Source: Anaerolineae bacterium (lineage in GTDB: Bacteria; Chloroflexota; Anaerolineae; Aggregatilineales; Phototrophicaceae). From it: 64,000 bases of DNA. This document shows positions 1-64,000 of the stretch, one piece after another. A program made the position numbers and the translations under genes. The notes under the pieces were generated by a model. That model did no database searches. It had not been told where the DNA came from and worked only from the letters and a program-made list of their open reading frames with translations. How positions within the stretch are numbered: position 1 is the stretch's first letter; each line of letters starts with the position of its first letter. The DNA is taken from positions 95,242-159,241 of the forward strand of contig JAHDWN010000008.1 of assembly GCA_023382675.1 (NCBI GenBank), given 5' to 3'.

Positions 1-172
1 TACGGACGTACGTGGAGCGACGGCGGGTGACTCGGGGCTGTGGGGCGTTCGTGATCGTGGCAGCAATCTCTGTGCCTGTCATGCGCCTGACTCCTGAAAT
101 GAATTTTCGACGACGGTGCTGCGTGGTTGTGTTCGATCGGAGGCCGTGAATAATGTGGACCTCTGTAGCCCT
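1..172. other. Intergenic left edge of the window
   Basis: No open reading frame with a credible start and ribosome binding site is visible. The left end may hold the flank of a gene outside the window, but nothing supports a call. Confidence 0.4.
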
Positions 173-202
173 TATGTAGACAAGTGGGAAAATGACTACA
201 TA
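173..202. promoter_or_regulatory. Inverted repeat upstream of the TIR/WD40 gene
   Basis: The 7-base arms TATGTAG and CTACATA are separated by 16 bases and lie about 77 nt upstream of the ATG at 279. The position would suit an operator or a leader hairpin. No protein can be assigned to it, and arms this short could arise by chance. Confidence 0.25.
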
Positions 203-278
203 TTGCTTTCAGGGGGATGCGTCCCAGGGGACGATTTATGCAGCGCTCGATTGGCGGAACAGCGCATGAGGAAGCGTC

Positions 279-3125
279 ATGGATAATGTGATGATCTCCT
301 ACTCGCGCGCGGACAAGCCGTTCGTCAAGGACGTCTGCGCACAGCTCGAAAGCCATCAACTCAGCCTGTGGGTTGACTGGCACGACATACCCCCGGGCCA
401 GAATTGGTGGGAACTCATCGCGGGGGGCATCGCCGGTTCCGAGAACGTAGCGCTCTTCATCACCCAAACCTGGCTGAAATCGCGCGTGTGCCACAAAGAA
501 GCCGCGGAGGCGATCCGCCTCGGCAAACGCATTATCCCAGTCATGCGCGAGAAGATCGAAATCGAACCCATCAGTGCGGGCTGGCCGCCAGAATGGAAGG
601 CTACCGCCCTCTCCAATTGGGCCTACATCAGTACGATTAACTGGTTGCGCATGTATGGTGATGCGCCGCAAGCTGCAGACGTCGATCAGCTGGTGGTGGC
701 CATCAAGACCGATCCAGAATTCGTGCAGACGCACACCGATCTCATCAACGACGCATTAAAATGGCAGCAAAATGGCGAGCGGGCGGATTTCCTGGCACGA
801 GGGCGGGCGCTCACCCGCGCGGAAGATTGGCTCAAACAAAGTCAGACGAAAGCAGAACCGAAGCCAACGCCATTGCTGACGCAGTTCGTCCTCGCAAGCC
901 GTCAGGCGAGCAGCGCGCGCCAACGCCTGACGCTCGGCGCCGTAACCACTGCGCTTTTCATCACCGTCGGACTGCTCTTACTGGCGCTCTTCTTGCGCCA
1001 ATTGGCTGAACGACGTGGCGCTGAAGCGCGCAGTGTATCCTGGGCAAGCGGCGCACAGCTCAACTTGAATGAACACAATGCCAGTTTGGCCCTGGCGCTA
1101 GCGCTCGAGGCCAACCAGTTGGATGACCCGCCACACTTCGCGCAAACCACACTGTTCGATGCGGCATACGCGCCCGGCCTGCGCCAGGTGATCCATGCGC
1201 ACGATGCCGAACCGAATCTCGCCAGGCGTTGGGTATGGCGACTCGCGTCGAGCCGCGACGGGCACTATCTGCTGTCGGCATCATACGACGGCAGCTACGC
1301 ACTCTGGGATGCTGAGACTATGCGCGAGCTCGGCCGATGGCAACACCCGGCAGTCGGAGATAATCCCTCACCCCAGATTCTTGACGTGGCCTTCAGCCCG
1401 GACGATCAATCCTTCATTTCCGCTGGCTACGGCGGGCAGCTCATCTGGCAGGCGACCACGACCGGCACAATATTGGCGCAGATGCAGGCGGGTCAACCGC
1501 TCTTGAGCGCGGCCTTCTCCCCGGACGGCATGGCGGTTTACAGCGGCGACGCCGTCGGGGAGATCACGCGCTGGAACCCGGCATCGCAAACCGTCGTCTG
1601 GACGGCAACTCTCCCGGCAGCACCAGGGCAAGCCGCGATCAACCGGATCGCCGTCAGCCCGGACGCGCGCTGGCTGTTGGTGGGCAACGACGCCGGAACC
1701 GTACGACTGATCGATGCTGAGAACGGTTTCACGGTGCGTGACTTGGCCGGTCACAGCGACCGCGTGCGCGGGATCGCCTTCAGCCCGGACGGGACGCACG
1801 CACTCACGGGCTCGCGCGACGGCTTCATGAAGCTGTGGGACGTGAAAAGCGGCGAACTGCTGCATACCTTTGCGCATCGCGCGGCCATTTACGACGTGCG
1901 TTTTAGTGCCGATGGACGAACGGCGTTCTCCTGCTCATTCGATACGTCGATCGTCAGGTGGGATCTGGACACCTATCAGCCGATCCTGACCTTTGACGAC
2001 GTCGCGACCGCCGTCGCCAGCTTGTCCCTCAGCCCAGACGAGACACGACTGTACACAGGTGACTCCGATGGGCTGATCGAGGTTTGGGATCTACGCCGCG
2101 GGGATGAGATGACCCGTGTGCAGGCGGCGGAGACCCGTCTCAACACCGTCGGACTGAGCAGTGATGGTCGCTATGCCCTGAGCGGCGCTGCCGATGGTGA
2201 AATACGTCTGTGGGACGCCGCCACCTGGGACGAGCTCCGCTCGTTCAACGCAGGCAATGCAAGCATCACCAGCGTCGCGTTTAGCCCAGATGCGCGCCAC
2301 GCCGCGGCAGGTGATACCGCGGGTGCCGTACACATCTGGGAGGTGAACACAGGAAGATTAGTAACCCGGTTCGGCGGACATTCGGCGGGTGTGTCGTCGG
2401 TCGTCTTCACGCTCGATGGCGAGCGAATCCTCTCCGCGGGCGGGCGCAGCGATCTACTGTTGTGGCGTGTGGCAGACGGCGCATTGGTGCACAGCTTTAC
2501 CGGTCACACGCAGCCGGAGCAGTTCCAGCCCGCCATCGTCGTCGCCATGAGTCCCGATGGGCACAGCTTCGCATCCGGCGATGCTGAAGGCGAACTCTTC
2601 GTGTGGAATCTGGACGATTTCAGGCGTCTGAACATCCTCGAAAAGCAAGATGATTCGATCCGCAGTTTGGCCTACAGCGCGGATGGCCGGTTTCTGGTGG
2701 CAGGGGCGGATACCGACATGACCACCGCTGCGGTGCTGCTCTGGGATCTCGACCATCTAGAGTCGACGACCACGTTCAGCCAACGCTATGAAGGTCACAG
2801 TTCGACGGCGTGGAGCGTCGCCATCAGCCCGGACTCACGCCTAATAGTCTCGGCTTCGGACGACACGACGATCCTGGTCTGGGATCGCGTCAGCGGCGAG
2901 ATACTCCGCCGTGTGACCGGCTATCGCGCGCCCGTCCGCTCGGTTGCCTATCGTCCGGATGGCAGTGGTTTCATCTCTGGCGGCGACGATGGCACACTGC
3001 GGGGTTGGCGTCTCGACGATGTGGACGCGCTGGCGCAGTGGCTGGCGGACAATCGTTATGTGCCCGCGCTCACCTGCGCCGAACGCGCCCAATACCAGGT
3101 CGAACCCCTGTGTGAGACCGGTTAG
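279..3125 (+). CDS. TIR domain - transmembrane - WD40 repeat protein
   Basis: 948 aa. Residues 3-140 form a TIR domain of the bacterial TIR_2 type, starting NVMISYSRADKPF. The Glu in the SRVCHKE segment (E74) sits where the catalytic Glu of NAD-cleaving TIR domains lies. A linker leads to one transmembrane helix at about 217-240. An SLALALEA segment of the kind that often precedes WD40 arrays in NTPase-linked proteins follows. The remainder holds about 14 WD-like repeats ending in LWD, RWD or VWD, enough for two seven-bladed propellers. This suggests a membrane-tethered sensor or scaffold with a cytoplasmic TIR domain, possibly in defence or regulated cell death; that role is inferred. There is no separate NTPase domain. 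The stop overlaps the convergent gene's stop by 4 nt. The ATG follows GAGGAAGCGTC. Confidence 0.9.
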   Translation: MDNVMISYSRADKPFVKDVCAQLESHQLSLWVDWHDIPPGQNWWELIAGGIAGSENVALFITQTWLKSRVCHKEAAEAIRLGKRIIPVMREKIEIEPISAGWPPEWKATALSNWAYISTINWLRMYGDAPQAADVDQLVVAIKTDPEFVQTHTDLINDALKWQQNGERADFLARGRALTRAEDWLKQSQTKAEPKPTPLLTQFVLASRQASSARQRLTLGAVTTALFITVGLLLLALFLRQLAERRGAEARSVSWASGAQLNLNEHNASLALALALEANQLDDPPHFAQTTLFDAAYAPGLRQVIHAHDAEPNLARRWVWRLASSRDGHYLLSASYDGSYALWDAETMRELGRWQHPAVGDNPSPQILDVAFSPDDQSFISAGYGGQLIWQATTTGTILAQMQAGQPLLSAAFSPDGMAVYSGDAVGEITRWNPASQTVVWTATLPAAPGQAAINRIAVSPDARWLLVGNDAGTVRLIDAENGFTVRDLAGHSDRVRGIAFSPDGTHALTGSRDGFMKLWDVKSGELLHTFAHRAAIYDVRFSADGRTAFSCSFDTSIVRWDLDTYQPILTFDDVATAVASLSLSPDETRLYTGDSDGLIEVWDLRRGDEMTRVQAAETRLNTVGLSSDGRYALSGAADGEIRLWDAATWDELRSFNAGNASITSVAFSPDARHAAAGDTAGAVHIWEVNTGRLVTRFGGHSAGVSSVVFTLDGERILSAGGRSDLLLWRVADGALVHSFTGHTQPEQFQPAIVVAMSPDGHSFASGDAEGELFVWNLDDFRRLNILEKQDDSIRSLAYSADGRFLVAGADTDMTTAAVLLWDLDHLESTTTFSQRYEGHSSTAWSVAISPDSRLIVSASDDTTILVWDRVSGEILRRVTGYRAPVRSVAYRPDGSGFISGGDDGTLRGWRLDDVDALAQWLADNRYVPALTCAERAQYQVEPLCETG

Positions 3126-4345
3126 TAACCCGGCCCATTCACTTGCGGCATCCCGCCGTAAGGCAGTTCGTCGATATGGATTCGATCATCGAGTCCGATA
3201 TTTATGGGTCGCACAGCGTCCGGCAACGGGCTAATTATCACGTTCGGCTGTTCGATCTCGACCGTGATGCCTGGTTGGCAGCCGTTGCACGGATTTGGCC
3301 CTGTCCCTCCAACCTGTGGCTCTGCTGCAGGCACGCAGCCTGGCCCCAAATGAGCACAAGGATCTATATGCGGCACGGTAGTTGTGCCGATAGTGCCTTG
3401 ATTGCCCGTTCCCACTGTAGTCCGCCCACTCGACGAGGACTGCCCAGTTTGACCCGCACCTGGCCGTGTCCGGCCGGATTCATCATTAGACGATCCTTGA
3501 CCGGACGAGTTTCTAGACGATGTCTGGCCAGATGTATTTCCCGACGACTGTCCAGAAGGATCACCGGTAGATGGTTGTCCTTGTTGCCCGCCAGCGGACG
3601 AAGTATGTGGCGGAGACTGTCCGGCGGTTTGTGGCGGCTGCCCATTTGTAGACATCTGCGCAGGCTGTACGGCATCAGGCACTGCTACGGTCACCGGCGC
3701 TTGAGGCGGATTTGCCGCGATCGTCTGCGCTGCCGTCAGGGCCTGCTCGTCAGTCGGCGTCGCCAGGGCGAGCTCCGGATGTTCGAATGCCAGATTGCGC
3801 AGCGTTGCCAGTGAAACGCCGTCCATCGCCGCGTTCGCCTGCCAGTCACCTGTGACCGACCCGCCAACACCATCCAGGCCGATTTGCGTCGTGTAGCCCA
3901 GAGGGACAATCGTCACATTATTGGTGAACTCGGATAGAACAACAACCGTGCCGTCGAGCGGCGATAAAACCATGCGATCGCGGGTCGAAGCGAGACCAAG
4001 CGCAAATTGATCGGTAAATGTGATCCAAGCTTCGTTGATGCGAACATGATATGGTGGCATGATCTCAACTTCGTGTGCGTCGACAATCAGGATGGCAGAT
4101 TGCTCGCCCGAGCACGCAGGCGAATGTTCATCGCCATGAAAGCCGAGAGTCACCGCAACTTGATCGGGAATCGAGGCAGGCGTAACACCCCCAGCCCCAA
4201 ACACGGAAAGCCGAAAACCATCTGCTGTCACCAAGCTGTCCAACAGCGGACATGCGCCGCTTGTTTGTGCAGCAGCCGGTATAGCCCCGCTCATGACTGC
4301 GATTGCCATGAGCAAGGCAAGGAACATTGGCCGTATCTTTAGCAT
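3122..4345 (-). CDS. Secreted protein of unknown function with low-complexity region
   Basis: 407 aa from the ATG at 4345, which has AGAAGG seven bases upstream; the ATG at 4351 is too close to that site. A signal peptide with a hydrophobic core and an AAA-QT cleavage-like site covers about residues 1-27. A globular domain of about 200 residues follows, with several Cys and alternating hydrophobic strands. Next comes a Gln/Ser/Gly/Pro-rich stretch at about 225-315, rich in SSGQ- and QTSS-like repeats. A Cys-rich C-terminal part contains CNGCQPG. The overall pattern is an exported protein with a flexible linker. I do not recognise the family. It is convergent with the TIR/WD40 gene and the stops overlap by 4 nt. 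Confidence 0.75.
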   Translation of the reverse strand: MLKIRPMFLALLMAIAVMSGAIPAAAQTSGACPLLDSLVTADGFRLSVFGAGGVTPASIPDQVAVTLGFHGDEHSPACSGEQSAILIVDAHEVEIMPPYHVRINEAWITFTDQFALGLASTRDRMVLSPLDGTVVVLSEFTNNVTIVPLGYTTQIGLDGVGGSVTGDWQANAAMDGVSLATLRNLAFEHPELALATPTDEQALTAAQTIAANPPQAPVTVAVPDAVQPAQMSTNGQPPQTAGQSPPHTSSAGGQQGQPSTGDPSGQSSGNTSGQTSSRNSSGQGSSNDESGRTRPGAGQTGQSSSSGRTTVGTGNQGTIGTTTVPHIDPCAHLGPGCVPAAEPQVGGTGPNPCNGCQPGITVEIEQPNVIISPLPDAVRPINIGLDDRIHIDELPYGGMPQVNGPGY

Positions 4346-4588
4346 AACCATGCCTTCTCGCTCAATGCTATTTCGGAATGCACCAGCAATGTACTTATGT
4401 CGCGACTATCGGCCTTGTTTACAATTGCATTTTCGTCTGTCTATGACTGGGAGGTGTTCCTGAGATGTGCGAGGCTACGTTGCAATAAAGGGCGTATTCA
4501 TGTCGGAGTAGAACTGTTCGAGGCCATAAATTGGTGATGATGAGCGAGGCTGACCGAACGCGTGAGGTGGTCTCAGCAGTTTGGGTAC

Positions 4589-4838
4589 ACACGGATCGAC
4601 GTGACGAAGACCTCGTCCGGAATGCGTAGTCTTCGCTTGTTGCCAGCTTTGGTCTTGAAATGGTAATCTACGAATGGTGATCGTTATGGAGCAATCATGA
4701 TAATGCATATACGCGCGTGATTGACCCACGTCGGCCCCGAGTAATGAATGTGTTCAATTTGACAAGTCCGCTGCAATACAGCGGGCTTTTTATTTGGCAC
4801 CCTTTCGAGAAGTCTCTAACGATCACGGGTTCGACCAA
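4589..4838 (+). repeat. Dispersed repeat, copy 1 (extended form)
   Basis: The core (about 4723-4838) is shared with 12405-12516, 30187-30434 and 59477-59601: a GTCGGCCCCG segment, a GTGTTCAAT-like segment, a hairpin followed by T residues (arms AAGTCCGCTG and CAGCGGGCTT, 4765-4793) and a 3' CGGGTTCGACC. The upstream part (from about 4589) matches only copy 3, including TCGACGTGACGAAGAC and ATGGAGCAATCATGAT. The hairpin reads as a plus-strand terminator, yet no plus-strand gene precedes it, so it arrived as part of the repeat. The remaining intergenic sequence from 4346 to 4923 shows nothing else recognisable. Confidence 0.75.
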
Positions 4839-4923
4839 TGTTGGTTGAAAGCGGATCCTCATATCTTCCGCGAAAGACGTCTCTTCGCGAACGAAAGTTA
4901 ATCGATGTTGGGCAAGACGTCTG

Positions 4924-7671
4924 CTAGCCGCGTATTGTGAAATGATAAGTGCCCGCCCCAACACGATGAGTCAGCCCATGAACGACATCCCCATTCATGG
5001 TAGTGTGCCCATCGCATGGCAGATGCACCGTCGCGGACGTATTTGGAGGCACCGTAACTGTATATTCGAGCACACCATTCTCCAGCTTCCAGTCAGAGAC
5101 AAGTTGACCGTACAAAGTATCGAGCGCAGCACGAGCATAAGACAAACCGCCACCTGGCTGAGGCCGCAAGATCGCATGTTTGTAGCCAGGGGCAGCCGGA
5201 TCGAGCTCAATTCCGGCAACGACTCGATACAACCACTCACCAATGGCGCCGTAGGCATAGTGATTAAACGAATTCATTTCGGGCGTCTGGAATCCGTGAT
5301 CAGGTGTCCATCCATCCCAACGTTCCCAGATTGTGGTTGCTCCCTGTGTCACCGCGTACAACCATGAGGGCCAATTGGTCTGCATGAGTAACCGATATGC
5401 CTTATCAAGCTGCCCATGAGAACTCAGTACATAATTTAGGTACGGTGACCCGACGAATCCGGTCGATAGGTGCATCTCGCGGCGTTCGAGGTCGGCGACA
5501 AGTTCCTGGGCAGCCACCGGGCGCAACGAATCCGGCAGCAGATCGAAATGCAGTGCAAGAACGTAAGCAGTCTGCGTTGGGGTGAACAGGTCAGAATTAA
5601 ATACGTTTGAGGTGATCTCTCCGTAGTCGACGACCTGCAAATTGCCGCGCGAGAGTGCATCCGCCTCGTCCATCTGTCGGCGCATTTTGGAGGGGATAAC
5701 GGCTGTTGCGGGAACGGTGCTTCCGACCAGGTAACGGCTGGCGAAAACTGCTTTGACGTCCTCAAACAACTGTCGATAGCGTTCCACATCGTCGGACTTA
5801 CCGAGCACTGCGGCAATCTGAGCCATCAGCCGTGCATCGTAGGCCAGAAATGCCGTGCCGATCAAATCACGAGGAGTGCTGGCGTTGATAGACAGCCAAT
5901 CGCCGAAGCCCGGCCAGCCTTCATAATCTGGCGCACAACGCACATAGCCTGGGCTGGTTTGCACCAGGAAATCCATAAAGCGCGTCATAGTGGCATAGCT
6001 CTGCTCTAGAATGCGCGTATCACCGTAGCACAGGTAGATTGTCCAGGGGCAGATGATAGCCGCATCCGACCACGCCGGGCCACCATCCGTTGGCACGTCG
6101 GTCGCGTACGGCACAACAGCCGGGATGGATCCATCTGAGTTCTGTGCATCGTCTACATCCAGCGCCCACTTCGTCATGAAACCCGCAACGTTCATGTTGA
6201 ACGCAGCGGTTCGCACAAAGACCTGAATATCGCCGGTCCACCCCAAGCGTTCATCGCGCTGAGGACAGTCCGTCGGCACGTCGACAAAATTGCCTTTTTG
6301 TCCCCAAAGAATATTTTGCTGGAGTTGATTGAGGAGGGGATCGGAGCACTCAAACGTTCCAGTCTGCTCCATCTGTGAATGCAACACGATTCCGGTGATC
6401 GTTGCGCGCGTAACCTCTCCGGTATGGCCTTCGATCTCAACGTAACGAAAACCGTGGAAGGTGAATTTTGATTCCCAGATTTCTTCGCCACTGCCTTTGA
6501 ATGTGTAGTAATCGGTCGCGTGAGCGCTACGCAGATTGGTGTAGTAGGGCGATCCATCGGCGTCAAGGACTTCGGCAAAGCGAATCGAGACCGTCGTTCC
6601 CGCAGGAGCCGATCCTTTGAACCGCACTCGGCCGACCATGTTCTGCCCAAGATCAAATAGAAACCGCTTCCGGCCCATCGACGACCGATTGATCGGCTCT
6701 GCTATCGGAGCTAGCTCAGCCGTTCGGCGAACCGTCGGACCATTCAGGGCCATGACACGCAGTTCTGGATGCTCAAACGTGATGGCAGGCAACCACTCTG
6801 ACGCAGTGAAACTCGGTGTGTCCCATTCGGGTGTCTCACGACGCGCGTCGTAGGCTTCGCCCATGATAAGGTCACTGTGGCTAATCGGCCCGAATTGATA
6901 AGACCATGATGTGTCTGAAACTATCATGTGCGTGCTGCCATCTGCCAGTGTGACTTCAAGTTGCGCCAGGAGTTGTGGACGATCTACGTAGTTCTGGCGG
7001 TGTAACCAACCGATGTATCCTACTGCCCAGCCGTCCCCAAGTATCACACCGATTGCGTTGTCACCCTGGCGAACAAGCGGAGTCACATCGTAGGTCAGAT
7101 ACTGCACGCGTTTGTGATAATCCGTCCATCCAGGTGCGAAGACATCCTCGCTGACGGGCTGCCCATTGATTGAACATTCGAACAACCCTAATGCCGTGAC
7201 ATATAGACGCGCCGATGCCGCATGCGACGGCAACGAAAATGTCTTGCGCAAATACGGAACGGGAAAAGTACTGCGCGCGCCTCCGGCAAATGGTGTACCG
7301 ATCCATTTGGCGTGCCAGTCGTCAGAGTGGAGCAGTCCCATCTCAAACCACGCCGGTTCGCTGGTCGCTGCCGCCCCGGTTTCGTCCCAGACGGTGACCT
7401 TCCAATACACTCGCTGGCGGGATGTTAGCGGGGTTCCCCCATACACCACATGCACCGATTGATCCGAGTCAACTCTGCCACTGTCCCACACATCAGCCTG
7501 TCCGCTGTTCAGTGCATCCAGGCTGGAAGCAGCACGAATCCTGTATGCGTCCTGTCTAGCGCCTGGGCGATCTGTCTGCATCTGCCAGCCCAAGCGCGGG
7601 CGCTGTACATCGATTCCAACTGGATTGGTGCGATATTCGCAAATGAGGCTGGAAACAATTGGGTTACTCAT
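4924..7671 (-). CDS. Alpha-L-rhamnosidase, GH78 family
   Basis: 915 aa. It hydrolyses terminal alpha-L-rhamnose from glycosides or polysaccharides. The order matches bacterial GH78 enzymes: N-terminal beta-sandwich domains (RPRLGWQMQ and similar), a central (alpha/alpha)6 barrel and a C-terminal beta domain. The acidic active-site motif DCPQRDERLGWTGD lies at about residues 465-480. The later GATTIWERWDGWTPD and SFNHYAYGAIGEWLY segments are also typical. No signal peptide is seen, so it is probably cytoplasmic and acts on imported oligosaccharides. The ATG at 7671 has AGGAAA seven bases upstream and is preferred over an in-frame TTG at 7701. It is divergent from a LacI regulator; the binding protein and permeases beyond suggest one rhamnoside utilisation cluster. 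Confidence 0.92.
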   Translation of the reverse strand: MSNPIVSSLICEYRTNPVGIDVQRPRLGWQMQTDRPGARQDAYRIRAASSLDALNSGQADVWDSGRVDSDQSVHVVYGGTPLTSRQRVYWKVTVWDETGAAATSEPAWFEMGLLHSDDWHAKWIGTPFAGGARSTFPVPYLRKTFSLPSHAASARLYVTALGLFECSINGQPVSEDVFAPGWTDYHKRVQYLTYDVTPLVRQGDNAIGVILGDGWAVGYIGWLHRQNYVDRPQLLAQLEVTLADGSTHMIVSDTSWSYQFGPISHSDLIMGEAYDARRETPEWDTPSFTASEWLPAITFEHPELRVMALNGPTVRRTAELAPIAEPINRSSMGRKRFLFDLGQNMVGRVRFKGSAPAGTTVSIRFAEVLDADGSPYYTNLRSAHATDYYTFKGSGEEIWESKFTFHGFRYVEIEGHTGEVTRATITGIVLHSQMEQTGTFECSDPLLNQLQQNILWGQKGNFVDVPTDCPQRDERLGWTGDIQVFVRTAAFNMNVAGFMTKWALDVDDAQNSDGSIPAVVPYATDVPTDGGPAWSDAAIICPWTIYLCYGDTRILEQSYATMTRFMDFLVQTSPGYVRCAPDYEGWPGFGDWLSINASTPRDLIGTAFLAYDARLMAQIAAVLGKSDDVERYRQLFEDVKAVFASRYLVGSTVPATAVIPSKMRRQMDEADALSRGNLQVVDYGEITSNVFNSDLFTPTQTAYVLALHFDLLPDSLRPVAAQELVADLERREMHLSTGFVGSPYLNYVLSSHGQLDKAYRLLMQTNWPSWLYAVTQGATTIWERWDGWTPDHGFQTPEMNSFNHYAYGAIGEWLYRVVAGIELDPAAPGYKHAILRPQPGGGLSYARAALDTLYGQLVSDWKLENGVLEYTVTVPPNTSATVHLPCDGHTTMNGDVVHGLTHRVGAGTYHFTIRG

Positions 7672-7746
7672 GGACGGGTTTCCTTTGATGAATAGTTCCA
7701 AGAATGTACCGCATCACGGCCCATGATCGGAGGGAGTTGGTATTGC

Positions 7747-7775
7747 TTGACAAATTCGTATTGGCTCTATATTCT
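7747..7775 (+). promoter_or_regulatory. Sigma-70-like promoter of the LacI-family gene
   Basis: A TTGACA box at 7747-7752, a 17-base spacer, and TATTCT at 7770-7775. This is close to the housekeeping consensus and lies about 60 nt upstream of the regulator's ATG. Confidence 0.65.
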
Positions 7776-7781
7776 TAATTT

Positions 7782-7803
7782 ACACGAGTAAGCTGAGTCG
7801 TGT
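7782..7803. promoter_or_regulatory. Probable LacI-type operator
   Basis: An inverted repeat with ACACGA and TCGTGT arms, ten bases apart and centred on AGCT. It lies at the expected transcription start just downstream of the promoter at 7747-7775, where a bound LacI-family repressor would block its own gene. It could also control the divergent rhamnosidase. No second copy was found upstream of the binding protein gene. Confidence 0.5.
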
Positions 7804-7836
7804 CAAATTATGATTGTTGGCTAATCCGAATTGCTT

Positions 7837-8868
7837 ATGAAACGCCCTACTCAAGTTGATGTCGCCCGTTTGGCCGGTGTTTCCCGCGCAACCGTTTCCT
7901 ATGTCGTGAACGACCCAACGGATCAGCGCATACCCATTTCAGCGGAAACGCGTCAGCGTGTCTTGAACGCTATTGCTGAATTGGGCTACGAAATCGATGC
8001 ACGAGCACAAGCCCTGCGCAGCGGCGAAACCAAAACCATAGGCGTTCTCATTCCGCTGTACGAAAACCCCTTCTTCTGGCAAATTCTAAGAGGAATCTCA
8101 GCGGAAGCCGAGAAGTCTGGCTACAGCGTGCTTCTAGCGCATAGTTCCTTGACGCCTGAGCAAGAGATCCGAAGCATAAGAGAGTTACCTGAGCAGCGCT
8201 TGGATGGCCTGGTGCTCTTGATGGAGTTCAAGTTGCTTCCAGACCAGGTACTGGACCAGCTTCGCAACTCGAGCCACCCTATCGTCGAGATATCTGCCAC
8301 GGACTCGGAGTTTGACCTTGTTCGCCAGGGCTATGGCGCAGGCACAAAAGCCCTGATGTCTCATCTCATCGAACTAGGACATGAACGCATCGGCTTCATA
8401 TACGGCGTCGCGATGCCTGCGCAGGGTTTTGACCGGTTGGATGCATATCGTCAGGCACTGGAAGAAGCGGGACTGACCTATGACGAGACTCTGGTAAACC
8501 AGTGTGGCCCTCTACTGGACGACGGTTATCAGGCGGCACACGATCTCTTGAATCGACCGGATCGTCCTACCGCACTCCTGGCGATCAATGACTTATTGGC
8601 AATGGCAACTATACGAGCCGCCAATGATCTTGGGCTGAGGCTACCGGACGATGTGTCGGTCGCGAGCTTCGATGACATCCCGTTCGCCGGCTTCACCGTT
8701 CCACGTTTGACCAGCGTTTCCGGCCATCCTGAACAAAATGGTCGAGACGCAGTACGCCTCTTACTGAAGCGACTCAATGATCCGGATCGCCCTCATGAGG
8801 TCATCACCAGCGGCTGGCAACTCAATATCCGGGAATCTACTGGCCCAGCGCCCAGGAAACACCCATGA
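7837..8868 (+). CDS. LacI/GalR-family transcriptional regulator
   Basis: 343 aa. The N-terminal helix-turn-helix (about residues 5-50) reads VDVARLAGVSRATVSYVVND, the family signature. A periplasmic-binding-protein-like effector domain follows from about residue 60 (TKTIGVLIPLYENPFFWQILRGI) to the end. The segment DVSVASFDDIPFAGFTVPRLTSV is the conserved C-terminal part of sugar-responsive members. It probably represses the rhamnosidase and sugar import genes, released by a sugar ligand; ligand identity is inferred from neighbours only. The ATG at 7837 is chosen over TTG at 7831. No strong ribosome binding site precedes either. Confidence 0.92.
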   Translation: MKRPTQVDVARLAGVSRATVSYVVNDPTDQRIPISAETRQRVLNAIAELGYEIDARAQALRSGETKTIGVLIPLYENPFFWQILRGISAEAEKSGYSVLLAHSSLTPEQEIRSIRELPEQRLDGLVLLMEFKLLPDQVLDQLRNSSHPIVEISATDSEFDLVRQGYGAGTKALMSHLIELGHERIGFIYGVAMPAQGFDRLDAYRQALEEAGLTYDETLVNQCGPLLDDGYQAAHDLLNRPDRPTALLAINDLLAMATIRAANDLGLRLPDDVSVASFDDIPFAGFTVPRLTSVSGHPEQNGRDAVRLLLKRLNDPDRPHEVITSGWQLNIRESTGPAPRKHP

Positions 8869-8985
8869 AGTCCCCGAGCCGACACTTGCAGCTCTGCCGC
8901 GTTGCAGGACCACCCAGGTTTTGTGAACAGGAGATCCCATTTTGATCTCTTGGAAGGTATGCATGGTAACTAAGGAGTACCACAA

Positions 8986-10263
8986 ATGATAAGAAAATCT
9001 ATTTTTGTTCTGCTCTTGTTGGCGCTGAGCGTATCAGCTACCTTTGCACAGGATAGCGTCTCGCTGATCTATCTCGTCGATGAAAGCCAGAACAGCCAGG
9101 ATATGGCAACGGCGCTTGCCGAAGCCTACATGGCTCAGCATCCGAACGTCACCATAACTGTTGAGAGCCGCCCTGGCGGCACGGAAGGCGACAATATTGT
9201 CAAGACGCGCCTTGCGACAGGTGACATGACCGACATTTTCTTCTACAACTCAGGCTCACTGCTTCAGGCGCTCAATCCGACGCAAACGCTGGTCGATTTG
9301 TCAGATCAGGCGTTCATCGCAAACGTTCAGGAATCGTTCCTGCCGACGGTGTCCCAGGGTGACGGTATTTACGGCGTTCCGACCGGTACCGGTATGGGCG
9401 GCGGCATCCTCTACAACAAGCGGGTTTACGAAGACCTGGGTCTGAGCGTGCCGATGACGTGGGACGATTTTGCGGCTAACAATGCTGCGATTGCAGAGGC
9501 GGGGATCGCGCCGGTTCTGGCAACCTTCGGTGACACGTGGACAGCGCAGCTGTTCGTACTGGCAGATTACTATAATGTCGAACAAGCTGACCCCGGTTTT
9601 GCAGAGCGGTATACGGCGAATGAAGCCAAGTATGCCTCGACCCCCGCGGCGTTGGCCGGGTTCACCTATTTGCAGCAGGGTTTTGAAGATGGCTGGTGGC
9701 AGCAGGACTTCGCAACGACTCGTTTTGAACCGGGTCTGGCACTGCTGGCGAATGGAGAAGTCGCACATTACCCGATGCTAACGTTCGCCCTCTCGACTAT
9801 TGCGGCGAACTTCCCCGATCAGGCAAATGACATTGGCTTCTTCGCGCAGCCCGGCGCCAGTGCCGATGCCAACGGCGCGACTATCTGGATGCCTGCTGGG
9901 ACGTACATTCCGCAGACGACGACCGGGGCAAAACTTGAAGCGGCGCTAGGTTTCCTTGGTTTCATCGCTTCTGTCGAAGGCGTAGACGCCATCAATGCTC
10001 AGGTTGCCCCCAATGGCCCGTACCTGATCAAGGAGTCTTCCCTGCCGGATAGTGTGCTGCCTGCCGTAAAAGATCTCGCTGCCTATATCGACTCCGGCAA
10101 TTCCTATCCCGCACTTGAGTTCCTGTCGCCGATCAAGGGTCCCAATCTGGAGCAACTTTGTGTCGCAGTCGCAACGGGTCAAATGACTGCGGAAGAAGCA
10201 GCCGCGAACTACGATCTTGATGTGGAACGTCAGGCGCAACAACTCGGACTGCCTGGGTGGTAG
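8986..10263 (+). CDS. Sugar ABC transporter substrate-binding protein (family 1)
   Basis: 425 aa. The signal peptide (about residues 1-21, ending in TFAQ) has no Cys lipobox, so the mature protein may be free or held another way. The mature sequence has the family 1 solute-binding pattern: a strand with VDESQNSQD, DIFFYNSGSL, GIYGVPTGTGMGGGILYNKRVYEDLGL and a C-terminal TAEEAAANYD helix. It should capture an oligosaccharide, plausibly rhamnose-containing, and deliver it to the permeases at 10368 and 11246. An AAGGAGTACCACAA leader precedes the ATG. A GAGATC/GATCTC inverted repeat at 8931-8949 could be a regulatory site. Confidence 0.92.
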   Translation: MIRKSIFVLLLLALSVSATFAQDSVSLIYLVDESQNSQDMATALAEAYMAQHPNVTITVESRPGGTEGDNIVKTRLATGDMTDIFFYNSGSLLQALNPTQTLVDLSDQAFIANVQESFLPTVSQGDGIYGVPTGTGMGGGILYNKRVYEDLGLSVPMTWDDFAANNAAIAEAGIAPVLATFGDTWTAQLFVLADYYNVEQADPGFAERYTANEAKYASTPAALAGFTYLQQGFEDGWWQQDFATTRFEPGLALLANGEVAHYPMLTFALSTIAANFPDQANDIGFFAQPGASADANGATIWMPAGTYIPQTTTGAKLEAALGFLGFIASVEGVDAINAQVAPNGPYLIKESSLPDSVLPAVKDLAAYIDSGNSYPALEFLSPIKGPNLEQLCVAVATGQMTAEEAAANYDLDVERQAQQLGLPGW

Positions 10264-10295
10264 TCTGAGTTCAAACTAGTCGTCTATTTGGCTTC

Positions 10296-10325
10296 GAGGA
10301 CTGGCTGTTCAGACAGCCAGTCCTC
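10296..10325 (+). promoter_or_regulatory. Intercistronic hairpin between binding-protein and permease genes
   Basis: A perfect 13-bp stem (GAGGACTGGCTGT against ACAGCCAGTCCTC) with a TCAG loop, 32 nt after the binding-protein stop. There is no T tract. Hairpins at this place in sugar ABC operons commonly protect the upstream mRNA or reduce read-through, so that binding protein is made in excess over permease. That function is inferred. Confidence 0.6.
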
Positions 10326-10367
10326 CGCACTGCCTGCCGTCTCCGCGAGCGAGGATGTTGTAACGGA

Positions 10368-11249
10368 ATGATGAGTGAATCGCGTCCGAAGTACATTCTG
10401 CGAACATATCCCCATTGGTTTTACATTCCCGCCGCCATCATTTTTGCGATTTTTTTCGTCGCGCCCACGGTACTTGCGTTTTATTTCAGTCTCACGCGCT
10501 GGACGCTGTTCGATGCAACATTCATCGGGCTGGAAAACTATCAAAGGTTCTTTGGTGATCCACAACTCAGCGCCGGTCTGCGCAACACCGTCATCTATGC
10601 GGTGATAACCAGCGGTCTCAAGGTGATCATCGGGTTGCTGCTCGCCACACTACTTACATCCCGGCTGTGGTTGAAAGATCTGCTGCGTTCAATCATTTTC
10701 TTTCCAGTCTTGGTAAGCACCGTGGCGGTCGGCATCACCTTCAGCGTATTGATGCAGCCCACGACCGGTCTGATCAACACGGTCCTAAGAACGACGGGGA
10801 TGGGGCCGCCAGACTGGTTGGGCAATCCCGGCATGGCGCTGTTTTCGGTCGCAATGGTTGATGTCTGGCGCGGGCTGGGCATCGCGACGATGATCTACAT
10901 TGCGGGAATCATGTCGATCCCGGATGACTACTTCGAAGCGGCGAAACTCGAAGGCGGCGCCTGGGTGAAGTTCCGTTATGTAGTATTGCCGCTTGCCCGA
11001 AATGCGACATTCACCGTGATCCTGCTTTCGTTCATAGGCGGCTTACGCACCTTTGATTTGATCTGGACAATGACTCGAGGTGGTCCTGGTTTTGCGTCCG
11101 ATGTGCTGACCTCAGTGATCTATAAACAGTACCAGGCTGGTTTCTATGGGCTTTCGACAGCCGGCAACGTGGTACTGTTCATCCTCGTAACTATTATCGT
11201 TTACCCCTTGATGCGCTTCCTGAATCGCCGGGAGCTTGCAGAATTATGA
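10368..11249 (+). CDS. Sugar ABC transporter permease, MalF/UgpA type
   Basis: 293 aa with six predicted membrane helices; the first covers about residues 22-44. The EAA loop that docks the ATPase is present as EAAKLEGGAWVKFRYVVLP at about 190-208. GLENYQRFFGDP near residue 45 is typical of the subfamily. It pairs with the downstream permease, whose start overlaps its stop by 4 nt (ATGA), indicating translational coupling. No ATPase gene accompanies the pair, so a shared MsmK/UgpC-like ATPase encoded elsewhere is likely. Two ATGs in tandem at 10368 and 10371 are both possible starts. Confidence 0.92.
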   Translation: MMSESRPKYILRTYPHWFYIPAAIIFAIFFVAPTVLAFYFSLTRWTLFDATFIGLENYQRFFGDPQLSAGLRNTVIYAVITSGLKVIIGLLLATLLTSRLWLKDLLRSIIFFPVLVSTVAVGITFSVLMQPTTGLINTVLRTTGMGPPDWLGNPGMALFSVAMVDVWRGLGIATMIYIAGIMSIPDDYFEAAKLEGGAWVKFRYVVLPLARNATFTVILLSFIGGLRTFDLIWTMTRGGPGFASDVLTSVIYKQYQAGFYGLSTAGNVVLFILVTIIVYPLMRFLNRRELAEL

Positions 11250-12085
11250 CGGCCATTCGCAAAGTCCTTGCCAACACCTGGCTGGATGCCATATCGTTGA
11301 TAGTGATCGGGATAGTCTTTGTCGTACCTTTCATTTTCATTTTTCTGACAGCTTCTAAAACGGGCCCAGAAGCTGCGATGTTTGAGTTCTCCCTGCCCAC
11401 AAATTTCCAACTCTTTGACAACATTCGCGAGGTGTTGGAATTCCGCGACGGGCGAATGCTCCTGGCGCTGTGGAACAGTACTATTCTTACAGTCGGCTCA
11501 ATCACACTAATTGTATTGCTGTCGGCATTGGTCGCATTTGTGATGCAGCGGCGGCAAGATCGAGTAGCATCGCTCGCCAGCTCTATCATGCTAGCAGGCT
11601 TGATTCTCCCTCCAGCGGTTGTGCCAACCATCTTTGTCCTGCAAAACATCGGCTTGTATCGCACTTTGCTCGGACTGATCATGGTGGAAGTTGCGGTGAC
11701 TATGCCGTTTGCCATCATCACACTGCGCGCGTTCATGGCAACTATCCCGCGCGAAATAGACGAAGCTGCCATCATCGACGGTGCGTCTCCTATGCAAGTG
11801 TTCTTTAGGATTGTCCTACCATTGCTGCGCCCGGCAATCATCACTGTGATCGTGGTGTCATCAGTCGGGATTTACAACGACTTCGCTGGTCCACTTTACT
11901 TCCTGCCCGGCGCTGAAAACGTGACCGTGCAGTTGACGATGTACAGCTTCATAAGCCAGTTCACGTCACAATGGCACCTGTTGTTTGCCAATGTATTGGT
12001 CATCACTATCCCTCCGTTGGTGATGTTCTTGTTCTTCCAGCGGCAGATCGTATCTGGCATGACCAAAGGTGCGATTAAGGGCTGA
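11246..12085 (+). CDS. Sugar ABC transporter permease, MalG/UgpE type
   Basis: 279 aa, six predicted helices. The conserved ATPase-docking loop is EAAIIDGASPMQVFFRIVLP at about residues 173-192. FVVPFIFIFLTASKTGPEA near the N-terminus matches the MalG class. It forms the heterodimeric membrane channel with the product of the gene ending at 11249. The start codon overlaps the upstream stop. It is the last recognisable gene of the cluster; a short truncated reading frame follows 42 nt later. Confidence 0.92.
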   Translation: MTAIRKVLANTWLDAISLIVIGIVFVVPFIFIFLTASKTGPEAAMFEFSLPTNFQLFDNIREVLEFRDGRMLLALWNSTILTVGSITLIVLLSALVAFVMQRRQDRVASLASSIMLAGLILPPAVVPTIFVLQNIGLYRTLLGLIMVEVAVTMPFAIITLRAFMATIPREIDEAAIIDGASPMQVFFRIVLPLLRPAIITVIVVSSVGIYNDFAGPLYFLPGAENVTVQLTMYSFISQFTSQWHLLFANVLVITIPPLVMFLFFQRQIVSGMTKGAIKG

Positions 12086-12127
12086 TGTGTGCTGACTGGA
12101 ATTGCAGCCGTGGATTGAGGACGGATC

Positions 12128-12247
12128 ATGTCACAGTGGAAGATGGCTGAAGGCGTGGTCACCCTATACGTGGGTCATTCTTCGGCTGATGTCCGGTTGA
12201 CAGGCGCTCTGTCGCTCGTCCTCACTGTAAGCGTTCCGAGGCCGTGA
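12128..12247 (+). pseudogene. Possible truncated third gene of the sugar operon
   Basis: A 39-codon frame begins with ATG at 12128 after TTGAGGACGGATC, which contains a reasonable ribosome binding site, and ends at a TGA. The peptide begins MSQWKMAEGVVTLYVGH and has no recognisable domain. Its place directly after the permease gene suggests the start of a lost glycosidase or other operon gene. Chance is equally possible. Confidence 0.25.
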
Positions 12248-12404
12248 GACACCAGGGCGTAGAGCTAAAAGTGGCTTCCAACCGAAATCAGGCGAGATTA
12301 GATTGAACCGGTGGCAAGACATGAGAGGGTGTTCGCAGATGCAAGGTTAAAGCAAGACCATCGTCGTTTCGCGGTGTGAGCAAGACATAGTTGATGCGGT
12401 ACCC

Positions 12405-12516
12405 AAGCCCGTCGGCCCCGAATGAGTACAAAAAGTGTTCAATATGACAAGTCCGGTGCATTACACCGGGCTTTTTGATTCTTACATATTCGAGAGAATC
12501 TGATCGCGGGTACGGC
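12405..12516 (+). repeat. Dispersed repeat, copy 2 (core form)
   Basis: Matches the core of the other copies: GTCGGCCCCG, then GTACAAAAAGTGTTCAATAT, then the hairpin at 12449-12476, then TTCGAGAGAATCTGATCGCG. In this copy the stem reads CCGGTG/CACCGG where the others read CCGCTG/CAGCGG, a compensatory double change that keeps the pairing. It lies about 320 nt after the permease gene, at the border of the sugar cluster and the injection-system locus. The upstream extension of copies 1 and 3 is absent. Confidence 0.75.
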
Positions 12517-12764
12517 CTTTCACCAACCGATCGCGCTTGACGGGCAAGCCCAGGCGTCCACGACCGCCTCAGTTGCGCTCGTCGAGAATGCCCCTAACTT
12601 CGGGAAATCTCCGGACGCCAATCCGAAATGCAGATCGTCGCCGCCAAACCCTGTCGGATACCCGTGTTCATTCTGGCATTTTATGGATGGACACCTAACC
12701 CCTAATTCGAATGATATCGCCGTCGTGAAACACCAGACTGACAGGTCTGTTTGGCTCATCCCCT
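12517..12764. other. Intergenic, no gene seen
   Basis: Lies between the dispersed repeat and the 3' end of the injection-system locus. A minus-strand frame here has no recognisable domain and no ribosome binding site. Confidence 0.4.
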
Positions 12765-14909
12765 TCAATCTGGGCGATTTTCTTGCCGAATCTCGACCAT
12801 CTCAATCGTGCCGCCCCGGCGCACCCGGCTCTGAACCAGCTCCGAGGAAAGCCGTCTTTCAATCCGCACCAGCTTTGCGCTTCGGGTGCGAACTTCACGT
12901 ATTTCCTCCACAATCTCCGCTTCGTCACGGACGGGAGCGGGGACGGCAACCGCATTCTGAGCGTTCACTAACTGTACCCGCAGTTGCCAACGCTTCCTCA
13001 ACACACTTTCCTGGTCGAGGAAGATGCCGTATATCAGGTTGAGCAGGGATGCAAAGCCGAACAGGACGATCACGGTAATGACCATATCATCGTTATCAGG
13101 GCGGGGCGGGTTTGTAAATAGCTCCCCAACGATAGCGGCAAGCGCCAGAGCGCGCAACAAGGGAATCGCTGTATCGATGAGCAGCACCAATCGACTCAGG
13201 CCGGCGCCCAGGCGCGCGGCATAGATATTCATAACGAACCGGATCAATTCGAGCACAAACGCCAGCCCCTCGACAATGAGCCACGCCACGGTCGCCATAC
13301 GCAGCGCCTGATTGAGCCAACCAGACATGGTTGCCGGATCGGTCGAGAGCGGATAAGTCACTTCATCATGGCGAACCAACACGATCAAGGCCCCCGTAAT
13401 GATGCCGGAACTGACGATAAATTTGACCAACCCGGTGATGAACCAGGCTGTGCCGGTTACCGGCTCGTTCTGGATGCCAAACCGATACAGGCTGCCGATG
13501 ATTTGCCAGATGCCCGCCAGCAGGTAAAGCCCACCGAATGTCAGGGCGAACGTCTGAGCAATCAACTCATTATCAGTTCGTGTGGCTGAACCCGTGTCTC
13601 GCCCGACGCCCAGAAATACGAACATGATCGACATGAAGGCGAGAATCTTGAGCACCTCGCCCAGGACTCGGCTGTAGCTGCCGATCCATAACGAAGGCAC
13701 TTCATCATTCAATGCTGCCAGCACACCTGTCCGGCGTTCCGTCCTGCGCAACTTATTGGTGATGCCAATATCCTTCAAATAGGCGAGGATGCCCAATACC
13801 AGATACCCGGTACCCCCGATCGCAAGCGCGGCGATACTCAGGTTGCCAGCCGCGGTCTTATCACTGCAGATCTGACGTGCCTGGTCATTTTCTGGTGTTT
13901 GACACTGTTCCTGCGTCGTGGCGTCGACCAAAGGCTGATTCCCCTGGAGACTGTCAGCCGTCCGGACTGTCATCACGGACGAGGCGACAAACAGGGCGGC
14001 AGCGACCAGCTTGAACAAGCCAAATATGGACCGAGCGATCCAGATCCAGCGTTCGCGCTTCTGCTTCGGGGTTACGCTCGCCGGTCGCCCCGCTCTGACC
14101 CATTTCACAAAAGAGCCTATGTACAACCGAATCCAGTCGACCCCCTCGTACAGGAGCACGAAACCAGCGGCAATAAGAAGCAAGATGATCGCGATGTAGC
14201 TGTTGGAATTGGCATACAGAGCAATCGTTGCCGTAACAGTGAACAATCCGGCAACCGTATTCCCGAAAAAGATAAGACCTGCCCACCAGTCTCTTTTCTC
14301 CGGTTGTGTCGGGTCGATTTCGTAGCCGCCGCTTTCGGTGATTTTGGCGCCTCTCAGGCTCAACGTCATGCCGGAAATGGATACAATCGCCAGCAGACCA
14401 CCGCTGACAATCCCGATGACCAGCAGAGCAACGCTCTGGCCCACAGCATCCGACGCCTGGAACAGCGTGACAAACAAGCCCAGTATCAGTAGTAAGTTCA
14501 CAAATTCTGTAGCGAGGCGGCCCGTGAATCCTTTTGCCAGCAGGCGATTGATAGCGACGGCATTGGCGCTGCCACCGGGTGGCGGACCGCCCCCACCGCC
14601 TATCTGAGGCCCCACGACATCCAGATCGGACAAACTATCTCGAGCGGTGGCGAACCCTTCGTCGTCAGAGTCGGAGAAACTGTCCCTGGCAGTGACGAAA
14701 CTTTCGTCGTCCGAACTTGAATCAGAGACCGAAATAATTCGCCTGCGAGAACGCCTTGCAGGTTCCAGGCGTTCCTCGACTTCTTCAGCATCCCTTACAG
14801 CGTCTCGCACATCGGGATCGGTTGAGGAGCTGTCTTCGTCAGCGCCGACGCCAGAACCGCTGTCATCGGGCAAATCGCGTTCATCATCGGGCGGTACACC
14901 ATCAGTCAC
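12765..14909 (-). CDS. Polytopic membrane protein with acidic repeat-bearing N-terminus, injection-locus associated
   Basis: 714 aa from the GTG at 14909, which has AGGAGG six bases upstream; an upstream in-frame TTG at 14933 would place that site inside the gene. The first 110 residues are charged and Ser/Asp-rich. They include a near-duplicate unit (DDESFVTARDSFSD then DDEGFATARDSLSD) and a Gly/Pro run. About ten hydrophobic helices follow from residue 125 to about 640, then a basic, coiled-coil-prone C-terminal tail of about 80 residues (EIVEEIREVRTRSAKLVRIERR). The family is not recognised. It is last in the same direction as the eCIS genes and close to two other membrane-protein genes, so a role in placing or triggering the particle at the membrane is plausible but unproven. 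Confidence 0.75.
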   Translation of the reverse strand: MTDGVPPDDERDLPDDSGSGVGADEDSSSTDPDVRDAVRDAEEVEERLEPARRSRRRIISVSDSSSDDESFVTARDSFSDSDDEGFATARDSLSDLDVVGPQIGGGGGPPPGGSANAVAINRLLAKGFTGRLATEFVNLLLILGLFVTLFQASDAVGQSVALLVIGIVSGGLLAIVSISGMTLSLRGAKITESGGYEIDPTQPEKRDWWAGLIFFGNTVAGLFTVTATIALYANSNSYIAIILLLIAAGFVLLYEGVDWIRLYIGSFVKWVRAGRPASVTPKQKRERWIWIARSIFGLFKLVAAALFVASSVMTVRTADSLQGNQPLVDATTQEQCQTPENDQARQICSDKTAAGNLSIAALAIGGTGYLVLGILAYLKDIGITNKLRRTERRTGVLAALNDEVPSLWIGSYSRVLGEVLKILAFMSIMFVFLGVGRDTGSATRTDNELIAQTFALTFGGLYLLAGIWQIIGSLYRFGIQNEPVTGTAWFITGLVKFIVSSGIITGALIVLVRHDEVTYPLSTDPATMSGWLNQALRMATVAWLIVEGLAFVLELIRFVMNIYAARLGAGLSRLVLLIDTAIPLLRALALAAIVGELFTNPPRPDNDDMVITVIVLFGFASLLNLIYGIFLDQESVLRKRWQLRVQLVNAQNAVAVPAPVRDEAEIVEEIREVRTRSAKLVRIERRLSSELVQSRVRRGGTIEMVEIRQENRPD

Positions 14910-15002
14910 AGGATTCCTCCTAGTTCTTCCCAATCTGTCTGTGGACGGGCGCGTCGCACGATCTGCGTTACACTGTGTGCCTCACCGGACAGGAGTCGCC
15001 CC

Positions 15003-15779
15003 ATGCTCGGCAGACTGCGCATCCCCTTCTTCGTCCTGGCGTTAATCATGCTGCTCGTCGTGATCGGTTTGGAGACCGGCTCGGCGCTGTTTGTGAAGGC
15101 CGGGGGCATCGGCGCGGATACCGCTGCCCGCATCTCGGACGATGCGAACCGGCAAGACATTGAGCGGGCAAGGGCGGAAAACGGCGCGCCGCCCGGTTTC
15201 GCGGTCGCATCCCTGGCGCTGATTGACGTCATCCTCCTGTTCACTGTCGCCCTGATGGGCGTCAGCATGATCGTGCCACAGCACATCCACGCGCGCTTCC
15301 AGGGCTGCGCGACCTGCCTCTTCACCTGTCTGTCATGTATGCCGGCAATTGGCGTAGCGCTGGCGGCATTGCTGGCAGTCATGACCATGATTCTGCTGCT
15401 CATCGCCTTCCCCTTCGGTACGATCATCTATGCGATTGTGTACGGAAGTTTCCCGCGCGGCGACGTGCTGGTGCTGCTTTCTATCATCATGGGGCTAAAA
15501 ATCCTGTTCATCGTACTCCTACTGCTGGCGCACCAGCGCTTCCTGCAAAATCTGGGGCTGATGCTGCTGATCCTGCTTTCGCTCGCGGGCGGTGTCATCG
15601 TCAACTTCATCATCAGTTTTCCGCCCGGTCTGCTCGTCAGCATCGCCGATGGCGTCGCGGCGATCGTCGTCGCGATCCTGTCGATCCTGTGCCTGATCCC
15701 GCTCTTCGTGGGCGCACTCATCGGCATCGTGACCGCGCTCAAACCCGGCAGCCTCCCCCAACTACGGATTCAGGAGTAG
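15003..15779 (+). CDS. Multi-pass membrane protein of unknown function
   Basis: 258 aa with about six hydrophobic segments: one near residues 7-27, an extracytoplasmic or cytosolic loop with IERARAENGAPPG, then helices at about 68-90, 110-135, 140-180, 183-205 and 215-245. A Cys cluster (CATCLFTCLSC) lies near residue 102. The family is not recognised. It is the only plus-strand gene within the injection-system locus. It is divergent from the polytopic protein at 12765-14909, with about 90 nt between, and its end overlaps the convergent gene at 15762 by 18 nt. The overlap and location suggest association with the locus. Confidence 0.65.
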   Translation: MLGRLRIPFFVLALIMLLVVIGLETGSALFVKAGGIGADTAARISDDANRQDIERARAENGAPPGFAVASLALIDVILLFTVALMGVSMIVPQHIHARFQGCATCLFTCLSCMPAIGVALAALLAVMTMILLLIAFPFGTIIYAIVYGSFPRGDVLVLLSIIMGLKILFIVLLLLAHQRFLQNLGLMLLILLSLAGGVIVNFIISFPPGLLVSIADGVAAIVVAILSILCLIPLFVGALIGIVTALKPGSLPQLRIQE

Positions 15780-16337
15780 CACGCACGGCGCGGTTTCGCT
15801 GCAATCCCCGTCAATCGTCAATGTCCCACCCGCACGATAGATCGTCAGCCGCACGTCGTCCTCCGGCGACGGCGTGGCCGTGGTCTGCGCGTCCGGGGTC
15901 GCTGGCGGCGGCAAAGGCGTCATGCGCACGTTGACCGTCAGCCGCGCAGCCTGCTCCAGTTCCAGGTTCAATTCGTCGCCATCCCCTATGCTCATCAGGC
16001 GCAGCCGCAGTCGCCGGGAAATTGGGTTCAAGCCGATGTCGCTGATAGCCAGCTCACAGTTATCAACCATGCGCAAACGCGGCGGCTCCGCCCCAGCGTC
16101 GATCATGCAGTTGTCCTCGTCCTCAATCGTGATGTCGCCCAGGCCGATGTCGAACGTCAGCCGCTGCGAGATCGAGTCCATCCAGGCGGGCGGCGTCTGG
16201 AAGGCTTTCAACTGCTCCTCGATGTCGCCGTCATCATTGTTGTTATCTCCCGACGTATTGCGGATGCCTACACCTGCGCCGACGACGTACAGCACAACCA
16301 GGATCAGGACGAGGATGATGAACAATCGACGGCTCAC
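15762..16337 (-). CDS. Single-pass membrane-anchored protein, injection-locus associated
   Basis: 191 aa, with a GTG start at 16337 preceded by CAGG seven bases upstream. An N-terminal helix (about residues 5-25) is a signal anchor without a clear cleavage site. The rest is predicted beta-rich (LTFDIGLGDITIEDEDNCMI and similar), with four Cys that could pair outside the cell and a Pro/Thr-rich linker (TPLPPPATPDAQTTATPSP) before the last strand region. The family is not recognised. It starts 12 nt after the stop of the upstream gene at 16350, so it belongs to the same transcription unit. Confidence 0.65.
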   Translation of the reverse strand: MSRRLFIILVLILVVLYVVGAGVGIRNTSGDNNNDDGDIEEQLKAFQTPPAWMDSISQRLTFDIGLGDITIEDEDNCMIDAGAEPPRLRMVDNCELAISDIGLNPISRRLRLRLMSIGDGDELNLELEQAARLTVNVRMTPLPPPATPDAQTTATPSPEDDVRLTIYRAGGTLTIDGDCSETAPCVLLLNP

Positions 16338-16349
16338 ATGAATACCTGA

Positions 16350-17369
16350 CTACTGCCGGAATTCCCGGTGATTGTTGCTCAGGTTATTGTCGCCGGCGAT
16401 CTCAAGGTCAGCCACATAGTGCGCAGACACGAGAGGAGGCGCTGCCGCCGACCGCATCGGCAGCACCGTTCGTTCTCCAGGCGACAACGGCGGAACGTCA
16501 ATGTTCACGGACGCGGTACCGCCATTGATTCTCGCGACGCTCACAGTCACGTTCAACCGCAGGTTACCCGCGGGCGACGACGCCTGGCCCACGTTGGCGA
16601 TCGCAATATTCAAGGTTCCCCCGGATGACGTCATGGAAGTGATCGCCACATCGATTCCCTCCAGCGCGTTGACCTGCAACTGGAGAGCGGCAATCTGCTG
16701 TCGCAGATTATCGATAGTGACGCTCAACGCAGCGATCGTGCCGTCGCGAGCGTTGACATCTGCCTGTAGGTTGACTATCCGGGTCGCCTGCGGCACGAGC
16801 GTCGCGGTCGCTATGGCGACGCGCGTCTCCTGCGCCTGGAGGGTCGCGACCTGATCAACGCTTTCGATGCCCAGGAACTGGCGATCCTGCGCGAGCGCCG
16901 TTATCGTCGGCACGAGGCGGTTGCTGGTGATTCGCTCGCCGCCCACGAAGGCGCCAATGACCGCGCCGACAGCGATGAGCAGGAACAGCAAGACCAGCAG
17001 CGTGCGCCAGGGCAAAATCCGGCGTGTCAGGGTCAGCGAGAGTTCATCGCTGAGCGTGTCCGGTTCTTCGCCAGCCGTGTCGGTGATCTTCATGATGAAG
17101 CGGTACTTATAGGTTCCCGGACGCGCTAGCGCCTTGGCTCGGACGTTGACGAGATAATCATAGCTGGCACCAATTGCGTAATGCCGGTCAACCGGTGGCG
17201 TGACTTCAAACCATGATGTCACGCGCTCCTCTTCCGGGAGGATGTGCGCTTCGGCGAACAGCGCGCGCCCACTGAGGTTGACAACCCGCACCCGGAACTG
17301 GCCACGTCCGAGTCCATCGAGCTTCAGCGGCTCGGCCTGTGGGGAGGTGATTGCGAACATCTCAGCCAT
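16350..17369 (-). CDS. Ig-like / transmembrane / coiled-coil / CARDB-like protein of the injection locus
   Basis: 339 aa. Residues 1-115 form a beta-sandwich-like domain resembling the N-terminus of the neighbouring LysM protein: a FAITSP start, then RVRVVNLSGRALFAEA and GTYKYRFIMKI. A transmembrane helix covers about 120-145. A coiled coil follows at about 175-235 (VNARDGTIAALSVTIDNLRQ), then a C-terminal beta domain of CARDB type (NIAIANVGQASSPAGNLRLN). There is no N-terminal signal, so the first domain is probably cytoplasmic and the coiled coil and C-terminal domain extracytoplasmic. This topology would let it link a cytoplasmic particle to the envelope; that is inference. GAGGAG precedes the ATG by nine bases. 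Confidence 0.75.
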   Translation of the reverse strand: MAEMFAITSPQAEPLKLDGLGRGQFRVRVVNLSGRALFAEAHILPEEERVTSWFEVTPPVDRHYAIGASYDYLVNVRAKALARPGTYKYRFIMKITDTAGEEPDTLSDELSLTLTRRILPWRTLLVLLFLLIAVGAVIGAFVGGERITSNRLVPTITALAQDRQFLGIESVDQVATLQAQETRVAIATATLVPQATRIVNLQADVNARDGTIAALSVTIDNLRQQIAALQLQVNALEGIDVAITSMTSSGGTLNIAIANVGQASSPAGNLRLNVTVSVARINGGTASVNIDVPPLSPGERTVLPMRSAAAPPLVSAHYVADLEIAGDNNLSNNHREFRQ

Positions 17370-17392
17370 CGGCGGTTGCTCCTCAAAGCTGC

Positions 17393-19273
17393 CTACGCAG
17401 TCGGCGTGGCGGTCGGTGCAGGCGTGCTGGTGAATGTTGGACTGGGCGCAGGGGTCATGGTCGGCGTGGGTGGCAGGGCTGTGGGCGCGAGTTCCAGGAC
17501 AATCGACTCAGGCATCGACCACTCTCCCTGCCGCTCGGCAGTGCGCGTCGCCAAACGAATTTCGTCATTTTGAACGACGAACAGATACAACTGATTAAGC
17601 ACACGGGCCAGCGCCGGCGTGGTCTGGCTCGTAAGGGATTGCCCGTCTTCGCCACCCGCGACGGGAATGACCTCATAAGGGACGCTGACGACGCCACTGA
17701 CATCAGGCGGGACCTGCAGCATCAGTAAGTTGCTGTTGTCGGCAACCTGTTCACGCATGACGAACATCAGCCAGTCATCGACCAATGGCGCAGCGGCCAA
17801 GCCCGGCTCGTCAAATCTTGTGGCGCTGGCGTCCATCGAATTCGCGGTCACGCTTAACGAAGAACAGGGGCTGCAACCATCTTCGAGCAAGATGACCGTA
17901 TTCAGGGGATTGGCGGCAACTACCGACGTCGAGGCTCTGACGGCAACGTAGTTACGATTCTGACGAACAATCGTGATCGGCGACTGAACGGGGCGGGTCG
18001 TATTGGCAAACGCCCAGGCGCTTGAGTCCGACAGGATCGCCGTCCCTTCCGGGAGATTGCTGGGCGTGACCTGACTCTGGGTGATGGCACCGTAGTTGAT
18101 GACAAAGCGATTGCCCACAAATCCCAGCGCTGGTGGTCGCGGGTTTGCATCCGAAGCGCCAACATGGCCGAAATCGTCCCAGCGCCCCGTCTGTGGTGTG
18201 TAGCGCAGCACCCTATAGCCCTCTTGTAAAGGAGTCGGGGCAGCAGGCAAGCGCAGCTCGAGCCCGGTATAGAGCAGGTTTGGGTTGGTCAGGTTGTTGG
18301 CTTGCATCAGTTCAACCTGGCTGCGCCCGACTCGATAAGCGATGCTTTCCAGCGTGTCTCTCGGCTGAACGATGTAGCGATTGGCTTGTGGCTGCGGAAC
18401 GCGAGGCAATTCGAGTACCACGCCTTCTCGCAGGTTAACGTCATTCGTCAGGTTGTTCGCCTGCATCAGTGCGCTTTGCCGACGACCGGTGACTGACGCG
18501 ATGCTGGCGAGCGTGTCGCCTTCGCGTACGACGTAGGCTGCGGAGACACCGTTATCTGTCTGAAAAGCCAGGTACAGAGCATCGTCATGCCAGAGAAGCG
18601 ACGGACTCGCAAACGTGATCGCGTTGTATTCCTCATCCGCCAGGTCAAATTGGATCGGTGAATCGGTGCTCGTCCATTGGCGCGTGAGTGTGTCAAAAGT
18701 TGCCAGGTACAGGCGCAAGTCATGTCGTCGATAGACTACATAGATGTTGCGCCCGTCTGTCGCCACGGCGGGCGATAAGCGCGTCTCCATCGCCCTGGCG
18801 GTGGCCACGGGCGGCGCGGGGCGCGTGAGCAATACGATCAACCCCACGACGACGACCGCGACCAGTGCCAGGAGCAGCCACAGCCAGCGCGACCCGCCAG
18901 CGCGTGAATCGTGCGGAACGGCGAAGGCGACCTGCGGGCTGAAGGTATGATTTTCGTCTGTGTTGTCTTCTTCGCCGATGCCGAGCGCGAACCGGTACAG
19001 CCCGGACGTCGCATCTTCCGGCACGCGCACCATGGCGGTGTACACAACCGTATCGCCGGGTTGGTAGTAGCGTCGGGCAGCTTGTTTGAGGCTCAACCAT
19101 GGCTGCGCCTGCGGGTCTTCGGCGACCGCCTGTGCGGTCGCCCATATCGGCGTGCCGCCCACATAGGTCACGGTGAACAACGCCGCGCTGCGCCGAGCCT
19201 TCCCATCCTCGTCCACCGGTTCGCTCAGCAAGACCGTGTTGTCCGGTGTTGTCACGTCGAATAATTGCACCAT
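17393..19273 (-). CDS. Membrane-spanning double-LysM protein of the injection locus
   Basis: 626 aa. The N-terminal beta-rich domain (1-120) resembles that of the gene at 16350 (FDVTTPDN start; TSGLYRFALGIGEED). A transmembrane helix lies at about 128-150 (WLWLLLALVAVVVVG). A beta-propeller-like segment follows (SPAVATDGRNIYVVYRRHDL), interrupted by two LysM domains at about 246-291 and 296-341 (VREGDTLASIA and VQPRDTLESIA, both with LMQANNLTN). More propeller-like sequence follows, and the protein ends in a Pro/Thr-rich tail (PTMTPAPSPTFTSTP). LysM domains bind peptidoglycan or chitin-like sugars, so the C-terminal part should sit in the wall and the N-terminal domain in the cytoplasm. It may tether the injection particle to the envelope; this is inferred. 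Confidence 0.8.
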   Translation of the reverse strand: MVQLFDVTTPDNTVLLSEPVDEDGKARRSAALFTVTYVGGTPIWATAQAVAEDPQAQPWLSLKQAARRYYQPGDTVVYTAMVRVPEDATSGLYRFALGIGEEDNTDENHTFSPQVAFAVPHDSRAGGSRWLWLLLALVAVVVVGLIVLLTRPAPPVATARAMETRLSPAVATDGRNIYVVYRRHDLRLYLATFDTLTRQWTSTDSPIQFDLADEEYNAITFASPSLLWHDDALYLAFQTDNGVSAAYVVREGDTLASIASVTGRRQSALMQANNLTNDVNLREGVVLELPRVPQPQANRYIVQPRDTLESIAYRVGRSQVELMQANNLTNPNLLYTGLELRLPAAPTPLQEGYRVLRYTPQTGRWDDFGHVGASDANPRPPALGFVGNRFVINYGAITQSQVTPSNLPEGTAILSDSSAWAFANTTRPVQSPITIVRQNRNYVAVRASTSVVAANPLNTVILLEDGCSPCSSLSVTANSMDASATRFDEPGLAAAPLVDDWLMFVMREQVADNSNLLMLQVPPDVSGVVSVPYEVIPVAGGEDGQSLTSQTTPALARVLNQLYLFVVQNDEIRLATRTAERQGEWSMPESIVLELAPTALPPTPTMTPAPSPTFTSTPAPTATPTA

Positions 19274-19303
19274 GACCGAGTCCTGCTCCTCTGCTTGGTC
19301 CCA

Positions 19304-19912
19304 TTACGCTGGCGACACCGCTCGACCGGGACACTCGCCCCGGCATAACACCAGCCGTGAGGGGGGATCGTTCGCGACAATCTCGCACCTGAGATGCGCC
19401 GGTTTCTGCGTCCGGATGATATATTGGATCATGGCGCGATGTTCAGGCCTGCGGGCATCTTCCGGTATGAACAACTGTATGAAAAAGGGTTGAACGCCGC
19501 CGTCGCCAGTTGGGACTGCTTCGCAAAGGCTGTAGCCATTCAGCCCGGTCGCGACCGAAACGAGGCGAATCAAGCCACAGCACGTCCCGCGCCATCGAAT
19601 CAAGGACATCGCTTCCGCGATCAGGTGCCGCAGCAGCCCCTGCTCAACTGCCCAACCGCTGGTCTCCCCGTAGATGCGCTGCTGCATGAGCGCGATCCCG
19701 CGTAAGTAGAACCAACCCGCCAGAAATGCCAGAAAACGATCAGGGCTGTCGTAGGCGTTCAGGTAGCGCTCTAACTGCGCCAGTGTCTCCTCGACCGGCG
19801 CTTGCAGATCTTCCATCACGTGCAGCAGCCCATCGAGGGCGTTGCCGTCATCCGGCTGCCACGAAATCTGGTAGATATCCGGCAGCAGGCCGACAATATC
19901 AGCCCGTTTCAT
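19304..19912 (-). CDS. Phage tail protein I-like baseplate component (eCIS)
   Basis: 202 aa. The N-terminal part (YLPDIY-like LLPDIYQISWQ, LDGLLHVMEDLQAPVEETLAQLERYLNAYDSPDRFLAFLAGW) is the signature of the phage tail protein domain family related to P2 gpI, present in contractile injection loci next to the baseplate J gene. The C-terminal half carries GLLRHLIAEAMSLIRWRGT, another family hallmark. It should complete the baseplate wedge with the J-like protein. The start overlaps the end of the J-like gene by 14 nt, indicating coupling. In Afp/PVC nomenclature it is nearest to the wedge proteins after Afp11; exact orthology is not certain. Confidence 0.82.
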   Translation of the reverse strand: MKRADIVGLLPDIYQISWQPDDGNALDGLLHVMEDLQAPVEETLAQLERYLNAYDSPDRFLAFLAGWFYLRGIALMQQRIYGETSGWAVEQGLLRHLIAEAMSLIRWRGTCCGLIRLVSVATGLNGYSLCEAVPTGDGGVQPFFIQLFIPEDARRPEHRAMIQYIIRTQKPAHLRCEIVANDPPSRLVLCRGECPGRAVSPA

Positions 19913-22586
19913 CTTCGCTCCTCACATCCAGGTCAAGCTTGCCCGCCACAAACAGATAATTGGGCGGTAGTGTCAGGAGATCCTGGGTACTTCGCGACGA
20001 ACACAGGCGAAAGCTTGTCAGCGGCTCGTCGTCCGCTGCGCTGGCGCAGTAAACGCCTTTCGCTCCGGCGACCATGAGTGTGCGCCGATCGTCGTTCGCA
20101 CCCAGCGTCATGCCGTCAATGCGCTCGAACTGCCCCAACTTGGCCAGCGGCAGCCCAGAGGTCACCTCGGAGGACGTCCAGACGGGCGTCTCCTCCGCGA
20201 GATCCGCCCATAGCACGCCTCCGCCGTGACTCGCCGCGTAAACCACGAGGTCATCGAACGCGAGCACGGTGGCGCTCCCTCCCTGCCAGTTCAGCGGGAC
20301 TTGCCAACCAGCCGGATCATCCTGAACGCCATGCAGCGATTGATAGAAGCAGCCATCGCCGATATCCCCGCCGCTCGCCCAGGTTGCCGTCCACAAGCGT
20401 GGCGGCGCATCGCCGGATGGCATGCGCGGCAGTTGCACCGCGACATGGCGGACATCGTAGCCTTGTAATCCCAGATCGCGGAACGTGTTGCTGCGTCCGC
20501 CTTCGACCGAAACATAGACGCCGCCCAATTCCTGAGCGGCGACGGCGACGCCCACAGTGCCATCATCCAGACGAAAACTGGTGACAGCGTAATAGCCCTG
20601 CTCCGCTCGGCGGCGATCGACCGCGATCGCTTGAACGGAGCCATCCACCATGTCCAGCCGTAACAGGCCGGAGTCGACCGCCAGCAGCAGCGCATTCTCG
20701 TACGGACTGGCCAGCCATGCGGCGTCATGCACCTTCACCTGGAAGGGCTTGCCCGACGTCCAACTGTGACCGCAGTCATCACTGAAAACGATCACCGCGC
20801 GCGCCACTTCCCGGTCGTTAATCACCGCCGCCAGGCGTCCTGCGTGGTTGGGGTCAGGCACCAGTCGGGTGATGGCCGGATGCTCAATCCCTTCGATTGG
20901 CCCGAACTGCTGCATCAGTTCCCAGCCCTGCCCATCATTGAGACTGCGGAAAACCTGCGCGCCATTCGCCCCGGCGAACCACGTCGCAGGTTGGTGATGA
21001 TCGGAGGCGAGCGCCGTCACATCGGCGTCCGGCGCGTCGTCGAGTGTGAGCTGCACATCCTGGACCCAACGCACACCCGGAATACTCAGCATCAGGTCGT
21101 ACAGATAGGAGGTATGCAACGATGACCCGAATTGCCAGCCCAGGCGGAAGCGCGCGGCCCCGGCGCGGAAGGCGTCTTTCGTCGCTGCTTTGTCCGTAAG
21201 GCCTGGCAGCGGCGTGATCGCTTGCCGCAGTCGTGACTCCAGCGCGTCGGCGATATCCTTCAGCGAACCCACGTCGCGGAATGTCACTACCTTCGCGCTG
21301 ACATTGACGACTTTGTAGTGCGCCCAATCCATGTCGAGCGTTACACCGAGTGGTCTGCGTGCCTGCAGCACTTCGCGCGCGCGCTCCAACGTGGCATCCG
21401 TTTGATGGGCATAGAGTGCGTCGGGCGTGATCTGGTGGCTCAGGCGCAGCTCACGCGGCAGATCCGGCACCAGCAGCACTTCGACCACACCAGCTTTTCC
21501 ATGTGCCCATTGTTCTGCCTGGGTGAAGGCTTTGGCACGCACGACCCCCGGCACGTGTTCGACCACAAGCTGTTCATAATCCTGCGCCGTAATCGCACGA
21601 TCGCGAACGTGGACGACGTACGCGCCACGTTCCACGGCGTCCTCAATCGATTCGAGATCGCGCCCGCCGGTCGCCGCCTGGCGATTGGTAACCCAGACGC
21701 CATCCAGACCGCCATCCAACAGCGTCGTCAGCGTCTGGCGTGGGACATTGCCGACCGTCCCGCCGCCGCGCCAGTAGCGTATCAACAGTTCGCGCCCGGC
21801 TTCCGGAAGCGCCGCCAGCGCGCGGGCCACAGGTGCGGCATCACCTTCACCAGCCAGATTACGGGCAACCTCCGGCGCAAACAGGATCTCACCTGCGGCG
21901 CGATCGGCTGTGTAGGCCAGGCGATCTTCCACCGTCAAATTAGCAAAGGTCTCCACCTCGCTCCAACGCCTGTAGGGTGTCGAGCCGTGGTAGAGATAAG
22001 CGTAGCTTTTGTCAAGCTGCGAAGGATCGACCTGAACGCCCACCTCAAGCGTATGGACGCCGGGCAGCGAGGCGAGAATAGGCCCCTGCTTGACCCGATA
22101 GCGCGTTCGTATGCGCCCTTCATAGGAAATGGTGGAGACTTCGTCGACTTCTTCGAAATGATACGCGAGCACGTCAGCCTCGGGCGCCTCGGCAGTGAGC
22201 TGGACGGGCGCGATCGTGTAAAACACGGGGGCATCCGCTTGCGCGCCCAGGCTGACCCGCGTGCGCGCCGGAATGAGGATGGACTCTGGCCGATTATCGT
22301 CTTGCTCCAGACCAAACGACAGCATGACCTCGGCAGCCGCGGGCGGCAGCAGTGTGACGCCCATCAAGCGCAGGAATTCGACATAGAGCTTGAGCGGCAA
22401 CCGATTGAGCCGATAGAGCATCGTTTCCGTCAGATAGGCGAACAGTTCCAGCAACGTGCGCCCCGGGTCGCTGGGAGATAGATCCGTCCATTCCCCCGCT
22501 TTGGACGAAGCTTGTAAGCGCGCCAGTGAAGCTTCGACCAGCTCATCGTAGGTTCGGTCGTCCAGCTTAGGCACTTCTAGAGGCAT
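19899..22586 (-). CDS. Baseplate J-like protein fused to an Asp-box beta-propeller (eCIS)
   Basis: 895 aa from the ATG at 22586, five bases after GAGGAG; upstream GTG and ATG codons at 22592 and 22589 are too near. Residues 1-530 are a putative baseplate assembly protein of the gpJ/Afp11 class: YDELVEASLARL, EWTDLSPSDPGRTLLELFAYL, ETMLYRLNRLP, and a long domain with VVEHVPGVVRAKAF. After IPGVRWVQDVQLTL the sequence changes to repeats typical of BNR/sortilin propellers. Asp-box-like segments are seen at about 548 (RSLNDGQGWELM) and 600 (FSDDCGHSWTSG). A C-terminal propeller is unusual for this wedge protein and could bind glycans or proteins. Confidence 0.88.
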   Translation of the reverse strand: MPLEVPKLDDRTYDELVEASLARLQASSKAGEWTDLSPSDPGRTLLELFAYLTETMLYRLNRLPLKLYVEFLRLMGVTLLPPAAAEVMLSFGLEQDDNRPESILIPARTRVSLGAQADAPVFYTIAPVQLTAEAPEADVLAYHFEEVDEVSTISYEGRIRTRYRVKQGPILASLPGVHTLEVGVQVDPSQLDKSYAYLYHGSTPYRRWSEVETFANLTVEDRLAYTADRAAGEILFAPEVARNLAGEGDAAPVARALAALPEAGRELLIRYWRGGGTVGNVPRQTLTTLLDGGLDGVWVTNRQAATGGRDLESIEDAVERGAYVVHVRDRAITAQDYEQLVVEHVPGVVRAKAFTQAEQWAHGKAGVVEVLLVPDLPRELRLSHQITPDALYAHQTDATLERAREVLQARRPLGVTLDMDWAHYKVVNVSAKVVTFRDVGSLKDIADALESRLRQAITPLPGLTDKAATKDAFRAGAARFRLGWQFGSSLHTSYLYDLMLSIPGVRWVQDVQLTLDDAPDADVTALASDHHQPATWFAGANGAQVFRSLNDGQGWELMQQFGPIEGIEHPAITRLVPDPNHAGRLAAVINDREVARAVIVFSDDCGHSWTSGKPFQVKVHDAAWLASPYENALLLAVDSGLLRLDMVDGSVQAIAVDRRRAEQGYYAVTSFRLDDGTVGVAVAAQELGGVYVSVEGGRSNTFRDLGLQGYDVRHVAVQLPRMPSGDAPPRLWTATWASGGDIGDGCFYQSLHGVQDDPAGWQVPLNWQGGSATVLAFDDLVVYAASHGGGVLWADLAEETPVWTSSEVTSGLPLAKLGQFERIDGMTLGANDDRRTLMVAGAKGVYCASAADDEPLTSFRLCSSRSTQDLLTLPPNYLFVAGKLDLDVRSEDETG

Positions 22587-22612
22587 CATCACTCCTCAGG
22601 GTTATGAGCGTC

Positions 22613-23053
22613 TCAGCTGATGCTTTCGCTCGCCAGATCAAAGGTCACTGCCAGTTGATCGACCGCCTGGGTCACCTTGATACGATATTGCAGCTCAATG
22701 AACATCACGTTGGGCCGGTCGGGCATCGGGTTGGCGTCGAGTTCAACAATCTCAACGCGCGGCTCAAAGCGCGTAATCGCTTGTTCAACATAATGAATGG
22801 CGAGTCCGGCGGTTGTCTCGTCGTTCGGCATGAACATGAGCTGCTGCAGATTGCAACCGTAGTCCGGGCGCATGACGCGCTCGCCCGGTCGGGTCGCGAT
22901 CAACAGGAGCAGCGCCTGGCGCACCGCCGCCGCGCCTTGCACCATCTCAGTGCCGTGAACCGGATCGATGTGCAAGCCCGGCGGATGCTGCCCCGGCGTC
23001 GCCGAGAAATGAAAACGCCACGCGCTGTAATCCAAACCGCTAGCCTTCATCAC
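22613..23053 (-). CDS. gp25/gpW-like baseplate wedge protein (eCIS, Afp9-like)
   Basis: 146 aa. Contains the GPW_gp25 pattern: VRQALLLLIATRPGERVMRPDYGCNLQQLMF, then IHYVEQAITRFEPRVEI and strands at the C-terminus. In contractile tails this small lysozyme-related wedge protein initiates sheath attachment at the baseplate. It lies between the PAAR and baseplate J genes, the usual order in eCIS loci. The start may be GTG at 23053 or ATG at 23050; AGGA lies seven bases before the GTG. Confidence 0.88.
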   Translation of the reverse strand: MMKASGLDYSAWRFHFSATPGQHPPGLHIDPVHGTEMVQGAAAVRQALLLLIATRPGERVMRPDYGCNLQQLMFMPNDETTAGLAIHYVEQAITRFEPRVEIVELDANPMPDRPNVMFIELQYRIKVTQAVDQLAVTFDLASESIS

Positions 23054-23098
23054 AACCTGTTCCTGAACTACTCGTCATGCCCATGCGCCGCCCTCGCG

Positions 23099-23440
23099 CT
23101 AGCCTTCCGAATCCACAAAATGCTGTCCGGGATCCTGGACGTTATACGTGACCATGCCCGGCGGCGTGCCATCCGTCAAACCGGTAACAGACTCCAGGCA
23201 GATCGGCTTGCCCTGGATGTAGACAAGCGATGAATAGCCTTCCTGCACCGCCAGCGTGTTCTGGCACGGCTTGATCGTGAGGCCGACGTTGGGACAGCCC
23301 GAAATCGTCCGCCCGGCCGGGTCGCCATGCACCATGACCGGCGAGCCATCCACAAAGACGAAGTTCTGCGAAGCATACCGGGCGACCTTGCCCGCGGCAT
23401 GCGCGCACAGCAACGTGGCCTTTCGGGTCAAGATTTTCAC
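23099..23440 (-). CDS. PAAR-like spike tip protein (eCIS, Afp10-like)
   Basis: 113 aa. Small, Gly- and Pro-containing and beta-rich, with SPVMVHGDPAGRTISGCPNVGLTIKPCQNTLAV in the middle, resembling the PAAR-like tips of extracellular contractile injection systems. It caps the VgrG-like spike and lies directly downstream of that gene. Two Cys and the His of the VHGD segment may be metal ligands; this is inferred. The GTG start at 23440 has GGAGG seven bases upstream. Confidence 0.75.
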   Translation of the reverse strand: MKILTRKATLLCAHAAGKVARYASQNFVFVDGSPVMVHGDPAGRTISGCPNVGLTIKPCQNTLAVQEGYSSLVYIQGKPICLESVTGLTDGTPPGMVTYNVQDPGQHFVDSEG

Positions 23441-23467
23441 GGCGTCGCCTCCATACGTGTCATCCCC

Positions 23468-25009
23468 TCACCCCTGCTCGAAATTAATCCGGCTGCCGCG
23501 GATACGAATCGGATGACCGCCTGCGTCAATATCCAGCGGCGCGTCCGCGCGCAAGCGGACGGCATCCGGCGTGAGTTCCAGGCGGCTGCCATCACGGTTC
23601 TCCAGAATCAGCGTCCCATTGCGGTCGTCCAGGAGTATGTTCTGGCCGCCCGCCGTGCGAATGATGGAAGCCATTGTGCGCCCGCCGGATGTCACACTGC
23701 CAGGCGCCGCGCCTGTCCCATAGATGCCACCGAGCACCAGCCCCTGAGCCGGATCGCCGTGCGCCAGCACAATCAGGACGGTGTCGCCAACATCCGGCAG
23801 CACGAGCAAACCACGCCCCTTCCCCGCACCGGCAATGACCACCGGAATCCAATCGGTTTCCAGGGAACCGTAGGTCGGCAGATGGACGCGCACCCGCCCA
23901 TGTAGCCCCTCGTCGACCTTGCTGACGACGCCCAAGGTGATGACTGCCGAGCGCCCGCGCGCGATCAGCGCCGGGGGTTCACTGCTGAACTGTGTTCTGT
24001 AGCCGTGCTCGCTGTCGTGTGTGTGCGTCACCTGGGTCAGCCGGTAGTTGCCGCCGAACGGCTGTAGCACACCGGACACATTGACGATTAGGCCGGGGCG
24101 CAGATGGCTGTCGCCCATCGCGATTCCGTCGACGACACGCTCTTGTGCTAGATTCGTTACAAGGGTCATCTGACCCAATGCGGCAGCATGTTCAGGATGG
24201 TAGGCGGTCTCGTCGTACAGGCGCGCCAGACCATCCAGATTGAACTGCCCCGGCTCCATGCCGTCATACAGGACTGGCAGCGCACCGGCGTTAACCGTCT
24301 CGGACTGGGGCTGCGCGCTGTCTGGGTGCCAGCCCTGCGTCGCTGCCTGGCGTACGCCCGGATAAGCGTTGCGGCTGAATCCTGCTTCGATCAAGGCCTC
24401 GCCAACCACCAGAGGGTGAGCTTCGCCGGAGATGATGCTTGAAGGATCGAGCGAAATGAGCAGCAGCGTGTCGCCATCCAGGTACAGATGCATTCCTGCG
24501 CGCTGAGCCAAATCGATCAGAAAATCCAGGTCATTGTCAATCTGAATGAGGTATTTCCAATCCTCGCCGGCCCTTCCGGTGTCTACGTTCGCGCCGACCG
24601 ACCCCGCGATGTTCTTCGCGATATCGTGGACGTTCATCGCCTCCCAGACGCGATACGGATGCTGTTTGCGCAGGCGATGGAGGGCATCGTATGCCCGCAC
24701 GACCACGCGCGGCGGCGTGTCCGGCTGGATGAGATAATCGAGCGCGGTCACCTGGCCGCTGAACACCTGTGCCGCGCTATTGCGCAAAGCGATCGGCGCG
24801 CCAATCGGCAGCGCCTCAAGCAGGAGATCGACCTGCGCCTGCGTCATCACACTGCCGAACGAGATTTCGCATTGCGTCGGCGCGTTCAGGACCTGGCGCA
24901 CGACCAGACTCGTCATGACGGCATCGACCGCCGCTACGAATTGACCCGCGATCTGCAATCGCAGATGTTCACTATGGAATTCTCCGCGGACAAGTCGCGC
25001 CGACATCAA
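23468..25009 (-). CDS. VgrG-like spike protein (eCIS, Afp8-like)
   Basis: 513 aa. The N-terminal two thirds are gpD/gp27-like: LVVRQVLNAPTQCEISFGS, PRVVVRAYDALHRLRKQHP, VHDIAKNIAGSVGANVDTG, LIDLAQRAGMHLYLDGDTLLL. A gp5-like OB fold follows from about residue 365 (GVVSKVDEGLHGRVRVHLPTY), including the family core VVIAGAGKGRGLLVLPDVGD. A short beta-helix-like end (ILLDDRNGTLILENRDGS) completes it. It forms the central spike below the tube and connects to the PAAR tip. Starts TTG 25009 or ATG 25006, after GAGGAG. Confidence 0.92.
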   Translation of the reverse strand: MMSARLVRGEFHSEHLRLQIAGQFVAAVDAVMTSLVVRQVLNAPTQCEISFGSVMTQAQVDLLLEALPIGAPIALRNSAAQVFSGQVTALDYLIQPDTPPRVVVRAYDALHRLRKQHPYRVWEAMNVHDIAKNIAGSVGANVDTGRAGEDWKYLIQIDNDLDFLIDLAQRAGMHLYLDGDTLLLISLDPSSIISGEAHPLVVGEALIEAGFSRNAYPGVRQAATQGWHPDSAQPQSETVNAGALPVLYDGMEPGQFNLDGLARLYDETAYHPEHAAALGQMTLVTNLAQERVVDGIAMGDSHLRPGLIVNVSGVLQPFGGNYRLTQVTHTHDSEHGYRTQFSSEPPALIARGRSAVITLGVVSKVDEGLHGRVRVHLPTYGSLETDWIPVVIAGAGKGRGLLVLPDVGDTVLIVLAHGDPAQGLVLGGIYGTGAAPGSVTSGGRTMASIIRTAGGQNILLDDRNGTLILENRDGSRLELTPDAVRLRADAPLDIDAGGHPIRIRGSRINFEQG

Positions 25010-25030
25010 GGGATTGGTCTCCTCACCATG

Positions 25031-25735
25031 CTAAAGCACCTCAGGGATCGCCAGCACCGTCCCGGGCGGCAGATCACTCGGGTCTAACAAATCGTTGAAC
25101 TCAGCGATCAAGCGCCACAGCCCGGCCTCACCGTAAAATCGTTCGGCCAGTTCGGGCAGCCGATCGCCCTCGCGGACTTCGTAGATCCTAACATCCGTCA
25201 GCGGTCGCGACACTATCAGCGCCCTCAGCTCAGCCAAAGTCTCGGCGTCGATCAGGCGCGACCGTCCTGTAACCAGCGGTGCAGGGTCGGTCTGCAGCAG
25301 GCGCAGACTGACCCAGGAGCGTTGCGGTTTTCCCGATGGGCTGAAGTCTTCCGTCCATTCCGCCAGGTCTGTGATAATTCCCGGCACATTCCAGGCCTTG
25401 CCCCAGATCAAGCGAACCCGCGGCGGTTGACCGAATCCGCTCGCCAGTCCCGCGTTGTAGGTCAGGCGCCAGAGTGGCGCGGTCAGATCGCGAACATCGT
25501 CCAGGACGCTGGCACCGGCACCCAACTGGATATCAAACAGGAGTTGAAGTTCAAGCTCCGTCTGCCCGCCACCCGTAAACATGATCGTGTCGTACTGGCG
25601 CGGCGACCTGCCAATGATGTTCGCGTTTGGCGCCGCCCGGACGCCACTGCTTCGACGCATGACGACTCTTTCCGGGTTGAGCAAACACGGGATGAGTTCC
25701 AGCGTCGAGTCGACATGAAACAAGACCCGTTCCAT
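25031..25735 (-). CDS. LysM-containing baseplate adaptor (eCIS, Afp7-like)
   Basis: 234 aa. The N-terminal domain (FHVDSTLELIPCLLNPERVVMRRSSGV, then TELELQLLFD) is the eCIS tube-baseplate adaptor class. The C-terminal LysM-type segment (VREGDRLPELAERFYGEAGLWRLIAEFNDLLDP... LPPGTVLAIP) spans about residues 183-232. In known contractile systems this protein links tube and spike (gp53-like). Its ATG overlaps the stop of the preceding gene (TGATG), showing tight translational coupling. Next comes the VgrG-like gene after 21 nt. Confidence 0.88.
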   Translation of the reverse strand: MERVLFHVDSTLELIPCLLNPERVVMRRSSGVRAAPNANIIGRSPRQYDTIMFTGGGQTELELQLLFDIQLGAGASVLDDVRDLTAPLWRLTYNAGLASGFGQPPRVRLIWGKAWNVPGIITDLAEWTEDFSPSGKPQRSWVSLRLLQTDPAPLVTGRSRLIDAETLAELRALIVSRPLTDVRIYEVREGDRLPELAERFYGEAGLWRLIAEFNDLLDPSDLPPGTVLAIPEVL

Positions 25736-26754
25736 CAGGCGCGCCCCTGTTGCTCACGGCGCAGGCGATTCGCGCGCAGCGCAGCCAGTCCATCCGCAGG
25801 CGATGCGGCGTCATGCCCCGACGTGGACGCTGAGTCACTTGCCGCAGTCCGCGTCAACGATGACGTCGGGAGCGCCAGCCAGCGCGATTCCGCGGGTTGC
25901 ATCTGCGTTCGATGCAGCGTTCCATTATCGGCATACCGGGCCGCAATGCCTTGCTGAACATCTTGCGCCAGCGGCGTTGTACGCAGTGCAGGATCAATCG
26001 GTACGGCAGTCGTGGGCGGCGCAATCGCTGCCGCCTCGATCTGGGGCGAGTTGGGCTGTGCGCCATGCACTGGCGCCACCTTGGGCGCAGCCCCCAGCGG
26101 CGTGGTGATTGGCTCGCGTACGGATGCTGATGCGTTTGACGTGGTGGCTGGCAGCGCCGGCGGTGGTTGGGGCGAATAAGCGTTCACTGCCCGGTCGGGC
26201 GTGACCGCGCTCGGCGCGTGCCGGGTTTTCACTGCCTGTGCCTGACCCGTCTTGTGCGTAGAGAGCGTGACACGATCTTGCTCAAGGGCGCCGAGGTGCA
26301 GATCGGGCGCGGTGGGTTTGCGCAACTCAGGGCTGACCGGCTGCGGCACCCGCGGATGACGCAAGCGCTGCGTGGGATACTCCAGATCCGGCGGCGTGTG
26401 CGCAGGCGACGACGCTGCCTGGCGATCTTGCCCGGCATACGGGTCCCGCAAAGGGGACACTTCCGAACCGATCTCAGGCGCCGGACGACGGGCGACTGGG
26501 ACTGGTGCGGCAGCTTCCGGGACTTTGGCCGCCGGGGATGATTCTTGACTCGCATCGTCCGGCAGAATTAAGCCTGTGCCGTCCGCGCGCAGCAACTGCG
26601 GCGCATACTGCCGCACCACCTCCAGCCATTCCTCAGGCGGCTCAATCACCGGGCGACCAGGAGCGTCCCAGGCGACCCCGAGATCGTTGGGCGGCTCCTC
26701 GAACGGACGCTTTTGCGAGGCGGCGCCTTCGCCGGTCGGCGGACGATCAGACAT
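25735..26754 (-). CDS. Pro/Ala-rich, probably disordered protein of the injection locus
   Basis: 339 aa. A short ordered segment (about 15-60: PPNDLGVAWDAPGRPVIEPP, then EEWLEVVRQYAPQLLRADG) is followed by some 270 residues rich in Pro, Ala, Ser, Thr and Gln without clear hydrophobic cores. The C-terminus is Ala/Arg-rich (DGLAALRANRLRREQQGRA). The family is not recognised. It is locked between the tube and adaptor genes, two bases after the tube stop and overlapping the next start, so it is translated with structural genes. Possible roles are a lumen or cargo protein, a chaperone or a short tape-measure substitute; none is supported by a domain. Confidence 0.65.
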   Translation of the reverse strand: MSDRPPTGEGAASQKRPFEEPPNDLGVAWDAPGRPVIEPPEEWLEVVRQYAPQLLRADGTGLILPDDASQESSPAAKVPEAAAPVPVARRPAPEIGSEVSPLRDPYAGQDRQAASSPAHTPPDLEYPTQRLRHPRVPQPVSPELRKPTAPDLHLGALEQDRVTLSTHKTGQAQAVKTRHAPSAVTPDRAVNAYSPQPPPALPATTSNASASVREPITTPLGAAPKVAPVHGAQPNSPQIEAAAIAPPTTAVPIDPALRTTPLAQDVQQGIAARYADNGTLHRTQMQPAESRWLALPTSSLTRTAASDSASTSGHDAASPADGLAALRANRLRREQQGRA

Positions 26755-26756
26755 GC

Positions 26757-27200
26757 CTAGCCACCGCCCAACTCAATCGAGTCGTAGACGAGAGTGATCG
26801 TCTCGATGGCGACTTCTTGCGCCAGCGAGTCGAGCTGTGCTCCACGCCAGGCGGCCACCCAGGAATTGAACAGGTTATAGCGCAAAACTTCCGCCCCCGC
26901 GCTATCTAACTGAATGATGGACACCGAGCGGCGTTCGACCACGCCGGACAATGGCTGCATAAGCCAGTTGAAGACATCCCGCTTGGGCGTGATGAAGCCA
27001 TAGTGCAGCGTGACCGGTTCGTAGGTGACCTGCCCAGGCAGATGGCGCACAACCTGCTTGTTGCCCGCTTCGCGAAAGCGTATGACCTCGATGCTCACGC
27101 CTAAACCGGTCGCCGCGCGAAAGGCGCCCGTATTGATCCCAGAGATTTCGAGCCGGAAATTGAACGCGCGAGCCGGCTCTGTATTGCGACCAAGCACCAT
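26757..27200 (-). CDS. Inner tube protein, gp19/Hcp-like (eCIS)
   Basis: 147 aa, the usual length. RAFNFRLEISGINTGAFRAATGLGVSIEVIRFREAGN is the hallmark start of the T4 gp19-related tail tube family found in contractile injection loci, and GQVTYEPVTLHYGFI and WRGAQLDSLAQEVAIETITLVYDSIEL complete it. It polymerises into the tube inside the sheath. It is the only tube-like gene visible, whereas Afp/PVC loci carry two or three. GGAGGTAGCTAGCC precedes the ATG and includes the sheath gene stop. Confidence 0.92.
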   Translation of the reverse strand: MVLGRNTEPARAFNFRLEISGINTGAFRAATGLGVSIEVIRFREAGNKQVVRHLPGQVTYEPVTLHYGFITPKRDVFNWLMQPLSGVVERRSVSIIQLDSAGAEVLRYNLFNSWVAAWRGAQLDSLAQEVAIETITLVYDSIELGGG

Positions 27201-27202
27201 GG

Positions 27203-28480
27203 CTAGCTACCTCCCTGAGTATTCGATTCAACTTCAGTGCGCCCAGCAGTCTGTTGAATGCGGAAAATGACGAACTCGGCGGGCTTGACCGGCGCGATGC
27301 CGACAATCGTGATGACCATGCCCTGGTCAATCGTGTCCGATGTGTTGGTTTCGGCGTCGCATTTGACGAAAAATGCATCCTGGGGCCTGGTGCCCATGAG
27401 CGCCCCGCCTCGCCAGATGATGGTGAGGAAGGCGGTCACGTCCCGGGTGATGGTCTTCCACAGGAATTCGTCGTTTGGCTCGAACACCGCCCAGCGCATG
27501 CTCTCCTGGATGCTCTCCTCGATCATGTTGAAGAGGCGACGAACGCTCAGGTATTTCCACTCGCTAGACGACGCAGCCAGCGTGCGCGCACCCCATACCA
27601 GGATGCCATCGCGACGGAAGACACGGATGACATTGACGCCGTTGTCGTTCATCACAGCCTGGTTGGCCGACACGGTGTTGTGCGTCAGCCCAACCGCGCC
27701 GCGAACGCTTTCATTCGCGGGCGCTTTGTGAACGCCACGCGTCGCATCGGTGCGCGCCCAGATGCCGGCGACGAAGCCGGACGGAGGCACCGTGATCAAG
27801 CCGTTGTCCAAGTTGATCGGATCGCCGATCGTCAGCCAGGGGAAATAATAGGTCGCAAATCCATCCTGCGAAGCGATCCCGTTCTCGCCATCGCTCGACA
27901 CGGGCAGCTTGGTGACATCCGCGGGTATCTTGGTGGGGTCTGGCGCGTCAAGGATCGCCACGCGATCGGCCATTTGTTCGCAGTGGGCGATCAAATCCGT
28001 GTACTGGGTCTTGGTGGTGTAGCCGGGCGCGGCGACGATGGCCACCTCGTCTATGGGTTCCAACTGCTCAAGCGCACTCTTCAGGCTGGCCAAATTCCCG
28101 ATGTTGACGACATAGCAGCGCGCCCCGCCATTCAGGAAGAATCCATAGACGGCCGATGCCAGCGGCGTGGTCTCATTCAGCGGCGCGCCCTGGGCGACGT
28201 TCATCACAATATTCTTATCGTCATCCGGCTTACGCCCCACACGCTTGCCCTCTTTGTTCTTTTCGATGATTTTGCCCGTATCATCGCGAGCCGGTTGGTA
28301 CAAGAACGTGCGCACAAACTGGAGCCAACTGTTGATCAGGACCGGCTCTTTGGGTGCACCCGGATATGGCGCTTTACCAATGAAAGCGGCGGTACTGGTG
28401 CCGACTGGCGTAATCGGATGCCCGTAGGCGGGTTCCTCATACACATAGACGCCGGGAGCGCGTTGACTGAATAGAGCCAT
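27203..28480 (-). CDS. Contractile tail sheath protein (eCIS)
   Basis: 425 aa from the ATG at 28480, seven bases after AGGAGAG; a TTG at 28486 is too close. The N-terminus RAPGVYVYEEPAYGHPITPVGTSTAAFIG is the sheath signature of eCIS. The C-terminal region RRLFNMIEESIQESMRWAVFEPNDEFLWKTI and the end VKPAEFVIFRIQQTAG are the conserved sheath core and linker strand. Contraction of this protein drives the tube. One sheath gene is present, whereas Afp/PVC loci have three. Confidence 0.95.
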   Translation of the reverse strand: MALFSQRAPGVYVYEEPAYGHPITPVGTSTAAFIGKAPYPGAPKEPVLINSWLQFVRTFLYQPARDDTGKIIEKNKEGKRVGRKPDDDKNIVMNVAQGAPLNETTPLASAVYGFFLNGGARCYVVNIGNLASLKSALEQLEPIDEVAIVAAPGYTTKTQYTDLIAHCEQMADRVAILDAPDPTKIPADVTKLPVSSDGENGIASQDGFATYYFPWLTIGDPINLDNGLITVPPSGFVAGIWARTDATRGVHKAPANESVRGAVGLTHNTVSANQAVMNDNGVNVIRVFRRDGILVWGARTLAASSSEWKYLSVRRLFNMIEESIQESMRWAVFEPNDEFLWKTITRDVTAFLTIIWRGGALMGTRPQDAFFVKCDAETNTSDTIDQGMVITIVGIAPVKPAEFVIFRIQQTAGRTEVESNTQGGS

Positions 28481-28590
28481 GTTCAATCTCTCCTGTGGTT
28501 GTGTCTTTCGCCCTGCCTCTGGATGTCATCCTGACTTGATGCACCCTGCACGCTGCGTGACCATCAGCTTGCGAAGAGCACCATCAGCCG

Positions 28591-29517
28591 TCAAAATTGA
28601 ATCAATAGCGGTTTTCCATTGTTCAGACGCGGATCAAATTCGACCTTGCGCGTCCGTCGATGATGCCGAGCGACCACCTGCGCCTTATTCAGGCTATCGA
28701 CCGAAGGAAAATGAAAGTCACCGTCAATATTGGTTTCGGTGGTTAGGTTTTGCGCTTCCACCTCAACGGTCACGCCCGCGAGCGGTCGCGACCGAGCATC
28801 CACCACGCGACCGAACAGGCTGTGCAGCGCCTCGAAGCGAAACATGACCGGCTGAGCCGTCTCTGCCGTCACCACCCGCACCATCTCACGCCCACGCGCG
28901 CGACAACGCAGCGTGTAGGATGTCTCGCCGCCGATCACGCGAAAGTGAAAGCGGCCACTGCTGTCGGTCGTAGTGCTCATGTCCATGCTCTGCACGTCGA
29001 TCGTGGCATTTGCCAGCGGCACGTCGCCGGGGCCGACGACCTGGCCGGAGAGCACCTTGATCCCGCGAAAGTCGACTGCGGGAACCTGCGTGACGATGGG
29101 CTGCGCGGCGTACTGCGGGCGTTGGATGCGCATGACGAGCGCAACGCACGGTTGGGGTTGTATGCCGAATGCCTGCCAATCCGAGGCGGACAGAGCGGCG
29201 TCATCGACATCGATATCGGTCTGCATCATCGCCTGGAAAATCAGGCGATCCAACCAGCGAAAAGCCTGCATTGCGTCGCGCGCGCTCACCCACAACAAGT
29301 AGCGCAGACGCAGTCGAAACAGCGTCGTGCGAGTCGTTCGCTGCGGCGGTTCCGGTGCAATTTGCCACAAATACAGGTTGATACCCTCGGTCGAAGTCAT
29401 GTCCTGAGTCAGATTGACGGTCGCATCTGGCACATGCGAAGAGACCCAGTCGCGCAGGCGACTGGTCGCATCTTCAATCGTCATGTCAAGAGCACTACCA
29501 GAGAGCGAGGAATCCAC
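28591..29517 (-). CDS. Pvc16/DUF4255-like tail terminator with carboxypeptidase-regulatory-like repeats (eCIS)
   Basis: 308 aa. Residues 1-150 match the DUF4255/Pvc16 N-terminal family that caps contractile tails: TIEDATSRLRDWV, GINLYLWQIAPEPPQR, LRLRYLLWVSARDAMQAFRWLDRLIFQAM. Two CarboxypepD_reg-type beta domains follow at about 152-225 (LSGQVVGPGDVPLANATIDV) and 230-300 (LFGRVVDARSRPLAGVTVEV), each with a D-G-x-F-H-F strand. It is the first gene of the run, 110 nt ahead of the sheath gene. The extra domains could decorate the particle end. GTG start at 29517 after GGGGGAAA. Confidence 0.85.
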   Translation of the reverse strand: MDSSLSGSALDMTIEDATSRLRDWVSSHVPDATVNLTQDMTSTEGINLYLWQIAPEPPQRTTRTTLFRLRLRYLLWVSARDAMQAFRWLDRLIFQAMMQTDIDVDDAALSASDWQAFGIQPQPCVALVMRIQRPQYAAQPIVTQVPAVDFRGIKVLSGQVVGPGDVPLANATIDVQSMDMSTTTDSSGRFHFRVIGGETSYTLRCRARGREMVRVVTAETAQPVMFRFEALHSLFGRVVDARSRPLAGVTVEVEAQNLTTETNIDGDFHFPSVDSLNKAQVVARHHRRTRKVEFDPRLNNGKPLLIQF

Positions 29518-29717
29518 GCAACTTTCCCCCTGAGATGATGATGCGGAGAGGTGGTCGGCCTAATCGCCTGGTTCGTCAGATCTCGGAACCATTCCACTAT
29601 CTGGCACGACCGCCGGACAAACCGCCGAAACTCGAGGGCATCAATGCGATTGGTTGGCGGATCTAGAGTTCGACGACCGAAACTAACTGACCTGAAATAA
29701 GGAGCAGATACATTAGT

Positions 29718-29730
29718 ACAGATATTCTGT
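29718..29730. promoter_or_regulatory. Short palindrome between the injection locus and a small plus-strand gene
   Basis: The palindrome ACAGA-TAT-TCTGT lies in the intergenic region between the divergent cap-protein gene (starting 29517) and the small frame at 29820. It may be an operator. No binding protein can be named. The rest of 29518-29819 shows nothing else I can support. Confidence 0.25.
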
Positions 29731-29819
29731 CAGGTTTATACCACTGAACCTGCGATTCAACAAAAATCCGCAAAACCCGATACGGTGCTTGAAAAATCGA
29801 TGCTCACACTAGGAGAATC

Positions 29820-30145
29820 ATGAGAGATGCCATGTCTGATTCGCGTCCGCTCTTTATCGTCTCGAATCATCACGTCGAGTCTTGCGGGAAGCCTCCACAC
29901 TTTGACGGAGATATTCGCAAACGCTGTCACGGATACTATGAGAATGAATACGGTGAGCACGCCATCTTCGTCCACGACTACGGCGCGAACGAAGACACAC
30001 TCTGGATGGGGATGCCGCGTGAGAAAAGCCATACAAAGTCGTGAACGACACTGTGCCCGAACTCGTGATGGGTCGCGAAGAGATGATCTGGCCGAAGAAC
30101 TGCTGGCAGACAGCCACATCAATGCTGCCTAAAGACCATGAATGA
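29820..30145 (+). pseudogene. Small protein gene, apparently frameshifted
   Basis: The ATG at 29820 follows TAGGAGAATC, a good ribosome binding site. The first frame gives 74 residues (SNHHVESCGKPPHFDGDIRK, then YYENEYGEHAIFVHDYGAN) and stops at 30044. In another frame the sequence continues protein-like to 30145 (VVNDTVPELVMGREEMIWPK, then NCWQTATSMLP), so a single-base change near 30020-30035 would join both parts into about 108 residues. The family is not recognised. Whether the break is real, a sequencing error or chance is open. Confidence 0.35.
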
Positions 30146-30186
30146 GCCGCGCGCCACTCATTATGTGTTTTCAGCACGTCAGTTGC

Positions 30187-30434
30187 ATACGGCTCGACGT
30201 GACGAAGACTTCGTCGGGCATGAGTAGTTTTCGCTTGTTGCCAGCCCTGGGCTTGATGTGATAGTCTGCGAAAGGTGATCGATATGGAGCAATCATGATC
30301 ATGCATATCCGCGCGCGTGATTGACCCCCGTCGGCCCCGTTGAGTACAAAAAGTGTTCAATATGACAAGTCCGCTGCATTCCAGCGGGCTTTTGATTCGT
30401 GCAGATTCGAGAGAATCTGATCGCGGGTTCGACT
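30187..30434 (+). repeat. Dispersed repeat, copy 3 (extended form)
   Basis: The same extended form as copy 1, beginning near ACGGCTCGACGTGACGAAGA and running through ATGGAGCAATCATGATCATG, the GTCGGCCCCG core and the hairpin AAGTCCGCTG/CAGCGGGCTT with TTTG (30367-30393), ending at CGGGTTCGAC. It lies between the eCIS locus and the LuxR-type regulators. The rest of this gap up to 30545 shows no gene. Confidence 0.75.
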
Positions 30435-30545
30435 GGGTCTGCTTGAAGGAGGCTTTACCAGCTACGGCAGGTGGACGATCGTGTTGACAGCGACGGTCAC
30501 TGACTCAGCGGCATAATTGGCCCTGTCATCCAGCAGGGCCGCGGC

Positions 30546-33242
30546 TTACAGCAAATGATGCTGTCTGGCGACAGCGATCACCTGTGTGCGGCTGTGGGCA
30601 TCCAGCTTGACGAAGATGTTACTGACGTGCTTCTTAACCGTGCCAATACTCACGAAGAGCTGCGCCGCAATTTCCCTGTTCGATGCGCCATCGGCAATCA
30701 GGCGCAGGACTTCAAGCTCGCGCTCACTGAGTGGCTCAAGGCCGTCGCCAATCCAACGCCGTGATTGCGCTACGCTGGTGGAAGGTGAGGAATCGTCAAA
30801 AGCAGCCAGCAGTCTGCTGACATAATCCACCGTGACGCCGCGCAGCAACGCCAGCCGCAGCAGGTCGGCCATCAGGACACCCTCGTCGACGAACGTGCGC
30901 ACGTAGCCTTCCGGTCCTGCCAGCGCCAGGGCATGTGCCAGCGCTTCGAGTGCGTCTTCGCCGCGGCCCTGTTGCTTGAGCGCAAGCGCCTGAAGCGCAC
31001 GGATGGCAATGACACGGCCCTTGCGTCCTCCGGCGCTCGCCGCTGCGTACAGCCGTGTGAGCAGATCCTGTGCCGCATCGAGTCGCCCCTGCGCCATCTG
31101 GATGCGGGCCAGCGTCATGTGTTCGAATTCAAGGCCAGGGTCGAGTTGATCTGCTGTCGTTGGCTCGATAGCCTGCGCCCACGCGTTCGCGGCAGCTATA
31201 TCGCCCTGTTTGAGCGACATCCAGGCCTGCCAGGCAGAGACGGCGATGGAGGCAGGCGTCAGGTTTTCGCGCTCCATCATGTCCACCGCGCCCTGCATGA
31301 TCTCACGCGCACGCTCATCGTTGGCGGACAGGCGTTCCAGGCACGCCAGCAGGACGTAACTGGGCAGCGAGACGCGCTTGAGTTCATAGCCTTCGGTCGC
31401 CAGTTGGCCTTCGATCACGTCCCGGTGCGCGCCGGCGAGATCGTTGCGCTCGTAGCGTACCCAGGCGCGGCTCATGCGGGCGACGCCAAGCGCGGGTTGC
31501 CCTTTCCAGCCGAGCGTGCCCGCGCGCTCGAACAAGCTGCGGCAGATCGCCTCGATCTGCCGCAGCTTGCCCTGGATCAGATAGATTTGCGTCAGGTATG
31601 CGAGCGCGACCAGCATGGTAAACAGGTCGCCAGCTCTATCGCCCAGGTCGATGGCTTCTTCGAGCAAGTTTTGTGCTGTCTCGATGTTGCTGTTGAGCGC
31701 GAAATGTGCGTTGCCCACGATCATCATCGCCCAGGCGCGCCAATTCACCAGCGATTCTGGCAGTTGGGCGAGCGCCTGATTCCCGGCGGCGAGCGTGATA
31801 TCCTTAGGATAGTCGAGCTGGATCGAGATCGTCGCTCGGATGGTCGCTGCCTGCCCCTGGAGTGCCGTCTGCGTGGCAACGTCCGCATCGGGCAACTCGG
31901 CCAGCACTCGCTCGACCTCGATCAGGCGTTTCTCCGCTTCGACAAAAGCATCTATCGCCGTCAGCATGAATGCATGATTCAGTCCAAGCTTCGGGCGCAT
32001 CCGCATCACTTCGTCTGGCAGTGATTCCATCCACCGGAGGACAGTCGTGACCTCGCCACGCCTCCAGATGCGGTCGCCGTAGGCTTCAAGCAGCCGCGCG
32101 ACCCGATCGCTATCCTGGGCCAGGATGGCATGTTCAACAGCTTCCCCTACCCAATCATTCGCTTCAAACCATGCGCTGGCGCGGCGATGCAGCTCCGGCA
32201 GACGATCCGTGTGCCTATGTTTCAGGCGATTGCGCAGCACCTCGGCGAACAGATGATGGTAGCGATACCAATAGCGTTCGTCGTCGAGCATGATCAGGAA
32301 CATATTGCCACGCTCGACGTATTCGAGCGTTGATTGCCCGTCGCTCCTGCCGGTCACTGCATCGCACAGCGGCCCACACAGACGATTCAGAATCGAGCTT
32401 TCCAGCAAGAAGTTTTGCAGGTCTTCCGATTGGTGGCTCAGCACCTCTTCGATCAGATAGTCGAGGATGAAGCGGTGACTCCCGGTGAAGGCTGAGATGA
32501 ACCCCGCGATGTCTTCGCGGCCCTTCATTGCCAGGGCAGCTAGTTGAAGCCCGGCGATCCAACCCTCAGTCCGCCGCTCCAACTCAGCTATCTGCTGCGT
32601 ATTCAGATGGATGCCGAGCGACCGCTCAAGAAAAGCCGACGCCTCATCCGCTGTGAAGCGCAGATCATCCGCGCGGATCTCCATGAGTTGGTCGCGGCCA
32701 CGCAGGCGTGCCAGCGGGAACGGCGGGTCTTCCCGGCTGATCAGCACCAGATGCATTTGCGGCGGGAGATGTTCAAGCAAGAAAGTCACCGCATTGTGCA
32801 CGGCCTGCGCCACAATGACGTGATAGTCGTCCAGCACGAGTACGAGCGGCTGCGGCGACGCTTCGAGATGATTGATCAACAGGGCGAGCATCGTCCCAGG
32901 GGCCGGGGCTTGCGGAGAGTTCAGCAGCGACAGGATCTCGTCGCTGTCGATGCCCTCCAGCCTGGTGAGTGACGAAATGACGTAGGTGAGGAAACGTGCC
33001 GGGTCGTTGTCGTCCTCGTCCAGCGACAACCAGGCAAACGAAACGTCTCTCCCTGCGTCTGAAACGAGCCATTCACTCAACATCGTGGTCTTGCCGTAGC
33101 CGGCAGGCGCACAAACGAGCACGAGCGGTCGTTCCAGACTGACGCTGAACTGCCGAGTCAGACGTGGGCGTGGAATGCGGTCAGCGCGCACAGGGGGAGG
33201 TGTCAGTTTCGTCTGAAGAATGCCGGACGCTGCTGCAACCAT
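30546..33242 (-). CDS. MalT/LAL-type LuxR transcriptional regulator, paralogue 1
   Basis: 898 aa from the ATG at 33242, chosen because the two paralogues start at the same place (MVA-ASGxLxTKL) and share the leader CAGGATGACCAG. Walker A is at residues 45-53 (APAGYGKTT, K51), a Walker B-like LVLVLDDYHVI follows at about 125, and the AAA/NB-ARC-like module extends to about 400 (RRTEGWIAGLQLAALAMKG; RFILDYLIEEVL). A TPR-like superhelix fills the middle. The last 65 residues are a LuxR helix-turn-helix (LSERELEVLRLIADGASNRE). Such STAND regulators activate transcription after inducer and ATP binding. It is the first of three tandem paralogues and a candidate controller of the adjacent hydrolase array. 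Confidence 0.9.
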   Translation of the reverse strand: MVAAASGILQTKLTPPPVRADRIPRPRLTRQFSVSLERPLVLVCAPAGYGKTTMLSEWLVSDAGRDVSFAWLSLDEDDNDPARFLTYVISSLTRLEGIDSDEILSLLNSPQAPAPGTMLALLINHLEASPQPLVLVLDDYHVIVAQAVHNAVTFLLEHLPPQMHLVLISREDPPFPLARLRGRDQLMEIRADDLRFTADEASAFLERSLGIHLNTQQIAELERRTEGWIAGLQLAALAMKGREDIAGFISAFTGSHRFILDYLIEEVLSHQSEDLQNFLLESSILNRLCGPLCDAVTGRSDGQSTLEYVERGNMFLIMLDDERYWYRYHHLFAEVLRNRLKHRHTDRLPELHRRASAWFEANDWVGEAVEHAILAQDSDRVARLLEAYGDRIWRRGEVTTVLRWMESLPDEVMRMRPKLGLNHAFMLTAIDAFVEAEKRLIEVERVLAELPDADVATQTALQGQAATIRATISIQLDYPKDITLAAGNQALAQLPESLVNWRAWAMMIVGNAHFALNSNIETAQNLLEEAIDLGDRAGDLFTMLVALAYLTQIYLIQGKLRQIEAICRSLFERAGTLGWKGQPALGVARMSRAWVRYERNDLAGAHRDVIEGQLATEGYELKRVSLPSYVLLACLERLSANDERAREIMQGAVDMMERENLTPASIAVSAWQAWMSLKQGDIAAANAWAQAIEPTTADQLDPGLEFEHMTLARIQMAQGRLDAAQDLLTRLYAAASAGGRKGRVIAIRALQALALKQQGRGEDALEALAHALALAGPEGYVRTFVDEGVLMADLLRLALLRGVTVDYVSRLLAAFDDSSPSTSVAQSRRWIGDGLEPLSERELEVLRLIADGASNREIAAQLFVSIGTVKKHVSNIFVKLDAHSRTQVIAVARQHHLL

Positions 33243-33330
33243 CTGGTCATCCTGACCCGTAAGCGGCGAAAGTCTAGCGCTGGCAGCTCTCTCGTGCATT
33301 GAGTTGCAGCACGGGAAAGGCAGAAGCGAC

Positions 33331-36021
33331 TTAGAGCAGATCGTACTGCCGCGCGATGGCGACCACTTGTGTGCGGCTGCGCGCATCCAGCTTGACGAAG
33401 ATATTGTTGACGTGCTTCTTGACCGTGCCGATGCTGATCACAAGCCGCTGTGCAATTTCGCCGTTCGACGCCCCACCGGCGATCAGGTGAAGCACTTCAA
33501 GCTCACGCTCACTGAGCGGCTCGACATCGTGGCCGATCCACTGACGCGACAAAGCGCCGTTGCGAGAAGGCGTTTGACCGTCGAATGTGCCCAGCAGTCG
33601 GTTAACATAATCCATTGCTATGCGTTGCGACCGCGCCAGCCGCAAAAGGTCGGCCATCGGTGCGCCTTCATCTACAAACGTGCGGATGTAACCCTCCGGC
33701 TCGGCTAACTCAACAGCGTGTTCGAGCGTGTCTAGAGCCCACTCAGCTCGATCCTGGGCATTCAACGCCAGTCCTTCCAACATCAACACCTCAAGCTGAC
33801 GGGCAATCGAGTTGGTGAATTCCGCCGATTTGCGCAAGTCGGCTAGCAGGCTGAGCGCTTGGCGGAGCGAAGTGTCCCCCGCCTGTGTGATCAGATCTCG
33901 TATCGTCGCTAACTGAAGAAGGTGGGCATCAAACGGCGAGGGAGGCTGGCTACGCAAATCAAGGAAAAATCGCCTGAACGGAGCGAACGCTTCATCCCTG
34001 ACCCATAAGTGAGTCACGTGGAGAACGTAGGTTCGTGACGCCATCGAAGGATAGTTATCCACAATCAGGCGAATGCTTTCAATGGCGCGTTGACAGGCTG
34101 CTATATCCCCGGAAATGCGGTAAATACGGGCCAGGACAGCGTGTCCCATGAGAGCGTGATACGGGAGGATCTCTTCGCACCGTTCGATGCACTGCTGGGC
34201 ATAAGTCGCCGCCGCCTCCAGTTGATTCTGTTCGAACAGAATCAACGCCAGTCCTCCATAAGCAATCCCAACATTAAGAATCAGGACGTTCTCCTTTTTC
34301 GCTTCCACGGCCTCTTGAATGACACGCCGATACGTTACCTCAGCCTCGCGCAAACGCCCTTCGAGCACGTACGTATCGCCGATATGGACCATAGCTCTGG
34401 TAGTCCAGCTAACATCGCGCAATCTCTGCCCAATTTCGACTACCTGGCTGTAATTAGCGCGTGATGCCTGGAGCAGGTAGCGCCGCTGATAGACATGCCC
34501 TTTCACCACCAGTGCCGTTGCGCGTAGGTGGATTTGGTGCTCTGGCAGTCGCCGGAGTGCGTTTTCCGCGGCTTCGAATGCCTGCTCCATTTCATTGTTT
34601 ACAATCGCACTCATGGCTTCCATCGTATCGGCATAGCCGGTCAGGGCTTCCATTTCGGGCATTGGCAGCGATAACGTAGTTAAGCCTGCTCTGGCAATAG
34701 CGACGTGCTTCTTGGCAAGTGCGGCCCGTCCGAGAAAGCCATGCCACATCCCAATGTTGATTGCCAGAAGCGGACGGCGTAGCAGCACCTCATCTGGAAT
34801 GGCAACATTTGATTTCACGCCGAAGCTGTGCCAGTTGTCGACGAAGTACTGGTTGCCCGATCCTTCCATAATGGAAGCTGCCAATTCAAAGTCATGGATG
34901 GCGATAGCATGCGCGACCGCCTCGTCAATCAGGTTCTCGCCAGCCAACCATTGACTGGCGCGCCGATGAAGCTCGTCAATTTCCGACGCTTTGACACGTT
35001 TGAGGGTTTTACGCAATACCTCCATAAACAGATGATGATAACGATACCAATAGCGCTGGTCATCCAGGGGTATCAAGAACAGATTGACACGCTCGATCAG
35101 TTCCAGGGTATGTTGCCCATCCGCTCTGCCTGTCACCGCGTTGCATAGTGGTCCGCTTAAGCGATTGAGAATCGATGTTTCCAGTAAGAAGTTCTGAAGG
35201 TCTTCCGTCTGGCGGCTTAACACCTCTTCGATCAGATAATCGAGGATGAAGCGGTGACTCCCGGTGAATGCCGAAATAAACCCGGCGATGTCTTCGCGTC
35301 CCTTCATTGCCAGGGCAGCCAGTTGTAGCCCGGCGATCCAACCCTCAGTCCGTCGCTCCAACTCGGCCAGTTGCTGAGTATTCAGATGGATGCCCAGCGA
35401 CATCTCCAGGAAGGCGGCGGCTTCGTCCGCCGTGAAGCGCAAATCATCTGCGCGGATCTCCGCAAGCTGGTTTCGTCCGCGCAGGCGCGCCAGTGGGAAC
35501 GGCGGATCTTCCCGGCTGATCAACACAAGGTGCACCTGCGGTGGGAGATGTTCGAGTAAGAAAGTCACTGCGTCGTGCACAGCCTGCGCCGCAATGACGT
35601 GATAATCATCCAGCACGAGCACGAGCGGCTGTGGAAACGCCTCGAGGTGGCTGAGCAACACCGTCAGCATCGTCCTCGGAGCAGGGGCTTGCGGAGAATT
35701 CAACAGCGACAAGATCTCCTTGCTATCGATGCCATCCAGACTGGTCAGCGACGAAATGAAGTAGGTGAGGAAGCGCGCCGGGTCGTTGTCGTCCTCGTCC
35801 AGCGACAACCAGGCAAACGAAATGTCTCTCCCTGCATCAGAAACGAGCCACTCACTCAACAGCGTGGTCTTGCCGTAGCCGGCAGGCGCACAGACGAGCA
35901 CGAGCGGTCGTTCCAGACTAACGCTGAACCGCCGAGTCAGGCGTGGGCGTGGAATGCGGTCAGCGCGCACCGGCGGAGGTACCAGCTTCGTCTGAAGAAT
36001 GCCGGAGACTGATGCAACCAT
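33331..36021 (-). CDS. MalT/LAL-type LuxR transcriptional regulator, paralogue 2
   Basis: 896 aa. The N-terminal ATPase module is very close to paralogue 1 (Walker A APAGYGKTT at 45-53), while its last 60 or more residues (LSERELEVLHLIAGGASNGE, then IAQRLVISIGTVKKH to ARQYDLL) are identical to paralogue 3. The middle (about 400-780) differs from both: it contains TPR-like helices such as ATYAQQCIERCEEILPYHAL, but not the WAQAIEP block shared by 1 and 3. This makes it a mosaic, probably by recombination between paralogues or replacement of the sensor region. It is separated from its neighbours by 88 nt on each side. Confidence 0.9.
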   Translation of the reverse strand: MVASVSGILQTKLVPPPVRADRIPRPRLTRRFSVSLERPLVLVCAPAGYGKTTLLSEWLVSDAGRDISFAWLSLDEDDNDPARFLTYFISSLTSLDGIDSKEILSLLNSPQAPAPRTMLTVLLSHLEAFPQPLVLVLDDYHVIAAQAVHDAVTFLLEHLPPQVHLVLISREDPPFPLARLRGRNQLAEIRADDLRFTADEAAAFLEMSLGIHLNTQQLAELERRTEGWIAGLQLAALAMKGREDIAGFISAFTGSHRFILDYLIEEVLSRQTEDLQNFLLETSILNRLSGPLCNAVTGRADGQHTLELIERVNLFLIPLDDQRYWYRYHHLFMEVLRKTLKRVKASEIDELHRRASQWLAGENLIDEAVAHAIAIHDFELAASIMEGSGNQYFVDNWHSFGVKSNVAIPDEVLLRRPLLAINIGMWHGFLGRAALAKKHVAIARAGLTTLSLPMPEMEALTGYADTMEAMSAIVNNEMEQAFEAAENALRRLPEHQIHLRATALVVKGHVYQRRYLLQASRANYSQVVEIGQRLRDVSWTTRAMVHIGDTYVLEGRLREAEVTYRRVIQEAVEAKKENVLILNVGIAYGGLALILFEQNQLEAAATYAQQCIERCEEILPYHALMGHAVLARIYRISGDIAACQRAIESIRLIVDNYPSMASRTYVLHVTHLWVRDEAFAPFRRFFLDLRSQPPSPFDAHLLQLATIRDLITQAGDTSLRQALSLLADLRKSAEFTNSIARQLEVLMLEGLALNAQDRAEWALDTLEHAVELAEPEGYIRTFVDEGAPMADLLRLARSQRIAMDYVNRLLGTFDGQTPSRNGALSRQWIGHDVEPLSERELEVLHLIAGGASNGEIAQRLVISIGTVKKHVNNIFVKLDARSRTQVVAIARQYDLL

Positions 36022-36110
36022 CTGGTCATCCTGACCCCGTAAGCGGGGGAAGTTTGGCGCTGACAGCTTTCCCGTGCATTGCGTTGGACCAGTGGAAAGG
36101 AAAACGCGGC

Positions 36111-38795
36111 TCAGAGCAGATCGTACTGCCGCGCGATGGCGACCACCTGTGTGCGGCTGCGCGCATCCAGCTTGACGAAGATATTGTTGACGTGCTTCTT
36201 GACCGTGCCGATGCTAATCACAAGCCGCTGTGCAATTTCGCCATTCGACGCCCCACCGGCGATCAGGTGAAGCACTTCAAGCTCGCGCTCGCTGAGCGGC
36301 TCAAGGCCGTCGCCAATCCACTGCCGCGACTGCACTACGTCTGTGGAAGGGGAGGCTTCGTCAAAAGCAGCCAGCAGCCTGCTGACATAATCCAGCGCGA
36401 TGCCGCGGGCCAGGGCCTGACGCAGCAGTTCGGCCATCGGCGCGCCCTCGTCGACGAACGTGCGCACGTAGCCCTCCGCCTCTGCGAGCGACAAGGCACG
36501 TTCGAGCACGTTGAGCGCTGTGTCCTTATGCCCCTGCAATTGCGCGGTCAAGGCCAGGAGCACACGGATGGCGATGACTCGTCCATCGCGCCCGGCAGCC
36601 TCGGCAGCGGATAACAATCGCGTCAGCAATTGATGTGCGTCGTCCAATCGCCCCTGTGCCATCTGAACCCGTGCCAGCGTCATGTGCTCAAACTCAAGCG
36701 CGGGATCGAGCTGATCGATAGCCACTGGCTCGATTGCCTGCGCCCACACCCTTGCGGATTCGAGATCGCCTTGCTGGAGCCACAGCCAGGTCTGCCAGGC
36801 CGCTTCGGAGACAAATGTCTGGCGCAGATGGCCTGACTGTGCCGTCTCCACTGCCTGGTGCATCAACTGCCGCGCTTCCGCGTGGTCGCCGTTCAACTGC
36901 TTCAGGCGCGCCATTCTCACATTCACATCGATGGCGAACCGTTTCAGCAGGTACTTTTCGAGGATGCGGCGCGCCTCAGTCATGTCTTCGAGTGCGCCCT
37001 GGATGTCATTGCGCTCGTAACGCACCAGACTGCGATCAATCCGTCCCTGCGCCCTTGAGTTGGGGTCCATGCCGCTTTGCAGGAGTTGTTCGGCTCTGAG
37101 TCCGGCTTCGCTCAGGCGCCCATGGACGATGTACATGCGCGACAGTTGCGACAATCCCACCATGTACATGAAGCTGTCGTTCGCTGCCTCACTCAGGCGA
37201 ACCGCCTCCAGCAGGTAGCGTTCCGCTTCTTCCATCTCCCCATTCGAAACGAAGTGCGCGACCCCGACATTGACGTCCGCCCAGGCACGCCAGCGCAAAT
37301 CCGCGGCAGGCAATCGGGCAAGCGCCTCCATCCCAGCGCCAATGGTTGTCGCGCCAGCATGGCCGAGCAGGAGTGACACCGTGGCGCGAACTGCGGCGGC
37401 ACGGCCCTTGATCGCCCTGTGCTCGTCATCTTCGGCGTCGCGTCCTATCCGGGCTAACGCTTGCTCGACCTGAGCAACCCGTTTCTCGGCCTCGACAAAA
37501 TCGTCGAGCAGGGTGAGGATGAACGCGTAATTCAGCCCAAGCTGAGGATGGTCGCGGATTGCGTCCTCCGGCAGCATCTTCAGCCAACGCAGAACCGTCG
37601 CCAACTCGCCGCGCATCCACATCGGCTCACTATATTGATCGACCAACGACGCAGCGCGTTCGACATCCTGCGCCCAGAACGCGTGCTCAACAGCTTCGGC
37701 GATCCACCCGTTTTGTTCGAGCCAGATGCTGGCGCGGTGATGCAAAGTGCTCGTAATGCCAGGACTGGCGCGCTGCAAGCGTATACGCAGCATTTCGCCG
37801 AACAGGTGATGATAGCGAAACCAGTAGCGTTCATCGTCGAGCATGACCAAGAACAGGTTGCCGCGTTCGATTTGCTCTAACATGGCCTGACTATCAGTCC
37901 TGCCCGTCACTGCATTACAGAGCGGCCCGCTCAGGCGATTGAGGATCGATGTCTCCAGCAAGAACTGCTGAACGGCTTCGGTCTGGCGGTTCAGTACCTC
38001 CTCGATCAGGTAGTCGAGTATGAAGCGGTGGCTCCCTGTAAACGCGGAGATGAAGCCCGCCACATCGTCGCGACCTTTCATCGCGAGGGAAGCCAGTTGC
38101 AGACCTGCGATCCACCCCTCGGTGCGACGATCCAGCTCTGATAGCTGCTGCGCGCTCAATTGCACGCCGAGCGCTTTTTCCAGGAACACCGCGACTTCAT
38201 CGGCGGCGAAACGCAAGTCGTCCGCCCGGATCTCTGCCAGTTGGCCGCGCCCGCGCAAACGTGCCAGCGGAAATGGCGGATCTTCCCGGCTGATCAGCAC
38301 GAGGTGGACGTGCGCAGGCAGGTGTTCGAGTAGATAGGTTACGGCGTCGTGGATGGCCTGGGCGGCGATCAGGTGGTAATCATCCATCACCAGCACCACC
38401 TGGCCCGCAAGACTCAGGAGATGATTGATCAACATCGTCAGGATGGCGCGCGGCGGAGGCGGCTGCGGCGCTTGCAGCATCGACAACACTTGATCGCCGT
38501 CGATGTCACTGCCCGTCGCCATTGTGCTCACAAGATAGGTCAGAACGCGACCGGGGTCGTTGTCGTCTTCGTCGAGTGATAACCAGGCAAGCGAAACAGC
38601 TCTCCCTGCCTCGGTCATGAACCACTCGCTTAGCAGCGTCGTCTTGCCATAGCCCGGAGGCGCGCAGACGAGGATGAGTGGCCGTTCAAGGCTGGCGCTG
38701 AACTGCTCAGTCAGGCGTGGGCGTAGGATGCGGTCAGCGCGCACAGGGGGAGGAGTCAGCTTCGTTCGCAGCATACCCGACGCTGATGCAACCAT
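36111..38795 (-). CDS. MalT/LAL-type LuxR transcriptional regulator, paralogue 3
   Basis: 894 aa from the ATG at 38795, aligned with the paralogue starts; an in-frame ATG at 38876 would overlap the conserved upstream module. Walker A reads APPGYGKTT. The ATPase module, TPR-like middle and LuxR helix-turn-helix are as in paralogue 1. The middle resembles paralogue 1 (WAQAIEPVAIDQLDPALEFE), and the C-terminus is identical to paralogue 2. It is divergent from the RDD-protein gene, with a copy of the conserved module (38874-38940) between them. Confidence 0.9.
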   Translation of the reverse strand: MVASASGMLRTKLTPPPVRADRILRPRLTEQFSASLERPLILVCAPPGYGKTTLLSEWFMTEAGRAVSLAWLSLDEDDNDPGRVLTYLVSTMATGSDIDGDQVLSMLQAPQPPPPRAILTMLINHLLSLAGQVVLVMDDYHLIAAQAIHDAVTYLLEHLPAHVHLVLISREDPPFPLARLRGRGQLAEIRADDLRFAADEVAVFLEKALGVQLSAQQLSELDRRTEGWIAGLQLASLAMKGRDDVAGFISAFTGSHRFILDYLIEEVLNRQTEAVQQFLLETSILNRLSGPLCNAVTGRTDSQAMLEQIERGNLFLVMLDDERYWFRYHHLFGEMLRIRLQRASPGITSTLHHRASIWLEQNGWIAEAVEHAFWAQDVERAASLVDQYSEPMWMRGELATVLRWLKMLPEDAIRDHPQLGLNYAFILTLLDDFVEAEKRVAQVEQALARIGRDAEDDEHRAIKGRAAAVRATVSLLLGHAGATTIGAGMEALARLPAADLRWRAWADVNVGVAHFVSNGEMEEAERYLLEAVRLSEAANDSFMYMVGLSQLSRMYIVHGRLSEAGLRAEQLLQSGMDPNSRAQGRIDRSLVRYERNDIQGALEDMTEARRILEKYLLKRFAIDVNVRMARLKQLNGDHAEARQLMHQAVETAQSGHLRQTFVSEAAWQTWLWLQQGDLESARVWAQAIEPVAIDQLDPALEFEHMTLARVQMAQGRLDDAHQLLTRLLSAAEAAGRDGRVIAIRVLLALTAQLQGHKDTALNVLERALSLAEAEGYVRTFVDEGAPMAELLRQALARGIALDYVSRLLAAFDEASPSTDVVQSRQWIGDGLEPLSERELEVLHLIAGGASNGEIAQRLVISIGTVKKHVNNIFVKLDARSRTQVVAIARQYDLL

Positions 38796-38873
38796 GTGGT
38801 TGTCCTGACCCCGTAAGTGGCGGACAGTGTAGCGCTCCCGCTTCCGTGGCGCAAGCATAAATATCACGGCGAA

Positions 38874-38940
38874 CAATCAACCCCGGAATACGCCTTTCGG
38901 CTACCCGCAATCAACCCTTCCGTCCCTTACAGTTGGGTCA
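38874..38940 (+). promoter_or_regulatory. Conserved upstream module, copy a (RDD gene)
   Basis: Two direct CAATCAACCC half-sites 34 bases apart flank TACGCCTTTCGGCTACCCG. The second half-site starts 79 nt before the GTG at 38987. Ten related copies precede other units up to 56.5 kb. It also lies upstream of divergent regulator paralogue 3. Confidence 0.75.
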
Positions 38941-38986
38941 TTGACGCGACACAGCACTGTGTGTCAACCAGCAGAGGAGGAAAACA

Positions 38987-39388
38987 GTGGTCACCAACAG
39001 CTCCGAGATCGTCAGCCATGAGTTAGCCAGCATCGAAGCGCGCTTCGCCGCCTTGTTCATCGACGGCTTGATCCTGGCCGCCATCGAAGGTGTCGGCTTC
39101 ATGGCCGCGCGCGAGCCGGGTGCGGGCGTCGGCTTCGTCGTCGGTCTGATCTATTCCTGGTTCTTCCTGACACGCTACAACGGTCAGACGCCAGGCAAGA
39201 TGATCATGAAGATCCGCGTGATCAAGGCGGACGGCAGCGCCATCAGCGATGGGGATGCCATCGTTCGTTACATCGGCTATTTCGTCAACGCGTTCTTTTT
39301 CATCGGCTGGCTCTGGGCGCTGTTCGATGAAAGCCGCCAGGGCTGGCACGACAAACTGGCCAGCACCTACGTCGTCAAGACGTCGTGA
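38987..39388 (+). CDS. RDD family membrane protein
   Basis: 133 aa with three hydrophobic segments. The family Arg and Asp are seen in ARFAALFIDGLIL (helix 1, about 18-40). A second helix is VGFVVGLIYSWFFLTRY, followed by the conserved GQTPGKMIMKIRVIKADG, and the third is IGYFVNAFFFIGWLWALFD, ending in a DKLAST segment. RDD proteins are small integral membrane proteins, some linked to ion exchange; the role here is unknown. The GTG start has AGGAGG upstream. It heads the plus-strand array and is followed 39 nt later by a membrane protein gene. Confidence 0.88.
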   Translation: MVTNSSEIVSHELASIEARFAALFIDGLILAAIEGVGFMAAREPGAGVGFVVGLIYSWFFLTRYNGQTPGKMIMKIRVIKADGSAISDGDAIVRYIGYFVNAFFFIGWLWALFDESRQGWHDKLASTYVVKTS

Positions 39389-39427
39389 CATCAAACACAC
39401 CGATCGAATCAAGAAGGAGATAAGACA

Positions 39428-40480
39428 ATGCGTAAGTTAAGTGCCCTTGCAATTCTGGCAGTGGTGTTCTTACCGCTGGTATTCGCCGCCATGACCATGC
39501 TCGCAATTCGCCCGTGGATCTTCGATCGTGGTTTCTACGAGCGCCTCGTCGGTGACGAGCGGCTCTACGAAGGCATATTGAACGATGATCTCGCCAGCCG
39601 CTTCGAGCCGGGCATGTTCACGCGTGAAGAACAGCTTCCCCTGGGTGCGCTGAGCATCGCCCTGCACGAGGTCATGACCGCCGACTATCTGCGGACGCAA
39701 TCGCTGAACGTGATCGATGACGTGTTCGAATTCATCGAGGGGCGCACGACGACCTTCGAGGTGCAGTTGGACATCGTGCCGATCAAGTCCGCCCTTGTGG
39801 GTGGAGGACGCACGCGCTTCGCGACTGCTCTGGCGGATGCGCTGCCCGCGTGCGCCGACGGCCAACCGTCGATTGCGCCGGGCGGCCATCTGACTCGCTG
39901 TATCGCAGCGGACCAATCGGTCGCAGACGCCGCAGCACAGATCGCGGCGGCCCTGCCCGCCGCCCTCGAAGACACGCCGGATCAGATTGTCGTGGCCGCG
40001 TCGAGCAACATCCGTACCAACGGGTATGATGTGGCCTGGTTCCTCGGCAGCGGCATCCACAACGTACTCGACATGGCGCTCATGATGATGATCTTCACGG
40101 CGCTGGTGGTCGGCTTCGTCGGCGCTTATGTGGGCGGCGACAACCTGCCCGAACGACTGAAATGGTTTAGTTCATCGCTGTTTGCGCCGGCATCGCTGTT
40201 CGTCTTCATCGGACTGGCCCTGAGCGCGCCTTGGACAGCCGGTTCGATCAGCAGTGCGATGGCTACCAGCAGTTGGAATGGCGTCGTCTACAGCGAGGCC
40301 TACCGCGAGGCTGTGGCGAGCGTGGTTATCCCGGTCGTGCAGCAGTTGGGCAGCGGTTTCCTGGTGACGGGCTTCGTCGTCTCCATGTTCGCTCTGGCCG
40401 TCCTGGTCGCGAGCTGGATCACGCGCAGTCAGGGGCAGGGCGTCACCAAAATGGTGCAGGTGCCGGTGCGCAATCCGTAA
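39428..40480 (+). CDS. Membrane protein of unknown function
   Basis: 350 aa. One hydrophobic helix (about 5-28), then an extracytoplasmic domain of about 180 residues with two Cys (PACADGQPS and LTRCIAADQ, probably a disulfide). Three helices follow near 213-235, 253-275 and 315-338, and a short polar tail. The family is not recognised. It is co-directional with the RDD gene in a likely two-gene unit. AGAAGGAGATAAGACA precedes the ATG. Confidence 0.75.
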   Translation: MRKLSALAILAVVFLPLVFAAMTMLAIRPWIFDRGFYERLVGDERLYEGILNDDLASRFEPGMFTREEQLPLGALSIALHEVMTADYLRTQSLNVIDDVFEFIEGRTTTFEVQLDIVPIKSALVGGGRTRFATALADALPACADGQPSIAPGGHLTRCIAADQSVADAAAQIAAALPAALEDTPDQIVVAASSNIRTNGYDVAWFLGSGIHNVLDMALMMMIFTALVVGFVGAYVGGDNLPERLKWFSSSLFAPASLFVFIGLALSAPWTAGSISSAMATSSWNGVVYSEAYREAVASVVIPVVQQLGSGFLVTGFVVSMFALAVLVASWITRSQGQGVTKMVQVPVRNP

Positions 40481-40496
40481 CCAACGTCAAGCTAAT

Positions 40497-40528
40497 TGTC
40501 AGGGTGTGCCGCGTCGTATGCCCTGACA
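40497..40528 (+). terminator. Hairpin after the two-gene RDD unit
   Basis: TGTCAGGG pairs with CCCTGACA across a 16-base loop, 17 nt after the stop at 40480. No T tract follows. Confidence 0.45.
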
Positions 40529-40540
40529 GCGGCTTCTCAC

Positions 40541-40590
40541 CCGGACAGTCAAGCTCTTTGCTACCTAGAGTGAGCGCATCGATCGCTGAG
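40541..40590 (+). promoter_or_regulatory. Conserved upstream module, degenerate copy k
   Basis: Only the downstream part is recognisable: ACAGTCAAGCTCTTTGCTAC, then CTAGAGTGAG and ATCGAT. The half-site equivalent starts 66 nt before the ATG at 40612, the same spacing as in the other copies. Confidence 0.5.
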
Positions 40591-40611
40591 TTGAGCAATA
40601 AGGAGGGAACG

Positions 40612-41676
40612 ATGGGTGTACTTGCATCGACAAGCCACACTGGTGAATACGTAACCGGCGATGTGCGCAAGCGCGGCTGCCTGTTCTACGTCAAACGCGG
40701 GCTGAAGTGGCTCGCGATCATCCTGGTCGTGCTGGTGCTGCTGGGCGTGGGCTACCAGACACTTGCCACCGAACTGGATAGGCGCAATTTCACCCCGCGC
40801 GGCCAGCTCTACAGCGTCAACGGCCACCAGATGCACATCGTCTGCGCTGGTGAAGGCAGCCCGGCAGTCATTCTGCAGGCCGGTTCACTGGCCGAGTCGA
40901 CCTGGTGGTATCGCGTCCAGGCTGAACTGGCGGCGCGCACGCAGGTCTGCGCCTTCGACCGCCCCAGCATGGGCTGGAGCGAACCGGTCGACGAGCCACG
41001 GACGGCGCCGATCATGAACGGCGAACTTCATGCCCTGCTGCAAGAAGCGGGCATTTCCGGCCCTTACGTGATGGCCGGGCATTCGTTCGGCGCCAGCCTG
41101 ACGCGTATCTACGCGGCGGAATATCCGGACGAGGTCGCTGGCATCGCCCTGGTCGATAGCCATCTGGTGACGCCCAAGCACTTCGCCAGCCAGGGCGACA
41201 TCGATTCGAACATGGCCTACTGGAATGTCGTCAGCGCGTTGTCTTCGGCGCTCACCCGCGTCGGCGTCACACGGATCGTCGGGAATGGCGATTTTCAGCG
41301 GGCTGGCTATCCGCCGGAGTTGGTGCCGGAATTGACGGCCATGCAGGCGCGCAATCAGGCCTTCGACGCTTACTACGCCGAGAATGGCCCGGCGTTCCCC
41401 GCGTTGCAGGAAGCCTCCGCCAGGGCCGAAGACCTGGGTGATTTGCCGATGATGGTCATCTGGGCGGGCCAGACCTACGGCACCAACCAGGCGAACCCAT
41501 CACTGCGCCCGCTTGCCGAGGAGCTTTCGACCTATTCGTCGAACAGTGCATCGCGCATCGTCGAAGGCGCCGATCATCTTTCCATCCTTGGTAATGCGCA
41601 GTATGCCCGGCAGGTGACGAGCGCCATCCTCGACGTGATCGACGCCGCGCAAACGGGTGTACCACTGGCGCAGTAA
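40612..41676 (+). CDS. Membrane-anchored alpha/beta hydrolase 1
   Basis: 354 aa. An N-terminal RKRGCLFYVKRG motif is followed by a transmembrane helix (about 30-48), a signal anchor that leaves the catalytic domain outside. The hydrolase fold starts at GQLYSVNGHQMHIVCAGEGSP. The nucleophile is S158 (GHSFGAS), and the probable catalytic His is H322 (GADHLSI). The catalytic acid is not obvious; the conserved Asp in LVDSH is a candidate. Substrate unknown: an esterase, lipase or peptidase is possible. A longer in-frame extension to 40231 is rejected: AAGGAGG precedes this ATG and the module lies just upstream. Confidence 0.88.
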   Translation: MGVLASTSHTGEYVTGDVRKRGCLFYVKRGLKWLAIILVVLVLLGVGYQTLATELDRRNFTPRGQLYSVNGHQMHIVCAGEGSPAVILQAGSLAESTWWYRVQAELAARTQVCAFDRPSMGWSEPVDEPRTAPIMNGELHALLQEAGISGPYVMAGHSFGASLTRIYAAEYPDEVAGIALVDSHLVTPKHFASQGDIDSNMAYWNVVSALSSALTRVGVTRIVGNGDFQRAGYPPELVPELTAMQARNQAFDAYYAENGPAFPALQEASARAEDLGDLPMMVIWAGQTYGTNQANPSLRPLAEELSTYSSNSASRIVEGADHLSILGNAQYARQVTSAILDVIDAAQTGVPLAQ

Positions 41677-41684
41677 GCACATAC

Positions 41685-41713
41685 GGGAGGGGCAGATCCA
41701 TATCTCCCCTCTC
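41685..41713 (+). terminator. Hairpin after hydrolase 1
   Basis: GGGAGGGGCAGAT can pair imperfectly with ATCTCCCCTCTC, 8 nt after the stop and directly before the next upstream module. Confidence 0.45.
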
Positions 41714-41714
41714 A

Positions 41715-41790
41715 CAATCAACCCCTAAATACGCCTTTTGGCTACCTGTAGTCAACCCGTTTTCCGCCTAGAGTGAGCATATCGAGCGAA
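41715..41790 (+). promoter_or_regulatory. Conserved upstream module, copy b
   Basis: CAATCAACCC, TACGCCTTTTGGCTACC and a second half-site (TAGTCAACCC) 66 nt before the ATG at 41815, then CGCCTAGAGTGAG and TATCGA. Confidence 0.7.
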
Positions 41791-41814
41791 TAGTTGAGCA
41801 ATGGGGAGGGAATC

Positions 41815-42858
41815 ATGAGTGTGCTTACGTCTGCAGGCGTCACTGAAAAGCGGGCGCCTGAGTATGTGCGCAAGCGCGGCTGCTTGTTCATGATCAAGCG
41901 CGGGCTGAAGTGGTTTGGCATCATCCTGATCACACTGGTGCTGCTCGGCGTGGGCTACCAGACGCTTGCCACCGAACTGGACAAGCGCAATTTCGCCCCG
42001 CGTGGCCAGATCTACAGCGTCAACGGCCTCCAGATGCACATCGTCTGCGCAGGCGAGGGCAGTCCGGCGGTCATCTTACAGGCGGGCGGTGGCGCGGACG
42101 CGCTGTGGTGGTACTGGGTGCGGAATCAACTGGCGGAACACACGCGGGTCTGCGCCTACGACCGTGCTGGACTCGGTTGGAGCGAGGCCGCCTCGACGCC
42201 GCGCGACCCGGCCACGATCGTCGGCGAACTGCACACCCTGCTCGGTGAGGCAGGTGTCCAGTCGCCGTATATCATGGCGGGGCACTCCTACGGGGCAATC
42301 CTGGCGCGTGTCTATGCCGCGCAGTACCCGGAAGAGGTCAGCGGCCTGACGCTGGTCGATAGTATGCCCGTCAGCATCGTCGACCAGAGCATGGTCGATG
42401 AGGCGCGCCTGCCCTTCTATCTTGCCAACGCGCCGCTGTTCCTGCTCCAGTACATGGGAATCACCCGCTTTGTCGTACCCAACCAGATTCGGGAGATGGG
42501 TTTTCCTGATGAGCTGGTGCCGGAAATGGTGGCGCTGCGTTCACGCAACCAGGCGCTCGCGACGGATGTGGCCGAGAAGGGGTTGGACTCCTACCTGACG
42601 CTCGCCCACGCTTCGGTCGCCGCCGGCGACATGGGCGATCGTCCGATGGCGGTGCTGTGGGCATCTGAGTCCTACGCCAACTACGACCCGGATGCGATGG
42701 CCGAGATTGCCTCGTATTCGTCCAACAGCGATATCCGCGTGATCGAGAATGCCAATCACGGCTCGATCCTCGGCAGCGAACCGCTCGCCCAACAGGTGAC
42801 GGACGCCATCCTCAACGTGATCGACGCCGCTGAGACGGGCGAACCGCTGGCGCAGTAG
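41815..42858 (+). CDS. Membrane-anchored alpha/beta hydrolase 2
   Basis: 347 aa, a close paralogue of hydrolase 1: RKRGCLFMIKRG anchor motif, a transmembrane helix, then GQIYSVNGLQMHIVCAGEGSP. Nucleophile S158 (GHSYGA), probable His H315 (NANHGSI). The segment after VDSMPV differs, so cap-domain specificity may differ. The start is ATG 41815 (GGGGAGGGAATC upstream), not the TTG at 41794. It ends in the same GEPLAQ-like tail as its paralogues. Confidence 0.88.
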   Translation: MSVLTSAGVTEKRAPEYVRKRGCLFMIKRGLKWFGIILITLVLLGVGYQTLATELDKRNFAPRGQIYSVNGLQMHIVCAGEGSPAVILQAGGGADALWWYWVRNQLAEHTRVCAYDRAGLGWSEAASTPRDPATIVGELHTLLGEAGVQSPYIMAGHSYGAILARVYAAQYPEEVSGLTLVDSMPVSIVDQSMVDEARLPFYLANAPLFLLQYMGITRFVVPNQIREMGFPDELVPEMVALRSRNQALATDVAEKGLDSYLTLAHASVAAGDMGDRPMAVLWASESYANYDPDAMAEIASYSSNSDIRVIENANHGSILGSEPLAQQVTDAILNVIDAAETGEPLAQ

Positions 42859-42895
42859 CAAAGGATTGGAGGCCAGACGTGCGTCTACCCTCCCA

Positions 42896-42940
42896 CAATC
42901 AATCCACGCCTTCCCCGTCCAGAGTGCACGTATCGAAGAG
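42896..42940 (+). promoter_or_regulatory. Conserved upstream module, shortened copy c
   Basis: One CAATCAAtCC half-site starting 71 nt before the ATG at 42967, with CCAGAGTGCACG and TATCGA after it. The first half-site and central segment are missing. Confidence 0.5.
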
Positions 42941-42966
42941 AGGTAGATCGAAAGAGGCAATCAATC

Positions 42967-44019
42967 ATGAGTAGGGCGACTTCTATAACCATGCCTTCAG
43001 ATCGTGAACAACGCCAGCGCGGCTTTCTGTTCTATGTCAAGCGCGCGCTACTGGTGCTCATCATCCTGTTGGTGGGGATTCCCCTGACAGGAGTGATATA
43101 CCAGGCGGCTGCCGAAGCCAGTGACCGGCAGGCATATCCACCGCCCGGACAGATGGTGAATGTTGATGGGCACTTGATCCACATCAATTGTACCGGCACA
43201 GGCAGTCCAGTCGTCATCCTCGAAGCCGGAGCGTACAGCTTTTCAACGGAATGGTACTGGGTGCAGGAACAGCTTGCCAGCACCAACAAGGTTTGCTCTT
43301 ATGATCGCGCCGGTAATGGGTGGAGCGAACCGGCTGCGGTACAGCGCGACGGGCTGACGCTCATGCGCGAACTGCATGATCTGCTGACAGCAGCGGATAT
43401 ACCTGGCCCATATGTACTGGCAGGTCACTCGCTTGGGGGGCCTCTCAACCGTATTTATGCTTCCCAGTATCCAGACGAGGTTCTGGGCTTGGTGCTGGTG
43501 GACTCTGCCGTCCCCTATGTGTGGCCCGAAATCAGCGACTTTGAGCAGTGGAAAGCACAAAACGAAACGGCTTATACGCTGATGACAGTCTTGCAGCGGA
43601 TCGGCGCAGCAAGGATCATTATCAGCAGGGAATTCCAGGGTTATAGCTATCCGGCGGACATCGTCAACCAGCTCACCGCATTCAAAGCCACAGCCCAGGG
43701 CGTAGACACCTGGGATGCCGAGTTTCGTCTGGCGCAGTGGAACTTAGGCCAACAGTCACAGGCAGCGGAAGATCTGGGCGATCTGCCCGTGATCGTGATG
43801 TGGGCCAGTCACCCGGAGATTACTGCTCCCGATGAACGAAATTACCTGGAATCCGTCTGGGCCAGCATACCAACATTTTCGTCAAACTACCTCGTTCTGA
43901 GTGTCGAGGGCTCGGATCACGGCTCTATCCTCGGCAAAGAACAGTACGCGCAGCAGGTGAGCGATGCCGTCCTCAACGTGATCGACGCCGCGCAAACGGG
44001 AGAACGGCTGGTGCAGTAA
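42967..44019 (+). CDS. Membrane-anchored alpha/beta hydrolase 3
   Basis: 350 aa. The anchor motif varies: RQRGFLFYVKRA has Phe in place of the usual Cys. A transmembrane helix and the hydrolase domain follow (GQMVNVDGHLIHINCTGTGSP). Nucleophile S155 (GHSLGG), probable His H318 (GSDHGSI). DLGDLPVIVMWASHPEIT takes the place where many family members carry the catalytic acid. This and the AEASDRQ segment tie it to hydrolase 4 at 47533. Confidence 0.87.
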   Translation: MSRATSITMPSDREQRQRGFLFYVKRALLVLIILLVGIPLTGVIYQAAAEASDRQAYPPPGQMVNVDGHLIHINCTGTGSPVVILEAGAYSFSTEWYWVQEQLASTNKVCSYDRAGNGWSEPAAVQRDGLTLMRELHDLLTAADIPGPYVLAGHSLGGPLNRIYASQYPDEVLGLVLVDSAVPYVWPEISDFEQWKAQNETAYTLMTVLQRIGAARIIISREFQGYSYPADIVNQLTAFKATAQGVDTWDAEFRLAQWNLGQQSQAAEDLGDLPVIVMWASHPEITAPDERNYLESVWASIPTFSSNYLVLSVEGSDHGSILGKEQYAQQVSDAVLNVIDAAQTGERLVQ

Positions 44020-44059
44020 GCGCGAATCGGGGAGGTGGCGCGTCGTCCGCCTCTCCAAA

Positions 44060-44135
44060 CAATCAACCTCAAATACGCCTTTTGGCTACCCGCAATCAAC
44101 CCCTTTGCCGCCTAAGGTGAGTCTAACGAATCTTC
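44060..44135 (+). promoter_or_regulatory. Conserved upstream module, copy d
   Basis: CAATCAACCT and CAATCAACCC, 33 bases apart, then CTTTGCCGCCTA, AGGTGAG and TAACGA. The second half-site starts 65 nt before the ATG at 44158. The hairpin after the preceding gene (about 44029-44056) ends immediately before it. Confidence 0.75.
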
Positions 44136-44157
44136 AAATCACCACGGGGAGAGAGCC

Positions 44158-45726
44158 ATGGACTTCAGAACTCTATCGCGAATGCGCGGGGCTGTGCTGC
44201 TGATGCTGGTGACGGTGCTCATCACAAGCAGCCCACAGCCGATCAGAGCACAGACTGACGAGCCGGATTTCGCGGCGATTGATGCGCAGGTCGAGGTGCA
44301 GATGCAGGCACTCAACCTGCCCGGTCTGGCGCTCGGCATCGTTCACAACGATCAAATCGTGCATCTTCGGACCTTCGGCAGTGCCGACCCATCAGGGCGC
44401 GCGGTCACCCCGCAGACGCCGTTCGCGCTCGCCTCGCTGACCAAGTCGTTCACGGCGCTGGCGATCATGCAGCTGGTCGAGGCGGGCCAGGTCGAACTGG
44501 ATGCGCCCGTCCAGCGTTATCTGCCCTGGTTCACCCTGGCGGATGCCAACGCCGCGGCGCAGATCAAGGTGCGTCATCTGCTTAACCACACGAGCGGCAT
44601 CTCGCGGCTGACGGGCAACTACCTCCTGCCGACGACGGACTACCGGGTGCCCGACCCAGAAAGCTACATCCGCGGCCTGAGCAGTGCTGAACTCGCGCAT
44701 CCTGTGGGCGAAACCCCGGAATACAGCAACGCCAATTACGCCATCCTCGGCCTGATCGTCGAGGCGGCCAGTGGCACGTCCTATGAGCAGTACGTGACGG
44801 TCCACATTCTAACGCCGCTGGACATGGTCCATTCGACTTTCTCGGTCGACGCGGCGCAGCAGGACGACATGGCGACGGGCCATCAGATGCAGTTTGACCG
44901 CCCGGTGCCGGTCGACCTGACCTTCCCCTACGCCTTCGTCGCTGCCGGCGGGTTAATCTCCACGACAGAGGATATGTCGCACTATCTGATCGCCTATCTG
45001 AATCAGGGGCGCTATGGCGACGAGACGCTGCTCTCGCCGGAAGGTGTGGCACAGTTGTGGACGCCGCCAGACTACATCCCGCTCGATGCGCAGAGCAACT
45101 ACGCCATGGGCTGGGTCGCCGACGCGCCTTACGCCGATTCGGGCGTCGATCACAGCGGCAGCCACAGCGCCTTCCACAGTCACATGGCCGTGTCGCCGGA
45201 AAGCGGTTGGGGCATCGTCATCCTGGTCAATGCCGATCATCTCCTGCTGTTGACTCAACCAATTGAGTTGATGACCTGGGGCGTCATCCGCGCGCTCGAG
45301 GGACAGCCGTTACCTGAAAGCCCTTACATCACGCGCGTACTGTTCGTGAGCACGTTCGTCATCGCCGCGCTGCAATTGGCCTTTCTCGTCTGGGGTGTCT
45401 TCCGGCTGCGGCGTTGGAGCCGGGACCCGGCGAGGCGTCCGCACGGGGTGCGCCAGGTGACGCTGCGCATCGTCCTGCCCATCTTGCTCAATCTACTGGT
45501 GGCCTATGTCTTCCTGATCGGCTTACCCGCATTCGTGGGCCTGCCCTTCGCGGCAGTGATGACCTACATCCCGGATTGGGGCTATGGCCTCGTGGCGGGC
45601 GGGGCGCTGGCGCTCGGCTGGCTGATCTGGGACGTCGCGACTGTGGTCGTCCTGCGCACGAGCCGCGCAGCGCAGCCTGCCGACGTAAGGGAACTGCGCG
45701 CGGTACCCGGCCAGCCTGCCCGTTGA
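44158..45726 (+). CDS. Serine beta-lactamase-fold hydrolase with C-terminal membrane domain
   Basis: 522 aa. A signal peptide (about 1-31, ending IRAQ) is followed by a class C-like/AmpH-type domain: SLTK nucleophile motif (S93, K96), YSN (Y189) and the HSG equivalent of the KTG box (H332). From about residue 382 there are three or four membrane helices, ending in a short cytosolic tail. Family members include D-amino-acid esterases, peptidases and penicillin-binding relatives; the substrate cannot be predicted. The membrane tail keeps the domain at the outer face. CACGGGGAGAGAGCC precedes the ATG. Confidence 0.9.
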   Translation: MDFRTLSRMRGAVLLMLVTVLITSSPQPIRAQTDEPDFAAIDAQVEVQMQALNLPGLALGIVHNDQIVHLRTFGSADPSGRAVTPQTPFALASLTKSFTALAIMQLVEAGQVELDAPVQRYLPWFTLADANAAAQIKVRHLLNHTSGISRLTGNYLLPTTDYRVPDPESYIRGLSSAELAHPVGETPEYSNANYAILGLIVEAASGTSYEQYVTVHILTPLDMVHSTFSVDAAQQDDMATGHQMQFDRPVPVDLTFPYAFVAAGGLISTTEDMSHYLIAYLNQGRYGDETLLSPEGVAQLWTPPDYIPLDAQSNYAMGWVADAPYADSGVDHSGSHSAFHSHMAVSPESGWGIVILVNADHLLLLTQPIELMTWGVIRALEGQPLPESPYITRVLFVSTFVIAALQLAFLVWGVFRLRRWSRDPARRPHGVRQVTLRIVLPILLNLLVAYVFLIGLPAFVGLPFAAVMTYIPDWGYGLVAGGALALGWLIWDVATVVVLRTSRAAQPADVRELRAVPGQPAR

Positions 45727-45734
45727 CCGGGCGA

Positions 45735-45759
45735 GGAGGAGCGGCGCGGTCGCTCCTCC
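45735..45759 (+). terminator. Hairpin after the beta-lactamase-fold gene
   Basis: A perfect 9-bp stem GGAGGAGCG/CGCTCCTCC with a 7-base loop, immediately before the next upstream module. Confidence 0.6.
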
Positions 45760-45760
45760 G

Positions 45761-45835
45761 AAAATCAACCCGCGAAATACATCCTTTGGCTATCGGCCAT
45801 CAACCCCCTTTTGGCCTATCGTGAGAATCATGAGC
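45761..45835 (+). promoter_or_regulatory. Conserved upstream module, diverged copy e
   Basis: AAATCAACCC, then CTTTGGCTATCGGC and a second half-site CCATCAACCC 71 nt before the ATG at 45868, with GGCCTATCGTGAG after it. Confidence 0.6.
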
Positions 45836-45867
45836 GAATTGAAAAGGTTATCGAGAAGGAGACCAAA

Positions 45868-46665
45868 ATGAACATTCGCACGACAATCAAGCAGCATCCC
45901 GTCGCCAGCTTCATCGTCCTGACGTTGGGGCTGTCGTTCGCAGCCATGCTCTTACCGGTTCCGCCGGAGAGTGCTTTCACCATCATTGCATTCATTGCGG
46001 TCACATTCCCAACCATCGTCGCTTTTACACTGGTGACACTCATGGAAGGTCGCCAGGGCGCGGGCGCTTTCCGGCGGCAGATTTTTCGCTGGCGCAGCCC
46101 ATTGAAATGGTATCTGCTTGCGCTTGCCATTGGCTTCATTATTCACTTCGGCAGCAGCGTTGTGGCGCTGGCCGCTGGTCAGATTTCGGCCATTGAAATC
46201 AGCACACCCACAGCCTTCTTCATCGTGTTCTTCCCATTCGCACTACTGGAGGAGATTGGCTGGCGAGGCTTCGCGCTGCGCCGCTTGCTCGACCGGCATT
46301 CGCCCTTCACCGCCACCTTGATCGTCGGCATCCCCTGGGCGCTGCTGCACGTCGTGCTGTTCGTGTTATTTGTGCCGGATGTGTCCCCGATTGCGGAAGG
46401 GTTGGTTGTCTTTACCTTCGCGCTCCCGCTGACCTGGATCTTCGTCAAGAGCGGGCGCAACGTGCTGGTCGCCACTGTGATGCACGGCGCTATGAATGCT
46501 TTCGGTTTCGTCGCCGCTGGCCTTCCGCCTGATAACGCGCTCTGGTTTGTGCTTGCCAGTGCCTGCATCGTCGTCGTCGCCCTCATCCTGATCGATTGGC
46601 GCACCTGGTTCGCACATCCCGTCGAGACCGCGACCGTCAAGCCTGTGACAACCGTCGCACGCTGA
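45868..46665 (+). CDS. CPBP family intramembrane metalloprotease-like protein 1
   Basis: 265 aa with about seven hydrophobic helices. The family motif EEIGWRGFALRRLL gives E128, E129 and R133; later His-bearing motifs are ALLHVVLF and TVMHGAMN. CPBP (CAAX protease and bacteriocin-processing) proteins are membrane-embedded peptidases or scaffolds, some giving immunity or processing exported peptides. It heads a unit of four genes to 49558. Start ATG 45868 after GAAGGAGACCAAA, not 45811. Confidence 0.9.
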   Translation: MNIRTTIKQHPVASFIVLTLGLSFAAMLLPVPPESAFTIIAFIAVTFPTIVAFTLVTLMEGRQGAGAFRRQIFRWRSPLKWYLLALAIGFIIHFGSSVVALAAGQISAIEISTPTAFFIVFFPFALLEEIGWRGFALRRLLDRHSPFTATLIVGIPWALLHVVLFVLFVPDVSPIAEGLVVFTFALPLTWIFVKSGRNVLVATVMHGAMNAFGFVAAGLPPDNALWFVLASACIVVVALILIDWRTWFAHPVETATVKPVTTVAR

Positions 46666-46714
46666 ATCGTCAATGTTCGCGATTTGAACGGGTTGTATTC
46701 ACAAGGGACACGAA

Positions 46715-47536
46715 ATGAATCTCAAAGCAAGTATCCGTCAATATCCCGCGACAGCGTTCGTCCTCTGCGCGTTCGTCTTCTCAGTGGCCGTGAGCTTTGC
46801 GCCTATTGGCGATGCAGACAAGTTCATGATTCTGGCGGCGCTGCTCGTGCCGATCCCGACGCTTGTCGCGCTGGCGCTCGCATTGCTGACCGGCGGCATC
46901 CGCTCCTTCCTGCGCGAGACCTTCAGCGGGCGCTCGTCACTGCGCTGGCTGCTGATTGCCGCTGGGATTGCGCTGGTGGCCCGTGTCGCCGTCAGCGTTC
47001 TCGCGCTGCTGACTGGCGCAATCTCGTCTGTCGAAATGAGCGCACCTGTCCTCCCGCTCATCATCATGATCTATGTCTTCGCTCTCCTCGAAGAGGTCGG
47101 CTGGCGCGGTTATGCCGTGCGGCGGCTGGTCAAGCATCGCTCGCCCATTGCCGCGCTGCTCATCACGGGGATACCGTGGTCGATCATCCACATCTTCTTC
47201 TACATGGCGCAGGCCGCCGATGTGCCCACGCTGCTGCAAGTCTTCATGCTCAACTTCGCCCTCACGATCATGGTCACGTGGGTGTACCTGCGCAGTGGAC
47301 AAATCATCTGGGCGGCCGTGATCCTGCACGGCTCGCAGTCCGTCTTCAGCGTTCTTAACACCAACATCGCGCCCGACCTGAGCCTGGCGTACAGCGTCAT
47401 CAGCTACAGCGTGATCGCGCTGGTCATCCTCGCTGCCGATTGGCGCCTGTGGTTCGGGCGCCCGGCGCAAACGTCCACTAATCCAACCATGCAGTCCACT
47501 TCGTTGGATCCTGTGCAAAGGAGTGCTTCATCATGA
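46715..47536 (+). CDS. CPBP family intramembrane metalloprotease-like protein 2
   Basis: 273 aa, a paralogue of the preceding gene (NIRTTIKQHPVASF against NLKASIRQYPATAF), again with EEVGWRGYAVRRLV (E126, E127, R131) and PWSIIHIFFY and ILHGSQSVF for the His positions. About seven helices. The start lies 49 nt after the previous stop, and the end overlaps the next hydrolase start by 4 nt, so the two are coupled. No separate module or terminator is seen in between. Confidence 0.9.
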   Translation: MNLKASIRQYPATAFVLCAFVFSVAVSFAPIGDADKFMILAALLVPIPTLVALALALLTGGIRSFLRETFSGRSSLRWLLIAAGIALVARVAVSVLALLTGAISSVEMSAPVLPLIIMIYVFALLEEVGWRGYAVRRLVKHRSPIAALLITGIPWSIIHIFFYMAQAADVPTLLQVFMLNFALTIMVTWVYLRSGQIIWAAVILHGSQSVFSVLNTNIAPDLSLAYSVISYSVIALVILAADWRLWFGRPAQTSTNPTMQSTSLDPVQRSASS

Positions 47537-48564
47537 CGACCGCAGTATCTTCAAACGTCCCTCAACCGACCGTGAGAGCCAACAAGCGTGGCTGCCTGTT
47601 CTATCTCAAGCGCGGGCTGACGATCCTGGTCATCCTCGTGGTCGTGCTCGCCGTGCTGGGCTTCGTCTACGAGACGGCGGCGGAAGCCAGCGACCGGCAG
47701 ACTTATCTGCCGCCGGGGCAGCTCTTGAGTATCGACGGCCACCAGATGCACATCGACTGCGCTGGCGAAGGCAGTCCGACCGTCATCCTTGAAGCCGCGG
47801 GCGGCCACTTCTCCGCCGAATGGGCACGCGTACAGCCCGTTATCGCGCAATCGACGCGCGTCTGCGCTTATGACCGCGCCGGTTACGGTTGGAGCGAGCC
47901 TGGCCCGGAGCCACGCGACGCCCAACAGATCGCGAGCGAACTGCACAGCCTGCTCGCAGCTGCGAACGTCGAACCGCCTTACGTGCTGGTCGCGCATTCG
48001 GTCGGCGGCATCTACATCCGCGTCTACAACGCGCAGTATCCGGGCGAGGTAGCCGGCATGGTGCTGGTCGATTCTTCGCATCCCGATCAGTGGGCGCGCC
48101 AGGGCGAATCAATCAGTACGATGCAGGCGATGGGCACCGTTTCCGCCGTCCTCTCACGCCTCGGTCTGATGCGGCTGGCTTTCGGCAGCCAGGACCTTGG
48201 CCTGCCGCCCGAACAGAACGCCGCCGTGATCGCGAATCTATCGTCAGCGCAGTACTGGGATACCCAGCGCGCCGACACCGCATCCATCGAGCAGAGCCTC
48301 GCGCAGGGGCAGGCCGCCGGTGATCTCGGAAATCTGCCGCTCGAAGTGCTGGCCTCGATCGATTATCCCGAAGGCGGGCATCGGGACATCGAGATCGCCT
48401 TGCAGCAAGAATTGGCGGCGCTCTCCAGCAACAGCCATTTCCAGGTCGTTAATGGCGCGCGGCACATCACGCTGGTGACCGGCGAAGCCTACGCCCCGTT
48501 CGCCAACGACGCCATCCTGCGCGTGCTCGAAGCGGCGCGCAGCGGCGAGCCGTTGGCTCAGTGA
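47533..48564 (+). CDS. Membrane-anchored alpha/beta hydrolase 4
   Basis: 343 aa. NKRGCLFYLKRG anchor motif, transmembrane helix, then GQLLSIDGHQMHIDCAGEGSP. The nucleophile elbow is AHSVGG (S156), with Ala in place of the usual first Gly. The probable His is H311 (GARHITLV). LVDSSHPDQW is shared with hydrolase 5. It overlaps the CPBP 2 stop by 4 nt. Confidence 0.87.
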   Translation: MTTAVSSNVPQPTVRANKRGCLFYLKRGLTILVILVVVLAVLGFVYETAAEASDRQTYLPPGQLLSIDGHQMHIDCAGEGSPTVILEAAGGHFSAEWARVQPVIAQSTRVCAYDRAGYGWSEPGPEPRDAQQIASELHSLLAAANVEPPYVLVAHSVGGIYIRVYNAQYPGEVAGMVLVDSSHPDQWARQGESISTMQAMGTVSAVLSRLGLMRLAFGSQDLGLPPEQNAAVIANLSSAQYWDTQRADTASIEQSLAQGQAAGDLGNLPLEVLASIDYPEGGHRDIEIALQQELAALSSNSHFQVVNGARHITLVTGEAYAPFANDAILRVLEAARSGEPLAQ

Positions 48565-48583
48565 GAAGAATGAGGAGCACAGA

Positions 48584-49558
48584 ATGAACATTCTGACGGT
48601 CATTCTAGGAGCCGTGATCGGTTTACTGGCGCTGGCATTCGTCTACCAGGCAATCGCCACGCAGCGCGATAAAAGCCGCTTTCAAGCGCCGGGCCAACTG
48701 ATCGATATCGGCGGTCGCCGCCTGCACCTGAACGTGATGGGCGATGCCACAGCCAGCCCAACGGTCATCCTCGAAGCGGGCATGGCCTCCATCTCGTCCA
48801 ATTGGGCCTGGGTGCAGCGCGAGCTTGCACAGCATACCCGCGTCGTCGCCTACGATCGTGCCGGGTTAGGCTGGAGCGACCCCGGCGTCAAGCCGCTGGA
48901 TGCCGCCAAGAGCGCGCGCGAACTGCACATGGCATTGGAGCAGGCAGGCATCGACGGGCCGTATGTGCTGGCCGGACATTCATTTGGCGGGCTGGTTGTG
49001 CGCATGTTCGCCGACCTGTATCCGGACGAGGTTGTCGGGCTGGTGCTGGTGGATTCATCACATCCTGATCAGTGGATCAACATCCCGGCGGCCAAAGGCG
49101 GCCAGACCGTCGCTATCGGCAACCGCGTGTCCGCCTTCCTGGCGCGCTTCGGGCTGATGCGCCTGTTCCACCTCGAAGAATCGTACATCACCGGGCTGCC
49201 AGCGCAGGCACACGCCGAGATGCGCGCCTACCTGGCGACGCCGACCGGTTGGTCGCTCGGAGGGGACGGCATCATCGCCTGGCGCGACCTCTCGCGCCAG
49301 CAGGTCAACGGCGCGCGCGGCCTGGAAGATCTGCCGCTGTTCGTGCTCAGCGTGACCGAGCAGGATCACTACGCCGAGGTGCTGACCCGGCTGCAAGCGG
49401 AACTCGCGAAGCTCTCGACGAACAGCAAGCACGTCACGGTCGAAGGCGCGACGCACTACACACTCGTCTCGAAGAAGGCATACGCCGACGTCGTCTCGGA
49501 CGCCATCCTCCAGGTGATCGAGGCGGCGCACACGGGCCAACCGCTAACGCAGCCGTAG
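48584..49558 (+). CDS. Membrane-anchored alpha/beta hydrolase 5
   Basis: 324 aa. It lacks the KRGC motif and begins directly with a signal-anchor helix (MNILTVILGAVIGLLALAFVYQ). Hydrolase domain from GQLIDIGGRRLHLNVMGDA. Nucleophile S133 (GHSFGG), probable His H291 (GATHYTL). LVDSSHPDQW is as in hydrolase 4. Nineteen bases separate it from that gene, and GAGGAGCACAGA precedes the ATG, so it closes the four-gene unit. Confidence 0.88.
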   Translation: MNILTVILGAVIGLLALAFVYQAIATQRDKSRFQAPGQLIDIGGRRLHLNVMGDATASPTVILEAGMASISSNWAWVQRELAQHTRVVAYDRAGLGWSDPGVKPLDAAKSARELHMALEQAGIDGPYVLAGHSFGGLVVRMFADLYPDEVVGLVLVDSSHPDQWINIPAAKGGQTVAIGNRVSAFLARFGLMRLFHLEESYITGLPAQAHAEMRAYLATPTGWSLGGDGIIAWRDLSRQQVNGARGLEDLPLFVLSVTEQDHYAEVLTRLQAELAKLSTNSKHVTVEGATHYTLVSKKAYADVVSDAILQVIEAAHTGQPLTQP

Positions 49559-49627
49559 CCGGTCGCCAGCGCCAGTTAATCGCGTCCTCATTGGCTGGGG
49601 CGGCGCATCCTCGCTGCCCCCGGCCAA

Positions 49628-49700
49628 CAATCAACCCTCAGATACGCCTTTCGGCTACCCGCAATCAACCCCTTTGCCGCCTAAGGTAGAGCTATCGAAA
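49628..49700 (+). promoter_or_regulatory. Conserved upstream module, copy f
   Basis: Two perfect CAATCAACCC half-sites 34 bases apart, TACGCCTTTCGGCTACCCG between, then CTTTGCCGCCTA, AGGTAGAGC and TATCGA. The second half-site starts 66 nt before the ATG at 49728. A GC-rich hairpin (about 49592-49625) ends just before it. Nearly identical to copy h. Confidence 0.8.
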
Positions 49701-49727
49701 TGTTGCCTAGAAAAGGGGAGAGATCGT

Positions 49728-51044
49728 ATGAGCGCCATAACGTCGGCTAGAGAAATATCTGCACAAGGACGTGGTGAACGACACAAGCGCGGCTGCCTGT
49801 TCTATCTCAAGCGCGGTATCGCCGGGTTGCTTGTGCTCGTGATTGCAGCCATCGCAATTGCAGTCATTGCGTGGTCGCGTGGCCTGGTACATTTTCCTCC
49901 ACTCACTGGCCAGTATCCGGTTGGCAAAGTCGACTACTATCTGCTTGATGAGTCGCGCCCGGAAATCTTCAGCGAAGCGCCAGATGACTTGCGCGAGTTG
50001 ATGGTCACGATCTATTACCCGGCAGACATACCCGAAGACGCGTCACCCGCACCGTTTACCGAAGGCGCACTGAAAACAGCGTTTGCAGATGTTACACGGC
50101 TTCCCGGCTTCGTTCTGGATACCATCCGCTCGCGCAGCTTTACCAACGTCGCTATCGCGAGCAGTACGGCCCAGTTCCCGGTACTCATTTTCTCGCCAGG
50201 TATGGGCTTCATGCCACTTCTCTATACGCCAACCCTGGAGGAAGTCGCCAGTCAGGGCTATATCGTCGTGGCACTATCGCACCCCTACAGTACCGGTGCA
50301 ACGGTCTTCCCAGATGGTCGCGTAATCAGGTCCACTGCTGAATTCGGCAGCCGGGCGTTAAGTCAGATTTCGGCAACGGCGACTACTGAAGACGAGTTCG
50401 CCGCGGTGGTTAACCAGATCGGTGATGTATGGACCGGCGATATTCGCTTCACGCTCGATCAGTTGGAGCGCATGAATGCCGAGGATCCCTTCCTGACAGG
50501 ACGCCTGGATCTATCGAGGGTCGGTGTCTTCGGTCATTCGATGGGCGGCGGCGCAGCGGTCGAGGCGCTGCATGACGACCCACGTTTCCTGGCTGCAATC
50601 AACATGGATGGCTCGCTGGTTGGCGATTCGGCCTGGGAAGGCATCAATCGCCCGGTCATGCTGATGCTTTCGGATGAACAGGCCTCGGTGACAACCGACA
50701 TACTGATTCAAGCCGGAGCAGCGGCAGAGAATGCCGAGTTTATCGTCGCGCGTGGCGAGATGACTGTGCAAACCGTTTTCGAAAACGGCGCACCAGGCTA
50801 CCTTTTCGTGCTGGATGGCTCCAAACACGTCACTTATACCACCGGCAGCGCGCTGTCAGCGGCGTTGGCCTTCGGGGCGCCAGCCGACGCTTTTGGCACT
50901 ATCCCGGCGGAGCGCGCCGATCACATCATCAATGCTTACATTGTCAGCTTCTTTGACCAGTACTTGAAAGGCGAGCCGTCGCGACTGCTAGAAGGCGCTG
51001 AATCCGCGTATCCCGAAGTGACACTCAATGTTCACGTTAACTAA
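49728..51044 (+). CDS. Membrane-anchored PAF-acetylhydrolase-like hydrolase 6
   Basis: 438 aa. Starts with the same HKRGCLFYLKRG motif and helix as the other hydrolases, but the catalytic domain belongs to the platelet-activating-factor acetylhydrolase-like family: FPVLIFSPGMGF, EEVASQGYIVVALSHPY, VGVFGHSMGGG. The triad is S271, D294 (INMDGS; the S-to-D distance of 23 matches plasma PAF-acetylhydrolase) and H367 (GSKHVTY). It probably hydrolyses short acyl esters or phospholipid-like substrates outside the membrane. Start ATG 49728 rather than 49674. Confidence 0.88.
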   Translation: MSAITSAREISAQGRGERHKRGCLFYLKRGIAGLLVLVIAAIAIAVIAWSRGLVHFPPLTGQYPVGKVDYYLLDESRPEIFSEAPDDLRELMVTIYYPADIPEDASPAPFTEGALKTAFADVTRLPGFVLDTIRSRSFTNVAIASSTAQFPVLIFSPGMGFMPLLYTPTLEEVASQGYIVVALSHPYSTGATVFPDGRVIRSTAEFGSRALSQISATATTEDEFAAVVNQIGDVWTGDIRFTLDQLERMNAEDPFLTGRLDLSRVGVFGHSMGGGAAVEALHDDPRFLAAINMDGSLVGDSAWEGINRPVMLMLSDEQASVTTDILIQAGAAAENAEFIVARGEMTVQTVFENGAPGYLFVLDGSKHVTYTTGSALSAALAFGAPADAFGTIPAERADHIINAYIVSFFDQYLKGEPSRLLEGAESAYPEVTLNVHVN

Positions 51045-51058
51045 ACTAGAAGGACGGG

Positions 51059-51081
51059 GGCGGCTCAAGCGGGCCGCCTTT
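51059..51081 (+). terminator. Terminator after hydrolase 6
   Basis: A GGCGGC/GCCGCC stem with an 8-base loop, followed by TTTG, 14 nt after the stop. Confidence 0.5.
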
Positions 51082-51083
51082 GC

Positions 51084-51160
51084 TCATAATAAACCCCCAA
51101 AATACGCCTTTCGGCTACCCGCGATCAACCCCGTTGCTGCGTAGAGTGAGGCTAACGTAG
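51084..51160 (+). promoter_or_regulatory. Conserved upstream module, copy g
   Basis: CATAATAAACCC, TACGCCTTTCGGCTACCCG, CGATCAACCC, then CTGCGTAGAGTGAG and TAACG. The second half-site lies 61 nt before the ATG at 51183, matching the spacing in the other copies, but 289 nt before the larger gene at 51411. Confidence 0.65.
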
Positions 51161-51182
51161 GCTACTACCAGGAGAACCGATC

Positions 51183-51317
51183 ATGAGCAAGGTGAAAAGG
51201 CAAATGAGACCAAACGCACGTACACCAACATCAAGTTTGTGGAAAGCGCCGAGCAAACGCGCAACCGAATCCCGTTGCTTCGAAACTGGTGAAATGCTGC
51301 GAAAGGTTGGCAGATAG
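51183..51317 (+). CDS. Candidate 44-residue small protein or leader peptide
   Basis: The ATG follows CCAGGAGAACCGATC. The frame encodes a basic 44-residue peptide (MSKVKRQMRPNARTPTSSLW, then KAPSKRA...) ending at TAG. It sits at the position normally held by the first gene behind the module. The sequence matches no family I know; a degraded gene start is an alternative. The downstream gene begins 93 nt later with a weaker ribosome binding site. Confidence 0.4.
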   Translation: MSKVKRQMRPNARTPTSSLWKAPSKRATESRCFETGEMLRKVGR

Positions 51318-51410
51318 CTACAAATCGATGCCAATCGCTAGAAGCAAGTTGCTAGCTTTACCCATATCAAATCCAGTCAATCCGAATTCAATAACTGAAA
51401 GGACAAAATC

Positions 51411-52973
51411 ATGAAACGAGCACTGTTGTTTTTTAGCATGGTGATACTGCTGCTGCCGGGAATGCAAATCGGGGCACAGACCACCGATGAGCCAATGAGT
51501 CTGGTTGATGCCATGCCGCGTGACTTCGATGAGGCTATGCTGGCGCACCTGACTGCCTATATTGAAGATGCGGTTGAGCGCTATGGAGTACCCGGTGCGT
51601 CCGTTGCCGTGGTCCAACATGGTAAGGTGATCTACACCAATGGTTTCGGCACGACTGAACTCAATGGTGATAGACCGGTCGATTCACAAACACTGTTCAT
51701 GATCGGGTCAATTACCAAGTCAATGACCTCACTGGTGCTGGCAACAGAGGTCGATGCAGGACGGCTTACCTGGGACACCCCGGTGATGGACGTACTGCCC
51801 ATGTTCGCCCTGTCTGATCCGGCAGTGACCCCACAGATTCGCGTGCGTGACCTGCTAAACATGACCAGCGGCGTCGCCCCCTACGACATGGTGGCGCTGT
51901 TGGACGATTTCACACCCGTAGACATGATGCACTACGTCGCGGGCATTCCGCTGCTGGCGCAGCCGGGAGAGCAGTACTACTACAACAGCTTCATGGTATC
52001 GCTGGGGGGTCTGGCAGCGGCGAAAGCAAGTGGTGAAGCAAATGATGACCTGCTTGAGAACACGTACTTCGACCTCGTTCAGCAGCGCGTCTTCAATCCG
52101 TTGAACATGACCGCATCCACGTTCGACTTCGACTCAGCCCTAGCAGAAGAAAACCATTCTGTGTCTCATTCGATTGACATTTTCACCGGTGAAACGGTGG
52201 CCGTTCCCGTTAACCTGGAACGCTTTGCTGGTTCGGTTAGTCCGGCAGGGGCGGTCTGGTCGAATGCCGAGGACATGGCACGTTACCTGGTCATGCAGCA
52301 AACACGCGGTTTAGCCCCGGACGGCAGCCGCATTGTCTCGGAAGAAAACCTGCTGGCGACACAGAGCGTTGAATATGCCAACCCAGATGGAAGCGGCGCT
52401 TATGGCATGGGCTGGGCGATTGATGATTATCATGGATTGAAGCAGGTAGGGCATGGTGGTGTCACTCTCGGATCGGTTAGCTATCTTGCTTTCCTGCCGG
52501 ATGCCGATCTGGGGGTTGTAGTGCTTACCAATCATTTTCTGGCACTATTGGACTTCAGATATGCCGTGTCGGAGTACGTGTACGAACTCGCTTTTGACCT
52601 TGAACACACTGCCGATGCACGTCACTACGGTGCCTATGAGGAGGCGCTGGGCTTTTTATCACAGGCTGCCGACATGTTTCCGGTACGTCCTGTTACAGCA
52701 GATGAGGCGGCGGACTATGTCGGTACGTATGAACCGGGTTTTGCGGTTACATACGATGATGCCGGAGAACTGCTTTTGCAGACAGCGTTTGACGAACCGA
52801 TTCACTTTCTGGCACTGGATGGTGAGGCGGGCGCGTTTTTCGGTACAGGTGCGATGAGCCTTACCACGCTGCGATTTGAAGTCGATAGTAACGGACAGGT
52901 CACGGCGCTGTTGTCCACACTCATCGATGACATGCAAGGTACGCCACCAGCACGACTGGAGAAAATCAATTAG
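51411..52973 (+). CDS. Secreted serine beta-lactamase-fold hydrolase
   Basis: 520 aa. The signal peptide ends near QIGAQ. The family domain carries SITK (S100, K103), a Y-Y-N triad (Y190 to N192) and HGG in place of KTG (H348). A C-terminal beta domain of about 100 residues (ADEAADYVGTYEP, then LEKIN at the end) resembles the DUF3471-like tails of this family rather than the membrane helices of the paralogue at 44158. It is therefore probably soluble outside the cell. GAAAGGACAAAATC precedes the ATG. Confidence 0.9.
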   Translation: MKRALLFFSMVILLLPGMQIGAQTTDEPMSLVDAMPRDFDEAMLAHLTAYIEDAVERYGVPGASVAVVQHGKVIYTNGFGTTELNGDRPVDSQTLFMIGSITKSMTSLVLATEVDAGRLTWDTPVMDVLPMFALSDPAVTPQIRVRDLLNMTSGVAPYDMVALLDDFTPVDMMHYVAGIPLLAQPGEQYYYNSFMVSLGGLAAAKASGEANDDLLENTYFDLVQQRVFNPLNMTASTFDFDSALAEENHSVSHSIDIFTGETVAVPVNLERFAGSVSPAGAVWSNAEDMARYLVMQQTRGLAPDGSRIVSEENLLATQSVEYANPDGSGAYGMGWAIDDYHGLKQVGHGGVTLGSVSYLAFLPDADLGVVVLTNHFLALLDFRYAVSEYVYELAFDLEHTADARHYGAYEEALGFLSQAADMFPVRPVTADEAADYVGTYEPGFAVTYDDAGELLLQTAFDEPIHFLALDGEAGAFFGTGAMSLTTLRFEVDSNGQVTALLSTLIDDMQGTPPARLEKIN

Positions 52974-52991
52974 GTAAATTCACCAACCGAC

Positions 52992-53015
52992 GGGGCACAT
53001 AGATGCCCCATTTTT
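52992..53015 (+). terminator. Rho-independent terminator
   Basis: GGGGCA/TGCCCC stem, 6-base loop and an ATTTTTG tail, 18 nt after the stop. The clearest intrinsic terminator of the array. Confidence 0.8.
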
Positions 53016-53126
53016 GTTTCTGGATTCCGCCCAAAGAATAGCGATATTTGAGAGGCTTGGCGATGGATGTAGACCGGTGGCCTGCCAACTGCTACCCGAG
53101 GGGCGCTCACTAATTGCCCCGGCCAA

Positions 53127-53200
53127 CAATCAACCCTCAGATACGCCTTTCGGCTACCCGCAATCAACCCCTTTGCCGCCTAACGTAGAGCTATCGAAAC
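53127..53200 (+). promoter_or_regulatory. Conserved upstream module, copy h
   Basis: Two perfect CAATCAACCC half-sites 34 bases apart, then CTTTGCCGCCTA and TATCGA. Nearly identical to copy f over more than 70 bases. The second half-site starts 59 nt before the ATG at 53220. Confidence 0.8.
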
Positions 53201-53219
53201 GTCAGCAAGAAGGGAAAAC

Positions 53220-54272
53220 ATGATGAGTACGATTACGTCGTCTGGTGACGCATCTGTAGAGTTGCACGACCAACAGCACAAGCGCGGCTGCCTGTTCTAC
53301 GTGAAGCGTGGACTCCTGGCAGTAGTCATCCTGTTGGTTGCGCTGCCGGTACTCGGCTTCACCTACCAGGCAATCATGGCCCCCGGCGATGCCGAGCGCT
53401 ACCCGCCCATCGGCCAGATGGTGGACGTTGGCGGGCACCGCCTGCACATTTACTGCGAGGGCGAAGGCAGTCCCACCGTCATACTGGAGGGTGGAGCAGG
53501 CGTGGCAGCACTGTCCTGGTATTTGACCCAACCGCTGATCGCGGAACACACGCGTGTCTGTGCCTATGACCGCGCTGGCCTCGGCTGGAGCGAACTCGGC
53601 ACCCCGCCGTATACCCCCGAAAGTACGGCCCGTGATTTACATACGCTGCTCGGCAACGCGGGCATCGAGCCGCCGTATGTCCTGGTGGGACACTCTGTTG
53701 GCGGTAAGCATATCCGCATGTTTACCGAACTGTATCCCGATGAGGTCGTTGGGCTCGTCTTTGAAGATGCCCGGCACGAGTCGGCTGATCCAGTCAGAAC
53801 GCAGGCGGAGTATGAAGCGGATTCGGCGGCCTATGAATCGGGACTTAATTTCTATCGTGTCCTGCGGGATCTGGGTGTGGTACGACTATTCGCTGTTCCA
53901 TTAAGCCGTTCGATGGCTCCGTCAATGAACTACTTGCCTGATGACGTGGTCTACCGCCTGGCATTGTTCGAGGTCGAAGAGGACACGCTGCAATCCAAGA
54001 TCGATACCCATGACATCTTAAGCAATGACCTGCTCAGCAATGCGCGTCCACTTGGCGATCTGCCCCTCGTCGTCCTGACGTCAACACAGGGGTTGGAAAT
54101 GCAGGAGGGCTGGGACGCGGCGCAGCAGAATCTCGTCGCGCTGTCAACGAACAGTCAGTGGATCGTCGTCGACAGCAGACATGACATTCACATTGACCAG
54201 CCGCAGCAGGTTGCCGATGCTGTAATGAGCGTGATCGCATCTGCCCGCAGCGGCGCGCCGCTGGCGCAGTAA
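53220..54272 (+). CDS. Membrane-anchored alpha/beta hydrolase 7
   Basis: 350 aa. HKRGCLFYVKRG motif and transmembrane helix, then GQMVDVGGHRLHIYCEGEGSP. Nucleophile S159 (GHSVGG), probable His H321 (SRHDIHID). The usual LVDS motif is LVFEDARH here. DLPLVVLTSTQGLEMQEGWD replaces the segment that normally carries the catalytic acid. Tandem ATGs at 53220 and 53223 are both possible starts after AGAAGGGAAAAC. Confidence 0.87.
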   Translation: MMSTITSSGDASVELHDQQHKRGCLFYVKRGLLAVVILLVALPVLGFTYQAIMAPGDAERYPPIGQMVDVGGHRLHIYCEGEGSPTVILEGGAGVAALSWYLTQPLIAEHTRVCAYDRAGLGWSELGTPPYTPESTARDLHTLLGNAGIEPPYVLVGHSVGGKHIRMFTELYPDEVVGLVFEDARHESADPVRTQAEYEADSAAYESGLNFYRVLRDLGVVRLFAVPLSRSMAPSMNYLPDDVVYRLALFEVEEDTLQSKIDTHDILSNDLLSNARPLGDLPLVVLTSTQGLEMQEGWDAAQQNLVALSTNSQWIVVDSRHDIHIDQPQQVADAVMSVIASARSGAPLAQ

Positions 54273-54281
54273 TCAGGTGGT

Positions 54282-54309
54282 GGAGGGGGTGATGCTGATC
54301 GCCCCTCCA
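54282..54309 (+). terminator. Hairpin after hydrolase 7
   Basis: A TGGAGGGG/CCCCTCCA perfect 8-bp stem with a 12-base loop, ending directly before the next module. Confidence 0.5.
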
Positions 54310-54310
54310 G

Positions 54311-54380
54311 CAATCAACCCTGGATACGCCTCTGGAATACCCACAATCAACCTCTTTGCTACCGAAAGTGGCGGTAGCGA
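54311..54380 (+). promoter_or_regulatory. Conserved upstream module, copy i
   Basis: CAATCAACCC, TACGCCTCTGGAATACCCA and CAATCAACCT, then CTTTGCTACCGAAAGTGG. The second half-site starts 61 nt before the ATG at 54405. Confidence 0.65.
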
Positions 54381-54404
54381 ACAGTTTGTACCCAAGAAGG
54401 AGAA

Positions 54405-56399
54405 ATGATGATGAACTGGATGAGATTATCCGGTACAAATGGGGCAGCTCGAAGAACTATCGGTGGAATGCTGATCGTCGGTCTGGTCTTGTTGCTGAAC
54501 ATCACGGCTGTACCTGCGATGGCACAGGATGTTGTTGCACCGGGTCACTTCGAGGAAGCGGAATGCCCCATGATGCTGCCGGGCGATATCAATGTCACCT
54601 GCGGCTATCTGAGCGTGCCAGAAGTGCATGAGAATGGCAACAGCCGGACGATCAGGCTGGCGGTGGCAATCCTCCACAGCCGCAGTGACCATCCGCAGCA
54701 GGACCCGGTGGTGCATCTGCATGGCGGCCCCGGCCAGGGCGATCTGCTGCGCATCTTTGGCTACTTGAACTCCTCGTTTCTGAACGAACGCGACCTGATC
54801 CTGATGGATCAGCGCGGTGTCGGCTTTTCCGAACCGGCGCTGCACTGCTCTGAAGTCGATGAGGCCACGCTGAACAGCCTGATGGCTGGGGCCAGCCGAG
54901 AAGATCTGATCGCTGGCGATGTCGCGGCGGCAGCCGCCTGCCGTGACCGTCTGCAAAACCAAGGCGTCATCCTCGATGCCTACAACACGCTGCAAAGTGC
55001 CGCCGATTTTGAGAGCCTGCGTCTTGCTCTGGGTTATGAGCGGTGGAACTTGTACGGGACTTCGTACGGCACGCTGCTCGCGCAGACCATGATGCGCCTT
55101 TACCCGGACACGATTCGCAGTGTCACGCTGGAAGCGACCATGCCGCTGCAACAAACTGCCGAAGAAACTACCATGTTCGGACGCGCTTTGAATGCAGTGT
55201 TCACCGGCTGTGCGAGCGATGCGGCCTGTAATGCAGCCTACCCTGTACTGGAGGAACAATTCCGCGCAGCGGTGGAACGGCTCAATGTGCAGCCTGTAAC
55301 CCTGAGCGTGCAAATCGTTCAGAATGGTGGATTCATCGAGGTCCCGATGGACGGGCAGTTGTTCGCCAACATTCTGTTCAATCAACTGTACTCACCCGCC
55401 GGCATTGCCTTTGTTCCCTTCATGATCGACCAGGCCGCCAATGGCAACGGACAGGTGATGACCATCCCCGCATCGCAACTATTCCGCTTACTGCGCAGCG
55501 GGATTGACACGGGAGCCAGGCTATCCGTTACCTGCCAGGATATTTTGCCATTCGCTCCTGAGGAGGATGGGGCAACGACCGCTCAGGCGTATCCGTATCT
55601 CGCAGGCGTTCAAATCATCACTTCGTGGTCAATCCATCAAGTCTGTCAAACATGGGGAGTCCCGGCGCAAAACTCCGATTTCGCGCAGCCAGTGAACAGC
55701 ACAATTCCTACCCTGCTCCTACACGGGCAGTACGACCCACGCCTGACAACCGAATACGATGTTCAGGTTGCGCAGACTCTGCCGAATAGCTATGTCTACG
55801 TCGTTCCCGCAGTGAGTCATCAGGCGCTGTTAGCCTCGCCCTGTGCACAAGCTATCGCAACGGCCTTCGTCAGCAACCCCATCCAGGAACCCGGGTCAGA
55901 TTGTCTGACCGCAGTCCCTGCGCCCGCCTGGATTCTGCCAAGCGAAGTTCATGCCACACCAGCGATGGTGAACCTGATACAGGCAACAATGGAGCCTCTG
56001 AACCCGCTGATGCTCATGCTGGTCGTGATCTGTTTGCTGGTCTTCGCCGCGGCACTGATCCGTGCTGTGCGCGTAACAACGCTAGAGCCTGCGATTCGCT
56101 GGCTGTCGGCGCTGGTTGCGCTGTCAGGCATGGTCACACTGCTGGTCTTGATCGCCCTGATCCTCTCGACCCTGGGCAACAGCACACTCATCGGTTTCGG
56201 TATCCCCGGCAGCATGGCCTGGATTCGCTTCCTGCCGCTGGTGGTGGGCGTAGTTGCGGCCGTGTTCGTCGTGCTGGTGGGTCTTCAATGGCTGCGCCGC
56301 ACTTCAGAGTCAACCCGAAGTGTCATTCTCACTTCAGTGGTCGCCATCGCCGGGCTGTACGTAAGTGCCTGGCTGCTGACACTCGGTTTTCTGCCTTAA
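54405..56399 (+). CDS. Exported TAP-like alpha/beta hydrolase (peptidase-like) with C-terminal membrane helices
   Basis: 664 aa. A signal peptide or anchor (about 18-41, ending AMAQ) is followed by a hydrolase domain of the proline iminopeptidase/TAP type: VVHLHGGPGQGD, LILMDQRGVGFSEPAL, then S220 (YGTSYGT), D444 (HGQYDPRLT) and H472 (VSHQALL). The C-terminal TAP-like part has LASPCAQAIA. Three membrane helices follow from about 525 to 655. It probably cleaves N-terminal residues or esters of peptides outside the cell. Several Cys suggest disulfides. It lacks the KRGC motif. Tandem ATGs at the start follow AAGAAGGAGAA. Confidence 0.88.
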   Translation: MMMNWMRLSGTNGAARRTIGGMLIVGLVLLLNITAVPAMAQDVVAPGHFEEAECPMMLPGDINVTCGYLSVPEVHENGNSRTIRLAVAILHSRSDHPQQDPVVHLHGGPGQGDLLRIFGYLNSSFLNERDLILMDQRGVGFSEPALHCSEVDEATLNSLMAGASREDLIAGDVAAAAACRDRLQNQGVILDAYNTLQSAADFESLRLALGYERWNLYGTSYGTLLAQTMMRLYPDTIRSVTLEATMPLQQTAEETTMFGRALNAVFTGCASDAACNAAYPVLEEQFRAAVERLNVQPVTLSVQIVQNGGFIEVPMDGQLFANILFNQLYSPAGIAFVPFMIDQAANGNGQVMTIPASQLFRLLRSGIDTGARLSVTCQDILPFAPEEDGATTAQAYPYLAGVQIITSWSIHQVCQTWGVPAQNSDFAQPVNSTIPTLLLHGQYDPRLTTEYDVQVAQTLPNSYVYVVPAVSHQALLASPCAQAIATAFVSNPIQEPGSDCLTAVPAPAWILPSEVHATPAMVNLIQATMEPLNPLMLMLVVICLLVFAAALIRAVRVTTLEPAIRWLSALVALSGMVTLLVLIALILSTLGNSTLIGFGIPGSMAWIRFLPLVVGVVAAVFVVLVGLQWLRRTSESTRSVILTSVVAIAGLYVSAWLLTLGFLP

Positions 56400-56450
56400 C
56401 CCGGCCCATGCAAAAACAAGGGAGTCTGCGATTGAAGCGGCTCCCCCCAA

Positions 56451-56515
56451 CAATCAACCCCCTGAATACGCCTTTTGGCTACCCGCAATCAACCGCTTTG
56501 CCGCCTAGAGTGATT
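56451..56515 (+). promoter_or_regulatory. Conserved upstream module, copy j
   Basis: CAATCAACCC, TACGCCTTTTGGCTACCCG and CAATCAACCG, then CTTTGCCGCCTAGAGTGA. The second half-site starts 62 nt before the ATG at 56548. A weak GGGAG/CTCCC hairpin (56420-56445) precedes it. Confidence 0.75.
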
Positions 56516-56547
56516 ATGTCCGGTGGTTAGTTCTCAGGAGACAACCC

Positions 56548-57366
56548 ATGTCAACTACATCGCAGCCGCTCTTGATCAAATTCGCGGTCATCGTCGTCAT
56601 CTGGTATCTGGCATTGGCCTACTTGCCACAAATCGCTGGCACCTGTTTCGACGGCGAGTGCGGTTTCAGCACCGGCGAGATCGTCATCTCTTTTGCGATT
56701 CCGCTGGCAGTTATCGTCGCGTCCGTGCTGCTGGAAATGGGTCTGTATAAGAAAAACCTGTCACAGGCACTCAGCGACATCGGTCTGACCCGCTTCAGTT
56801 GGGCAGGCATCCGCAGCGCAGCGATCTACATGCTGCCGCTGCTCGTCTTCTTCCCGCTGTTTGCGCTGCTGACGAATACCCCGCTGGCGACGCAACCCAA
56901 CTGGCAATGGCGCCTCATGAACGTCTTGTTCATCAATGGCATCGCCGAGGAAGTCATGATGCGCGGGTTTGTCTTCCGGCATCTGCGCGAAGGACGCTCC
57001 TTCTGGCGCGCGGCGGCGCTCTCAACAGCCTATTTCGCAGCCTACCATCTGGTGTTGATCTTCACCGCAGGGCCACTGATTGGCATGATCGCCGTCGTGA
57101 TTGCTATCCCTGCCGGCTTTCTTACAGCCTACGTCTATGAGCGAGGCAGCAATACCGTCTGGGGTTCTGCACTGTTCCACATGCTGTACAACGGCCCGGC
57201 GTTTGTCTTCGCCGTTCCGTCCGATGTTCAGCCTGCCGCCAGTTCCCTATATCTCGTTGTGGGCATCCTGATTTCTAGTTTCGTCGTGGTGCGGGCCTAC
57301 CGTGCCGGCTACGAGCGTGGGGAAGTACAAACGATTCGTCAACCTGGTGTTGTCGGCAGCGCATAG
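56548..57366 (+). CDS. CPBP family intramembrane metalloprotease-like protein 3
   Basis: 272 aa with about eight hydrophobic helices. The motif EEVMMRGFVFRHL provides E134, E135 and R139; AAYHLVLIF and ALFHMLYNG hold the later His residues. It is only distantly similar to the CPBP pair at 45868 and 46715, closer to general CPBP proteases. AGGAGACAACCC precedes the ATG. It is the last gene with a module upstream. Confidence 0.9.
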   Translation: MSTTSQPLLIKFAVIVVIWYLALAYLPQIAGTCFDGECGFSTGEIVISFAIPLAVIVASVLLEMGLYKKNLSQALSDIGLTRFSWAGIRSAAIYMLPLLVFFPLFALLTNTPLATQPNWQWRLMNVLFINGIAEEVMMRGFVFRHLREGRSFWRAAALSTAYFAAYHLVLIFTAGPLIGMIAVVIAIPAGFLTAYVYERGSNTVWGSALFHMLYNGPAFVFAVPSDVQPAASSLYLVVGILISSFVVVRAYRAGYERGEVQTIRQPGVVGSA

Positions 57367-57377
57367 ACGAGAAAGCG

Positions 57378-57632
57378 ATGAGAGCAATAGCGATGACACT
57401 CTACTACGAAATCCGCGTCAAAGGGCACCTGGACAAGTCCTGGGCAGATTGGTTCGAAGGGCTGGCGATCAGCCACAAAGACCACGGAGAAACGCTGCTG
57501 TCCGGCCCCTTGACCGACCAGGCAGCACTGCACGGCCTGCTCAACCGCCTGCGCGGCCTCGGCATCGAGCTGATCGCAGTGAACCCGATTGACGATGCAG
57601 ACACGAACTGCGAGGAGGATGCCGATGAATGA
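57378..57632 (+). CDS. Small conserved protein of unknown function
   Basis: 84 aa, or 79 from the second ATG at 57393. YYEIRVKGHLDKSWADWFEG, then GETLLSGPLTDQAALHGLLN and LRGLGIELIAVNP, read as a compact beta-alpha fold of a type I recall as common in Chloroflexota and actinobacteria near ABC transporter genes; function unknown. It lies 11 nt after the CPBP 3 stop and 75 nt before the ABC ATPase gene, probably in one unit. Confidence 0.8.
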   Translation: MRAIAMTLYYEIRVKGHLDKSWADWFEGLAISHKDHGETLLSGPLTDQAALHGLLNRLRGLGIELIAVNPIDDADTNCEEDADE

Positions 57633-57707
57633 ATAAGACTTCAGCACACCTGCAAGAGAAGCTATCACCAGATTGCTCTGAGTTTCGCGAAGGAGGAGGA
57701 ACACATT

Positions 57708-58676
57708 ATGAGCGACACGAATACGCTCGTCATCAATACCCAGGGCCTGACCAAGGCCTACAAAGGGGTCAACGCTCTGCAATCGCTCGACCTGAAAGTG
57801 CCCAAGCATTCGATCTTCGGCTTTTTAGGCCCGAACGGCGCGGGCAAGACGACCGCGATCAAACTGCTATTGGGGCTGGCCCGCCCGACCAGCGGCAGCG
57901 CCTCTGTCTTCGGGCTGGATATCGTCAACGACAGTACGGAGATTCGCAAGCGCGTCGGTTATCTGGCGCAGGACCCGCGCTACTACGAAGGCATGACCGC
58001 CCGCCAGATACTGCGCTTCACCGCTCGCTTCTTCTACAGCGGCCCGACGGCTGTCATCGAAGAACGTATCGACAATACGCTGGACCTGGTAGGGTTGGAA
58101 GATAAAGCCGATCGCCCGATCAAAGGCTTTTCCGGCGGCGAACGCCAGCGGCTCGGCATCGCCCAGGCGCAGATCAACTATCCCGACCTGCTGATCCTGG
58201 ACGAACCGGCGGCGGCGCTCGACCCGATGGGCCGCCACGACGTGCTCGAAGTGATGGAACGGCTGCGCAAGCACACCACTATCTTCTACTCGACGCACAT
58301 CCTGAGTGACGTGCAGCGCGTTAGCGACACGGTCGCCATCCTCAAGAAAGGCCAGTTGATCGCGCAGGCGCCGATTGAGCAACTTCTGGCCGGGAATGAT
58401 GGCGTGGTCTACACCATCGGCATCAAGGGGCGCTTGAATGGCGCACAGGCACGCGTGTCCAGCCAACCCTGGGTCACGGCTGTCAACGCACTGCCAGGCA
58501 GCAATGGACATGCGCAGTGGCAGGTCAGCGTATCAGACGAAGACGCCGCCGAAAGTCAACTCCTGCGGCTGATCCTGGAGGATGGCGAACTGACCGTGAC
58601 CGAGTTCGGACGCAAGAAGCACGACCTGGAAGAGGTTTTCATGAGTATCGTGGGGGAGGAGCAATATGTCCGCTAA
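57708..58676 (+). CDS. ABC transporter ATP-binding protein
   Basis: 322 aa. Walker A GPNGAGKT at 41-48, signature FSGGERQRLG, Walker B LLILDEPAAALDP, and the H-loop in TIFYSTHILSD. The C-terminal extension of about 90 residues matches exporter ATPases that pair with ABC-2 permeases (antibiotic or lipid export). A perfect AAGGAGGAGGAACACATT precedes the ATG. The end overlaps the permease start by 11 nt. Confidence 0.95.
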   Translation: MSDTNTLVINTQGLTKAYKGVNALQSLDLKVPKHSIFGFLGPNGAGKTTAIKLLLGLARPTSGSASVFGLDIVNDSTEIRKRVGYLAQDPRYYEGMTARQILRFTARFFYSGPTAVIEERIDNTLDLVGLEDKADRPIKGFSGGERQRLGIAQAQINYPDLLILDEPAAALDPMGRHDVLEVMERLRKHTTIFYSTHILSDVQRVSDTVAILKKGQLIAQAPIEQLLAGNDGVVYTIGIKGRLNGAQARVSSQPWVTAVNALPGSNGHAQWQVSVSDEDAAESQLLRLILEDGELTVTEFGRKKHDLEEVFMSIVGEEQYVR

Positions 58677-59476
58677 CACAGCATTCCAATCGGTCGATGA
58701 AAAGGGCTGGCGCAGAGGTTTTGCCAACCTGCTGCGGCACGAGAGTGCCACCTGGTGGCGTACCCGTCGCTGGTGGATCAATATCCTGATCTGGCTGGTC
58801 ATCGCGAATGGGACGCTGTTCGCCATGCTCTCGACGTCCGGGCCTGATTCGGGCGTGCCAACGACGCCAGAACAAAGACTGACCGAGGCCACAATGGTCT
58901 TCATGGTCATGGCCGGCATCTTCGGCACCGTCGGCGCGATCATCGCCATGCAGGGCAGTGTCATCGACGAGAAGAAGAGCGGCACAGCAGCCTGGATTAT
59001 GTCTAAACCCGCGTCGCGCCCTGCGTTCGTGTTGGCAAAGCTGGTCGCGAACACGCTCGCGCTGCTGATTATCGTCCTGGTCGTGCAGTGCGATCATGTA
59101 CGTTCAGATCGCGACAGCCACGGGCATGGCGCTGCCGCTCGGCCCGTTTATAGCGGGGATAGCGGTGCTCGCGCTGCACATGCTCTTCTACATCACGCTG
59201 ACGGTCATGCTGGGTACTATCTTCAACGATCGCGGTCCGGTCGTCGGCATCCCAATCGGCTTCTTATTCGCCTCGATGTTTCTGTTGGGGGTCGTTGGGG
59301 ATCTGGCCTACGTCATGCCCTGGCTGCTCGTCCCAACCGGGAACAGTCAGGGACTCGCCGTCCTGGTGGTGCTGGGCCAACCGCTGCCGTCGATTGTGCC
59401 CATCGTGGCGACGGCCATCTGGAGTGCCATCTTTGTCGGTGTGGCGCTGTGGCGCTTTCAACGCGATGAGTTCTAA
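58666..59476 (+). pseudogene. ABC-2 type permease, frameshifted
   Basis: The first frame encodes about 141 residues with an N-terminal cytosolic part and two membrane helices (WINILIWLVIANGTLFAM and VFMVMAGIFGTVGAIIAMQG), plus KPASRPAFVLAKLVANTLALL. After VVQ, near 59089, it loses homology-like character. The correct continuation, AIMYVQIATATGMALP through four more helices to the stop at 59476, lies one base over. Removing one base near 59089 restores a 270-residue permease of normal size. It could be a real inactivation, a sequencing error or programmed frameshifting; the ATPase gene is intact. Confidence 0.85.
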
Positions 59477-59601
59477 TGCGCGCGCGTGATTGACCCCGTC
59501 GGCCCCGTGAGTACAAAAAGTGTCAATATGACAAGTCCGCTGCATTCCAGCGGGCTTTTTGATTCTTGCACATTCGAGAGAATCTGATCGCGGGTTCAAC
59601 C
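59477..59601 (+). repeat. Dispersed repeat, copy 4 (core form)
   Basis: Begins directly after the TAA of the permease gene with GCGCGCGTGATTGACC, then GTCGGCCCCG, the hairpin at 59533-59560 and TTCGAGAGAATCTGATCGCG, ending CGGGTTCAACC. Here the hairpin is correctly placed to terminate the ABC transporter unit. Confidence 0.78.
59533..59560 (+). terminator. Terminator-like hairpin inside repeat copy 4
   Basis: A ten-pair stem AAGTCCGCTG/CAGCGGGCTT (one G-T pair) with a CATTC loop and a T5 tail, 56 nt after the permease stop. Confidence 0.7.
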
Positions 59602-60118
59602 AGCCTTGATGGAAGGTCGATTCTTATATCATTGCCGGTGGGTAAGTCTTGCTGGCCGATGCCGATCTCGAATTGCTTGACCTCGAACCCTGGAGGTTAT
59701 TGAGAGCCAAAGAATCTGCGTTAGCCGGCTGGATCACGACAGTAAAGCCCAGGCGCTCCAGTTCGCGGACATGCCGGCAGCAATTGGCGGTGCTTGCAGG
59801 TATCCCGGACTGACTTGACAACAGGCTTGTCCGCACCAGATCGGAGACGACCTCTATGCTGGCCTGGCGTCACCGGCCAGTCTGCTCCATTTTCATGCTT
59901 GGCAGTGAACGTCGGTCATGATGACTTGACAATCCAGCAGTTGCCAGCCCCACTAATCCGCTGCCGAAAGGCACTGCAACCCTGCCCGTTTCAGGGACAG
60001 GTTGAGGCAATTCATATCAGTCCCAATTCTCAATGAATGCGATATAGGTTAATATCAACGGCAATGAAGTTAGCCTCATAGATTCTCCGAGCAACCTGCA
60101 GAATATCAGAGGCAATAT
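59602..60118. other. Intergenic with possible element remnant
   Basis: A minus-strand frame at 59624-59836 includes RHVRELERLGFTVVIQPA, faintly like the end of a transposase-type protein, but no family can be named. Two imperfect hairpins lie near 59858-59880 (CTGGCC/GGCCAG arms) and 59976-60006 (CAACCCTG/ACAGGTTG arms). No further gene is seen. The kinase gene follows, with CAGAGGCAATAT before its ATG. Confidence 0.4.
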
Positions 60119-63100
60119 ATGTTAAGTAGATTATTGGGCAGGGAAGCGGGTTTCTTTTCACACTATTCCCGATCCACTTCGATCAACTTGCGCGCACAAC
60201 TTCTGCTCACATTTCTGCTGGTGGGTTTGCTTCCACTGGTCGCCACAAGTATTATCAATATCGTTCTTACCAGCAACTTATTACGCGGATCACAAATCGA
60301 TGACGAACAGGCGCGTCTTAAGGGTGTTGTGAGCGATATTGAACGTTTTCTGGAAGCTACGACGGGTGATATCCTCATCCTCAGTCATTCTATCGCCATG
60401 CAGCAGATGGCACATGCGATAGCCAACCACGAATCGTTGATTATTCCGCAGGCACGAGAGGCGCTTGCCACCGAATTTCAGAATTTTGCCCGTCGGCGCA
60501 ATACGGGCGATCAGCATGTGTATGCTCATGTACGCTTCCTAGACGTGGAAGGGTTTGAACTGGTTCGGGTCGATAACATAGACGACCAGCCCACCATTAT
60601 CAGTACATATAATTTCCGCAGCACCGAAACCTATTTTCTTCAGGCTCGTGATTTGCCACCAGATGGCGTCTATGTCTCACCAATCTTTTTGTTCGAGGAA
60701 TACGGCATGATCCAGGTGCCACACACACCGGTCATGAATTACAGCACGCCGATCTATGCGGATGATGAGTTAGTCGGTGTATTGGTCACGGATGTATGGG
60801 CGCAAGGGTTTCTCGATCTGGTTCAATCTAATTTGCTTTCCCAGACAACAGCATTTCTCGCCGACCAGGATGGCTACTATCTTTCCCATCCAGACACGAG
60901 CCGGTTATTTGGACGCGAACTAAACACACGCTTCCGGGTGCAAACCGACTATCCGGCTTTGGCCAGTGCGCTGGATTCAGATGGGGCCGGAACGCTTGAT
61001 CTAGATGATACCTTAGCGGTTTACCAGATCGTTAGCCCACCATGGCAATCCGATTTCCATTGGATCGTGTTTTCGCTGCGCTCGTTCGAAGCCGTACTCA
61101 CCCCGGTGCGGCAGCAGGAACGCACCCTGTTGCTGGCATTTTTGCTTGTGGGTAGCGTCGTAACGGTGATTGCGTTGGTCTTCGTTCGCAACTTCACGCG
61201 CCCTATTGCCCAACTGACGCGAACCTCATCGCTCATTGCCGCCGGTGACTTGACGCAACGTGCTGCTATAAAGCGCCGCGATGAAATTGGTATGCTCGCA
61301 CAGTCATTTAACACGATGACCGAGCAAATGAGTGCGCTGATTAATCATCTGGAAGATGTGGTGCGAGCACGTACCCGCGATTTGCGAGTGGCAGCTGATG
61401 TGTCTAAACAAATCACCACTGTATTGGACATCGAGAAACTATTACAGCGTGTGGTGATCCTGACGGCAACCAGTTTTGGTTTCAATGCCGTGTTCATATT
61501 TCTCTTCAAAAAAGATGATCAGCGGCTCGTGTGCGCGGCTGGCTCTAATCACGAGGGACAGACGGTGACAGAAAGGAAGCAATATGATATCGCTATTGAC
61601 GTCGAAAACAACATTATTGCCCAGGCAGCACGTTCACGCAAAACGGAAACGCTCAGCGAGCTCGCAGAAGTCCCGGTGAGATCGTCGCCGCACCACTTTC
61701 CTGAGACGCGCTCCGAACTCGCTATTCCAATGCTGCTTGGTGACCGTCTTTTGGGGGTATTTGACTTACAATCCGATGTTGTCCACCGCTTCAACGAGGA
61801 AGATTTGCATGTACTGACCTCGCTGGCAGAACAGATTGCTGTCGCGGTACGCAACGCTCAACTTTTCGCAAAAGCGCAGGTCGCTCAAAAGACGGCTGAG
61901 ACAGCCAATAAGGCAAAGAGTATTTTTCTCGCAAATATGAGTCACGAGCTACGGACGCCACTGAATGCCATTTTGGGTTTTTCACAGTTAATCGCACGTG
62001 ATCCGGCGATAACGCCCTCTCAGCAGGAATACCTGGCTACTATCTGTCGCAGCGGGGACTTTTTGCTGCAACTCATTAACAGCGTGCTGGAAATGTCCAA
62101 GATTGAAGCAGGAAGAGTTTCGCTCAACACCTCACGTTTCGATCTCCACGATATGCTTCACGACCTCGAAGAAATGCTCAAAATGCGTGCCGAGCGTAAA
62201 GGGTTGCTGCTGAAGTTCGACATGGTTAACCACGTTCCACGTTATGTCGCGACCGACGAAAACAAATTGCGTCAGGTGCTCATCAATTTGATTGGCAACG
62301 GTCTCAAGTTTACCGAAACTGGCGGAATCACAGTCCGAATTCGATTCCAGCCGGAAGATGTGTTCATCTTTGAGGTGGAAGATACCGGTTGTGGGATCGA
62401 TGCGGCAGAAATTGATCAAGTTTTCGACATATTTTTCCAGACCCAGAGGGGGCAGCAATTGCATGATGGGACGGGTCTTGGCCTGTCCATCAGCAGACAA
62501 TTTGTGCAGCTGATGGGGGGCAATATTACAGTCGAAAGTGAACTAGGTAGAGGCTCGACTTTTACTTTCGAAATTCGTGCCAAGTCCTGGCAAGCTACCG
62601 AGGTTGAATCGGCGCAGGTCCGTAAACAGGTTGTCGGGCTTGCCCCCGGTCAGCGTGATTTTCGGATTCTGATTGTCGAGGACAAGGTTGAGAGTCGGAT
62701 CTTTTTAACCAAATTGCTAGAGTCAATTGGGTTTCATGTACTGGAAGCAGCCAATGGGCGCGAAGCGATTGATCTTTGGGAAAGTTGGAAGCCTCACCTG
62801 ATTTTGATGGATATGTTGATGCCTGTCATGGATGGGTATGCTGCTACTCGACACATCAAAATGCACACGGGAGATCAAGGACCTTCCATCATCGCGATGA
62901 CCGCCCATGTCTTCGAGCATGAGCGTATGCAGATCATAGCAAGTGGGTGCGATGAGATTATTCACAAACCCATTCGAGAAGACGAAATCCTACGGAAAAT
63001 TCAAGATCATCTTGGCGTGGAATATACCTACCAGTATACGACGCAACCCCGACCCCTTGCCGGAAAGAGGGAGGATGTGCTTTCACCGGACGTCTTTTAT

Positions 63101-63286
63101 GATCTTCCTCTGGAATGGGTGACAGAGCTTCACAACGTGGCAATGTCTGCCAAAAGAGAGCAATCCCTCCAGGTTATTGAAAAGATCAGTCAAACCCACC
63201 CCGCGATTTCAGCCTCCTTGATCGAACTGGTCAACAGCTTCCGATTTGACAAAATCATGGCCCTCACTAAGCCAATAGTAATGTAA
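60119..63286 (+). CDS. Hybrid sensor histidine kinase (Cache-HAMP-GAF-HisKA-HATPase-REC)
   Basis: 1055 aa. A first membrane helix (about 27-50) and a second at about 335-357 enclose a dCache-type periplasmic sensor. HAMP follows at about 358-412, then a GAF domain (about 430-590), then HisKA with the phosphoacceptor H609 (MSHELRTPLNAILGF). The HATPase domain (NKLRQVLINLIGNGLKF; DTGCGI; GTGLGL) is followed by a receiver with phosphoacceptor D898 (LILMDMLMPVMDG). The last about 60 residues (DVFYDLPLEWVTELHNVAMS) form a helical tail. It would transfer phosphate through its receiver to an unseen partner. The nearby sugar-binding protein gene may be a target; inferred. Confidence 0.95.
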   Translation: MLSRLLGREAGFFSHYSRSTSINLRAQLLLTFLLVGLLPLVATSIINIVLTSNLLRGSQIDDEQARLKGVVSDIERFLEATTGDILILSHSIAMQQMAHAIANHESLIIPQAREALATEFQNFARRRNTGDQHVYAHVRFLDVEGFELVRVDNIDDQPTIISTYNFRSTETYFLQARDLPPDGVYVSPIFLFEEYGMIQVPHTPVMNYSTPIYADDELVGVLVTDVWAQGFLDLVQSNLLSQTTAFLADQDGYYLSHPDTSRLFGRELNTRFRVQTDYPALASALDSDGAGTLDLDDTLAVYQIVSPPWQSDFHWIVFSLRSFEAVLTPVRQQERTLLLAFLLVGSVVTVIALVFVRNFTRPIAQLTRTSSLIAAGDLTQRAAIKRRDEIGMLAQSFNTMTEQMSALINHLEDVVRARTRDLRVAADVSKQITTVLDIEKLLQRVVILTATSFGFNAVFIFLFKKDDQRLVCAAGSNHEGQTVTERKQYDIAIDVENNIIAQAARSRKTETLSELAEVPVRSSPHHFPETRSELAIPMLLGDRLLGVFDLQSDVVHRFNEEDLHVLTSLAEQIAVAVRNAQLFAKAQVAQKTAETANKAKSIFLANMSHELRTPLNAILGFSQLIARDPAITPSQQEYLATICRSGDFLLQLINSVLEMSKIEAGRVSLNTSRFDLHDMLHDLEEMLKMRAERKGLLLKFDMVNHVPRYVATDENKLRQVLINLIGNGLKFTETGGITVRIRFQPEDVFIFEVEDTGCGIDAAEIDQVFDIFFQTQRGQQLHDGTGLGLSISRQFVQLMGGNITVESELGRGSTFTFEIRAKSWQATEVESAQVRKQVVGLAPGQRDFRILIVEDKVESRIFLTKLLESIGFHVLEAANGREAIDLWESWKPHLILMDMLMPVMDGYAATRHIKMHTGDQGPSIIAMTAHVFEHERMQIIASGCDEIIHKPIREDEILRKIQDHLGVEYTYQYTTQPRPLAGKREDVLSPDVFYDLPLEWVTELHNVAMSAKREQSLQVIEKISQTHPAISASLIELVNSFRFDKIMALTKPIVM

Positions 63287-63448
63287 CAAGATTTAGCCAG
63301 CCGTCTAGTGGATTCTGGTCCACTGTCCAATGTAGCAGAACACCTTTTGCGACACAATCATGATCCCAAATAGTGTGTCGCGTAGTCGTTCCGCGCCCTG
63401 TGACGTTGAACGTGAGACGTAAAGTTCAAATATAAGGAGTTCTGAATC

Positions 63449-64000
63449 ATGAAGAGATGGCTGAGTTTTCTCCTGTTAGCACTTGTCTTGCTGCTGGGTG
63501 CAGCCTCTGTCACCGTCGCGCAGGACATGAACCCTGCGCTGGAAGACGGCAAGATCACCATCGCCTGGATTCCAAAAGCGCTAAATAACCCGGTCTTCGA
63601 GGTTGGCAAAGTCGGCTGCGAAACGGCGGCTGCCGAACTGACCGAGGCAGGCCCGTATGAGGTTGAATGCCTCTATATGGGTTCGGTGGCGTCGGACATG
63701 GCGGAACAGGCGCGGGTGATGGCAGATGCTGTGGCACAGGGCGTGGACGCACTGGCGGTGTCCTGCAACAACGGGGCTGGCTGCGTGGATCCGATTAATG
63801 CTGCCGCCGAAGCAGGAATCGAAGTGATGACGTGGGATTCGGATTCGGATCCGTCGGCACGGTTTACCTACCTGGGCGTCAGCAACTATGACGGCGGACG
63901 CGCTGCTGCCCTTCTGCTATTGAACGAAATGGGTGATGAGGGCACCGTGGCGCTGCTGACGGGTGTTCCGGGCGCTCCCAACCTCGAAGAGCGTATTCGC
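63449..64000 (+). CDS. Sugar ABC transporter substrate-binding protein, RbsB-like (partial)
   Basis: 184 residues are visible; the gene runs off the window end. ATAAGGAGTTCTGAATC precedes the ATG. The signal peptide ends TVAQ. The mature start ([20 protein letters not shown]) and [34 protein letters not shown] are typical of the type 1 periplasmic binding proteins for ribose, xylose or autoinducer-2-like ligands. Probably the first gene of an import operon. The ligand cannot be deduced. Confidence 0.88.

Follow-up and report, generated by a model that had tools for sequence, protein, structure and literature searches.

Sorting codes that precede an N-terminal membrane helix and are common to unrelated proteins are known in few bacteria. 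The lipobox ([LVI]-x-[GA]-C) follows the hydrophobic segment, the twin-arginine signal (S/T-R-R-x-F-L-K) is located directly before the hydrophobic core, and the KxYKxGKxW signal peptide reads K-x-Y-K-x-G-K-x-W. The YSIRK/GXXS motif of Staphylococcus aureus (Y-S-I-R-K ... G-x-x-S before the hydrophobic core) is shared by unrelated passengers. It sits in a cleaved signal peptide and is itself cut. CPBP/Abi proteins are tied to the display of YSIRK-type proteins, among them SpdA-C, for which a role in surface-protein display is reported (PMC5854430, PMC7387801). OapA_N (PF08525) is another short sequence that proteins such as OapA and YtfB have in common, and it extends across their N-terminal transmembrane region (PMC7174318).

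In the 64,000 nucleotides of DNA from an Anaerolineae bacterium analyzed here (the window), six genes encode the motif [KQ]RG[CF]LF[YM]xKR[GA] directly ahead of a single N-terminal transmembrane helix (Table 1). All six starts and the letters of the motif are as the first-pass annotation gave them, and its assignment of the carriers to two catalytic families is borne out by Pfam. Five of them belong to Abhydrolase_1/Abhydrolase_6 (Abhydrolase_1 scores of 48.8 to 58.9 bits, cut-off 25.8), models that do not include the tag, and all five harbor the nucleophile-elbow serine motif [GA]-H-S-x-G. The sixth, 49728, is a member of PAF-AH_p_II (E 3.3e-16; 59.2 bits, cut-off 20) and its closest solved chain is 5yae, named Esterase (E 3.4e-34).

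Table 1. Positions in the window of the tagged genes and of the other genes of the island.
Feature	Position	Strand	Tag and its position
MalT-like LuxR-type regulator (TPR_MalT + GerE), divergent, island boundary	36111..38876	-	
RDD membrane protein (PF06271) and 350-aa protein without Pfam match	38987..40480	+	
Tagged alpha/beta-hydrolase (Abhydrolase_1/6)	40612..41676	+	KRGCLFYVKRG, 40669-40701
Tagged alpha/beta-hydrolase (Abhydrolase_1/6)	41815..42858	+	KRGCLFMIKRG, 41872-41904
Tagged alpha/beta-hydrolase (Abhydrolase_1/6), Cys replaced by Phe	42967..44019	+	QRGFLFYVKRA, 43015-43047
Two CPBP (Rce1-like, PF02517) membrane proteins	45811..47536	+	
Tagged alpha/beta-hydrolase (Abhydrolase_1/6)	47533..48564	+	KRGCLFYLKRG, 47584-47616
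Untagged alpha/beta-hydrolase, same family as the tagged five; no polar head, no tag	48584..49558	+	
Tagged PAF-acetylhydrolase-like hydrolase (PF03403)	49728..51044	+	KRGCLFYLKRG, 49785-49817
Tagged alpha/beta-hydrolase (Abhydrolase_1/6)	53220..54272	+	KRGCLFYVKRG, 53280-53312
Third CPBP (PF02517) membrane protein	56548..57366	+	
ABC transporter ATPase and ABC-2 permease, closing the island	57708..59466	+	

The tag was compared with the described signals. The YSIRK letters are absent from all six proteins, and no YSIRK model of NCBIfam or Pfam matched them at E values up to 10, a search whose filters drop most weak matches. The tag would work like the YSIRK motif, a likeness in working and not in descent, but it is no member of that family. 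OapA_N gave one insignificant match among the six proteins (47533, E 0.68, 10.4 bits against a cut-off of 20.7). A lipoprotein signal was rejected, as the annotation had stated, because K-R-G stands ahead of the cysteine and the hydrophobic stretch follows it; the motif lies before the helix and is predicted to face the cytosol. A twin-arginine signal was also rejected, with R-R at positions 1-2 in only 12 of 34 tags and mostly a second basic pair before the helix. The KxYKxGKxW signal differs in spacing and had no NCBIfam match at E values up to 10, where the filters again drop most weak matches. The tag itself had no significant match in Pfam or NCBIfam, and no literature on it was found within open-licence PMC papers.

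When a profile covering head, tag and helix was built without the PAF enzyme, from the five alpha/beta-hydrolases only, it recovered the PAF N-terminus among 1274 open frames with E 1.8e-12, whereas the best non-member reached E 0.34. In the whole genome a six-row profile found the six window genes and one further hydrolase on contig C6 (E 1.9e-8). It also matched the untagged hydrolase 48584 via the helix only (E 0.0069), and the next match had E 0.26. In 400 kb of the genome plus the window, a crude detector of N-terminal helices picked out 118 proteins, and none of those outside the window carries the tag; the 40612 protein, the frame of which extends farther upstream, escaped this detector.

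Among 48 collected alpha/beta-hydrolase relatives, a sample picked partly by the tag, 34 are tagged if a few loose variants are counted. Arg2 and Gly3 are each found in 33 of these 34, Arg10 in 32, Leu5 in 28, Phe6 in 26 and Cys4 in 29, the last count being inflated by one arm of the search pattern that required Cys. The tagged rows, which include one with a long upstream frame and the frame-broken gene of genome G047, do not form one clade (AU p 7.6e-46), and the tree requires at least five changes. This would fit an old trait with losses, and also repeated gain. Within this hydrolase family the tag is ancient and patchily distributed, occurring in several bacterial families that belong to a single order.

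The distribution among PAF-acetylhydrolase-like enzymes is different. Only three of the 43 relatives examined carry the tag, and these are exactly the island copies of the window, G002 and G103. The other 40, all from outside the island, lack it, including the second PAF relative of the same genome (C41). By eye, 18 of the 40 have a cleavable-looking signal peptide and 13 several membrane segments; the eye count was preferred to an automated tally of signal peptidase sites (19/28), which was noisy. The N-terminus of a distant PAF relative in G034 shows weak similarity, but it lacks RGC and probably contains a cleavage site. Since the island PAF-like enzymes of G002 and G103 are tagged and the tagged alpha/beta-hydrolases fall into more than one clade, the tag neither tracks a single hydrolase lineage nor disappears with another catalytic domain; the outcome that the annotation had named as speaking against a shared anchor did not occur. 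Between the window and G103 copies of the PAF enzyme 8 of 11 tag residues are kept, compared with 4 of 19 in the head and 4 of 17 in the helix, which indicates that the tag itself is constrained.

The island, consisting of a MalT/LuxR-type regulator, hydrolases and an ABC-2 exporter, recurs in seven genomes, which represent three families within a single order. Both the RDD and the 350-aa protein are found again in the islands of G002, G103 and G146. The last four bases of the second CPBP gene are also the first four of the tagged hydrolase gene 47533. Hydrolase 48584 falls in a strongly supported untagged clade, and hydrolases 44158, 51411 and 54405 also lack head and tag.

Synonymous differences between the window and G002 PAF genes affect 48 of 414 codons. 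The sole five-codon stretch with four of them comprises codons 20-24, that is, the tag. At these positions the window gene uses codons that are common in its alpha/beta neighbours. Because the synonymous patch falls on the tag and matches the neighbours, it suggests gene conversion; as the codons of the G002 PAF tag are unlike those of its own neighbours, this is evidence from one lineage. Within the window 99 of 134 tag codons are identical, whereas simulations averaged close to 61 and were as high in 1 and 0 of 5000 runs. However, G047, a genome from another family, shares many of the window's tag codons, so codon likeness was set aside as proof of recent exchange and is suggestive only. Common codon choice may account for part of the DNA likeness among the tags.

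The net charge before the helix exceeds that behind it in all 29 tagged hydrolases tested out of the 34 (mean +3.9 and 0.0), and amounts to +5 and +2 in the PAF enzyme. An AlphaFold model of 47533 (mean pLDDT 85) shows a single helix, residues 18-57, that takes in both the tag and the transmembrane segment. This anatomy was modelled for 47533 only; a PAF model from two sequences gave a pLDDT of 34 and was not used. No signal peptidase site was recognized by eye in the tagged proteins. Polar head, [KR]RGCLFxxKR tag and helix are best read as an uncleaved signal-anchor that was inherited and then moved onto the PAF enzyme, with a probability of roughly 60%. The shared N-terminus would be the inherited start of one surface alpha/beta-hydrolase family in Anaerolineae. 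Within the conserved island it would have passed, most likely via local recombination, to the PAF enzyme, the relatives of which elsewhere begin with a cleavable-looking signal peptide or several membrane segments. The basic tag is predicted to keep the N-terminus cytosolic, while the helix would stay membrane-embedded and the catalytic domain would point outward, so that the enzymes would be a cell-bound set. The tag would be the cytosolic beginning of the transmembrane helix, its basic and aromatic residues retained by selection; it is probably a recognition or positioning face, in which cysteine is favoured yet dispensable.

Alternatively, the tag could be a passenger-independent sorting code before the helix, which directs proteins to a membrane site or export route in the manner of YSIRK/GXXS and is possibly read by the CPBP proteins of the island. 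Two unrelated passengers share it, in the PAF enzyme it has changed less than head and helix, and the reported role of SpdA-C offers a parallel. Three of the 12 PF02517 places of the genome are located in the window's island, and CPBP relatives occur in five of the seven islands. However, no CPBP gene was seen in the islands of G002 and G061, tagged hydrolases are also found as singletons away from islands, and YSIRK sits in a cleaved signal peptide, whereas the tag is predicted to be uncleaved.

The profile search proposed by the annotation, to find further catalytic domains, yielded no full tag on a third enzyme family among the candidates scored, initially a part of them in most genomes (e.g. 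24 of 163). A profile of 31 rows matched 100 of 300 genomes at E 0.05, the matches below the known cases being weak. In the 18 loci inspected (L205-L222), the most similar was a peptidase S9/dienelactone-hydrolase-like protein (L221, G014) with RQRLLFVLRGG and no RGC. A general genome-wide code is not supported: an 18-base pattern (basic-or-Q + RGCLF) had 99 matches in 61 genomes and its reversed control 116. Thirty of these loci were read (L014, L032-L060), of which 20 are not in a frame of at least 60 residues, six lie deeper in a frame and three are hydrolase-family N-termini (G002, G004, G047). The remaining one, L044 in G026, has an N-terminal RRRGCLF ahead of a helix in a solute-binding-like protein (PF12849, E 2.6e-14), relatives of which occur in 16 of 151 genomes. 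Two of 17 such proteins read share RRRGCLF (G026 and G079, 93% identical), both lacking the second basic pair, and none of the other 15 has it within the first 170 residues. This half-tag may be chance or a third passenger; its presence in two genomes implies that the first half may arise alone. On balance a sorting code of this kind is unlikely.

It is rather improbable that the tag has no special function and is a positive-inside signal-anchor whose copies are alike only because they share an ancestor and underwent gene conversion as neighbours in tandem. The carriers are tandem paralogues with a conversion-like patch at the tag and a plain basic-plus-helix composition, and untagged relatives of the 48584 clade manage without it in the same island. 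This explanation leaves open why head and helix of the PAF copies diverged while the tag was kept, and why Arg2, Gly3 and Arg10 hardly vary among several of the order's families and across deep nodes in the hydrolase tree.

An acylated or disulphide-bonded cysteine that pins or pairs the anchors is very improbable: Cys is the commonest residue at position 4, and a cytosolic Cys beside a helix, a classic site of S-acylation in eukaryotes, would offer an analogy, but there is no lipobox, and F, A, G, V or W replaces Cys in five of 34 tagged alpha/beta-hydrolases, including 42967, and W in one of three tagged PAF enzymes (G103), which makes obligatory lipidation unlikely and does not support the annotation's suggestion of lipidation as the shared function.

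The inherited signal-anchor therefore remains the preferred reading, and the tag appears to be a portable signal for anchoring or routing and not a lipid-attachment site. A bolder proposal, in which the RGC tag evolved in Chloroflexota independently of YSIRK as a passenger-independent routing code read by CPBP proteins, and assembles the hydrolases beside the ABC exporter, is speculative and probably wrong. The island, conserved across three families of one order, offers a naturally occurring swap in which an anchor came to sit on a second enzyme family. Because of this swap, tagged and untagged PAF enzymes would provide a clean comparison for what pre-helix codes do.

Six open frames within 13.7 kb of contig C8 in the 6.4-Mb genome of the window (G000) share an N-terminal layout: a polar head (16 to 20 residues), then the tag ([KQ]RG[CF]LF[YM]xKR[GA]) and one hydrophobic helix. 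Five of them, designated by their starts in the window (40612, 41815, 42967, 47533 and 53220), are alpha/beta-hydrolases, of which the first shows 33 to 55% identity to the other four, and the sixth (49728) is a PAF-acetylhydrolase-like protein. Despite their different families, 47533 and 49728 agree in all 11 residues of the tag. When a profile covering head, tag and helix was built from the five alpha/beta-hydrolases alone, it matched the N-terminus of the PAF protein (E 1.8e-12) and that of its counterpart in the compared genome G103 (E 4.5e-9), whereas the best unrelated frame among the 1274 searched reached E 0.34. This confirms the proposal of the first-pass annotation that six hydrolases of two families carry the same motif.

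Based on these sequences, the shared N-terminus would be an inherited, portable and uncleaved signal-anchor, and its tag would be selected for a cytosolic basic-aromatic face (probability roughly 0.6). In an AlphaFold model of 47533, built from nine sequences (mean pLDDT 85), the head has low confidence and residues 18 to 57 form a single helix, which places the tag at the beginning of the membrane helix. Among 34 alpha/beta-hydrolase tags, Arg2, Gly3 and Arg10 are nearly invariant; Leu5 occurs in 28, Phe6 in 26 and Cys in 29, the last being an over-count, as one arm of the search pattern demanded Cys. The PAF tag of G103, KRSWLFYIKRG, lacks Cys and Gly and retains the basic and aromatic residues. 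Between it and the window's PAF protein, 8 of 11 tag residues are retained while head (4 of 19) and helix (4 of 17) diverge. The comparison speaks for a basic-aromatic face that may be recognised or physically needed, and against an obligatory thiol.

The tagged genes are part of an island that starts with a MalT/LuxR-type regulator, followed by RDD and 350-aa proteins and then by the hydrolases. It also contains beta-lactamase-fold serine hydrolases, a TAP-like hydrolase and CPBP membrane proteins (PF02517), and ends with an ABC-2 exporter. Seven regulator-to-exporter islands were found, five in one family (G000, G002, G004, G061 and G103) and one in each of two others (G047 and G146). Several relatives are represented by assemblies with many contigs, in which island borders can be cut. 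CPBP relatives occur in five of the seven islands, the 303-aa kind being Pfam-checked in G004 only, and none was seen in those of G002 and G061. The window's island holds three of the 12 PF02517 places of its genome. Here, CPBP gene 46715 and tagged gene 47533 overlap by four bases; in G461, 14 bases separate a CPBP gene from a hydrolase of the tagged family. In the fusion protein of G146, a hydrolase of this family is joined to a membrane part whose CPBP-like motif, NEQIGWRG, is degenerate and received no Pfam call. Such a fusion is a hint of cooperation between the hydrolases and CPBP proteins.

Coordinates of features in the window and in compared genomes
Feature	Location	Strand	Remark
CPBP genes 45811 and 46715	window 45811-47536		PF02517
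CPBP gene 56548	window 56548-57366		PF02517
Three related MalT/LuxR-type regulators	window 30549-38876	minus	in a row beside the island; last one Pfam-scanned
Gene run	window 12768-29517	mostly minus	presumably resembles a phage-tail-like contractile injection cluster
571-aa fusion protein (L164)	G146:C45, match at 204215-205072; frame 1495-3207	minus	
Tagged hydrolase (L091)	G047:C12, 6656-7728	minus	seemingly frame-broken
Half-tagged solute-binding-like protein (L044/L235)	G026:C60		RRRGCLF
Half-tagged solute-binding-like protein (L236)	G079:C122		RRRGCLF
Peptidase S9/dienelactone-hydrolase-like protein (L221)	G014:C476		weakly similar start RQRLLFVLRGG, without RGC

The most interesting alternative is that the tag acts as a routing code like the staphylococcal YSIRK motif. 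YSIRK likewise precedes a hydrophobic core and is common to unrelated passengers, lipases among them (PMC5962339), and Abi/CPBP proteins of S. aureus participate in surface display (PMC5854430, PMC7387801). The tagged proteins matched no YSIRK model of NCBIfam or Pfam. By analogy, the tag might work alike without being a member of the YSIRK family, but a routing code of this kind seems unlikely.

With a six-row profile, 22 of 250 related genomes (window's own included) matched at E 0.001. These matches extend to other families of the order and, in one genome, to a further family of the class; a few of the 22 (e.g. G006, G013, G124) match chiefly via the helix. Among 400 genomes drawn evenly from the phylum, again including its own, four matched; the three others lack RGC, and G519 has RRGW. 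In both searches, first-look candidates were scored only in part for most genomes. A scan for [KQ]RG[CF]LF[YM][VLI]K in a species-genome collection, which may omit near-identical records, gave 32 places, one of which encodes a relative (JADLAY01, Anaerolineae bacterium isolate SJ143). Given these few matches, the tag in its exact form is rare and bound to a lineage; G002 belongs to the same genus as the window's genome.

PAF relatives are held by 35 of the 250 genomes (44 listed places, two of which are one protein). The tag is present in three of the 43 proteins read, all inside the island. By eye, the other 40 have a cleavable-looking signal peptide (18), several membrane segments (13) or unclear or other N-termini (9). 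The simplest history is a single transfer of the anchor onto a PAF gene within the island. Of the 48 collected alpha/beta relatives, 34 are tagged, counting a few loose variants, and 14 are untagged; this share has no meaning, since part of the sample was collected by means of the tag profile. On the hydrolase tree, the tag requires at least five changes, compared with a shuffled mean of 12.4. A single clade of all tagged rows was rejected by a tree test. Eight untagged rows, including 48584 from the window's array, form one strongly supported clade, and six of the seven islands contain one such gene each. In L091, tag and N-terminus lie in one frame and the remainder in another. Outside the hydrolases, G026 and G079 encode a solute-binding-like protein (PF12849) in which RRRGCLF directly precedes the N-terminal helix and the second basic pair is missing; the motif occurs in two of 17 relatives read and is absent from the other 15. 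Either this half-tag arose by chance, or it hints that the tag's first half can spread more widely, here onto a non-enzyme.

Charge asymmetry predicts an N-in, enzyme-out orientation for all 29 tagged hydrolases tested. Since a Chloroflexota taxonomy paper (PMC10608941) places the phylum among the monoderms, which have no lipopolysaccharide outer membrane, the tagged enzymes of this organism are predicted to be anchored such that they would face the outside.
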